From Clostridiales bacterium (GTDB lineage: Bacteria > Bacillota > Clostridia > Christensenellales > Aristaeellaceae): a stretch of 36,857 nt of DNA. Each line of letters opens with the position of its first letter. Within the stretch, counting starts at the first letter, position 1. Below, in pieces: positions 1-36,857 of this stretch. The stretch covers positions 1 through 36,857 of the forward strand of contig JAILIE010000046.1 in assembly GCA_024695415.1 (NCBI GenBank), given 5' to 3'. The position numbers and the translations under genes were made by a program. Below the pieces are notes generated by a model. That model saw nothing but the letters and a program-made list of their open reading frames with translations. It did no database searches and was not told the origin of the DNA.

Positions 1-2
1 AC

Positions 3-944
3 GAGAAGGGCTTCGGACCTGCCTGGTCCAACTCCCTGTTCGAGGACAACGCCGAGTTCGGCTTCGGTATGAACCTGGCGACCCAGCAGCGCCGCGCCAA
101 GCTGGCTGAAGTGATCGCGGAAGTGGTCGAAGTCGGCAAGGACGAGAACATCGTCGCGGCTGCCAAGGAATGGCTCGAGAACATGGACAACGCCGAAGGC
201 TCCCGCAAGGCCGGCGAAAAGCTGGTTGCCGCGCTTGAAGCCAAGGACGGCGGCGCCGACAAGAAGGCCTTCATCCTGGCCAACAAGGACCTGCTGACCA
301 AGAAGTCCATCTGGATCTTCGGCGGCGACGGCTGGGCCTATGATATCGGATACGGCGGAGTGGACCACGTGCTGGCCCAGAACCAGGATGTCAACATCCT
401 CGTGCTGGATACCGAAGTGTACTCCAACACCGGCGGCCAGGCCTCCAAGGCGACGCCCACCGGTTCCGTGGCCAAGTTCGCCGCGGCCGGCAAGCGCACC
501 AAGAAGAAGGACCTGGGCATGATGGCCATGAGCTACGGCTATGTGTACGTCGCGCAGGTCGCCATGAGCAACCCGCAGCAGGTCATCAAGGCCATGCTGG
601 AAGCGGAAGCCTATGACGGACCGTCCCTGATCATCGCCTATGCGCCCTGCATCAACCACGGCCTGAAGGCCAAGGGCGGCATGGGCAAGGCCCAGGCCGA
701 GATCAAGAAGGCAGTGGACTGCGGCTACTGGCAGCTGTACCGCTACAACCCGACCCTGGAGAACCCGATGACCGTCGACAGCAAGGATCCCGAAGGCGAT
801 TATCAGGAATTCCTGAAGGGCGAGGTCCGGTACACCTCCCTGGCCCAGCAGTTCCCGGATGCCGCCGCGAAGCTCTTCGTCCAGCAGGAAGAGGATGCCC
901 GCGTGCGCCGCGAGTCTTACAAGAAGCTCGCCGGCAAGGCTTAA
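3..944 (+). CDS. nifJ: Pyruvate:ferredoxin (flavodoxin) oxidoreductase, C-terminal part (5' end outside window)
   Basis: The enzyme oxidatively decarboxylates pyruvate to acetyl-CoA and reduces ferredoxin, a central step of anaerobic fermentation in the cytoplasm. The reading frame is open from base 3 and has no true start here; the ATG at 69 is internal. Just before it the frame reads GPAWSNSLFEDNAEFGFGM, a conserved stretch of this family. Further on are the thiamine-pyrophosphate-domain motifs GGDGWAYDIGYGG and LDTEVYSNTGGQASKATP, then YVYVAQVAMSNPQQ and the C-terminal region with PCINHG. Only about 313 of the usual roughly 1,170-1,190 residues are present; the pyruvate-binding and iron-sulfur domains lie upstream of the window. 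The stop is TAA at 942-944. A structured repeat and then a terminator follow, so this gene probably ends its own transcript. Confidence 0.95.
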   Translation, partial: EKGFGPAWSNSLFEDNAEFGFGMNLATQQRRAKLAEVIAEVVEVGKDENIVAAAKEWLENMDNAEGSRKAGEKLVAALEAKDGGADKKAFILANKDLLTKKSIWIFGGDGWAYDIGYGGVDHVLAQNQDVNILVLDTEVYSNTGGQASKATPTGSVAKFAAAGKRTKKKDLGMMAMSYGYVYVAQVAMSNPQQVIKAMLEAEAYDGPSLIIAYAPCINHGLKAKGGMGKAQAEIKKAVDCGYWQLYRYNPTLENPMTVDSKDPEGDYQEFLKGEVRYTSLAQQFPDAAAKLFVQQEEDARVRRESYKKLAGKA

Positions 945-1001
945 GGGAGTTTCGCGACTGCGGTCGCGGCCAGGGCTTTCCGATCGTCCTGGACCTTCGG
1001 C
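945..1001 (+). repeat. Structured 3'-UTR repeat element, copy 1
   Basis: The element starts one base after the nifJ stop. It has two hairpins. The first is CGCGAC-TGCG-GTCGCG (953-968). The second is CCAGGGC (970-976), loop TTTCCGATC (977-985), GTCCTGG (986-992). An ACCTTCGGC tail (993-1001) follows. Overlapping the tail is another perfect 9-bp stem, TCGGCAAAA (997-1005) with TTTTGCCGA (1010-1018), which has no T-run after it. Related copies lie at 2531-2587, 23826-23937 and 31024-31065. Function is unknown. Confidence 0.7.
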
Positions 1002-1041
1002 AAAAAAGCTTTTGCCGACAAAGCAAAATACGTACCAATTC

Positions 1042-1073
1042 GGACCGCCGCGAACTCGCGGCGGTCCTCTTTT
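1042..1073 (+). terminator. Rho-independent terminator after nifJ
   Basis: A perfect 11-bp GC-rich stem, GGACCGCCGCG (1042-1052) with CGCGGCGGTCC (1057-1067), closes an AACT loop. A short T-rich tail, TCTTTT, follows. It separates nifJ from the rsmA transcription unit. Confidence 0.85.
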
Positions 1074-1098
1074 ACATTGCGGGAGAGTATGGTATACT
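1071..1098 (+). promoter_or_regulatory. Putative sigma-A promoter for rsmA/dut
   Basis: TTTACA (1071-1076) and TATACT (1093-1098) are separated by 16 bp and end 22 bp before the rsmA start. The -35 box overlaps the T-tail of the nifJ terminator. The -10 match is 5/6 and the -35 match 5/6, so the call is plausible but rests on pattern alone. Confidence 0.55.
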
Positions 1099-1120
1099 AT
1101 AAGGTAATGGGGGCGAGCCG

Positions 1121-1969
1121 ATGAGCAAAACGAAGGAACGGATCCGTGAAAGCGGCCTGCGGTACAAGCAGTCGCTGGGGCAGAATTTCCTGTATGACGA
1201 AAACCTGCTTGCGGCGCTGGCGGAATCGGCATCGCTGAATCCTGAGGAAGACGTGCTGGAAATCGGCCCCGGCTGCGGAAGCCTGACAAAGCACCTGTGC
1301 GGAGCCGCGCGGAACGTGCTGGCTGTGGAGCTGGACGAGCGGCTGATTCCGCTGCTTACCGCGTTCATGGCGGAGCAGAAGAACCTGACGGTCGTACAGG
1401 GGGACATCATGGCCCTGGACCTGGAGGAACTGACGAAGGACCTGTCATCGCCGTTCGCGGTGGCGGCGAACATTCCGTACTATATCACGACACCGCTGAT
1501 CCAGCGGCTGCTCTCCTCCGGGCTGAATATCAGCCGGCTGGCCCTGATGGTCCAGAAAGAGGTGGCGGAGAAGATCCTGTCGTCCCCCGGGGACGAGGGC
1601 TGGGGCCCGCTGGCGATCCGGTGCCAGTACCTGTGTGAACCGTACCTGGCGATGGACGTGCCGGCGGCCTGCTTTACCCCGCCGCCGAAGGTGGACAGCG
1701 CGTTCGTCGTGATGCCGGTCCGGAAGGAACCGGCGGTGAAAGTACGCAGCGAGGAGATGTTCTTCCGGGTGGCCGCGGCGGCATTCGCGCTGCGGCGGAA
1801 GACCATGGCCAATAACCTGTGTGCCACCTTCCGGGCCAGCCGGGAACAGGCGCTTGGGTGGATGAAAAAGGCCGGGCTGGATGAGAAGATCCGCGGGGAG
1901 CGGCTGACACTGGAAGAACTCGGCCGGCTGGCGGACGTCATCTGTGACGAAGGAGATTGTTCAGCCTGA
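1121..1969 (+). CDS. rsmA: 16S rRNA (A1518/A1519-N6) dimethyltransferase RsmA/KsgA
   Basis: The enzyme dimethylates two adjacent adenosines in the 3'-terminal hairpin of 16S rRNA using S-adenosylmethionine, late in small-subunit assembly. At 282 aa it has normal family length. The N-terminal GLRYKQSLGQNFLYDENLL, the SAM-binding motif EIGPGCGSLTKHL, the acidic end of strand 2 (VELDERL) and the catalytic NIPYYI (residues 117-122) are all present. The C-terminal helical domain contains FTPPPKVDSAFV and FALRRKTMANNL, both typical. A GGGGGCGAG purine stretch lies just before the ATG at 1121. The gene is followed at 56 bp by dut, probably in the same transcript. Nothing is truncated or unusual. Confidence 0.96.
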   Translation: MSKTKERIRESGLRYKQSLGQNFLYDENLLAALAESASLNPEEDVLEIGPGCGSLTKHLCGAARNVLAVELDERLIPLLTAFMAEQKNLTVVQGDIMALDLEELTKDLSSPFAVAANIPYYITTPLIQRLLSSGLNISRLALMVQKEVAEKILSSPGDEGWGPLAIRCQYLCEPYLAMDVPAACFTPPPKVDSAFVVMPVRKEPAVKVRSEEMFFRVAAAAFALRRKTMANNLCATFRASREQALGWMKKAGLDEKIRGERLTLEELGRLADVICDEGDCSA

Positions 1970-2024
1970 CACTGTTCGGGGCAACCCGGCAGTACAATAC
2001 CGGATTGCGCGAGGAGGCTCCGAT

Positions 2025-2510
2025 ATGACGATAGCGAGATTCACCCACGTGTCGCCCGGACAGTACGCGGAAGCGATGGGAGAGCGCGCGGCGGATGCCA
2101 TGCGCGTGGAGGAAATCCCGCTTCCGAAGCGGGCGACGGCCGGCAGCGCGGGGTACGATTTCGTGGCGCCCGCGGAGACAGTGGTTCCCGCCGGCGGGAG
2201 CGCGCTGATTCCCACGGGGATCCGGGCGGAAATGGAAAACGGATGGGTGCTGATGCTTTTCCCGCGGAGCTCGCTGGGATTCAGGCATGGAATCCGGCTG
2301 AGCAATACCGCCGGGATTATTGACAGCGACTACGCCTTCGCGAAGAATGAGGGGCATATTATGGTGAAGCTCCGGAATCCGTCGGAGAAGGATGTTGTGA
2401 TCGGAAAAGGCGAAAGGTTCTGCCAGGGGGTTTTTCTGCCGTATGGGACGACAGAAGAAACCGGCGGGTTTGCAACCCGTGATGGCGGATTCGGATCCAC
2501 GGGAAAATGA
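2025..2510 (+). CDS. dut: Deoxyuridine 5'-triphosphate nucleotidohydrolase (dUTPase)
   Basis: It hydrolyses dUTP to dUMP and pyrophosphate, keeping uracil out of DNA and supplying dUMP for dTMP synthesis. The five trimeric-dUTPase motifs appear in order: AGSAGYDF (motif 1), PRSSLGF (2), the NTAGIIDSDY region (3), GERFCQGVF (4) and the C-terminal RDGGFGSTG arm (5), which closes over the active site. The frame is open back to an ATG at 1944, but that start lies inside rsmA. The ATG at 2025 is preceded at 7 bp by GAGGAGG (2011-2017) and gives a 161-aa protein. The extra N-terminal stretch before motif 1 (about 35 residues) is slightly longer than in minimal dUTPases. Confidence 0.93.
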   Translation: MTIARFTHVSPGQYAEAMGERAADAMRVEEIPLPKRATAGSAGYDFVAPAETVVPAGGSALIPTGIRAEMENGWVLMLFPRSSLGFRHGIRLSNTAGIIDSDYAFAKNEGHIMVKLRNPSEKDVVIGKGERFCQGVFLPYGTTEETGGFATRDGGFGSTGK

Positions 2511-2530
2511 TCCTGTGAAACAGATTCAGG

Positions 2531-2587
2531 AGGGTTTCGCGATTGCGATCGCGACCAGGGCTTTCCGATCGCCCTGGACCTTCGGCC
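2531..2587 (+). repeat. Structured 3'-UTR repeat element, copy 2
   Basis: The element lies 20 bp after the dut stop. It matches copy 1 closely. The first hairpin is CGCGAT-TGCG-ATCGCG, where the C-G pair of copy 1 has become T-A on both sides. The second stem is CCAGGGC/GCCCTGG, replacing a G-T pair with a G-C pair, around the same TTTCCGATC loop. The ACCTTCGGCC tail is also kept. The paired changes argue for a conserved RNA or DNA fold. Confidence 0.7.
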
Positions 2588-2631
2588 AGGATGAATAATC
2601 ATTCAGGATGGTATTTGGGGAGGCTCGGTTC

Positions 2632-4098
2632 ATGGAACTGATGAAGGCTGTTGAGAGCGATCTGGAGGAACTGCTGGGACTGTATCAGCGGGCCGCGGAC
2701 TCGATGGAGGAAGGCGGGCTGAAACAGTGGCACTGGGGCAGGTATCCTTCGGAGCAACTGATCCGCAATGACGTGGCCCAGGGGCTTCTGTACGTCCTGA
2801 AGATGGACGGCAAGATCGCCGGCGCGGTCGCGATCCTGCAGGCGGGCGGGGAACCGGAGTATGATACGGTATCCTGGACCGGCGGCATCCATCCCGGATA
2901 TTTCCACCGCCTGGTGATCGATCCGCCGATGCAGGGCGCGGGACTGGCCGGCGGCATCCTGGACGACCTGCAGCAGCTGCTGCGGCGGAGCGGCTGCGAC
3001 TGCATCCGCTGCGATTCGTCCGTGAACAATTCCCGGGCGCTGCGGCTGTATGAGAAAATGGGATTCCGCTCCTGCGGGTATTTCCGCTGGAATGACAATC
3101 CGGACGAACCGTATATCGCGCTGGACAAGCCGCTGAAGCGGGAAACCCCGATGTGGCCGATCAAAATGACGCCGGCGTTCCGCTTCGGAAGCCAGACGCC
3201 CTGGGGCGGCGAAACCCTGGGCGAGGAATACGGGAAGAACGTGCCCGGACCCTGCACCGGGGAGAGCCTGGAAGTCAGCTGCATTCCCGGGCTGGAAAGC
3301 ACGGACGGAATGGGACGGAAACTGCCGGAGCTGATCGACCGCTTCGGCGCGAAACTGGTCGGGAAGTACGCGGACCGGCCGTTCCCGCTGCTGCTGAAAC
3401 TGATCAGCGCGAAGACGGCGCTGAGCGTGCAGGTGCATCCCGGGGATGAATACGCGTCGCTGCGGGAAAACGGCAAGCTCGGAAAGAACGAGGCCTGGCT
3501 GATCCTGGAAACGCCGGAGGGCGGCGGCGAACTGGTTTACGGCATGATGCCGGATACATCGCTGCAGGAGCTGCGGCGGGCGTGCGAGGCCGGAAAGGCG
3601 GTGGAACCGCTGCTGCGCCGGATCCGGGTACGCCGGGGAGACGTATGCTATATCCCCTCCGGCTGCGTGCACGCGATCGGACCGGGAATCACCCTGTACG
3701 AGATCCAGGAATCCTCGGACATTACCTACCGCTTCTATGACTGGGACCGGACGGACAAGGACGGGAACAAGCGGGAACTGCACCTGGACAAGGCGCTGGA
3801 CGTAACGAACCTGAAGCTCAGCCCGCGGCCGGTACGCGTCGAGCGGGCGTTCGGAACCCGGCGGGTACTGAACGAGGAAAGCTTCACGCTGGACATCATC
3901 CAGACGGACGGAGCCATGAAGCTGCCGGAGATCCAGTCCTTCGGCATGATTACCGCGGTGGACGGCGACGTCACACTATGGTGGGAAAGCGGGGAACTTC
4001 CCCTGAAGAAGGGCGAGACCGCCTTCCTCCCGGCCAGCGCGCCGGAAATGACCCTGAAGGGAATCGGCATCGCGGCGCTGTCCATGCCGAACGGGTAA
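2632..4098 (+). CDS. GNAT N-acetyltransferase domain fused to class I mannose-6-phosphate isomerase
   Basis: This 488-aa protein has two domains. Residues 1 to about 170 form a GNAT acyl-CoA transferase fold: the FHRLVIDPPMQGAGLAGGIL segment corresponds to the acetyl-CoA-binding motif, followed by SSVNNSRALRLYEKMGF. Residues from about 174 on form a type I phosphomannose isomerase, which interconverts mannose-6-P and fructose-6-P. That part shows FGSQTPWGGETL, and the metal ligands expected for the family: Gln267 and His269 in VQVHPGDEY, Glu287 in KNEAW and His347 in GCVHAIGPG. The start at 2632 is chosen because GGGGAGG (2617-2623) lies 8 bp before it; the upstream ATG at 2608 lacks such a site. 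An internal ATG at 3151 begins the isomerase domain, but no clear ribosome site precedes it. hflX starts 3 bp after the stop. The GNAT substrate is unknown. Confidence 0.88.
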   Translation: MELMKAVESDLEELLGLYQRAADSMEEGGLKQWHWGRYPSEQLIRNDVAQGLLYVLKMDGKIAGAVAILQAGGEPEYDTVSWTGGIHPGYFHRLVIDPPMQGAGLAGGILDDLQQLLRRSGCDCIRCDSSVNNSRALRLYEKMGFRSCGYFRWNDNPDEPYIALDKPLKRETPMWPIKMTPAFRFGSQTPWGGETLGEEYGKNVPGPCTGESLEVSCIPGLESTDGMGRKLPELIDRFGAKLVGKYADRPFPLLLKLISAKTALSVQVHPGDEYASLRENGKLGKNEAWLILETPEGGGELVYGMMPDTSLQELRRACEAGKAVEPLLRRIRVRRGDVCYIPSGCVHAIGPGITLYEIQESSDITYRFYDWDRTDKDGNKRELHLDKALDVTNLKLSPRPVRVERAFGTRRVLNEESFTLDIIQTDGAMKLPEIQSFGMITAVDGDVTLWWESGELPLKKGETAFLPASAPEMTLKGIGIAALSMPNG

Positions 4099-4101
4099 CA
4101 T

Positions 4102-5865
4102 ATGGAAAACAAGACCACCGGAAATACAGAAGGCATCCGCGCTTCGGTGCTGGCGCGCCTGGACAGCCTGTACGGCTTCGAGACGGAAGAGGACGAGTTC
4201 CTGCCCCGGGAACTGATGAAGATCCTGGCGGAAATCTCCTGCGCCATCAACCGTGAGATCGCGGTATATATCACCCGGGACGGGGAGATCGTCAGCGTAG
4301 CTGTCGGGACCGACTGCGACGTGGAACTGACGGATTACCGGCTCAGGCGGAACGCGGAGCGCCTGAGTTATGTTCGCTGCGTGCATACGCATCCGGACGG
4401 GGACGGGCGCCTGAGCGACGTGGACCTGAGCGCGCTGAAGATCTTCCGCTATGACGCGATGACCGCGGTCGGCGTGAAGAACGGGGAACCGACCTTTGTC
4501 CAGACGGCATTTCTGACGGAAAACACGGAAATCCTGATGCCCGATCCGGTCCGCTGGTACCGGGTGCCGGACGCGGAGTGGCTCGCGCAGATCGAGATCA
4601 GCGACGAAATCGTGGGCCGGGAGAACGCCCGGGATGTGGCGGACCGGCCGGAAAAGGCTGTCCTGATGGGCATCGAGAGCACGGAGTCCCTGGAGGAGCT
4701 GGGCCGCCTGGCGGAAACCGCCGGGGCGCAGGTCGTCGGCGCTTTCCTGCAGAAGCGGGATAAGCCGGACGGCGCGCTGTTCATCGGGAAGGGCCGGGCG
4801 GAGGAACTCGCCCGGGACTGCCAGTCCCTGGAGGCGGACCTCTGCATCTTTGACGAGGAACTGACGGGCGTCCAGGTGCGCAACCTGGAGGAAACGCTGC
4901 GGATCAAGGTCATCGACCGGACCGCGCTGATCCTGGACATCTTTGCCCAGCGCGCGTCGAGCGCGGAGGGCAAGCTTCAGGTGGAACTGGCCCAGCTGCA
5001 GTACCAGTCCGCCCGGCTGATCGGCCAGGGGCTGGTGCTGAGCCGGCTGGCGGGCGGCATCGGCACACGGGGCCCCGGCGAGAGCAAACTGGAAATGAAC
5101 CGGCGCCGGATCCGCGGACGGATGACGGAGCTGCGCCGCCGGCTGGACGAGCTGGAGAAGCAGCGGAATATCCGCCGCAAAAGCCGGGAGCGGAACGAGA
5201 TTCCGGTGGTGGCGCTGGTCGGATATACCAACGCCGGAAAATCCACCCTGCTCAACGCCCTGACCGGGGCGGACGTCTATGTGCAGGATCAGCTGTTCGC
5301 GACGCTGGACGCGGTTTCCCGACGGATGGAGACACCGGAGAAAACGCCCTACCTGCTGACGGATACCGTCGGCTTTATCCGCAAGCTGCCGCATACACTG
5401 GTCAGCGCCTTCCGTTCCACGATGGATGAAGCGGTGCTGGCGGACGTGCTGGTGATCGTTTCCGACGGCGCCAGCCCGGAGATGCTGAAGCAGCACGACA
5501 CGGTGGAACAGGTGCTGGAAGAGCTCGGCGCTACGGAGCAAAAGCGCATCGAGGTCATCAACAAATGCGACGCCGCGGAGGTGTCGCCTGTCTTCCCGGG
5601 CGCGGTCATTATCTCCGCGAAGACCGGAGAGGGACTGGAGGACCTGAAGGCCGCGATCGCGGACGCGCTCCAGGAATCCTACGCGCCGGAAACCTTCCGC
5701 GTTCCCTTCAGCCGGTACGGCATCCTGGCGGAGATCCGCTCTGTCGGCCGGGTGATCACCGAGGAGCACACCGACCAGGGAACGGATGTCACGGCCATGA
5801 TCGCGAAAGAGGACACGGAACGCCTGGTTCGGAAATACGGCGCGGAAATACTGAAGAAGGACTGA
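4102..5865 (+). CDS. hflX: Ribosome-associated GTPase HflX with N-terminal JAMM/RadC-like domain
   Basis: HflX binds the 50S subunit or 70S ribosomes and splits stalled ribosomes in a nucleotide-dependent way. This 587-aa protein is much longer than the roughly 420-430 aa of E. coli HflX. From about residue 190 it has the HflX nucleotide-binding domain (VGAFLQKRDKPDGALFIGKG), the glycine-rich GGIGTRGPGESKLE and a coiled-coil helix. The GTPase domain follows with GYTNAGKST (374-382), DTVGFIRKLP, NKCD and SAKTG. The first 190 residues are an extra domain with HTHPDGDGRLSDVDL (His95, His97, Ser105, Asp108), spaced like the JAMM motif of RadC. Glu52 is a possible matching glutamate. It starts 3 bp after the upstream gene and ends 4 bp before the next, so translation is probably coupled. 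Confidence 0.93.
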   Translation: MENKTTGNTEGIRASVLARLDSLYGFETEEDEFLPRELMKILAEISCAINREIAVYITRDGEIVSVAVGTDCDVELTDYRLRRNAERLSYVRCVHTHPDGDGRLSDVDLSALKIFRYDAMTAVGVKNGEPTFVQTAFLTENTEILMPDPVRWYRVPDAEWLAQIEISDEIVGRENARDVADRPEKAVLMGIESTESLEELGRLAETAGAQVVGAFLQKRDKPDGALFIGKGRAEELARDCQSLEADLCIFDEELTGVQVRNLEETLRIKVIDRTALILDIFAQRASSAEGKLQVELAQLQYQSARLIGQGLVLSRLAGGIGTRGPGESKLEMNRRRIRGRMTELRRRLDELEKQRNIRRKSRERNEIPVVALVGYTNAGKSTLLNALTGADVYVQDQLFATLDAVSRRMETPEKTPYLLTDTVGFIRKLPHTLVSAFRSTMDEAVLADVLVIVSDGASPEMLKQHDTVEQVLEELGATEQKRIEVINKCDAAEVSPVFPGAVIISAKTGEGLEDLKAAIADALQESYAPETFRVPFSRYGILAEIRSVGRVITEEHTDQGTDVTAMIAKEDTERLVRKYGAEILKKD

Positions 5866-5869
5866 ACGC

Positions 5870-8518
5870 ATGGGGAAGAACATCATCGCCGGCCTCGCCG
5901 CGCATGTGGACGCGGGCAAGACCACGCTGTCAGAATCCATGCTGTTTCTTTCCGGCGCGGTGCGCCGCCAGGGCAGGGTGGATCACGGGGACGCCTTCCT
6001 CGATACCGACCGGATGGAGAAGGAACGCGGGATCACGATCTTCTCGAAGGAAGCCCGGCTGACCTGGAAGAAAACGGATATTACCCTGATCGACACCCCC
6101 GGACATACGGACTTTTCCGGCGAGACCGAGCGCGCTGTCAGCGTGATGGACGCCGCGGTGCTGGTGGTCAGCGCGCCGGAGCGCGTGCAGCCGCATACCC
6201 GGACCCTGTGGAAGATCCTGGCGGAAAACCGGGTGCCGGTGATTCTTTTCATCAACAAAACCGACAGTTTCCAGGGAGACCCGGAGGCACTCCATGACGC
6301 GCTGCGGCGGGAGCTGTCCGACCGGATCGTTCCGTTTCCGGAGGCGGATCCGGAAAAGATCGCCCTGTGTGACGAAGCGTGCCTGGACGCGTACCTGCGG
6401 GAAGGGGAAATCCCGGAGAAGATGATTCATTCCCTGATCCGCCGGCGGGAACTGTTCCCGTGCTTTTCCGGCGCCGCGCTGCGCAATGAGGGCGTGGAAG
6501 CCCTGCTGGACTTCCTGGCTGCCCTGGACCTGAAAAAAGAATATGGCGCGGAGTTCGGCGCGCGGGTATACAAGGTGGCCCGGGATCCCCAGGGCGCCCG
6601 CCTGGCGTTTATGAAGATTACCGGCGGATCGCTCAGGGCCCGGGACCTGCTGACGCTGAAGAGCCCGGAAGGGGAAACCCTGTGGGCGGAAAAGGCGGCC
6701 GAGATCCGCCTGTATTCCGGCGCGCGCTATACCGCGGTACCGGAAGCGGCGGCGGGAGAGGTCTGCTGCGCGGTTGGCCTGAGCAGGGCAATGCCCGGGG
6801 ATCGCCTGGGCACGGACCGAAGCGAGCCGACACGACTGATGCGCCCGTGCTACGAGTGCCGCCTGCTGCCCGCGAAGGGCACGGACCTGCACTATGTGCT
6901 GGACTGCCTGCGGGCGCTGGAGGAAGAGGAACCGCTGATTCAGGTGAACTATGTGGAAGCGAAGCGGGAGATCCGCGTCCATTCCATGGGCGACGTCTAC
7001 CTGGAGGTGCTCCGCCGGCGGCTGAAGGACCGGTTCGGCATCGAGGCGGAGTTTACGGAAAGCTCTGTACTGTACCGGGAAACGATCCTTGAAAGCGTGG
7101 AAGGCGTCGGGCATTATGAACCCCTGCGGCATTATGCCGAGGTACACCTGATGCTGTCGCCGCTGCCCCGGGGCAGCGGGCTGGAGTTCGCCTCCGCGGT
7201 GCATGTGGACGACCTGGCGCTGAACTGGCAGCGGCTGATCATGACGCACCTGCGGGAGAAGGTCCACGCGGGCGTGCTGACCGGCGCGCCGATTACGGAT
7301 ATGCGGATTACGCTGGTGGCCGGAAAGGCACACCTGAAGCATACGGAGGGCGGAGATTTCCGCCAGGCGACCTACCGGGCGCTGCGCCAGGGGCTGATGA
7401 AGGCGAAATCCCAGTTGCTGGAGCCGTGGATGACGCTGGAGATTACCGTGCCGGAGGAAAACATCGGGCGGGTGATGAGCGACCTGACCGCCATGGGCGG
7501 ACGGTTCGAGGCTCCGGAAAACGCGGGGGAGGACCTGCGGCGCCTGACGGCCGCGGCGCCGGCCGGCGCCTGCGCGGCCTACGGACGGCAGGTCGGGATC
7601 TTCACCCGGGGCCGGGGCAGCGTGAACGCGGCCTTCCGGGACTGGGAACCCTGCGCGGACGCGGAGAGGATTATCCGGGAGAAAGCCTATGACCCGACCC
7701 GGGATGTATATAACACGCCGGATTCAGTGTTCTGCTCCCACGGCGCGGGCGTCATCGTTCCGTGGAACGAGGTGGAGCGGTATATGCACCTGCCGCTTTC
7801 CGGCGCGCCGGCGCGGGCCGGAAGCACGGAATCGGCGCCCGCCGGCGGATCGGCTTCCGCCTACCGTGGGACCCGGGAGGAGGACGAAGCACTGGAGCGG
7901 ATTTTCGAGCGCACCTACGGCCCGGCGAAAGCCCGCGAGCTGATGCGCGCGGCCCCGGGGGAAGCACCCCGGGAAACAGCGGACGCCGGTATTCCGGCGG
8001 AGCCCGCCTCCTCGGAGGGCGAGATCGTCCTGATCGACGGATACAACGTGCTGAACGCCTGGACGGAATGGAAGCCATTCCTGCAGGACAACCTGGAAGG
8101 CGCGCGCAACGCGCTGAAGGACCTGATGTGCAACTACGCCGGGGCGACGGGAAAACGCGTGATCCTGGTGTTCGATGCCTACAAGGTTCCCGGCAACCCC
8201 GGCGCCGCGGAGAAGTACCACAATATCTTCGTGATCTATACCCGGGAATCGCAGACCGCGGACGCCTTCATCGAACAGACCACCTATATCGCCCGGAACC
8301 GCGGACGGATCCGGGTGGTGACGTCCGACCGGCCGGAGCAGCTGATCGCCTCCGGCAACGCCGCCATGCGCACATCCGCCCGGGAATTCCACGAAGAGGT
8401 CAATCGGGTGCGGGACGGCATCGTCGCCTTCCTGGAACGGAACAACCACGTCCGCCCGGAACGCGCGCTGGAGAGGGCCTACAAAGAGGCCTGGAAGGCA
8501 AAGAAACGGGAGGAATGA
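5870..8518 (+). CDS. Tet(M)/EF-G-like translational GTPase fused to a C-terminal YacP/Rae1-type NYN nuclease domain
   Basis: The 882-aa protein has a translation-factor GTPase core: AHVDAGKTT (11-19), RGITIF switch I, DTPGHTDF, NKTD and SGAAL, followed by domains II-V as in ribosomal protection proteins. The region aligning with Tet(M) domain IV loop III, which in Tet(M) carries YSPVSTPADF, instead reads LKHTEGGDF (about 489-497). Tetracycline displacement is therefore doubtful. After a linker rich in Ala, Pro and Glu, residues about 718-850 form an NYN/PIN-like domain: IVLIDGYNVLNAW with Asp723, VILVFDAYK with Asp769, SQTADAFIE and VVTSDRPEQ. This resembles YacP/Rae1, an endoribonuclease that cleaves mRNA in the ribosomal A site in Bacillus. 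The fusion places an A-site nuclease on an A-site-binding GTPase. It follows hflX by 4 bp. Actual GTPase and nuclease activity are inferred. Confidence 0.87.
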   Translation: MGKNIIAGLAAHVDAGKTTLSESMLFLSGAVRRQGRVDHGDAFLDTDRMEKERGITIFSKEARLTWKKTDITLIDTPGHTDFSGETERAVSVMDAAVLVVSAPERVQPHTRTLWKILAENRVPVILFINKTDSFQGDPEALHDALRRELSDRIVPFPEADPEKIALCDEACLDAYLREGEIPEKMIHSLIRRRELFPCFSGAALRNEGVEALLDFLAALDLKKEYGAEFGARVYKVARDPQGARLAFMKITGGSLRARDLLTLKSPEGETLWAEKAAEIRLYSGARYTAVPEAAAGEVCCAVGLSRAMPGDRLGTDRSEPTRLMRPCYECRLLPAKGTDLHYVLDCLRALEEEEPLIQVNYVEAKREIRVHSMGDVYLEVLRRRLKDRFGIEAEFTESSVLYRETILESVEGVGHYEPLRHYAEVHLMLSPLPRGSGLEFASAVHVDDLALNWQRLIMTHLREKVHAGVLTGAPITDMRITLVAGKAHLKHTEGGDFRQATYRALRQGLMKAKSQLLEPWMTLEITVPEENIGRVMSDLTAMGGRFEAPENAGEDLRRLTAAAPAGACAAYGRQVGIFTRGRGSVNAAFRDWEPCADAERIIREKAYDPTRDVYNTPDSVFCSHGAGVIVPWNEVERYMHLPLSGAPARAGSTESAPAGGSASAYRGTREEDEALERIFERTYGPAKARELMRAAPGEAPRETADAGIPAEPASSEGEIVLIDGYNVLNAWTEWKPFLQDNLEGARNALKDLMCNYAGATGKRVILVFDAYKVPGNPGAAEKYHNIFVIYTRESQTADAFIEQTTYIARNRGRIRVVTSDRPEQLIASGNAAMRTSAREFHEEVNRVRDGIVAFLERNNHVRPERALERAYKEAWKAKKREE

Positions 8519-8542
8519 CGCCCTTCGCGGCCGGCGGTTTCC

Positions 8543-8572
8543 TTGCCAGAACAATGTCCGATATGGTATAAT
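8543..8572 (+). promoter_or_regulatory. Putative sigma-A promoter for the acyltransferase gene
   Basis: TTGCCA (8543-8548) and a perfect TATAAT (8567-8572) are 18 bp apart. A 73-bp leader separates them from the start at 8646. The region lies just after the stop of the GTPase-nuclease gene, so it starts a new transcription unit. Confidence 0.65.
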
Positions 8573-8645
8573 ACCGCAGTGCGTTACATAAAAGTACGTA
8601 CACGTGCGTTCCGGGAACGCGGAAGAAACAGTACCGGAGGACGCG

Positions 8646-9911
8646 ATGAAAAAGCAATGGTACCGGCTGGATAACGCCGCCCTGATTTTTCCGGCGATTA
8701 TCCGCCGAAACTGGAACAACGTATTCCGGGTATCCGTCACGCTGGCGGAGCCGGTGGATCCTGAAATCCTGAGCCGGGCGGCGGCGGAACTGAAGCCCCG
8801 GTTTCCCACGGTCTATGTCCGGCTGAAGGCCGGTTTCTTCTGGTATTACCTGGAGACGGTCCGGGAAGCGCCGAAGGCGGAAAAGGATTTTGCCTGGCCG
8901 CTGACGCACATGACCCGCAAGGAACTTCGAACCTGCTGTATCCGGATTCTGTATTATGAAAACCGAATCGCTGTGGAATTCTTCCATTCCGTAACCGACG
9001 GAACTGGGGGAATGGCATTTCTGCAAAACCTGACGGCCCGGTACCTGGCGCTGAAGAACGGCGCGGAGATTCCGCCGGAAGGCAATATCGTGGATCCCTT
9101 TGAAGCGCCGCGGGAAGAGGAAACCCGGGACTGCTTCCAGCTTTGCGGCGCGAAGAAAAGCATCGGCCGGGCGGAAGCGACCGCCTACCGCCTGAGCGGA
9201 AACCCGGAGGAGGACAGCTTCCGGCACATCACGATGGGCATCGTACCGACGCGGACGCTGCTGGACAAGGCGCACGAGCAAGGAGTCACTGTGACGGCGT
9301 ATCTCGCCGCGGTGATGGCGGAATCCGTTCGCGACCGCCAGAATATGGACGGAAAACCGCCGGAGGCGCAGAAACCGGTCAAGATCACCATTCCGGTCAA
9401 CCTGCGGAAGACCTTCGGGCTGAACACGCTGCGGAACTTCGCGCTGGCTGTGAACATCGGGTTCGATCCCCGGCTCGGGGAGTACAGCCACACGGACGTA
9501 TGCCGCCTGATGTATCACCAGCTGGCCGCGGAGACGATTCCCCAGCGGATGGCCGGCCGGGTGACCACGAACGTGTCGCTGCAGCAGAACATGCTGCTGC
9601 GGCTGATCCCGCTGCCGGTCAAGCGCATGTGCATGCGGCTGGTTTACGCGCTCAGCGGGGAGAGCAAAGGCTGCCTGAACCTGTCGAACATGGGCGAGGT
9701 AAAGGTGCCGGAAAAGATGAAGCCGTATATCGAGCGGTTTGAGTTCATTATCGGCGTGCAGTATTCCTACCCGAACAACTGCTCCGTGGTCAGCTGGGAC
9801 GGGAAAACGTATATCAGCATGATCCGGGGAATCCGCGAATCAGAGCTGGAACGGCTGTTCTTCTCCCGTCTGGTGGAGCTGGGGATCCCGGTCGAGGTGG
9901 AAAGCAACTGA
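8646..9911 (+). CDS. Condensation-domain-like (alcohol acetyltransferase-type) CoA-dependent acyltransferase
   Basis: This 421-aa protein belongs by motif to the BAHD/condensation/alcohol acetyltransferase superfamily. HSVTDG (residues 114-119) is the HxxxDG catalytic motif, with His114 as the expected general base. It is followed by GGMAFLQNLTARYLALKNG, as in this superfamily. The second half, with ITIPVNLRKTFGLNTLRNFA, resembles the C-terminal subdomain. No signal peptide or carrier-protein domain is visible, so it is a stand-alone enzyme acting on an unknown acceptor. An upstream ATG at 8604 is possible, but the ATG at 8646 has GGAGG (8636-8640) 5 bp before it and starts the conserved part. 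The next gene is a zinc-ribbon membrane protein about 136 bp downstream, which may act with it. Confidence 0.75.
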   Translation: MKKQWYRLDNAALIFPAIIRRNWNNVFRVSVTLAEPVDPEILSRAAAELKPRFPTVYVRLKAGFFWYYLETVREAPKAEKDFAWPLTHMTRKELRTCCIRILYYENRIAVEFFHSVTDGTGGMAFLQNLTARYLALKNGAEIPPEGNIVDPFEAPREEETRDCFQLCGAKKSIGRAEATAYRLSGNPEEDSFRHITMGIVPTRTLLDKAHEQGVTVTAYLAAVMAESVRDRQNMDGKPPEAQKPVKITIPVNLRKTFGLNTLRNFALAVNIGFDPRLGEYSHTDVCRLMYHQLAAETIPQRMAGRVTTNVSLQQNMLLRLIPLPVKRMCMRLVYALSGESKGCLNLSNMGEVKVPEKMKPYIERFEFIIGVQYSYPNNCSVVSWDGKTYISMIRGIRESELERLFFSRLVELGIPVEVESN

Positions 9912-9912
9912 A

Positions 9913-9999
9913 TCAGGCAGGAGGCTTTATTCAGGCAGGAGGCAGGAGGTAGGAAGTAGGAGGTTTTATTCAGGCAGGAAGCAGGAGACAGGAGGTTTT
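9913..9999 (+). repeat. Purine-rich tandem repeat (AGGCAGGARG type)
   Basis: TTTATTCAGGCAGGA occurs at 9926-9940 and 9965-9979, a 39-bp period, with AGGAGG-like purine runs between. A partial copy, TCAGGCAGGAGG, starts at 9913, right after the acyltransferase stop. A related TCAGGCAGGAAGTAGGAGG sits at 15237-15255, covering the stop of another gene. It is a short repeat array, not a CRISPR: there are no unique spacers. Confidence 0.65.
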
Positions 10000-10047
10000 A
10001 CCTGCGAGGCCTGGAGTTGAAATGTTGGAGAAGATGGAGGATATAAC

Positions 10048-10743
10048 GTGTATTGTATATATTGCGGGGTGAAACTGCAGGATAACGCGGGGGAGTGCCC
10101 GCTGTGCCATACGCCGGTGGTGACGACACCGATGCCGGCGTCCGCTGTGCGCAGCCGGTATTCCGACCGGTATCCGGAAAAGGAAAAAACGCATGGAAAG
10201 ATCCTGCTCCTGTGCCTGATCACGACGATCCTGATCGGCGCGGGGGTCGGCTGCCTGATTTCCTGCCTGAGCACGTTCGGCGAGGCGGCCTGGTCGGGAT
10301 ATGTGCTGATGAGTTTCGGCCTGGCATGGGTCTGGCTGATCCTGCCCTGGTTCTTCCCCCGGTGGCGTCCGATGATCTTCCTGCCGATCGACTTCGCGGC
10401 GGCAGCGGCTTTCCTGCTGTATGTCTGTGTCAAGACCGGCGGGAACTGGTTCCTGTCCTTCGCCTTCCCGGTGACGGGAATCATTGCGGTGATGACGCTG
10501 ACCGGCGTGGCCATGATCCGGTATATCAACCAGGGACGGCTGCGGCTCCTGAGCCTTCTTCTGATCGCGATCGGCGCCAGCTTCATGCTGATCGAGTTCT
10601 TCCAGCACATCACCTTCGGCACGCCGATGTTCGTATGGTCGCTTTACTGCGTGTGCGGATTTGACCTGATCGGGCTGTTCCTGTTTGTGGCGAGCTTTAT
10701 TCCGCCGCTGCGCGCGGCGCTGCGGAGAACGTTTTTCTTCTGA
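10048..10743 (+). CDS. Zinc-ribbon, multi-pass membrane protein
   Basis: This 231-aa protein begins with a four-cysteine zinc ribbon: Cys3, Cys6, Cys17 and Cys20 in CIYCGVKL...ECPLC. A short charged linker follows, then about six hydrophobic segments, starting at ILLLCLITTILIGAGVGCLI and ending near LIGLFLFVASFIPPL. It resembles a family annotated as DUF6320 that I remember next to acyltransferases of this kind; that match is from memory and unverified. The start is GTG at 10048, supported by GATGGAGG (10033-10040) 7 bp before it; the Met-Tyr-Cys start places the ribbon at the extreme N-terminus. The stop lies in the loop of a perfect inverted repeat (10730-10757). The role is unknown; partnership with the upstream acyltransferase is inferred from position. 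Confidence 0.75.
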   Translation: MYCIYCGVKLQDNAGECPLCHTPVVTTPMPASAVRSRYSDRYPEKEKTHGKILLLCLITTILIGAGVGCLISCLSTFGEAAWSGYVLMSFGLAWVWLILPWFFPRWRPMIFLPIDFAAAAAFLLYVCVKTGGNWFLSFAFPVTGIIAVMTLTGVAMIRYINQGRLRLLSLLLIAIGASFMLIEFFQHITFGTPMFVWSLYCVCGFDLIGLFLFVASFIPPLRAALRRTFFF

Positions 10744-10757
10744 GCGGAAGAAAAACG
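10730..10757 (+). repeat. Perfect inverted repeat spanning a stop codon
   Basis: CGTTTTTCTTC (10730-10740) pairs perfectly with GAAGAAAAACG (10747-10757). The six-base loop TGAGCG contains the stop codon of the zinc-ribbon gene. No T-run follows, so it is not a standard terminator. It may protect the transcript 3' end or slow read-through. Confidence 0.6.
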
Positions 10758-10788
10758 GTATCAGCATCGTTCGTATTACGGAGCGGAT

Positions 10789-10824
10789 GAGATTTCTCCA
10801 CGCGCTTCGCCTGGTCGAAATGAC
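10789..10824 (-). repeat. REP-like dispersed repeat, copy 1
   Basis: The sequence GAGATTTCTC...CTGGTCGAAATGAC matches a well-known type of short intergenic repeat of gut Firmicutes. Read on the minus strand it gives the familiar spurious peptide VISTRRSAWRNLI. A second, more diverged copy lies at 15255-15282. It sits between the zinc-ribbon gene and the vWA/MoxR cluster and contains no gene. Confidence 0.6.
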
Positions 10825-10923
10825 ACCCGGAGGAGCGTTTGCTTCCGGTATTGTCCAGAGCGGAACGCGGGGACGATAGGATTTCTTCCCGCAGTGTACC
10901 AATAATCCAGGAGGACTGTAGCT

Positions 10924-13419
10924 TTGAGAAACCGAGCGAAAAACCTGTTATCCCTGCTGCTGACGCTGATCCTGTTGATGGCCGCGGCGGCCGCCCCGGC
11001 GGAAACGATGCACCGGGAGGTCGATAACGCGGCCATTGAAATGGAAGCGGAACTGGGATACGACGGTGTGATCACCTACGGCAAGACGATTCCCCTGCGG
11101 GTCCGGGTGCGGAACCGCGGCGGGGATATCGAGGGGCGGCTGGGAATCAACGCCTATGTGAACACAAAGGAATACGACCGGTACGAGATGGACGTTTCCC
11201 TGCCTTCCGGCACGGAAAAGGAATTTGTGCTGCCCCTGAAGGTGATGCGGAAGCAGGACATCTTTACCGTTGAAATCACGTCGGAGGGGGAAACGCTGTA
11301 CGCGGTGAACATTCCCGCCGGCACTGTGGCCAACCCCGGCGCCATGATGATAGGCGTGCTTTCCACCCGTCCGCGCCAGCTGTCCAACCTGACGATCGAC
11401 CGGGAAAACGATCCGCTTTTCCGCTATGAGTACTGGCAGACCGTCGCGCTGACCGCGGACAGCTTCCCGGACAGCGAAGCGCTGATGGAATCCTTCGGCA
11501 TCCTCGTGCTGGACGACGTCGATCCGGCGACCCTGACCTCCCGGCAGCAGGAAACGCTGCTGGACTGGCTGAAAGCCGGGCATATCGTGCTGAGCGGCGG
11601 CGGGGCGTACGCGGAACGGAATACGGCGTTCCTGTCCTCCCTGACCGGCCTGCGGACAGATGGCATGGAGAAGGTGGAGAACGTGCTGCCCGCGCTGGAG
11701 GAGTTTGCCGCGCTTTCCCGGAGCCGGAAAAGCGTTTCCGCCGCGCTGGCGAAGTACGCCGGAACAGAGCCGCTGGTGACGGACGGGGAAGGCTGCGGCC
11801 TGATCTGGCGGAGCGAGGCCGGCAACGGCCGGGTCTATACCATGGCCTTTGAGGCCGGGGACGCGGCGCTGAACGCGGAAAGCGTCATGCATATCCTCTG
11901 GCAGCAGGTTTTCGTAAAGTACGACGCAACGCTGTACAATTCCGTACTGTACGGGAACTCCAATTCCCAGGAAGCGGTGGTCTATGCCGGCTATGATATG
12001 CCGGTGCAGGCCCGCGGTTTCCTGCCGGCGGGCATCCTGATCGCCGCGGCGGTCCCGGTGCTGGCCTGCCTGATCTGGCTGGCGCTGAAAAAGAAGGACA
12101 AGCGCCGCTGGATGTGGGTGCTGATTCCGGTGCTGTCTGTCGCGGCGGCGGCCGCGGTGGCGGTGCTGTCCGGATCCTCGGAACTGAACCGGCCGATGGC
12201 CGTCTATTCCTCGAACATCCTGCAGACGAAGGACGGCGTGACCGGCCGCTATACCGGGCTCAGCGTCGCGGCGCCGGGAATGGAAAAACGCACGGTGAGC
12301 ATGGCGGGCAATCCGCTGGAAATCAACTTTTACGACTATGTCTGGTATGAGGAGGACGAGAACGGGGTATCCCCGGAACCGACCACGCTGCGTTCCTGCT
12401 ATACGGCGGGGGAGGAGGAGAGGGTTTCCCTGCGGCCGGGTACACCCTGGGAGCAGTTCAACCTTGCCTCTTCGCATCCGGATGATATCGGCGGAAAGAT
12501 CGACGCCGTGATCTGGATGGAGAGTGACGGAATGCACGCCAGCATTACCAACGGATCCGCGCTGAAACTGAAGGAAGGCCGCGTGCTGACGAACTTCGGC
12601 TATGTTTCCGTGCCGGCGCTGGCGCCGGGGGAAAGCGCGGACGTCGCGATGCTGCGACCGACGGACAACAGCCTGAACGGGTACCCGGCGGAGGACGGAA
12701 AGCTGTATCTGGACAACAGCTCCGGTATCAGTTACATGATGTATTATTCCCTGGGGCTGAACGAGAACAACGCCTGGTCCGCGGGCGGCATGGCCGGCGT
12801 GAAGCGGAGCATGCTGGAGGGCGTGATCTCCCAGATGGCCGGCGACAATACATACGGCACATACGGCGCGTCGACGTTCCTGTACTACGCCGAACCGGAA
12901 GGGGCGGAGGTGCCCGAAATCCGGGTGGACGGCAATAAGGTGAGCGGCGTCGGCGGCATGACCCTCCTCAGCGTGGAGATGGATTACCGGGCTGTCGGCA
13001 ATACGGGCACCGTATTCCACACGCCCGGCATAGATGAGGCGGTGCGGGTGGACCTGGATGAAAACGGCCTGCCCGGAGCGGAAATGCAGCTGAGCCAGTA
13101 TTCCAAGTATTACCACAGCCTGAACGAAACGCCGACTTTCCGCTTTACGCTGGAGAGCCCGCAGGAAGTGAAGACGGAGCGCCTGCGCATCAACATGGAG
13201 ACCTGGTATACCAACCAGGCCGCGGTATACGCGCTGAACCCGGCGACGCGCGAGTGGGAGGAAATCAGCCTGAACTCGGATATTCCGGATCCGCAGCGCT
13301 ACCTGGGCGCGGACGGCACGTTCTGCGTGCAGTTCCGGCCGCTGACCCTGGATTCCTACGCGGATATCCCGACGCCGACCATTCTGCTGGAAGGGAGGAC
13401 TGTCCATGCTGCAGATTGA
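10924..13419 (+). CDS. Exported membrane protein with glutamine-amidotransferase-like region; first gene of MoxR/vWA/ABC cluster
   Basis: The 831-aa protein starts with a signal peptide (LLSLLLTLILLMAAAAAPAE). A long extracytoplasmic part follows; within it, ILVLDDVDPATLTSRQQETL and GHIVLSGGGAYAERN resemble the class I glutamine amidotransferase-like fold seen in vWA-associated proteins. Two TM segments near residues 358-380 and 395-412 flank a short basic loop (KKKDKRRW). The C-terminal 420 residues are again outside and beta-rich. The start is TTG at 10924, chosen because AGGAGG (10909-10914) lies 9 bp upstream and the signal peptide follows directly; no nearby ATG fits. It overlaps the next gene by 14 bp, so they form one operon. 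The family name is not certain. The role is probably in assembling or monitoring an envelope complex with the downstream ABC and MoxR proteins. Confidence 0.75.
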   Translation: MRNRAKNLLSLLLTLILLMAAAAAPAETMHREVDNAAIEMEAELGYDGVITYGKTIPLRVRVRNRGGDIEGRLGINAYVNTKEYDRYEMDVSLPSGTEKEFVLPLKVMRKQDIFTVEITSEGETLYAVNIPAGTVANPGAMMIGVLSTRPRQLSNLTIDRENDPLFRYEYWQTVALTADSFPDSEALMESFGILVLDDVDPATLTSRQQETLLDWLKAGHIVLSGGGAYAERNTAFLSSLTGLRTDGMEKVENVLPALEEFAALSRSRKSVSAALAKYAGTEPLVTDGEGCGLIWRSEAGNGRVYTMAFEAGDAALNAESVMHILWQQVFVKYDATLYNSVLYGNSNSQEAVVYAGYDMPVQARGFLPAGILIAAAVPVLACLIWLALKKKDKRRWMWVLIPVLSVAAAAAVAVLSGSSELNRPMAVYSSNILQTKDGVTGRYTGLSVAAPGMEKRTVSMAGNPLEINFYDYVWYEEDENGVSPEPTTLRSCYTAGEEERVSLRPGTPWEQFNLASSHPDDIGGKIDAVIWMESDGMHASITNGSALKLKEGRVLTNFGYVSVPALAPGESADVAMLRPTDNSLNGYPAEDGKLYLDNSSGISYMMYYSLGLNENNAWSAGGMAGVKRSMLEGVISQMAGDNTYGTYGASTFLYYAEPEGAEVPEIRVDGNKVSGVGGMTLLSVEMDYRAVGNTGTVFHTPGIDEAVRVDLDENGLPGAEMQLSQYSKYYHSLNETPTFRFTLESPQEVKTERLRINMETWYTNQAAVYALNPATREWEEISLNSDIPDPQRYLGADGTFCVQFRPLTLDSYADIPTPTILLEGRTVHAAD

Positions 13420-14344
13420 GCACCTGACGAAGTATTACGGAAAATTCCCGGCGCTCCAGGACCTGAACCTGGAAATCGGCGACCGCCAGCTGCATGGCTT
13501 TGTCGGTCCCAACGGCGCCGGAAAGACCACCACCATGCGGATCCTGGCGACCCTGATGGCACCGACCTCCGGTACCGCCAGCGTGGACGGGGTGAACGTC
13601 GTGAAAAACGCGCATGAGGCGCGTAAACTGATCGGCTATATGCCGGACTTCTTCGGCACCTATGACAACATGAAATGCAGCGAGTACCTGGATTTCTATG
13701 GCCGCTGTTACCGGATCGGCGCGAAGGAACGCGCCCGGATGACCGCGCAGCTGCTGGAACTGGTCCAGCTGGAGGACAAGGCGGAGGAGTATGTGGACTC
13801 CCTGTCCCGCGGCATGAAGCAGCGACTGTGCCTGGCGCGCAGCCTGATCCATGACCCGAAGCTGCTGATCCTGGACGAGCCGGCCTCCGGCATGGATCCC
13901 CGCGCGCGGGCGGACATGAAGGGCATCCTGCGCACCCTGCGGGAAATGGGCAAGAGCGTGCTGATCTCCTCCCATATCCTGCCCGAACTGAGCGAGATGT
14001 GCGACAGCCTGACAATCCTGGACCACGGGCACCTGGTGTTCTCCGGCAGCGTGGAAAACCTGTCGGACATGATGAACGGCAACGCGCCGCTGGACATCCG
14101 CCTGGCGGAAGGCAGCGGGGAGACGGCGGTTGAACAGGCGGTCACCTGCCTGAAGGAACTGCCCTGCGTGACTGAGATCCTGCAGGAGGAACCGCTCCTG
14201 CTGCGCGTCCGTGTGGACGGCGGGGAGGACGTGTGTTCCGCCGTGCTGCGGGAGATGATGGTCCGCGGCCTGCCGGTGTGCGATTTCCACCGCGCGCCGA
14301 TGAACCTGGAAAAAGTGTTTATGGAGGTGACGCAGGATGCTTAA
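13406..14344 (+). CDS. ABC transporter ATP-binding protein (ABC-2/NatA-like)
   Basis: At 312 aa it has all ABC ATPase motifs: Walker A GPNGAGKTT (34-42), the signature SLSRGMKQRL, Walker B LLILDEPASGMDP and the H-loop ISSHILPE. After about residue 220 comes the C-terminal extension usual in ATPases that pair with ABC-2 permeases of the NatA or GldA type. It overlaps the upstream gene by 14 bp and its permease by 8 bp. GGGAGG (13393-13398) lies 7 bp before the ATG. The substrate is unknown. In several bacteria such ABC pairs act on the envelope rather than importing nutrients, which fits this cluster. Confidence 0.92.
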   Translation: MLQIEHLTKYYGKFPALQDLNLEIGDRQLHGFVGPNGAGKTTTMRILATLMAPTSGTASVDGVNVVKNAHEARKLIGYMPDFFGTYDNMKCSEYLDFYGRCYRIGAKERARMTAQLLELVQLEDKAEEYVDSLSRGMKQRLCLARSLIHDPKLLILDEPASGMDPRARADMKGILRTLREMGKSVLISSHILPELSEMCDSLTILDHGHLVFSGSVENLSDMMNGNAPLDIRLAEGSGETAVEQAVTCLKELPCVTEILQEEPLLLRVRVDGGEDVCSAVLREMMVRGLPVCDFHRAPMNLEKVFMEVTQDA

Positions 14345-15251
14345 TCCGATCCTCTCCTTTTCCGCCCGGCGGCGCATGCGCTCCTTCCGGACGATGCTGA
14401 TCGCCGCGGGCTATACGCTGGTGCTGCTCCTGCTTGCTTTCTTTATGATGCAAAGCCTCATGGGCAGCTATGTGAGCATCGCGGCCGCGAACGCGGGCGT
14501 CAACGCGTATGCCGTACTGATCGTGGCGCAGTTCGCGCTGCTGGTGCTGATCGCGCCGGCAATGACCAGCGGCGCGATCGCGGGGGAGCGCGAGCGCCGG
14601 ACGCTGGAGCTGCTGCTGGTGACCAATACCCGCTCCTTCCGGATCGTGGCCGGCAAAACGCTGGAAAGCTTCGCGCTCCTGTGCCTGCTGATTGTCTGCG
14701 GCCTGCCGGTGATGTGCCTGACCATGCTGGCGGGCGTGTCCCTCTTCCAGATTCTGCTCGGGGAAGCTTTCCTGCTGGCGGTGGCCTTCGCGGCCGCCTG
14801 CGTCGGTACGCTGGCATCGGCGCTGAGCCGGTCCACGGTGCTGGCCGCTGTGCTGAGCTACCTGATGATCCTGGCAATCGGCGTGCTGACGGCAATGCCG
14901 ATGATCCTGGGCTATCCGCAGCGGATTACGGACGTGGTGTACGATACCGCGCGCTACGCGGAGCTGACGCCGGGCGGCGCGCTGAAGATGATTTCCCCGG
15001 TGCTGCTGATGAACCCCGGTTTCGCGCTGGTCGCGCTGATCCAGGAGGAAACCCGGGTACTGAATTCCTACATGGAATACCGGGAATGGGGCCGGATCCT
15101 GGCGACCTGGCGGATGATGGACCGCGCCGGATGCGGAACCGTCGCGCTGGTGTCCTCCGGACTGATCGCCGCGTCCGGTTTCGTGCTGATGTGCGTTTCC
15201 ACGCTACTGGTCCGGCCGGGCAAAAAGCACAGGAAATCAGGCAGGAAGTAG
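14337..15251 (+). CDS. ABC-2 type permease
   Basis: This 304-aa integral membrane protein has six likely TM segments, starting with MLIAAGYTLVLLLLAFFMM. Between the second and third is the GAIAGERERRTLELLLVT segment, typical of ABC-2 permeases (cytoplasmic coupling region). It starts inside the ATPase gene (8-bp overlap), with GGAGG 9 bp before the ATG, so ATPase and permease are made together. Its last codons and stop are part of a purine-rich repeat (15237-15255) shared with 9913-9999. The short basic C-terminal tail (RPGKKHRKSGRK) is therefore partly repeat-derived. Confidence 0.9.
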   Translation: MLNPILSFSARRRMRSFRTMLIAAGYTLVLLLLAFFMMQSLMGSYVSIAAANAGVNAYAVLIVAQFALLVLIAPAMTSGAIAGERERRTLELLLVTNTRSFRIVAGKTLESFALLCLLIVCGLPVMCLTMLAGVSLFQILLGEAFLLAVAFAAACVGTLASALSRSTVLAAVLSYLMILAIGVLTAMPMILGYPQRITDVVYDTARYAELTPGGALKMISPVLLMNPGFALVALIQEETRVLNSYMEYREWGRILATWRMMDRAGCGTVALVSSGLIAASGFVLMCVSTLLVRPGKKHRKSGRK

Positions 15252-15315
15252 GAGGAGATTCCTCGCCGGCGCTCAGGATGACATCCGACCAGGATGCTTT
15301 GACCAGGAATGCTTT
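15237..15315 (+). repeat. Composite repeat patch: purine repeat, REP-like copy 2, 15-bp tandem
   Basis: Three short repeats are stacked at the end of the permease gene. TCAGGCAGGAAGTAGGAGG (15237-15255) matches the array at 9913-9999. GAGATTCCTC...GCTCAGGATGAC (15255-15282) is a REP-like element; its minus strand reads CHPERRRGIS, a hallmark spurious peptide. Then GACCAGGATGCTTT (15287-15300) is repeated as GACCAGGAATGCTTT (15301-15315). No gene lies here; the next start is at 15362. Confidence 0.6.
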
Positions 15316-15361
15316 GTGAGTTTAAGGACAAAAGATCAATGACCGATTTGAAGGGGAGAAA

Positions 15362-16852
15362 ATGACGGAACTGTTGAAAGCGCTCCGGCCGGTCCGGCGC
15401 AGGATCCGGAGGAACCGGGCCCTGCGGGGCGCGGCGGCGGGACTTGCCGCCGGCGCGGCCGCCGCGCTGCTGCTTCTGCTGCTGGCGCGGTTTGTTCCGG
15501 TGCCGGACAAGACGGTATACGCGGCTCTGCTGCTGGCGGCCGGCATACCGGCCGGCGCAGCGGCCGGCGCGCTGATTCCCGTGAAAAACCGGGAGGCAGC
15601 GACCGCCGCGGACGCCTGCGGCCTGCGGGAGCGGACGGTGACCGCGCTGGAGAACGCCGGCGGCGACGGTCCCATGGTCCGGGCCCAGCGCCGGGATGCG
15701 CTGGACGCGCTGAGGAAACTGGACGTGAAGCAAATCCGTCCCGCCCCGGTCCGGAAAGCGCTGCTGGCCGCGCTGGCGGCCTGTGTGCTGGGCACGGGGC
15801 TTCTGCTGCTGCCCGGCGGGCAGGACCGGAAAGCCGAGGAACTGAAAACGCTGCGGACGGAGATTGCCCGAGCGGAGAGCGCCATCGAGGAAGCCCTGAA
15901 GGAGGACGAAAAGGGCCTGAGCGAGGCGGAAAAAAGCGAGCTGCGGAAAATCCGGGACGAGCTGATGCAAAACCTGGACCGCAGCCGGGACGAGACGGAC
16001 GCCCTGGTCGCGCTCGACAAGGCGGAGAAGCGGCTGGAGCAGATGCGCAGCCCGTCCGCCGGCGGATCGGCGGAAGAAACGGGCGCCGCGGAAGCGCTGG
16101 CCCAGGCTCTTCAGGGAGCCGGGCTGGAATCGCAGGCGCAGGCGGCCCTCTCCGGTGACGAAAACGCGCTGGCCCAGGCGCTGGCCGGAATGAGCGCGGA
16201 GGAGACGCAGGCGCTGGCGGAAGCCATGGAAAGCCTGAACGGCGAAGCCCTGGCCGCGGCGGAGGCCATGGAAGGCGCGGCGCAGTCCGGGGACGCGGAA
16301 CAGGCGGCGGCTCAGGCGCTCCAGGCGCTCAGCGCGTCCGGGAGCGGGAGCATGGCCGCCTCAGCGATGCAGCAGGCTGTGCAGGGACTGAAGGCCGCGC
16401 TCGGCGGACAGGGGAACGGTCCCTCCGGAAGCGAAGGCTCCGGGGCAGGCACGGGCGGCTCCGGCGGCCAGGGCACGGGATCCGGCGCGGGCCGGGGAAC
16501 GACCAACGAGGACCAGGGCGGAAACGGGACATCCGGCAATCCGTCCTCCGGACCGGTCCGGGGAAACGACGCCCCGGAATACCGCGAGGGGAAATACGAA
16601 ACGATTTACGATCCGGAACGGGTCGATATCGCCACCCGGGACGTGATGACGAACCAGCAGCAGCTGGGAAACGATTCCGTGCAGATTGAGGCCGGGCAGG
16701 GGCGCGGCACCCTGGAGGGGGACGTGCCCTATACCAGCGTGATCGGGGAATACGCCAGCGGAGAGGCGAAATCCGCGGAGAGCGAGAACCTGACCGCGGA
16801 GCAGCGGGAATGGGTCGCGGAGTATTTCCGGCTCCTGACAGAACAGCAGTAA
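15362..16852 (+). CDS. Ala/Gly-rich membrane protein of MoxR/vWA cluster
   Basis: The 496-aa protein begins with two closely spaced TM segments (about residues 22-42 and 50-72), then a third near 138-156 (LLAALAACVLGTGLLLL). A charged helical and probably coiled-coil region (EELKTLRTEIARAESAIEEA) follows, then a long Ala/Glu/Gln-rich helical stretch. Near residues 355-400 there is a Gly/Ser-rich flexible linker. The C-terminal 100 residues, with YETIYDPERVDIATRD and a final helix LTAEQREWVAEYFRLL, look folded. I do not recognise a named family. Position directly before moxR suggests it is the membrane partner or substrate of the MoxR ATPase. Start: AAGGGGAG immediately before the ATG. Confidence 0.75.
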   Translation: MTELLKALRPVRRRIRRNRALRGAAAGLAAGAAAALLLLLLARFVPVPDKTVYAALLLAAGIPAGAAAGALIPVKNREAATAADACGLRERTVTALENAGGDGPMVRAQRRDALDALRKLDVKQIRPAPVRKALLAALAACVLGTGLLLLPGGQDRKAEELKTLRTEIARAESAIEEALKEDEKGLSEAEKSELRKIRDELMQNLDRSRDETDALVALDKAEKRLEQMRSPSAGGSAEETGAAEALAQALQGAGLESQAQAALSGDENALAQALAGMSAEETQALAEAMESLNGEALAAAEAMEGAAQSGDAEQAAAQALQALSASGSGSMAASAMQQAVQGLKAALGGQGNGPSGSEGSGAGTGGSGGQGTGSGAGRGTTNEDQGGNGTSGNPSSGPVRGNDAPEYREGKYETIYDPERVDIATRDVMTNQQQLGNDSVQIEAGQGRGTLEGDVPYTSVIGEYASGEAKSAESENLTAEQREWVAEYFRLLTEQQ

Positions 16853-16865
16853 GAGAGGTACTAAA

Positions 16866-17840
16866 ATGAACACGAATGAATCAATCAGCCTTTTCGCGGA
16901 GCAGTATGACCGGCTGAAAAAGGAAATCGCGCTGGAAATGATCGGCCAGGAGGACGTGGTGGAACATCTGCTGCTGGCGGTAATCGCCGGCGGCAACGTG
17001 CTGCTGGAAGGCGTGCCCGGCCTGGGCAAGACCCACCTGGTGCGGGTGCTCAGCCGCGTGCTGGACCTGCCGTTCTCCCGGATCCAGTTTACGCCGGACC
17101 TGATGCCGGCGGATATCACGGGCACGAATATCCTTGTCCGCACGGAGGAGGGCAACAGTTTTCGCTTCCAGGAAGGCCCGCTGTTCTCTTCCATCGTGCT
17201 GGCGGACGAGATCAACCGCGCGACGCCGAAAACCCAGGCCGCGCTGCTGGAAGCCATGCAGGAGCATTCCGTGACCGTGGCCGGGAAAACGATGGCGCTG
17301 CCGGAACCGTACTTTGTGCTGGCGACCCAGAACCCTGTGGAGCAGGAGGGCACCTATCCGCTGCCGGAGGCGCAGCTGGACCGCTTCCTGTTCAAGGTCC
17401 TGGTGCCCTTCCCGACGCTCCGGGAACTGGACGGCATCATGAACCTGACCGTCGGGACGGCGGAAAAGCATGCCTCCCGGGTGATCGGGGCGGAGGAACT
17501 CCTGCGGATGCGGGAGACCGCGCGCCAGGTGCCGATCGCTTCCAGCGTACAGGAATACGCCCTGAAGCTGGTGCTGGCCACCCATCCGGAACAGGCGGAC
17601 GCGCCGGAGATTACCCGGAAGTACCTGCGCTTCGGCGCCAGCCCCCGGGCGGCCCAGGCGATCCTGGCCACCGCGCGGGTGCGCGCGCTGAACCAGGGAC
17701 GGTACAACGCGGCGTTTGAGGATATCCGCTATGTGGCTCCGGCCTGCCTGCGCCACCGGCTCGCGCTGAATTTCGCGGCGGTGACCGAGGGGAAGAGCAT
17801 CGAGAGCATCATCGCGCAACTCATGAAGGAGCTGGAATAA
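16866..17840 (+). CDS. MoxR-family AAA+ ATPase
   Basis: The 324-aa protein is a standard MoxR ATPase, a chaperone-like AAA+ protein that usually matures or activates vWA-domain partners encoded beside it. Visible motifs are Walker A GVPGLGKT (49-56), Walker B with LADEINRA (Asp114, Glu115), the MoxR-typical TPKTQAALLEAMQE, sensor 1 ATQNPVEQEGTYPLPEAQLD and the C-terminal lid with FGASPRAAQAIL. No signal or TM segment is present, so it is cytoplasmic. GAGAGG lies 7 bp before the ATG. The DUF58 gene follows after 6 bp, the common gene order. Confidence 0.95.
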   Translation: MNTNESISLFAEQYDRLKKEIALEMIGQEDVVEHLLLAVIAGGNVLLEGVPGLGKTHLVRVLSRVLDLPFSRIQFTPDLMPADITGTNILVRTEEGNSFRFQEGPLFSSIVLADEINRATPKTQAALLEAMQEHSVTVAGKTMALPEPYFVLATQNPVEQEGTYPLPEAQLDRFLFKVLVPFPTLRELDGIMNLTVGTAEKHASRVIGAEELLRMRETARQVPIASSVQEYALKLVLATHPEQADAPEITRKYLRFGASPRAAQAILATARVRALNQGRYNAAFEDIRYVAPACLRHRLALNFAAVTEGKSIESIIAQLMKELE

Positions 17841-17846
17841 GGAACC

Positions 17847-18695
17847 ATGCTGACTGACGCTTTTCTTTCCCGGCTGGACACGCTGCAGCTGGCGGTCCGC
17901 GGGCGCGCCCGCGGCGGAGCCGGGGGCACCCGGCGCTCGGCGCAGACGGGCTCGTCGGCGGAGTTTTCCGATTACCGGGAGTATATTCCCGGGGACGATA
18001 TCCGCCGGATCGACTGGAACGCGCTGGCGCGGTTTGACAAGCTGTTCCTGAAGCTGTTCATGGAGGAGCAGGAGTCCGCGGTCACGATTCTGCTGGACGC
18101 CAGCGCCTCCATGGCGGAAAAATGGGAACTGGCCCGGCAGGCGGCGGAGACCGCCGCCTACCTGGCGCTGACCGGCGGGGACCGGCTGCGGGTATACTGC
18201 CTGCGGGAGGACGGAAACCGGATGTCTCCCGTCCTGTCCGGCCGTCCGGCTTACGCGCGGCTGTGCCAATTCCTGGACGCGTGCGAACCCGCCGGCGAGG
18301 GATGCCTGGCGGAAGCGGTCCGGCGGGTGGACGGCCTGCGCAAGGGACTATGCTTTGTCATCAGCGACTGCTACGAGGAAGAGGGAATCGGCGGTACGCT
18401 GGATTACCTGCGTTATTGCAAACAGGAGTGCGGGGTGATCCAGCCCCTGTCAGCCTTTGAGATGGATCCGGAGCTGGACGGCGCGGTGCGTCTGGAGGAC
18501 AGCGAAAGCGGCCGGAAGGTGGAGATCCTGGCGGACCGCGCCGTGATCCGGGATTACCGGAAGACACTGGAGAGGTTCCTGGACGAGACCCGCGGGGAAT
18601 GCTTCCGCCGGGAAGTGCCGTACATGCTGCTGGACGGCCGGAAGAACTTCGGGGAAGAGATTATTCCGCTCCTGGTTGAAAACCGGTTTGTCTGA
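17847..18695 (+). CDS. DUF58 (vWA-like) protein partner of MoxR
   Basis: This 282-aa protein has the DUF58 hallmark FSDYREYIPGDDIRRIDW starting near residue 40, followed by LARFDKLFLKLFMEEQE. The vWA-like fold then shows LLDASASM (DxSxS) and later CFVISDCYEEEG. It lacks the N-terminal TM segments that many DUF58 proteins have. The start codon ATG at 17847 is 6 bp after moxR stops, and TAAGGA overlapping that stop serves as ribosome site. Such proteins are expected to work with MoxR; the biochemical role is not established in general. Confidence 0.92.
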   Translation: MLTDAFLSRLDTLQLAVRGRARGGAGGTRRSAQTGSSAEFSDYREYIPGDDIRRIDWNALARFDKLFLKLFMEEQESAVTILLDASASMAEKWELARQAAETAAYLALTGGDRLRVYCLREDGNRMSPVLSGRPAYARLCQFLDACEPAGEGCLAEAVRRVDGLRKGLCFVISDCYEEEGIGGTLDYLRYCKQECGVIQPLSAFEMDPELDGAVRLEDSESGRKVEILADRAVIRDYRKTLERFLDETRGECFRREVPYMLLDGRKNFGEEIIPLLVENRFV

Positions 18696-18752
18696 GCAGA
18701 CATGCCGGGGATTGCCCCGGAAACCCTGAAAACATCTGATTGAGGATTGACT

Positions 18753-20318
18753 ATGATTTCATTTGCTGCCCCGCAGTTCGCGTGGGCGCTGGCGGTGCCG
18801 GCGGCTATCCTGGCCCTGTATTTTCTCCGCCGGCGATATATGCCCCGGGCGGTGCCGAGCACCTTCCTGTGGCGCCGGGCTGTGCGGGATCACGCGGCGA
18901 ACCGGCCCCTGCAGCGGCTGCGCAGGAACCTGCTGCTGCCTGTTCAGCTGCTGGCGGCGCTTTTGCTGGTGCTGGGGCTGATGAAGCCGATGATATCCGG
19001 AGGAACCGCGGGCCGGACCGTGATGATCTTTGACCTGTCGGGCAGCATGCAGACCGTGTCCGCCGGAAAGAGCCGGCTGGACCTGGCGAAGGAGCGCGCG
19101 CTGGAGACGATCGCCGGCCTGCCGGCGGAAGAGGAGATCACGATCCTGACCGCGGAGGACGGCGCGGGCCGGACCGCGCTGACCACGACGGACCGGGAGG
19201 AAGCCCGGCGCGCGGTCATGGCGCTCACCTGCGGAAACGGTACCGCGGATATCGACCGGGCCCTGTCCCTGGCGGAGGCAATCCGCCGGGAAGACGAGGA
19301 TACCGGCGCGCGGCTGATTGTCTATTCGGATGAGTATATCCCCGCCGCGGGAGTGAACGCGGTGAATGTCGGCCGGGGCGAAAGCAACCGGGCGGTGTAT
19401 TCCGTATCCGCGGAGGAAGGCTCCGTCTACGCCCGCGCGGCGAATTTCGGCGAGGCCTGCACGCTGACCCTGGTCTGCCGCGCGGACGGAAAAACGGTGG
19501 AAGCGAAGGAGACGGAGATTCCCGCCGGCGAGACCGCGGGGGTCCGTTTCACCATTCCGGAGGGAACCCGGATCGCGGAGGTGGAAATCCGCGAGGCGGA
19601 CGCGCTGGCAGCGGACAACCGGGCGGAGGCGCCGGTGATCCGGAGCGTAAAACGCACGGTCGCGCTGACCGCGGACAGCCTGTTCCTGGAAAGCGCGCTG
19701 CGCGTGCGGCCGGACGTCGCCGTGATCCGCGCGGAGGCGGACGCGCTGGAAACCACGGCAGCGGACCTTTATATCATCGGGGAATCCCCGGTGATCTTTA
19801 CCCTGCATCCCGCTGAAACCTTATTCACCTGGGCGGAGGAGAAGGAAGCAGAAGGCGCGCTGTCCTCTGCCGGCGAGAACCCGCTGACCGCGGGGCTGAC
19901 AATGAAAAACGTGGCGCTGCGCACCCTGCGGCCGCTTACGGGCGGCAAAGGAGCGCTGCTGGCCGGGGAGGACGTCGCCGCCGCGTACGCGGACGGCGAG
20001 GCCGCGGTCGGCTTCGACCTGCACGATACCAACCTGCCGCTGAAGTATGATTTCCCGCTGCTGATCCAGAACATCCTGGATTACCTGCTGCCTCCGGCCA
20101 CGGAGGTCGTGCCGGAAACGGCGGACCCGATGCCGCTCCGGGAGAGCGACGTGCGGTCGGTGGCGCCGGAAACGGAGGCCGCCGGGACGTCCGGGGGGCG
20201 TGTGCGGGGACGGGACCTGACGGAATGGTGCCTGGCGGGTTTCCTGGTACTGCTCCTGGCGGAATTCCTGCTGGCCCGGGAACCCTGGGTCCGGAACGAG
20301 GGGAGGGGACGCGGATGA
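18753..20318 (+). CDS. BatA-like membrane protein with vWA domain
   Basis: The first 80 residues (FAAPQFAWALAVPAAILALY, then FLRRRYMPRAVPSTFLWRR and a second TM LLPVQLLAALLLVLGLM) match the BatA/aerotolerance N-terminal domain. A vWA domain follows with MIDAS residues DLSGS (94-98) and a TADIDRAL stretch. The middle is a beta-rich region, and a C-terminal TM (LAGFLVLLLAEFLLA) ends the 521-aa protein. The domain arrangement resembles Bat-operon proteins. ATG 18753 is preferred over the in-frame TTG at 18747, because TTGAGG lies 7 bp before the ATG. The stop overlaps the next start as ATGA, so translation is coupled. Confidence 0.85.
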   Translation: MISFAAPQFAWALAVPAAILALYFLRRRYMPRAVPSTFLWRRAVRDHAANRPLQRLRRNLLLPVQLLAALLLVLGLMKPMISGGTAGRTVMIFDLSGSMQTVSAGKSRLDLAKERALETIAGLPAEEEITILTAEDGAGRTALTTTDREEARRAVMALTCGNGTADIDRALSLAEAIRREDEDTGARLIVYSDEYIPAAGVNAVNVGRGESNRAVYSVSAEEGSVYARAANFGEACTLTLVCRADGKTVEAKETEIPAGETAGVRFTIPEGTRIAEVEIREADALAADNRAEAPVIRSVKRTVALTADSLFLESALRVRPDVAVIRAEADALETTAADLYIIGESPVIFTLHPAETLFTWAEEKEAEGALSSAGENPLTAGLTMKNVALRTLRPLTGGKGALLAGEDVAAAYADGEAAVGFDLHDTNLPLKYDFPLLIQNILDYLLPPATEVVPETADPMPLRESDVRSVAPETEAAGTSGGRVRGRDLTEWCLAGFLVLLLAEFLLAREPWVRNEGRGRG

Positions 20319-22960
20319 GTTTCGAGTTTGCCCATCCCCTCCGGCTGCTGCTGATTCCGCTGTGCGCCGCGGTGATCGCCGCGATTGCGCTGATCCGGCG
20401 GAGCCGCAGCCTGAAGGAAAAAGTATCGCATATCCTGCGATACATCATCGTCATCCTGGCCGTGCTCGCCCTGAGCGGCATGAGTCTGATGACCGCCAGC
20501 CCGGACCGGGCCGCGTGGCTCGTGGTGGACGTGTCCGCCTCCGTGAACCAGGAGGAAAACCTGACCCTGGCCCGGCAGGCCCTGGAAGCGTCCGGGGAAG
20601 GCCGGCGCAACGGCGTGATCGTTTACGGCCGGAACGCGGCCGTGGAGCGGGCGCTGTCGGAGCATCCCGCGCTGCGGGAAATCTACAGCCGGATCGACCG
20701 GGACGGCAGCGACCTGGGTGAAGCCCTGGAACTGGCGGCGGCCCTGCTGCCGGCGGACGCGAACGGCGGGATCGCCGTGATCAGCGACGGGCTGGTCACC
20801 GGAAGCGAGGAATACCTGACAACCAACCGGGGCATTCCGGTCAATACGCTGAAGACGGAACGCACCGCCGGGCCGGACGCCCAGGTGACGGATGTTTCCG
20901 TACCCGCGTCCCTGTATAGCGGCCAGAAATACACCACGATGGTGACCGTGCATTCGAACACGGCCGGGGAAGCGACCCTGGCGCTGACGGAAAACCACGG
21001 GGAAACCCGCACGCGCACCGTGACGCTGCGAAAAGGGGAGAACACCTTTGCCTTTGAGTCCGTCGCCGCTTCCGGCGGCGTGATTCCCTGCGAGGCGCGG
21101 ATCATCCTGCCCGGGGACACGGTCTCCGCCAACGACATGAACGGCGCCTACACGACGGTAACCGGCGGAATCAGCGTGCTGATCGCCGAGGGCCGGAGCG
21201 GCGAGGGCGAGGAACTGCGGAAAATGCTGGAGAGCGTCTCGATGAGCGTCCGCGTGATTCCCGCGTCCATGATCAGCGAGGACGCGGCGGAACTGTGGGC
21301 GTACCACGCGGTGGCGCTGGTCAATGTCGACGCGGACCAGCTGACGGAAGGGCAGATGGACGCGCTGGACCGGGCGGCCCGGGAGACAGGAGTCGGCATC
21401 GCGGTATTCGGCGGCGACAGCAGCTATGCCCTGGGCGGTTACCGGGGCAGCGCGCTGGAGAAAATGCTGCCCGTGACGATCGACGTGCGCAATAAGCTGG
21501 ACCTGCCGACGACCGCGCTGGTGCTGGCGATCGACAAGTCCGGTTCGATGATGGACGGATCCTGGGGCGTGACCCGGCTGGAGCTTGCCCGGGAGGCGGC
21601 CTGCAGCGCGCTGGAGGTGCTGAACGAGCGGGACCAGGCCGGCGTGATCGCCTTTGACGACACCGGGAAATGGGTGGTGACCCTGCAGAACGTGACGGAT
21701 GTCGCCGCGATGCAGAACCAGGTCCGCACAATCCGCCTGGGCGGCGGAACCGCGTTCTATTCCCCGATGAAGATGGCCCTGGAGGCGCTCCGCGGCGCGA
21801 ACGCGCAGTATAAGCACGTGATCTTCCTGTCTGACGGTGAGGCCGGGGATACGGGATACCAGGACGTCGCCCGCGAAATGGCGGACGCCGGCATCACGCT
21901 GACCACGGTGGCCGTCGGCGACGGCGCGGATTACGCGGGACTGAAGCAGCTGGCGGAGACCGGCGGCGGGCGGATGTATGCCGCGGGTCCCTTTGACAGC
22001 CTGCCGAAGATCTTTACCAAGGAAACGATGATGATTTCCGGTTCCTATGTACAGAACCGGACCTTTACCCCGGCGGTGACGGACGCCTCCATGACGGATT
22101 TCGACGGCTTCCCGGTGCTGACCGGATACCTGGCGACGACGGAGAAACCGCTTGCCACGGTTTCCCTGTGCAGCGACCGCCAGGATCCGATCCTCGCCTG
22201 GTGGCAGTACGGCGCCGGAAAGGTGGCGGCCTGGACGAGCGACGTGCGGGGCGGATGGACCGCGTCCTTCCTGAACTGGGACGGGGCCGCGGAATTCTTC
22301 GGAGGGATCATTTCCTGGATCCTGCCGGCGCATGACGCCGCGGGCGAGTCACTGCTCGCGGACGGAAAGCTCCGCTATGTGTCCAACGCGGCGGAGGATA
22401 TCCTGGCAGAGGCTTCCCGGGCGGAGGCGCGGATCGTCCGCCCGGACGGAAGCACGCAGACCGTCATGCTGGAACAGACGAGCGCCAGCGGATTTGAGGG
22501 AGAGGCGGATACCGCGCTGCCCGGAGCCTATTCCGTACGGATTACGCTGCTGGACCGGCAGGGGCATGAACTCCTTTCCGCGGACAGCGGCGCGGTGGTT
22601 TCCTGGACCCGGGAGTACGACCTGCGCGGCACCGAGGACGGACAGCTGGAACGCCTGAGCGCGGAAACCGGCGGACAGGCGGAAGGGGATCCCGCGAAGC
22701 TGCTTTCCTTCCCGGATACCGCGGCGCGGAAACGGAAGGAACTGACGGGCCCGCTGATGATTCTCGCGGCGCTGATCTTCCTGTTTGACATCGCCCAGCG
22801 GCGTCTGGACTGGATCCGTGAACCCGCGGAAAAGCCGGCGGCCGAAAAGAAGCCGGAACGGAAGGAAAAGAAGAAGCCGGAAATGGCGGAGAAGACGGAA
22901 CAGGGACCGCAGGCGGCGGACGTCCTGTGGCAGAACCTGCAAAAGAAGAAGAGATTGTAA
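20315..22960 (+). CDS. Membrane protein with two vWA domains and amidotransferase-like region
   Basis: The 881-aa protein begins with two TM segments (about 8-26 and 42-60). A first vWA domain follows with DVSAS (72-76) and GIAVISDG. A beta-sandwich region comes next, then a glutamine-amidotransferase-like stretch (YHAVALVNVDADQLTEGQMD, GIAVFGGDSSYALGGY). A second, canonical vWA domain starts at DKSGS (407-411), with IFLSDGEAGD downstream. A C-terminal TM (GPLMILAALIFLFDIA) precedes a Lys/Glu-rich cytoplasmic tail. The ATG at 20315 overlaps the upstream stop by 4 bp, and GGGGAGGGG lies just upstream. It closes the cluster; a new promoter overlaps its stop codon. Confidence 0.82.
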   Translation: MSFEFAHPLRLLLIPLCAAVIAAIALIRRSRSLKEKVSHILRYIIVILAVLALSGMSLMTASPDRAAWLVVDVSASVNQEENLTLARQALEASGEGRRNGVIVYGRNAAVERALSEHPALREIYSRIDRDGSDLGEALELAAALLPADANGGIAVISDGLVTGSEEYLTTNRGIPVNTLKTERTAGPDAQVTDVSVPASLYSGQKYTTMVTVHSNTAGEATLALTENHGETRTRTVTLRKGENTFAFESVAASGGVIPCEARIILPGDTVSANDMNGAYTTVTGGISVLIAEGRSGEGEELRKMLESVSMSVRVIPASMISEDAAELWAYHAVALVNVDADQLTEGQMDALDRAARETGVGIAVFGGDSSYALGGYRGSALEKMLPVTIDVRNKLDLPTTALVLAIDKSGSMMDGSWGVTRLELAREAACSALEVLNERDQAGVIAFDDTGKWVVTLQNVTDVAAMQNQVRTIRLGGGTAFYSPMKMALEALRGANAQYKHVIFLSDGEAGDTGYQDVAREMADAGITLTTVAVGDGADYAGLKQLAETGGGRMYAAGPFDSLPKIFTKETMMISGSYVQNRTFTPAVTDASMTDFDGFPVLTGYLATTEKPLATVSLCSDRQDPILAWWQYGAGKVAAWTSDVRGGWTASFLNWDGAAEFFGGIISWILPAHDAAGESLLADGKLRYVSNAAEDILAEASRAEARIVRPDGSTQTVMLEQTSASGFEGEADTALPGAYSVRITLLDRQGHELLSADSGAVVSWTREYDLRGTEDGQLERLSAETGGQAEGDPAKLLSFPDTAARKRKELTGPLMILAALIFLFDIAQRRLDWIREPAEKPAAEKKPERKEKKKPEMAEKTEQGPQAADVLWQNLQKKKRL

Positions 22961-22983
22961 TCCCGCGGGAAACAGGGTACAAT
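22955..22983 (+). promoter_or_regulatory. Putative sigma-A promoter for secreted protein gene
   Basis: TTGTAA (22955-22960) and TACAAT (22978-22983) are exactly 17 bp apart. The -35 box overlaps the TAA stop of the preceding gene. The start at 23019 is 36 bp downstream. Confidence 0.6.
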
Positions 22984-23018
22984 AGGCAAAACAAAACGGA
23001 CAGGGGAGGGAAAGGACA

Positions 23019-23825
23019 GTGAAAACACGCCGGGGAATTACCCGGATCATCGCCGCGCTGCTGGTCCTGTCCGCGCTGCTGCCCGTGACGGCGTTCCCGG
23101 AGGAGGACGTCGAGATCGAGGAGATCCTGTTCGACGCGGAAGGGAATATCATCCCGGAGGAGACGCCGGCCCCCGCGGGGGAGGCGGAAAACCCCGCCCG
23201 GGCGGATTTCATCGACGATATCATCGCCGCCGGGAAAAAGGTGTTCGACGAGGCGCGCGGGAAGCTCCAGCGGGCCCAGTACAAGGAAGACATCTATATC
23301 TGCAAGAATTTTACCGTCTACGTTTTCCGCCAGGCGCGGGATAAATACCGCATGGCGGAGTTCCCGGACGTGAAGCTGAAGATCCCGGACAACCTGCCTT
23401 CAGCGGAGTGCAAGCCGTATTATTACGGGTACTGCTGGAAGGAAGTTTCCGCGTCCGACGGGAACCCGTTTGAAATCGCGGCACAGTTCCTCTACGACAA
23501 GAATCTTTCCGAGGCGGAGAACCGGGAAAAGGCGATGGAATTCATGCGCCAGATCCGCCGCGGGGACTATTTCCAGATGACGGCGGAGTACTCCCACGGC
23601 AACGGCGCCCACAGCGCGGTCATGATCGCGGATTATAACCCGGAAACCGATACGGTGCGCTGGATGGACAGCAACATGGTCGGGAAGAAGATCAACGGCG
23701 TGCGGTACGGAAAGGTGCAGTTCGACGAGGAGGAAAAGATCAGCTGGTGGGTGGACGCGTTTTGCAAGAAGAAGCGCGGGGCGACGATCTATCGCCTCCG
23801 GCAGGATATTATTTACGCGGAGTGA
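23019..23825 (+). CDS. Secreted papain-fold-like (NlpC/CHAP-type) protein
   Basis: This 268-aa protein has a signal peptide (RIIAALLVLSALLPVTAF), an acidic linker and a C-terminal domain. In that domain Cys95 starts a helix (YICKNFTVYVF), His198 lies in GAHSAVMIADYN, and Asp217/Asn219 lie in WMDSN. A Cys, later His in a GDYFQM...HSAVMI context and a polar third residue is the pattern of NlpC/P60 and CHAP cell-wall hydrolases. This is a motif-level guess; no full family match is claimed. The start is GTG at 23019, with GGGGAGGG (23003-23010) 8 bp before it, and it gives a complete signal peptide. It has its own promoter and is followed by repeat copy 3 and a strong terminator, so it is probably monocistronic. 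Confidence 0.7.
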   Translation: MKTRRGITRIIAALLVLSALLPVTAFPEEDVEIEEILFDAEGNIIPEETPAPAGEAENPARADFIDDIIAAGKKVFDEARGKLQRAQYKEDIYICKNFTVYVFRQARDKYRMAEFPDVKLKIPDNLPSAECKPYYYGYCWKEVSASDGNPFEIAAQFLYDKNLSEAENREKAMEFMRQIRRGDYFQMTAEYSHGNGAHSAVMIADYNPETDTVRWMDSNMVGKKINGVRYGKVQFDEEEKISWWVDAFCKKKRGATIYRLRQDIIYAE

Positions 23826-23937
23826 GGGAATTTCGCGACTGCGGTCGCGACAAAAGGGCTTTCCCTATTCGCCGCTTGTTCAGCATAATGCTGCCACTGG
23901 CAGCGCTGAACTGCGCGCCCTTTGGAAACCTTCGGCC
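23826..23937 (+). repeat. Structured 3'-UTR repeat element, copy 3 (extended arm)
   Basis: The element begins directly after the stop at 23825. Hairpin 1 is the same as in copy 1, CGCGAC-TGCG-GTCGCG (23834-23849). The second stem is AAAGGGC (23853-23859) with GCCCTTT (23917-23923). Its loop is expanded and holds a further arm: GTTCAGC/GCTGAAC around GCTGCC-ACT-GGCAGC (23878-23911). The ACCTTCGGCC tail (23928-23937) is kept. The stem sequence differs from copies 1 and 2 but still pairs. Confidence 0.65.
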
Positions 23938-23953
23938 ACCATGTATGGTTGAG

Positions 23954-23978
23954 CGGGCCTTTGGGCCCGTTTTTTTTG
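23954..23978 (+). terminator. Rho-independent terminator
   Basis: CGGGCC (23954-23959), loop TTTG, GGCCCG (23964-23969), followed by a run of nine T residues. This ends the transcript of the secreted protein gene. Confidence 0.92.
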
Positions 23979-24070
23979 ATACCCTGAAAACGGTTTTTGC
24001 AAAAACGAAACAGATTATTTGCAGTTATGCAATAATACACAATTATTGTCCAAAAACCACAAAAAACCGC
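23979..24070. other. AT-rich intergenic segment with inverted repeat
   Basis: This stretch is clearly richer in A and T than its surroundings. It holds a 7-bp inverted repeat, CAATAAT (24030-24036) and ATTATTG (24042-24048), just upstream of the lacI promoter. It could be an upstream element or a regulator site. No open reading frame worth calling is seen. Confidence 0.45.
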
Positions 24071-24099
24071 TTGACATTCCGCAGACGTTGCACTAATAT
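24071..24099 (+). promoter_or_regulatory. Sigma-A promoter of the glycan locus
   Basis: A perfect TTGACA (24071-24076), 17-bp spacer and TAATAT (24094-24099). It is the strongest promoter match in the window. Transcription would start around 24106, within the operator described next. Confidence 0.85.
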
Positions 24100-24104
24100 G
24101 TGCG

Positions 24105-24118
24105 TGTAAACGTTTGCA
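24105..24118. promoter_or_regulatory. LacI-family operator overlapping the start of transcription
   Basis: TGTAAACGTTTGCA is a near-perfect palindrome centred on CG, the usual form of LacI/GalR-family operators. Placed at about +1 of the lacI promoter, it suggests repression of the regulator and, by read-through, of the locus. The same form is also bound by CcpA-type regulators, so the binder is not settled. Confidence 0.65.
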
Positions 24119-24161
24119 GAAATTGCAAAATCTTCCAAATCTGCCCGGAGGGAGGACGGAA

Positions 24162-25175
24162 ATGGTCAAGCTCAAGGACATTGCCGAAGCGTGCGGTGTT
24201 TCCGTTGCCACGGTTTCCCGGGCGCTGAACGGCCTCTCGAACGAGAACCGGGAGCGTACGGCTTTTATCTGCCAGAAGGCGCGGGAAATGGGATACTATC
24301 CCAACGCCGCGGCGAAGACGCTGAAAACCAGCCGGTCCAACAATATCGGCATCCTTTATGAGGACCGGATGAACCATGAATACTTCAGCTCCCTGCTGGA
24401 GGAACTGCGCCGGAACGCGGAGGCGCGCGGATATGACCTGACCCTGATCGGCAACGAGCGGGGCGGATCCGACGCCAGCTACTACGACCACGCGCGGCGG
24501 CGGAACCTGGACGGGGTGATCGTGATCCAGGCGGACTTCGAATCGTCCAACGTGATCCGGCTCGCGACCAGCGCGATCCCCTCCGTGATCATCGACCATA
24601 TTTATGAGGGCTGTGACTGCGTGGCCAGCGACAACCGCGTCAGCATGGAACGCCTGGTCCGCTACGCGTGGAGCCGGGGGCACCGCCGGATCGCCTTTAT
24701 CGCGGGCGAGCGCGGAGCCGTGACCCGGGAGCGCCTGGCCGGTTTTTACAAGGTCTGCGCCGAACTCGGGATCCGGGTGCCGGAAGGCTTCGTGGTCGAC
24801 GGGCGTTTCCATGATCCCGCCGGCTGCGCGCAGATCATCCGCCGCCTGGCGGCGGGGGAGGAAAAACCCACCTGCATCCTGTGCCCGGACGATTTCAGCT
24901 GCCTGGGCGCGATGTGGGAGCTGAAGGAAAAGAACCCGGAGATCATGAAGGACCTGAGCCTGATCGGATTCGACGGAATCCGGATGGGCGGGATGATCCA
25001 GCCCCGGCTGACCACTTACCGCCAGAACGCGGAAAAGATCGCCGCGGAAGCGATCACCCTTCTGACCGAAGCCATCGAGACGCCGGAAAAGCATGTTCCC
25101 CGGCAGATCACGGTGGAAGGCACCCTCGTGGAGGGGGATACCGTGCTGAACCGCCCCGTGGCGGAAGCGAGATAA
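24162..25175 (+). CDS. LacI-family transcriptional regulator
   Basis: The 337-aa protein has the LacI helix-turn-helix at its N-terminus (VKLKDIAEACGVSVATVSRAL) and then a periplasmic-binding-protein-like effector domain. That domain starts at SNNIGILYEDRMNHEYFSSL, with DGVIVIQAD, ASDNRVSMERLVRYAWSRGH, RRIAFIAGE and CPDDFSCLGAMWEL in family order. It would bind a sugar or sugar phosphate and release the operator. The frame is open from an ATG at 24114, but 24162 is chosen because GGAGGGAGG (24147-24155) lies 6 bp before it and the DNA-binding domain starts there. It is followed by a mini-ORF and the multi-module protein with only 40 bp between, so it probably heads the operon it controls. Confidence 0.94.
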   Translation: MVKLKDIAEACGVSVATVSRALNGLSNENRERTAFICQKAREMGYYPNAAAKTLKTSRSNNIGILYEDRMNHEYFSSLLEELRRNAEARGYDLTLIGNERGGSDASYYDHARRRNLDGVIVIQADFESSNVIRLATSAIPSVIIDHIYEGCDCVASDNRVSMERLVRYAWSRGHRRIAFIAGERGAVTRERLAGFYKVCAELGIRVPEGFVVDGRFHDPAGCAQIIRRLAAGEEKPTCILCPDDFSCLGAMWELKEKNPEIMKDLSLIGFDGIRMGGMIQPRLTTYRQNAEKIAAEAITLLTEAIETPEKHVPRQITVEGTLVEGDTVLNRPVAEAR

Positions 25176-25183
25176 AGGAACCC

Positions 25184-25219
25184 ATGGAAAACCAATTCAT
25201 AAAGGAGGAGAACCCATGA
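25184..25219 (+). CDS. Possible 11-codon leader peptide overlapping next start
   Basis: ATG at 25184 opens an 11-residue frame (MENQFIKEENP) that ends in a TGA overlapping the next ATG as ATGA. AAAGGA (25174-25179), overlapping the lacI stop, lies 4 bp before it. It contains the strong ribosome site of the next gene. It may be a coupling or leader ORF, or chance. Confidence 0.35.
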   Translation: MENQFIKEENP

Positions 25220-27555
25220 AGAAATCCCTATCCATCATCCTGGCGCTGGTAGCGGCAGCCGCGATTATCGTCAGCTGCGTGTTCGGCGTGCAGAAAGGCA
25301 ACCTGCAGAAGGAATTCGACGAAGCGAAGACCGCGGCTGAATCCGCGCAGGCCCAGCTGAGCAAGGACCTGGAAGCCGCAAAAGCGGACGCTGAAAGCAA
25401 GCAGGCGGAACTGGCTGCCAGCCTGGACGCCGTGAAGGCGGAGCTGGAAGCCGCAAAAGCGGACGCTGAAAGCAAACAGGCGGAACTGGCTGCCAGCCTG
25501 GACGCCGTGAAGGCGGACGCGGAATCGAAGGTGGCCGAACTGGAGAAAAAGGCCGCCGACCTGGAAGCCGCGAAGGCGGAGGTCGAGGCGAAGCTGGCCC
25601 AGACCGAACGGAACCTGACCGCCGCGAAGAGCAACGCCTACATCATGTACGCGAACGCGGACTGGACCGTTTCCAACTGGGGCACCTACGACAGCGAGGA
25701 CGGCGCCGTGAAGGTGACGCCCGCGAAGGTTGAAGGCGAAGGCGACTATACCGTCGGCCTGGAGTTCGCCGAAGAAGCGAAGGGCCTGGCGTTCACCGCC
25801 CTGGGCATCGAGCGCGGCGAAAGCGACTTCCCCGGATATTACATCCAGATCAGGGAAATCCGCGTCAACGGGGAAAAGATCGAAGTCGGCAACGGCTACA
25901 CCTCCTCCGACGACGGCGTGACCACCCGGATGAACATCTACAACGAATGGGTCAGCGACCTGCCCTCCGACGCCCGCGCGTTTGACGGAAACCTCGCTGA
26001 GGCGAAGCCCGTGATCGTGGACAAGGAAGCCTTTGCCTCCGTGAAGACCATGGAGATCGACTTCAAGGTCCTGGCCACGCCGGTGGACTACGCCTACATC
26101 ATGTACGCCGATACCGCCTGGGCGACCCAGAACTGGGACATCACCGACAGCGAGGACGGCCAGGTCAAGGTGACTGCCGCCGAAATCCGCGGCGCCGGCG
26201 ACTATACGGTCGGCCTGGAATTCGCCAACGAAGCGGAAGGCATGGCCTTCTCCGCCCTGGGCATCAAGCGCGGCGAACTCACCTTCCCGAACTACTTCAT
26301 CACCATTAAGGAAATCCGCGTCAACGGCGAGAAGATCGAAGCCCTGGAAGGCAAGAAGGGCTACACCTCCTCCGACGACCAGGTCACGACCCGGATGAAC
26401 ATTTACAACGAATGGGTCAGCGAGCTGCCGGAAGACGCCCGCAGCCTGGACGGCGACCTGTCGAACGCGGCACCCGTGTTCGTGGACCAGGCGGCCTTCG
26501 CCAAGGTGAAGAGCATCGAGATCGACTTCAACTACTCTCCCATCAGCGCTTACCTGATGTACGCGGACGGCAGCTGGACCCAGCAGAACTGGGGTTATGC
26601 CTCCACGGACACCATGAAGGTCATCACCGCCCCGATCACCGGCGAGGGCAGCTACGTGGTCGGCCTGGAATTCGCGGAGCCCGCGGAAGGCCTGGCCTTC
26701 ACCGCGATCGGCATCAAGAACGGCGAAGCCATGCTGCCGAACTGGATCATCAAGATCGATTCCATCCAGATCAACGACGGTGAAAACATCCTCAAGGGCA
26801 TCAACTACACCAGCTCCGACGACAAGGCGGAAACCCGCGCCAACATCTTCAACGAATGGGTGAGCGAGCTGCCGGACGACGCCCGCAACGAGGAAGGCAA
26901 CCTGGCCAACGCGTCCGCGGTCGTCGTGGACAAGGAACTGTTCACCGCCGTCAGCAAGGTCATGGTCGAGTTCCACCTGGTCAAGGGCAAGGAAGCCGCC
27001 GCCGCGGCGGAAGGCGACCAGCTGACCAAGGAGCAGATCGACGAGATGCTGGCCAAGGACTACAACGCCTACATCGGCGTGCAGAGCACCAGCTATATCT
27101 TCCGCAACACCTGGGACGAAGCCAAGTACGGCCGTGATTCCCAGGACAATCCCGAATGCTTCGGCCAGCTGACCGGCTGGGACGAGGACAACAACAAGGT
27201 CAATTACGGCGGAACCTTCGCGGACGCGCTGATGACCAAGGACGGAACCTACAGCGTATCCCTGACCACCGGCGAGATGGGCTTCGGCAAGGACGAAACC
27301 TTCCGGATGCTGTTCGTCTCCACCGAGATTCCCTCCCAGCTGGTGAAGGACGGTTATGTGACGATTGAAGACGTACAGGTCAAGATCGGCGACGCCGCGA
27401 CCCAGAAGTACACCGACGTGGATACCTCCGGCGATTACGCCCGGATCATCCTGATCGACGAGTACAACCGCGGTGAGGCGCCCTTCGGCTACACCGTGCC
27501 CGGCGCGGACGCCACCATCACCGTGACCTTCACCGTCACCGGACTGACTGACTGA
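25216..27555 (+). CDS. Membrane-anchored coiled-coil protein with four tandem beta-rich modules (putative carbohydrate binding)
   Basis: The 779-aa protein starts with a hydrophobic segment (SIILALVAAAAIIVSC). The IVSC at residues 18-21 fits a lipobox, so it is either a lipoprotein or an N-anchored protein. Residues about 28-138 form an Ala/Glu/Lys-rich coiled coil with an internal 25-residue duplication. Three tandem modules begin at residues 141, 293 and 445 (152-residue period). They share AYIMYAD..W..NW, GDYTVGLEF, (A/S)ALGI(E/K)RGE, EIRVNGEKIE, YTSSDD..TRMNIYNEWV and LP.DAR. A fourth, diverged copy starts near 618. The same module forms the C-terminus of the GH5 enzyme at 32931-34721. 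I read it as an unassigned carbohydrate-binding module on a stalk; a binding function is inference. AAAGGAGGAG (25201-25210) precedes the ATG. Confidence 0.85.
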   Translation: MKKSLSIILALVAAAAIIVSCVFGVQKGNLQKEFDEAKTAAESAQAQLSKDLEAAKADAESKQAELAASLDAVKAELEAAKADAESKQAELAASLDAVKADAESKVAELEKKAADLEAAKAEVEAKLAQTERNLTAAKSNAYIMYANADWTVSNWGTYDSEDGAVKVTPAKVEGEGDYTVGLEFAEEAKGLAFTALGIERGESDFPGYYIQIREIRVNGEKIEVGNGYTSSDDGVTTRMNIYNEWVSDLPSDARAFDGNLAEAKPVIVDKEAFASVKTMEIDFKVLATPVDYAYIMYADTAWATQNWDITDSEDGQVKVTAAEIRGAGDYTVGLEFANEAEGMAFSALGIKRGELTFPNYFITIKEIRVNGEKIEALEGKKGYTSSDDQVTTRMNIYNEWVSELPEDARSLDGDLSNAAPVFVDQAAFAKVKSIEIDFNYSPISAYLMYADGSWTQQNWGYASTDTMKVITAPITGEGSYVVGLEFAEPAEGLAFTAIGIKNGEAMLPNWIIKIDSIQINDGENILKGINYTSSDDKAETRANIFNEWVSELPDDARNEEGNLANASAVVVDKELFTAVSKVMVEFHLVKGKEAAAAAEGDQLTKEQIDEMLAKDYNAYIGVQSTSYIFRNTWDEAKYGRDSQDNPECFGQLTGWDEDNNKVNYGGTFADALMTKDGTYSVSLTTGEMGFGKDETFRMLFVSTEIPSQLVKDGYVTIEDVQVKIGDAATQKYTDVDTSGDYARIILIDEYNRGEAPFGYTVPGADATITVTFTVTGLTD
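25369..25515 (+). repeat. 72-bp near-identical tandem duplication in coiled coil
   Basis: Two 72-bp copies, 25369-25440 and 25444-25515, differ by one base (AAGCAG versus AAACAG) and have a 75-bp period. They encode the same 24 residues, beginning LEAAKADAESKQAELAASLD. The near identity in DNA points to recent duplication or ongoing slippage. Confidence 0.9.
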
Positions 27556-27572
27556 CATTCTTCACTCCTCCC

Positions 27573-27609
27573 GGCGGCGCCGGCCTTCCCGAGCGGAACC
27601 GGCGCCGCC
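27573..27609 (+). terminator. Strong hairpin after the module protein; possible partial terminator
   Basis: GGCGGCGCCGG (27573-27583) pairs perfectly with CCGGCGCCGCC (27599-27609). The T-tail is weak (CTTATT). The permease gene starts 28 bp later without a clear promoter, so this may reduce read-through and keep the surface protein more abundant than the permeases. Confidence 0.55.
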
Positions 27610-27637
27610 CTTATTCCCGTCGAAAAGAGGCTGACCT

Positions 27638-29164
27638 ATGGCTGAACTAAAGTCCCGGAAACACCGGACGGCGTCGGATGTGACGGCGCCGGAGCGGGTT
27701 TCCCTGTGGGTCCTGCGGATCCTGGTCCTGCTGACGCTTTTGATGGTGTTCTTCCCGCCGTTTAACCCGGGAAGAATCTCCACACAGATCAGCGGCAACC
27801 TGACCCTGCTGACTTCCGCCACCTCCCTGTCCACCGTGACGACCAAGCTGAGCGCCTACATGGTGGAGGGCATCCGTTTTGCCCTCCGCGCCTCGGATAT
27901 GCGCCTGTCCATGCTGGGCTGCGCGATGATCCTCATCGGCGCGGTCCTCGCCGGCGCCGGCGCGTGCGTCAGCCTGGGCAACCGGAAGATGCGGCGGATC
28001 GGCGGATGGTTTCCGCCGGCAGGCGCCGCGCTGATCCTCGGCGGACTGGCGGTCAACCGGGCAGCCTATACAAGCATTGAGAATTTTGTGCGCGGCATGG
28101 ATCTTCCGGCCTCGCACATCGAGGAACACCTGAACAACCTTTCCCTCCGCTGGCCGGAATTCGCGAACAGCGCGTGGACCGCCGCGGGATGCGCGGTGCT
28201 GGCGGTTTCGCTGATCTCGCTCTTCTTCGCGTACCGGACCCGGTGCGCGGAAAACAAGGCGGAAATGGAAGAGAAGTACAAGCTCTTCATCATGTTCCTG
28301 CCGGTGCTGATCCTTTCCTTCGTCTTCGCCTACCTGCCGATCTATGGCTGGCGCTACGCCTTCTATGACGCGAAGGCCGGCGACGAGCTGACGAAGGAAA
28401 TCTTCGTGGGGTTCAACAACTTCACGATGCTGATCAACGACCCGGGCTTTTCCGCCAAGATCCTGCAGGTGCTGCGGAACACCCTGGTCATGAGCGGCCT
28501 GGGCATTGCCACCAGCTGGCTCCCGATCGCCTTCGCGATCCTGCTGGCCGAGATCCGGAGCACGAAGTTCCAGCGGACCGTCCAGACCCTGACCACGATT
28601 CCGAACTTCCTGAGCTGGGTGCTGGTCTACGCGGTCGCGCTGTCGATCTTCGCGGCGGACGGCCTGATCAACAACCTGTCGCGCCTCCTGTCGACCTCCG
28701 GTTTCACCAGTGTGGACTACCTGGCCAGCGCGGACGCGACCTGGATCAAAATGCTCCTGTGGGGCACCTGGAAGGGCCTGGGATGGAGCGCGATCATCTA
28801 TATCGCGGGCATCGCGGGGATCGACCAGCAGCTGTATGAGGCGGCAAAGGTCGACGGCGCGGGCCGCTTCCGCTGCATCTGGCATATTACGGTCCCCGGC
28901 CTGATTCCGACCTATATGGTCATGCTCCTGATGAGCGTGGCCGGGATCCTGTCCAACGGCATGGAACAGTACCTGGTGTTCTCCAATCCCTACAACGGGG
29001 ATTTCATCCAGGTGCTGGACCTGTATGTCTACAACCTCGGTATCGGAAGCAACCAGCTGTCCGTTTCCACGGTCATCGGCATCCTGAAGTCGGTGATCGC
29101 CGTGATCCTGCTCTTCGGCGCCAACGGCATCTCCAAGGCCGTACGCGGCGAGAGCATCATATAA
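27638..29164 (+). CDS. LplB-like ABC sugar permease with four-TM N-terminal extension
   Basis: Residues from about 213 (KYKLFIMFLPVLILSFVFAY) to 508 form a normal carbohydrate importer permease of the LplB type. It has the coupling-helix EAA motif at EAAKVDGAGRF (Glu401) and IWHITVPGL after it. The extra N-terminal 210 residues hold four likely TM segments (about 23-40, 91-113, 122-139, 180-199) not part of the usual fold, which is about 300 residues. It would sit in the cytoplasmic membrane and pair with the next gene, 12 bp downstream. No import ATPase is encoded in this window's locus, as is common when a shared MsmK-type ATPase is used. The ribosome site is GAGG-like and weak. Confidence 0.88.
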   Translation: MAELKSRKHRTASDVTAPERVSLWVLRILVLLTLLMVFFPPFNPGRISTQISGNLTLLTSATSLSTVTTKLSAYMVEGIRFALRASDMRLSMLGCAMILIGAVLAGAGACVSLGNRKMRRIGGWFPPAGAALILGGLAVNRAAYTSIENFVRGMDLPASHIEEHLNNLSLRWPEFANSAWTAAGCAVLAVSLISLFFAYRTRCAENKAEMEEKYKLFIMFLPVLILSFVFAYLPIYGWRYAFYDAKAGDELTKEIFVGFNNFTMLINDPGFSAKILQVLRNTLVMSGLGIATSWLPIAFAILLAEIRSTKFQRTVQTLTTIPNFLSWVLVYAVALSIFAADGLINNLSRLLSTSGFTSVDYLASADATWIKMLLWGTWKGLGWSAIIYIAGIAGIDQQLYEAAKVDGAGRFRCIWHITVPGLIPTYMVMLLMSVAGILSNGMEQYLVFSNPYNGDFIQVLDLYVYNLGIGSNQLSVSTVIGILKSVIAVILLFGANGISKAVRGESII

Positions 29165-29176
29165 GGGGGCGGGCGT

Positions 29177-31024
29177 ATGGAAAAGAGGAACGGGTTCCTT
29201 TCAAAGCGCGTCACCCTGAAAGGCTGGCAGAAGCTGCTGATCGTGGTTCTCTGCACGGCGCTGGCCGCCGCGGCCGCGTGGATCTACTGCGAGAAAATCG
29301 CGGAACCCCTGTATGTATCCACGGCCAGGACACAGGTCGCCATACTCGATACAGAAACGCTGCTCGCCTCGGGGGATTCCTCGCTGACAGTGCTCACGCT
29401 GGACATCTGCGCGGGACTTCGGGACGAACTCGGCGCTGTCGCCAGCAAGAACAAAGGCCTGTATTACCGGAGTATTTCAGACGCGCTGCAGGAATTATCC
29501 GGCAAGCTGGTCAAGCCCAAGGACCTGAAGAACATGATCAGCGTCAGCAACGACCCGGAGGACGCTGAAAACCGGACCGTGATCATCACGGTCAAAAACA
29601 GCGACGCGGAGGCGCTCCACGCGATTGCGGACGAGGCGGTCCGCCAGCTGGGCGTACTGATCTTCGGCGCGCCGGCGGAGGAATCGCAGGCGGAAACAGA
29701 GGAAACCGCGGAAGAGGGCACGCTGCGGATCCGCTACCGGGTCACCGCGGATATCTCCAGCCTGCCCGAGAAATTCCTGGGCAAAACCCTGGACCTGGTA
29801 ACTCCGGTGACCGGTTACCTGGCGGATGATAATTTCTGCCGCCGGGTGGCGGAAACCGCCGGGATTGACGCGAAACCCGCGGAAATCCGCAAACAGATCC
29901 GTTTCACCACCACATCCGAATCCGGGAAACTGAACCTGAGCGCCGCGTGGACGGACACGGAAGGCGCAAAACGGCTGGCGCAGGCGGAAGGCGAGGAGAT
30001 CGCGCGCGCGGTTTTCGGCGGGGCGTATGACCCCTGGCAGGCCAGCGTGGAAGAACCGACGGTGCTGGCGGAGCAAGTGAAGGAATGGCCGAACACCGCG
30101 GTGATTGCCGCCCTGGCGGCCCTGGCCGCGCTGGCGGTCAGCTACGCGCTGTTCTCCCAGCAGCCGCTGTTCGATACCTGCGTCGTCATCTTCTTCGTCA
30201 TCTTCACCTTCCTGTGCGTGTTCCCGTTCTATTATCTGTTCATCAACACGATCTCGGACAACAACCTGGTCGCGGGCGGACAGATCAACTTCCTGCCGCA
30301 GGGGATCCACCTGAAAAACTACGAGCGGATCCTGGGACAGGGCGAACTGAAAGACGCGCTGCTGGTGACCCTCGGCCGGACGATCATCGGCACCGTGCTG
30401 ATGGTGCTGACCTCGGCCTGGGCGGGATACCTGGTGACCAAACAGAAAATGTGGCGCCGGTCCTTCTGGTACCGCGCGCTGGTGGTGACGATGTATTTCA
30501 ACGCCGGCCTGATTCCCTGGTACACCAACATGCTGATGCTGGGCCTGACCGGGAACTTCCTGGCGTACATCATACCGGGCATGGTGGCTCCGTATAACAT
30601 CATCCTGGTCAAGACCTACATCGAGTCCATTCCCGGATCGCTGGAGGAAAGCGCCATCATCGACGGCGCGTCCACCGGCAAGGTGTTCCTGAAGATCATC
30701 CTGCCGCTGTCCATTCCGATCCTGGCGACGATATCGATCTTCGGCGCGGTCGGCAACTGGAATTCCTTCCAGGATTCCCTGCTGCTGATGAGTTCCACGC
30801 CGAACCTGTATACCCTGCAGCACCGGCTGTACATCTACCTGAACCAGACGACGAGTATCAATACCGAGCAGATTTCCGAACAGATGGCCCAGAACCTGCT
30901 GAACAACGGGATTACCACGAAGTACACGATCGCGATGATCACGATTATCCCGATCCTGCTGGTATACCCGGTGATGCAGCGCTACTTTGTCAAGGGAATC
31001 ATGCTGGGTGCGGTGAAAGGATAG
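29177..31024 (+). CDS. YtcP-like ABC sugar permease with N-terminal Wzz-like extracytoplasmic domain
   Basis: The C-terminal part, from about residue 334, is a carbohydrate permease of the YtcP type. It has the EAA-type motif LEESAIIDGASTGKVFLKI and a C-terminus KGIMLGAVKG typical of that family. The first 330 residues are extra: TM1 (19-37), an extracytoplasmic region 38-306, and TM2 (307-326). The outside region holds two similar halves. Each has a helical stretch, then a pattern like LVKPKDLKNMISV...VIITVKNSDAEALHAIADEAV, which resembles chain-length determinant (Wzz) domains. Topology fits: TM2 returns to the cytoplasm before the permease core. The total, 615 aa, is about twice the usual length. 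GGGGGCGGGC lies just before the ATG at 29177. Confidence 0.86.
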   Translation: MEKRNGFLSKRVTLKGWQKLLIVVLCTALAAAAAWIYCEKIAEPLYVSTARTQVAILDTETLLASGDSSLTVLTLDICAGLRDELGAVASKNKGLYYRSISDALQELSGKLVKPKDLKNMISVSNDPEDAENRTVIITVKNSDAEALHAIADEAVRQLGVLIFGAPAEESQAETEETAEEGTLRIRYRVTADISSLPEKFLGKTLDLVTPVTGYLADDNFCRRVAETAGIDAKPAEIRKQIRFTTTSESGKLNLSAAWTDTEGAKRLAQAEGEEIARAVFGGAYDPWQASVEEPTVLAEQVKEWPNTAVIAALAALAALAVSYALFSQQPLFDTCVVIFFVIFTFLCVFPFYYLFINTISDNNLVAGGQINFLPQGIHLKNYERILGQGELKDALLVTLGRTIIGTVLMVLTSAWAGYLVTKQKMWRRSFWYRALVVTMYFNAGLIPWYTNMLMLGLTGNFLAYIIPGMVAPYNIILVKTYIESIPGSLEESAIIDGASTGKVFLKIILPLSIPILATISIFGAVGNWNSFQDSLLLMSSTPNLYTLQHRLYIYLNQTTSINTEQISEQMAQNLLNNGITTKYTIAMITIIPILLVYPVMQRYFVKGIMLGAVKG

Positions 31025-31065
31025 GGGGGCTTTCCGATCGCCCCCCCCAGGCCCCCTTCGGCCGG
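31024..31065 (+). repeat. Structured 3'-UTR repeat element, copy 4 (short form)
   Basis: It begins at the last base of the permease stop. It keeps the second hairpin only: GGGGGC (31025-31030), loop TTTCCGATC (31031-31039), GCCCCC (31040-31045). A CCTTCGGCCGG tail follows. The loop equals that of copies 1 and 2 while the stem sequence differs completely, yet it still pairs. Confidence 0.65.
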
Positions 31066-31127
31066 TGTCTGCAGGGGAGTATCCGGAAGAACAGACAGGG
31101 AACGGAAAAATAAAGGAGGACAGACCC

Positions 31128-32864
31128 ATGAAGAAACTGACTGCGATCCTGCTGGTATGCGCGATGCTGCTGGGCGCCGGCGCGGCCCTGGCGGAAACCG
31201 GAGCGGAGACGGAGGAGCCGGCGATCCGGCTGGACGTCTACAGCCAGCTGGCGAACTATTCCGGTGTGCAGGGCGGCTGGAGCGCCGTGCTCATGAAGGA
31301 TATGTTCAACGTGGAAATCAATATCATCCCGGAACAGGACGGCACCTACGCCACCCGGATGGAATCCGGCAGCCTGGGTGACATCGTCGTGTGGGGCGCG
31401 AACGGAACCGACTACCAGAACGCCGTGCAGAAGGGCATGCTCCTGGACTGGGAACAGTTCGACCTCGGCAAGACCTACGCGCCCTATATCATGGAAAACT
31501 ACCAGGCCGCGCTGGAAAGCAACCGCTCGATCGGCGGGGACGACAAGATTCACGGCTTCGGATTCAACGTCGCGTTTTCCGCGGACGCCCACCAGTCCTT
31601 CTTCTACACCTGGGATATCCGCTGGGACCTGTACAAGGAACTGGGATATCCGGAAGTGTATGACCTGGACGATATGGTCGAACTGTTCACGCAGATGAAG
31701 GAAATCTGCCCGACGGACGAGATCGGCAACGAAACCTACGCCCTGAGTTCCTGGCCGGACTGGGATGGCAACATGGTCATGTATGTCAAGGCCCTGGGCA
31801 CCGCGTTCTACGGCTACGACGAACTGGGCTTCGGACACTATAATCCGGAGAACGGCGAGTTCCTCTCCTGCCTGGACGACGACAGCGTCTACATGGAGTG
31901 CCTGCGGTTCTTCAACAAGCTGTACCGCGCGGGACTGCTGGACCCGGGATCTTCCACCAACACCTATGACAAGATGAGCGAAAAGCTGAAGAACGGCGGC
32001 ACCTTCTGGTCCATCTTCAACTATGCCGGCTCCATGGCCTACAATACCGAAAAGCACCTGAGCGAAGGCAAGTACATGTATTCCCTGGTGCCCGAGGACG
32101 CCACCCCCATTGTATACGGCCTGGGATCCACCGGCGGAAACCGGATCTGGAGTATCGGCAACTATACCCAGTATCCGGAGCTGTGCCTGAAAATCCTGAA
32201 CTGGCTGGCGACCCCGGAAGGATCCATGACCATGTGGTACGGACCGAAGGGACTGACCTGGGACTATGACGAAAACGGCGGCATGTACTTTACCGAGCTG
32301 GGCAAACTGACTTCCAGCGACAGCTCCTACAACATGGCCGGGGTGCAGTGGACCTCCCCCTATACCGGAAAGACCTACGAGCTCAGCGGAACCTACAACG
32401 ACGGCTCCCTGCAGATTAACAACACCACCCTGTCCAAGGATATGATCAATCCGGACGGAAACGGCATCGAGACTTTCAACAAGGATACCTGGGCCTCCGT
32501 CGTGACCGCGACCACCTACCCGATCCAGGAGGACTGGCGGGAGAAGACCGGCGCGGTGCTGGCGGACGATTATATGGAATCCCGGGTGGATGAATACGGC
32601 GACAAGAAGTACGTCGTGATGCCGGATATCCCCTATGCCGAGGGAGAAAAGTCCTCCGACCTGGACCTGAAATGGAAGAACTGCGCCAAGACCGTAAAGG
32701 ATTATTCCTGGCGAGCGATCAACGCGAAGACGGACGGTGAGTTCAACTTCCACGTCAGCGAGATGAAGCGCCTTTGCGAATCCTACGGATACGCGGAATG
32801 CGTGGCATGGTGCGAGCAGGAAGCGGCCAGGATGTGGGAACTGACGCAGCAGATGGGGCAGTGA
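31128..32864 (+). CDS. Extracellular solute-binding protein of carbohydrate ABC importer
   Basis: The 578-aa protein has a signal peptide (KKLTAILLVCAMLLGAGAALA) with a type I cleavage site near ALA-ETG, and the mature protein looks like a large family-1 type solute-binding protein as used with LplB/YtcP permeases. Examples of expected patterns are EQDGTYATRMESGSLGDIVV near the N-terminus and LCLKILNWLATPEGSMTMWY later. No lipobox cysteine is present, which is unusual for a monoderm binding protein. ATG 31128 is chosen because AAAGGAGG (31112-31119) lies 8 bp before it and the signal peptide starts there; an in-frame ATG at 31065 has neither. It follows the two permeases and precedes GH5, so it is the probable ligand receptor for the products. 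Confidence 0.88.
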   Translation: MKKLTAILLVCAMLLGAGAALAETGAETEEPAIRLDVYSQLANYSGVQGGWSAVLMKDMFNVEINIIPEQDGTYATRMESGSLGDIVVWGANGTDYQNAVQKGMLLDWEQFDLGKTYAPYIMENYQAALESNRSIGGDDKIHGFGFNVAFSADAHQSFFYTWDIRWDLYKELGYPEVYDLDDMVELFTQMKEICPTDEIGNETYALSSWPDWDGNMVMYVKALGTAFYGYDELGFGHYNPENGEFLSCLDDDSVYMECLRFFNKLYRAGLLDPGSSTNTYDKMSEKLKNGGTFWSIFNYAGSMAYNTEKHLSEGKYMYSLVPEDATPIVYGLGSTGGNRIWSIGNYTQYPELCLKILNWLATPEGSMTMWYGPKGLTWDYDENGGMYFTELGKLTSSDSSYNMAGVQWTSPYTGKTYELSGTYNDGSLQINNTTLSKDMINPDGNGIETFNKDTWASVVTATTYPIQEDWREKTGAVLADDYMESRVDEYGDKKYVVMPDIPYAEGEKSSDLDLKWKNCAKTVKDYSWRAINAKTDGEFNFHVSEMKRLCESYGYAECVAWCEQEAARMWELTQQMGQ

Positions 32865-32872
32865 CATTCGTT

Positions 32873-32901
32873 CCCCTCTCCGCTGGAGAGGGGACTTTTT
32901 T
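32873..32901 (+). terminator. Rho-independent terminator between binding protein and GH5
   Basis: CCCCTCTCC (32873-32881), loop GCT, GGAGAGGGG (32885-32893), then AC and six T residues. It lies 30 bp before the GH5 start. As no promoter is clear in between, GH5 is probably reached by partial read-through. Confidence 0.9.
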
Positions 32902-32930
32902 CATCATCCAGATTTTCGGAGGAACGGAAA

Positions 32931-34721
32931 ATGAAACGTATACTCTGCGCCGCCCTGGTACTGGCGGTCCTGTGCCCCTGCCTGGCGGCCGCCGAAGGAG
33001 ATGATCCTGAGATGGACCTGAGCGGGCTGACCGCGGTCGAAATGACGCGGCTGATGGGAAACGGCATTAACCTGGGCAACACGATGGAGGCCTGCAACAA
33101 CGGGAAAAGCGGCGGAAACACCACCGCCGATCCGAAGCATTACGAAACGTACTGGGGACAGCCGGTGACCACCGCGGGCATGCTGAAGGGCATGAAGGAA
33201 GCAGGGTTCGACACCGTGCGGATTCCCGTGGCCTGGATCACGAACGCCACGCGCCTGCCGGAGGGTGATTCCACGATTTCCCCGGCGTACCTGGACCGGG
33301 TGGAGGAAATTGTGAACGATGCCCTGGACGCCGGTATGTTCGTGATCGTCAACGACCACTGGGACGGCGGCTGGTGGGGCATGTTCGGGTCGGACTCGGA
33401 GGAAATCCGCCGGAAGGCGATGGATACCTATATCCATATGTGGCAGCAGATCGCCGCGCGCTTCGCCGCGTATGACGACCGCCTGATTTTCGAGAGCGCC
33501 AACGAGGAGCTCGGCGCGCGGTTCGACGAGAATTCCCCGCTGTTCTGCCAGGATTCCATGGATCACCTGATGCCGGAAAACGAGCGCTACGCCCTGACCA
33601 ATAAAATCAACCAGGCTTTTGTCGACACCGTCCGCGCCGCGGGAGAATATAACGCGAACCGTTTCCTCCTGATCGCCGGCTACGGCACGAACATCGACAA
33701 GACCTTTGACAGCCGCTTCCGGATGCCGGAGGACAGCGCGAAAAAGCGCCTGATGGTTTCCGTGCACTACTACGACCCCTGGAACTACTGCGGCGCGTCC
33801 GACGCGGCCGGCGCGACGCCCTGGGGAAAGCGGAAGGACTATGAGGACATGTATTCCTCCCTCAGCCGGATGAAGAAATTCACAGCGGAGGGATACGGCG
33901 TCGTCATCGGCGAGTACGGCGCCCTGCCGGGCGGCGACGGGGTGATGAAGGACAACGCCGCGGCATATCATAAGGCATTCCTGGACTGCTGCGACGCGCT
34001 GGACTATACCTCCTGCCTGTGGGACTGCAGCGGCTTCTTTATCCGCCGGGAGCTGAGAATGACGAACGATGAGATGGCGGCGGTCTATGCCGGGCGGAAC
34101 GCCGCGTCCGAATCCGGAAAGGACTATTCCGCTGTTGCGCGGGCCGGGAAGGAAGCGCTGGACGCCGCCGCGGCCGCGGCGCCGGAATCCCTGGTCATCA
34201 CAGCCCATACCCCTTCAGACGGTAAATGCGTCGCCTGGATTATGTTCAACGACGGCAGCTACGGCGTGACCTACAGCGTAGGCGACGTCTACACGCCGGA
34301 TTCGATCACCCGCGGCGTCGTCCCGACGGACGCGGAGATCACCGGCGAGGGCACCTACACCGTCGCGCTCGACTTTACCGGCACGAAGCAGGGATACGCC
34401 GCGAACACCGCGTTCAGCGCCGTCGGCATCACGGACGGCGAGGACCTCTATCCCGGATGGTGCATCAACATCACCGAGCTGAAGATCAACGGGGAGCCCG
34501 TTAAGATGAAGGGACGGAACTACACCTGCTCGGATGACGGGCACTGCACCCGGACGAACCTTTTCAACGAATGGGTGGACGTGAAAAACGACCGGGGACG
34601 CGCCCGCGTGATGTTCGGCGACCTGACGGGAATTTCCGCCACGGTGCTGGACCGCGGGGCAGACTGCATGCGCCGGATCGAGACCATCGAGGTCACCTTT
34701 GCCTACGGCCCGCACAGATAA
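32931..34721 (+). CDS. Secreted GH5 glycoside hydrolase with C-terminal putative binding module
   Basis: The 596-aa enzyme has a signal peptide (RILCAALVLAVLCPCLAAA) and a GH5 catalytic domain (about 25-400). The domain shows NGINLGNTMEA, GFDTVRIPVAW, VIVNDHWDGGWW, the acid/base Glu192 in ESANEE and the nucleophile Glu328 in VVIGEYGA. This fits beta-glucanase, endoglucanase or mannanase activity; the exact substrate cannot be told. Residues about 420-595 form a separate module with GTYTVALDF, AFSAVGITDGEDLYPGW, ELKINGEPVK, YTCSDDGHCTRTNLFNEWV and IETIEVTF. It is homologous to the modules of the protein at 25216-27555. GGAGG lies 8 bp before the ATG. Confidence 0.93.
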   Translation: MKRILCAALVLAVLCPCLAAAEGDDPEMDLSGLTAVEMTRLMGNGINLGNTMEACNNGKSGGNTTADPKHYETYWGQPVTTAGMLKGMKEAGFDTVRIPVAWITNATRLPEGDSTISPAYLDRVEEIVNDALDAGMFVIVNDHWDGGWWGMFGSDSEEIRRKAMDTYIHMWQQIAARFAAYDDRLIFESANEELGARFDENSPLFCQDSMDHLMPENERYALTNKINQAFVDTVRAAGEYNANRFLLIAGYGTNIDKTFDSRFRMPEDSAKKRLMVSVHYYDPWNYCGASDAAGATPWGKRKDYEDMYSSLSRMKKFTAEGYGVVIGEYGALPGGDGVMKDNAAAYHKAFLDCCDALDYTSCLWDCSGFFIRRELRMTNDEMAAVYAGRNAASESGKDYSAVARAGKEALDAAAAAAPESLVITAHTPSDGKCVAWIMFNDGSYGVTYSVGDVYTPDSITRGVVPTDAEITGEGTYTVALDFTGTKQGYAANTAFSAVGITDGEDLYPGWCINITELKINGEPVKMKGRNYTCSDDGHCTRTNLFNEWVDVKNDRGRARVMFGDLTGISATVLDRGADCMRRIETIEVTFAYGPHR

Positions 34722-34732
34722 AAACGGACAGC

Positions 34733-34774
34733 AAAAACCGGGGAACGGTTCGGGGAAACCATCTCCCGGTTTTT
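34733..34774. terminator. Bidirectional terminator between convergent genes
   Basis: AAAAACCGGG (34733-34742) pairs with CCCGGTTTTT (34765-34774), with a smaller GGTT/AACC hairpin in the loop. The A-run on one arm and T-run on the other allow termination from both sides: GH5 on + and the GGDEF gene on -. Confidence 0.88.
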
Positions 34775-34781
34775 CTTTTCC

Positions 34782-36503
34782 TTATCTTCCGGCTTTCTTG
34801 GCCCGTTTGTCCTCGTACATCAGCGCGTCCGCCCGGGCAAAGACATCGGCGAAGCAGGTCTCTCCCTGATACCGCGCCATGCCGCAGGCGAGGACCGCTT
34901 CCCCGGTTTCCATGTGCCGGCGGTTGATTTCCTCCAGCGCTTCGATGCGCTCCTCCATATGCTCGTAGTCTGAATCCCGGGAAATGACAGCGAACTCGTC
35001 GCCGCCGATCCGGAAGACAGCGCTGTGGCGGAAGGCGTCGCAGAGCATTTCACAGGCCTGGCGGATGTAGTCGTCCCCGGCCGCGTGGCCGAGCGTGTCG
35101 TTGACTGTCTTCAGGTTGTTCAGGTCAAACACCGCGACGGCGAACTGAAGCTTTTCCCCGAGGGCGATCCGGTAATTCAGCTCGTTTTCCATATCCGTGT
35201 ATCCCAGCTTGTTCCGCACGCCGGTCAGCCCGTCTTTCCGGGCCAGCAGGCGGGCGGATTCCAGGCGCCGGTCAAATTCCGCTTCCTGCCGGACCTGGGT
35301 GTCGATGTTCTGGACGCCGACGATCAGCTGCGGGCCTTCCTTTTCCTGGACAATGGCGGCACGGAGGCGGACATGGACCAGCTGCCCCTCCATCATCAGC
35401 CGGTAGCGCATGGAAAAGGAGCCGTCCTCCTCAATCGCCCGCATGACGTTTTCCCGCGTAAAGTTATGCAGGAAAAGGTCCAGGTCCTCGCGGCAGACCG
35501 TGGAACGCGCGTTGACCGCCGAACTGGCGAAGAAATCATCCCCCTGTTTCGCCAGGCCGAGGGTTTCATAGGCGGAGGTGACGCTGTACTCGATATATTT
35601 TCCGGACTGAGGATCCACGGTATAGAAGACCGTGAAATCCCCGGCCAGCGCGATCACCCGGTTGAAGGCGTTCTTTTCCTCACGGATCCGCTCGGCGGCT
35701 TCCTGTTCCTTCATCTGCGAATCCACATCCATCACGCCGAAAACGAGGTAATTTTCGTCTTCCTCCATCCGCGTGGCCTTCATGCTCATGTAGCGGGGAA
35801 CGCCGTCCACCATCAGGCGGTAGGTGAGGGTGAAACGGCCGAACTCATCCAGGGAACGCAGGATGTTTTCTTTTGTGAACGCGTCCAGGAAATCGGACCG
35901 GTCCAGGGCATAGAGCTGTGTTTCCGCGTCCTTTCCGGCCTGGACGAAGAAATCCTCCCCGTCGCGGATGACGGTCATGCGGCCGCTTGCGGTATCCGTG
36001 CTGAACTCCGTAAAGCGGTCGTTTGCGATGTTGACGTAATACAGATAATTGTAGTCTGAGGACAGGGCGTGGGCAATCCCGGAGAAGGTGACGACCTGGG
36101 AACGCGCCTGTTCGAGGGTGGAACGCATTTCCTGTGTTTCCTGTTTGACCTGAAGCGCTTCCGTGATCTGCCGGAAAGCGCGGTCATGGCTGCGCCGCAG
36201 GAGGGCGACGCTTGCATAGCAGGCGGCGGCGCCCAGGAAGACGATGACGATCTTCACGGCGTTGACGTCGGTATACCGGAAGAATGAATGGTCTGTGGAA
36301 AAGAAGAACATGGAATAAAGAAGCATCATAACGCCGGATACCGCGCCGGGAATGACGCCGCAAGCACCGGTGAACACCACCAGCGCGGAAATCAGGATCA
36401 TGTTCGGGTTGGGTATGTTGAACCGGTATACCAGGAAGATCAGCAGGCCCGTCACGAGCACGGAAAGGCCTGTCCACATAATCTGGCTGTGTTTGTCCTT
36501 CAT
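34782..36503 (-). CDS. Membrane diguanylate cyclase with two PAS-like domains
   Basis: The 573-aa protein makes cyclic di-GMP from two GTP. It has four N-terminal TM segments within residues 8-102. A helical linker follows, then two similar PAS-like sensor domains (about 150-275 and 290-410). Both share a pattern such as [23 protein letters not shown] and [23 protein letters not shown], so they are a tandem duplication. The GGDEF domain (about 420-570) has [28 protein letters not shown] and an intact GGDEF (500-504). The RxxD product-inhibition site normally found just before GGDEF is absent (FRHS there). No EAL domain is present. It is the only minus-strand gene in the window. Start ATG with GGGAGGG about 7 bp upstream. 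Confidence 0.92.
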
Positions 36504-36531
36504 GGGGATCCCTCCCTGCGGGATGTCGTAA

Positions 36532-36857
<326 letters not shown>

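Follow-up and report, generated by a model that had tools for sequence, protein, structure and literature searches.

The window analysed here, i.e. the whole stretch of 36,857 nucleotides, corresponds to contig C6 in an assembly of 2.16 Mb with a completeness of 80%, and its G+C content is 0.63. As listed in Table 1, its plus strand carries, in this order, the genes for a LacI-family regulator, a multi-module capture protein, two permeases, a solute-binding protein and a GH5 enzyme, separated by gaps of 40, 82, 12, 40 and 66 bases when the longest frames are considered. The start of lacI was taken to be the ATG that follows GGAGGGAGG, because the start of the longest frame (24114) falls within the operator-like sequence. 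The scan for terminator-like hairpins returned 17 sites, against a mean of 9.6 in shuffled sequences; besides those of Table 1, one is found upstream of the cluster (23951-23972). The hairpin in front of the GH5 gene is a strong one, which suggests that GH5 is perhaps produced at a lower level. Further upstream (16866-22960) lies a row of MoxR-type AAA ATPase, DUF58, BatA/VWA and VWA genes.

Table 1. Features of the cluster and of its borders (positions are those of the window)
Feature	Position	Strand	Basis
Promoter-like site TTGACA-17-TAATAT, 5' of lacI	24071..24099	+	Consensus scan, 10/12; consensus match only
LacI-type operator-like TGTAAACGTTTGCA, directly 3' of the -10 box	24105..24118	+	Pattern TGYAAACGWTTRCA conserved in relatives
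LacI-family regulator	24162..25175	+	Pfam Peripla_BP_3 2e-25, LacI 5e-10; start read from sequence
Multi-module capture protein, non-catalytic, 779 aa	25216..27555	+	Translation; no Pfam family above cut-off
N-terminal membrane helix / signal anchor, IVSC, Cys21	25216..25296	+	Read from sequence
Ala/Glu/Lys/Asp-rich coiled-coil-like stalk	25297..25626	+	Composition, weak coiled-coil family matches
Module M1	25636..26079	+	Module homology; AF2 pLDDT 97.5
Module M2	26092..26538	+	Module homology
Module M3	26548..26985	+	Module homology
Diverged fourth module M4	27058..27552	+	Profile comparison; AF2 pLDDT 97.0
ABC importer permease 1, MalF type, ~200-aa N-terminal extension	27638..29164	+	BPD_transp_1 1.9e-14
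ABC importer permease 2, MalG type, Wzz-like N-terminal domain	29177..31024	+	BPD_transp_1 1.6e-9
Secreted solute-binding protein (longest frame from 31065)	31128..32864	+	SBP_bac_1 1.2e-5, 25.9 bits versus cut-off 26
Terminator-like hairpin, binding protein/GH5 gap	32872..32894	+	10-bp stem, T run; consensus match only
Secreted GH5 endoglucanase with C-terminal module	32931..34721	+	Pfam Cellulase 3.3e-44
GH5 C-terminal module, homologue of M1-M3	34233..34715	+	Sequence comparison
Terminator-like hairpin 3' of GH5	34750..34769	+	Consensus match only

Distribution of the cluster and constancy of its gene set

A single scan of genome contigs returned 220 stretches encoding relatives of the module. 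The best 80 of these 220, which represent 78 loci, were used for the comparison of loci and make up, with the window, a set of 79 sources. These relatives come nearly all from metagenome-assembled Clostridia (among them two Lachnospiraceae records and single records of Butyrivibrio and Treponema) and, where the title of the record names a host, it is mostly a ruminant. In even samples of genomes, the module was present in 38 of 200 from the family of the window (E <= 0.001), in 2 of 391 from its class and in 2 of 398 from its phylum (E <= 1e-5 for both); one genome of each of the last two pairs is that of the window, and the other carrier is the same genome in both.

At E <= 1e-5, matches over the 79 sources numbered 75 for M4, 74 for permease 1, 72 for permease 2, 66 for the binding protein, 46 for GH5 and 42 for LacI, counts that suffer from frequent truncation of the flanks and include some paralogues (e.g. 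the permeases of L005, at 35%, and permease 2 of L044, at 23%). Only the neighbouring genes count as evidence of linkage, because the loci had been fetched by means of the module. The order of the genes varies, GH5 being inverted upstream in L046 and second in L131, and the gene set is constant. Among the frame groups listed, no other sense-strand gene family was equally widespread beside the cluster: the other large groups were read as antisense or out-of-frame readings of the cluster genes, and an ABC ATPase group was present in nine loci. The neighbours were also searched for a clue to the substrate, and no other enzyme family recurred beside the cluster.

Within the family sample (n = 200), the module was found in 36 genomes at E <= 1e-40 and an orthologue of the binding protein (>= 54% identity) in 34, with both in 33 (Fisher 4e-33, kinship among genomes being ignored). 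The exception, G032, has the orthologue and the importer without the module, and more distant importers (47-48%) are present in five further genomes of the sample. At the level of loci, L127, L128 and L129 have the importer without a catcher; the last two are 19-kb stretches from two of these five genomes, in which neither catcher nor GH5 was found. The tie of the module proteins to an enzyme and an importer, which the initial annotation had proposed, is borne out by the recurrence of the six-gene set and by the co-occurrence in 33 of 36 genomes. On the opposite strand, a membrane-type diguanylate cyclase gene (34782-36503) converges on the cluster of the window; weakly similar nearby genes were detected in 6 of the 79 sources, window included (E <= 1e-5).

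The module family and the proteins that carry it

The initial annotation had seen three copies of a repeat in the 779-aa protein and one more at the C-terminus of GH5; pairwise comparison confirmed that they are homologous, the GH5 copy with E-values from 7e-26 to 1e-28. The enzyme-borne copy, at residues 435-595, lies apart from the Cellulase match (67-367) and agrees in this respect with the definition of a carbohydrate-binding module (CBM) as a discrete module of a carbohydrate-active enzyme that is itself non-catalytic. The loop motif YTSSDD...TRxNxxNEWV contains many of the columns that vary little or not at all.

No family of Pfam-A or NCBIfam reached its cut-off over the modules of the window; the Malectin / CBM57 match (19.4 bits versus a cut-off of 23, over 19 residues) fits chance. 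Scanning 43 diverse copies singly brought up 13 families, each in one or two copies (best E 0.0024), and the profile built from them retrieved five PDB chains at E <= 10, none of them credible and none CBM-named, the best being protein yojF (E 0.48). The AlphaFold2 models were highly confident (pLDDT 97.5 for M1 and 97.0 for M4), and Foldseek gave no PDB match at E <= 0.001 for either of them, nor any in the viral structure library for M1. The top PDB matches were leukotriene A4 hydrolase for M1 (E 2.4e-3, probability 0.96, TM 0.26 over 110 columns) and cypovirus polyhedrin for M4 (E 0.021, TM 0.37). Chains of CBM2, CBM4, CBM28, CBM29 and CBM32 are among the 50 matches listed for M1, at E-values of 0.05-0.4 and TM < 0.3, which is no evidence of kinship; a distant relation of the module to a known fold may nevertheless exist. 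The claim that the module belongs to no assigned family thus held in the Pfam, NCBIfam, PDB sequence and Foldseek comparisons. Its designation as a carbohydrate-binding module agrees with its discrete position within an enzyme, but found no counterpart in sequence or fold among known CBMs. A literature search, largely limited to papers available without subscription, brought up none that was recognised as describing the module or the catcher/module cluster. The module may bind carbohydrate, and we regard it as a candidate for a new binding-module family, matching no named family in Pfam, NCBIfam or PDB, that could be of use for work on glucans.

The fourth module had been described as a diverged copy. 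Its kinship with the others rests on profiles, because pairwise BLAST with shuffles gave no signal between M4 and M1-M3; profile comparison (hhalign) links it to the modules above all shuffles. Common to both are an AYI... start, an A-x-I-x-G-x-G-x-Y-T-V core and strands separated by a short helix. The TSSDD...NEW signature, on the other hand, is lost, with D/N-EYN-like residues standing where the modules have NEW. The description is upheld at the level of profiles. Among module-bearing frames (duplicates among loci counted), the architectures were M-M-M-M4 (86), M-M-M4 (14), M-M4 (4), M-M-M (2) and single M (40); M4 is regularly present in the capture protein. Elsewhere than in the cluster, it was met with by itself in small secreted proteins (L125 8642-9334, L126 7691-8290). 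In a Lachnospiraceae catcher of 1105 aa (L080 344-3661), two extra repeats separate M3 from M4, and a membrane helix is present at the C-terminus.

A tree of 247 modules unites all 32 copies borne by GH5 in a single group, which has 34 leaves and a support of 0.995; this argues that the sharing of the module by catcher and enzyme is old. The enzyme itself scored 151.9 bits against the Cellulase cut-off of 23.5. Among solved structures, its catalytic domain is closest to GH5 endoglucanases, a beta-1,3-1,4-glucanase and xyloglucanases, the nearest PDB chains being 3zmr, 1edg, 4x0v and 2jep, which we take to be of GH5 subfamily 4 (GH5_4). Glu328, His279 and Tyr281 are kept in 34 of 34 distinct module-bearing homologues, window included, and Asn191 and Glu192 in 33 of 33, the remaining frame being cut at this site; the count was made without requiring GE[YF]G in the sequences. 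Glu192 and Glu328 are presumably, from knowledge of the GH5 family, the catalytic glutamates. The Cellulase match above cut-off and the presence of both glutamates place the predicted enzyme in GH5.

A second and longer type of GH5 (~33-36% identity), devoid of this module, is found in nine loci; both of the two that were scanned contain Big_2 domains. Its C-terminus bears another type of module in eight loci, and then Big_2 in L080. A profile of eight such C-termini (leaving out L080, whose row is out of register) gave a probability of 67.4 against module M, where 100 shuffles reached at most 3.6, and of 15.0 against M4, where shuffles reached at most 2.5; a distant relation is regarded as possible. 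The GH5 of L078 and L131 has no module at all. Conversely, a module-bearing GH5 without the cluster in the stretch read was found in L079, L081, L082 and L120 (3.4 kb for the latter).

Anchoring, import and regulation

The protein of the window begins with an N-terminal helix, followed by IVSC and by ~110 residues of coiled-coil-like sequence. Helix and coil, with a complete N-terminus, are also found in L005, L006, L008, L010, L011, L022, L046 and L070. A Cys is present at the IVSC position in five of the nine coiled-coil proteins with a complete N-terminus (window included), so that an uncleaved membrane helix appears as likely as a lipoprotein. A lipobox regular expression matched 12 of 68 N-termini, some at starts that are probably over-extended, and these matches were left out of account. 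Other relatives have C-terminal anchors: LPKTG in L039 and L068 and LPGTG in L065, each with a helix and a basic tail, QPNTG at the end of L045, and a C-terminal helix in L071 and L080. Altogether, anchors of these kinds, read by eye with a hydropathy window (the coil being deduced from composition and weak family matches), were seen in 15 of 77 distinct multi-domain frames; L009 and L015, whose N-terminus is cut, also have the coil. The remaining multi-domain frames have signal-peptide-like starts where these are readable, and no anchor was seen in them. The term 'anchored' therefore fits the protein of the window and a minority of relatives, but not most of them, and the window's own anchor is not general. 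Since several unrelated anchors are found on one conserved protein, we argue that the cell surface is probably where it works.

The homologues of permease 1 have a median length of 496 aa in the relatives, and most relatives' permease 2 is of ~300 aa. In the window, the latter has an extra N-terminal domain of ~330 residues (29177-30166) between two apparent added membrane helices, with a start resembling Wzz, the chain-length determinant of polysaccharide export; the Wzz match (4.8e-4) is below cut-off. Twelve sources, one of them the window, have related extensions (L130 being a repeat of L008), and Wzz was matched in 9 of the 11 that were scanned (best 6.3e-7). The binding protein had no solved relative at E <= 0.01. 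The window's own genome encodes four OB_MalK domains, one GH94 and two GH31. What is known of these families points to CUT1-type ABC import served by a shared MalK-type ATPase, and to intracellular phosphorolysis by the GH94 enzyme. Sharing of an ATPase has been described for MsmK (PMC12710961). The GH94 and GH31 enzymes are compatible with cellulosic or mixed-linkage glucan and with xyloglucan.

Control by LacI, as initially proposed, was supported by an operator-like palindrome, TGTAAACGTTTGCA, which stands immediately 3' of the TAATAT box in the promoter of lacI and is conserved in relatives. Upstream regions of lacI were collected for LacI matches of at least 40%, on the plus strand, with enough upstream sequence and duplicates removed. 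The pattern TGYAAACGWTTRCA was found within two mismatches in 34 of these 39 regions and in none of 780 stretches taken at random from the same loci; since the pattern was derived from the same regions, it is this contrast that matters and not the count. With three mismatches, the figures were 1 of 39 and 34 of 780. Such a palindrome, conserved at the promoter of lacI, supports autoregulation. The pattern also occurs at four further sites of the genome with at most one mismatch. Only one of these copies is exact; it precedes by ~150 bases a gene that has no relation to the cluster, which may mean that the cluster LacI is not the only regulator with this pattern. That copy is near 4885 of L143 (G000 C31:8884-8897), upstream of a reverse-strand frame which, by reading, resembles unsaturated-uronyl hydrolases and may perhaps answer to another LacI.

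Possible mode of action and comparison with known systems

We consider, with a probability of about 0.7, that the cluster is a Gram-positive polysaccharide utilization locus (gpPUL) under the control of LacI, which serves the use of a beta-1,4-containing glucan from plants and combines a surface catcher, a module-bearing GH5 and an importer. The 779-aa protein would be held in the membrane by its N-terminal helix, and its stalk would extend the three like modules and the diverged fourth outwards, where they would bind a glucan chain with avidity and retain it at the surface. The secreted GH5, by means of its C-terminal module of the same family, would bind and cut the same chain; the oligosaccharides would be imported by the binding protein and the two permeases, energised by a MalK-type ATPase encoded elsewhere, and LacI would leave its operator on arrival of a breakdown product. 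The polymer, for which cellulosic, mixed-linkage and xyloglucan are the candidates, the inducer, the binding of one chain by both proteins and their cooperation are all points that we infer. That the same polymer is held and cut, as initially suggested, is plausible, but in nine relatives the catcher is accompanied by a different type of GH5, which lacks the module, and in two others (L078 and L131) by a GH5 devoid of any.

The modules could instead bind each other or a common partner, so that the GH5 module would dock on the catcher, making of it an enzyme-retaining scaffold, cellulosome-like in effect and free of cohesin and dockerin. The presence of one module family in both proteins would fit, as would the old tree group formed by the GH5 copies, which is how a docking partner might look. 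We nevertheless hold this to be improbable: the one-module GH5 of L079, L081 and L082 comes without a catcher in the stretch read, catchers also stand beside GH5 enzymes without the same module, and tandem similar modules would seem better suited to sugar binding. About equally improbable, in our opinion, is that the modules tether their proteins to the wall polymer of the bacterium rather than to a food glycan. According to PMC4954948, CBM37 of Ruminococcus albus attaches to polysaccharides as well as to the bacterial wall, most relatives show no other anchor yet belong to a surface import system, and M4 exists alone in small secreted proteins (L125, L126); at least three copies would, however, be redundant as anchors in the versions endowed with an N-terminal helix and coil, an LPXTG-type signal or a C-terminal helix. 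That the modules are mere ligand-free spacers, like Ig-like stalk domains, for which the lack of a match to any known binding family and the frequency of all-beta folds in stalks could be invoked, is very unlikely given the concentration of invariant columns in the loop YTSSDD...TRxNxxNEWV, unusual for a spacer, and the C-terminal position of the enzyme-borne copy, where there is nothing to space.

Going beyond the glucan-capture locus preferred here, we would tentatively, and with rather low confidence, entertain an unsolved carbohydrate-binding or docking fold, common to a surface stalk protein and an enzyme, that would gather both glucan and enzyme on the cell. It would be a Gram-positive counterpart of the surface glycan-binding proteins (SGBPs) and, in its boldest form, an enzyme scaffold without cohesin or dockerin.

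To our knowledge, how Gram-positive gut bacteria without Sus-type proteins retain polymers at their surface is poorly understood. The cluster supplies a concrete and widespread catcher, whose module is small, confidently folding, expressible and testable, in gut Clostridia known almost only from metagenomes in the records found. The initial view that the system differs from a cellulosome and from Sus was supported: no cohesin or dockerin was among the Pfam matches at E <= 1 of seven proteins, and no SusC or SusD among those of the window genes scanned, an ABC importer being found instead. In both the window and its relatives, GH5, two permeases, a binding protein and LacI correspond to the definition of a gpPUL, in which a polysaccharide-degrading enzyme, a transport system and a transcriptional regulator are encoded together (PMC5320581). 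Enzyme, transport and regulator stand side by side without SusC/SusD, as in gpPULs, but the cluster adds, as a regular member, a non-catalytic multi-module capture protein. What is unusual is that this catcher is made of a module family that matched no named family in the comparisons made and is also present on the enzyme.

The mixed-linkage glucan locus of Blautia producta is another case of glucan use by a Firmicute, with a surface endoglucanase, tandem binding modules, an ABC importer and a phosphorylase. As described in PMC10318527, however, four CBM4 are carried by the GH16 enzyme itself, whereas in the present cluster a separate protein bears the tandem modules, these gave no convincing match to CBM4, and GH94 is encoded elsewhere in the genome. 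The Bacteroides SGBPs discussed in the same source are likewise non-catalytic surface proteins presumed to catch a polymer for an adjoining endo-enzyme and importer; here no TonB-dependent transporter was found, import is of ABC type, no match between the modules was found and the anchors differ. The best reading is that the catcher would work like SGBPs, without evidence of kinship. The xyloglucan locus Athe_2052-2054 of Anaerocellum bescii also has ABC genes for glucan oligosaccharides and no ATPase, but the account in PMC12710961, as far as available to us, mentions no capture protein and places the key xyloglucanase in another locus. Rumen GH5 endoglucanases with unusual modules, CBM65 and CBM37, are known from Ruminococcus albus (PMC4954948); the profile search with the present module brought up no CBM-named chain among PDB sequences.

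A few oddities were met with among the relatives. In L017 (9076-11146) and L023 (8989-11002), the catcher gene is broken up over a number of frames, being either decayed or misassembled. Secreted proteins of a second class, 361-666 aa in length and encoded outside the cluster in L113 (7997-10962), L114 (7124-8917), L115 (7651-9534) and L116 (8095-10095), combine diverged modules with further sequence to which no family is assigned.
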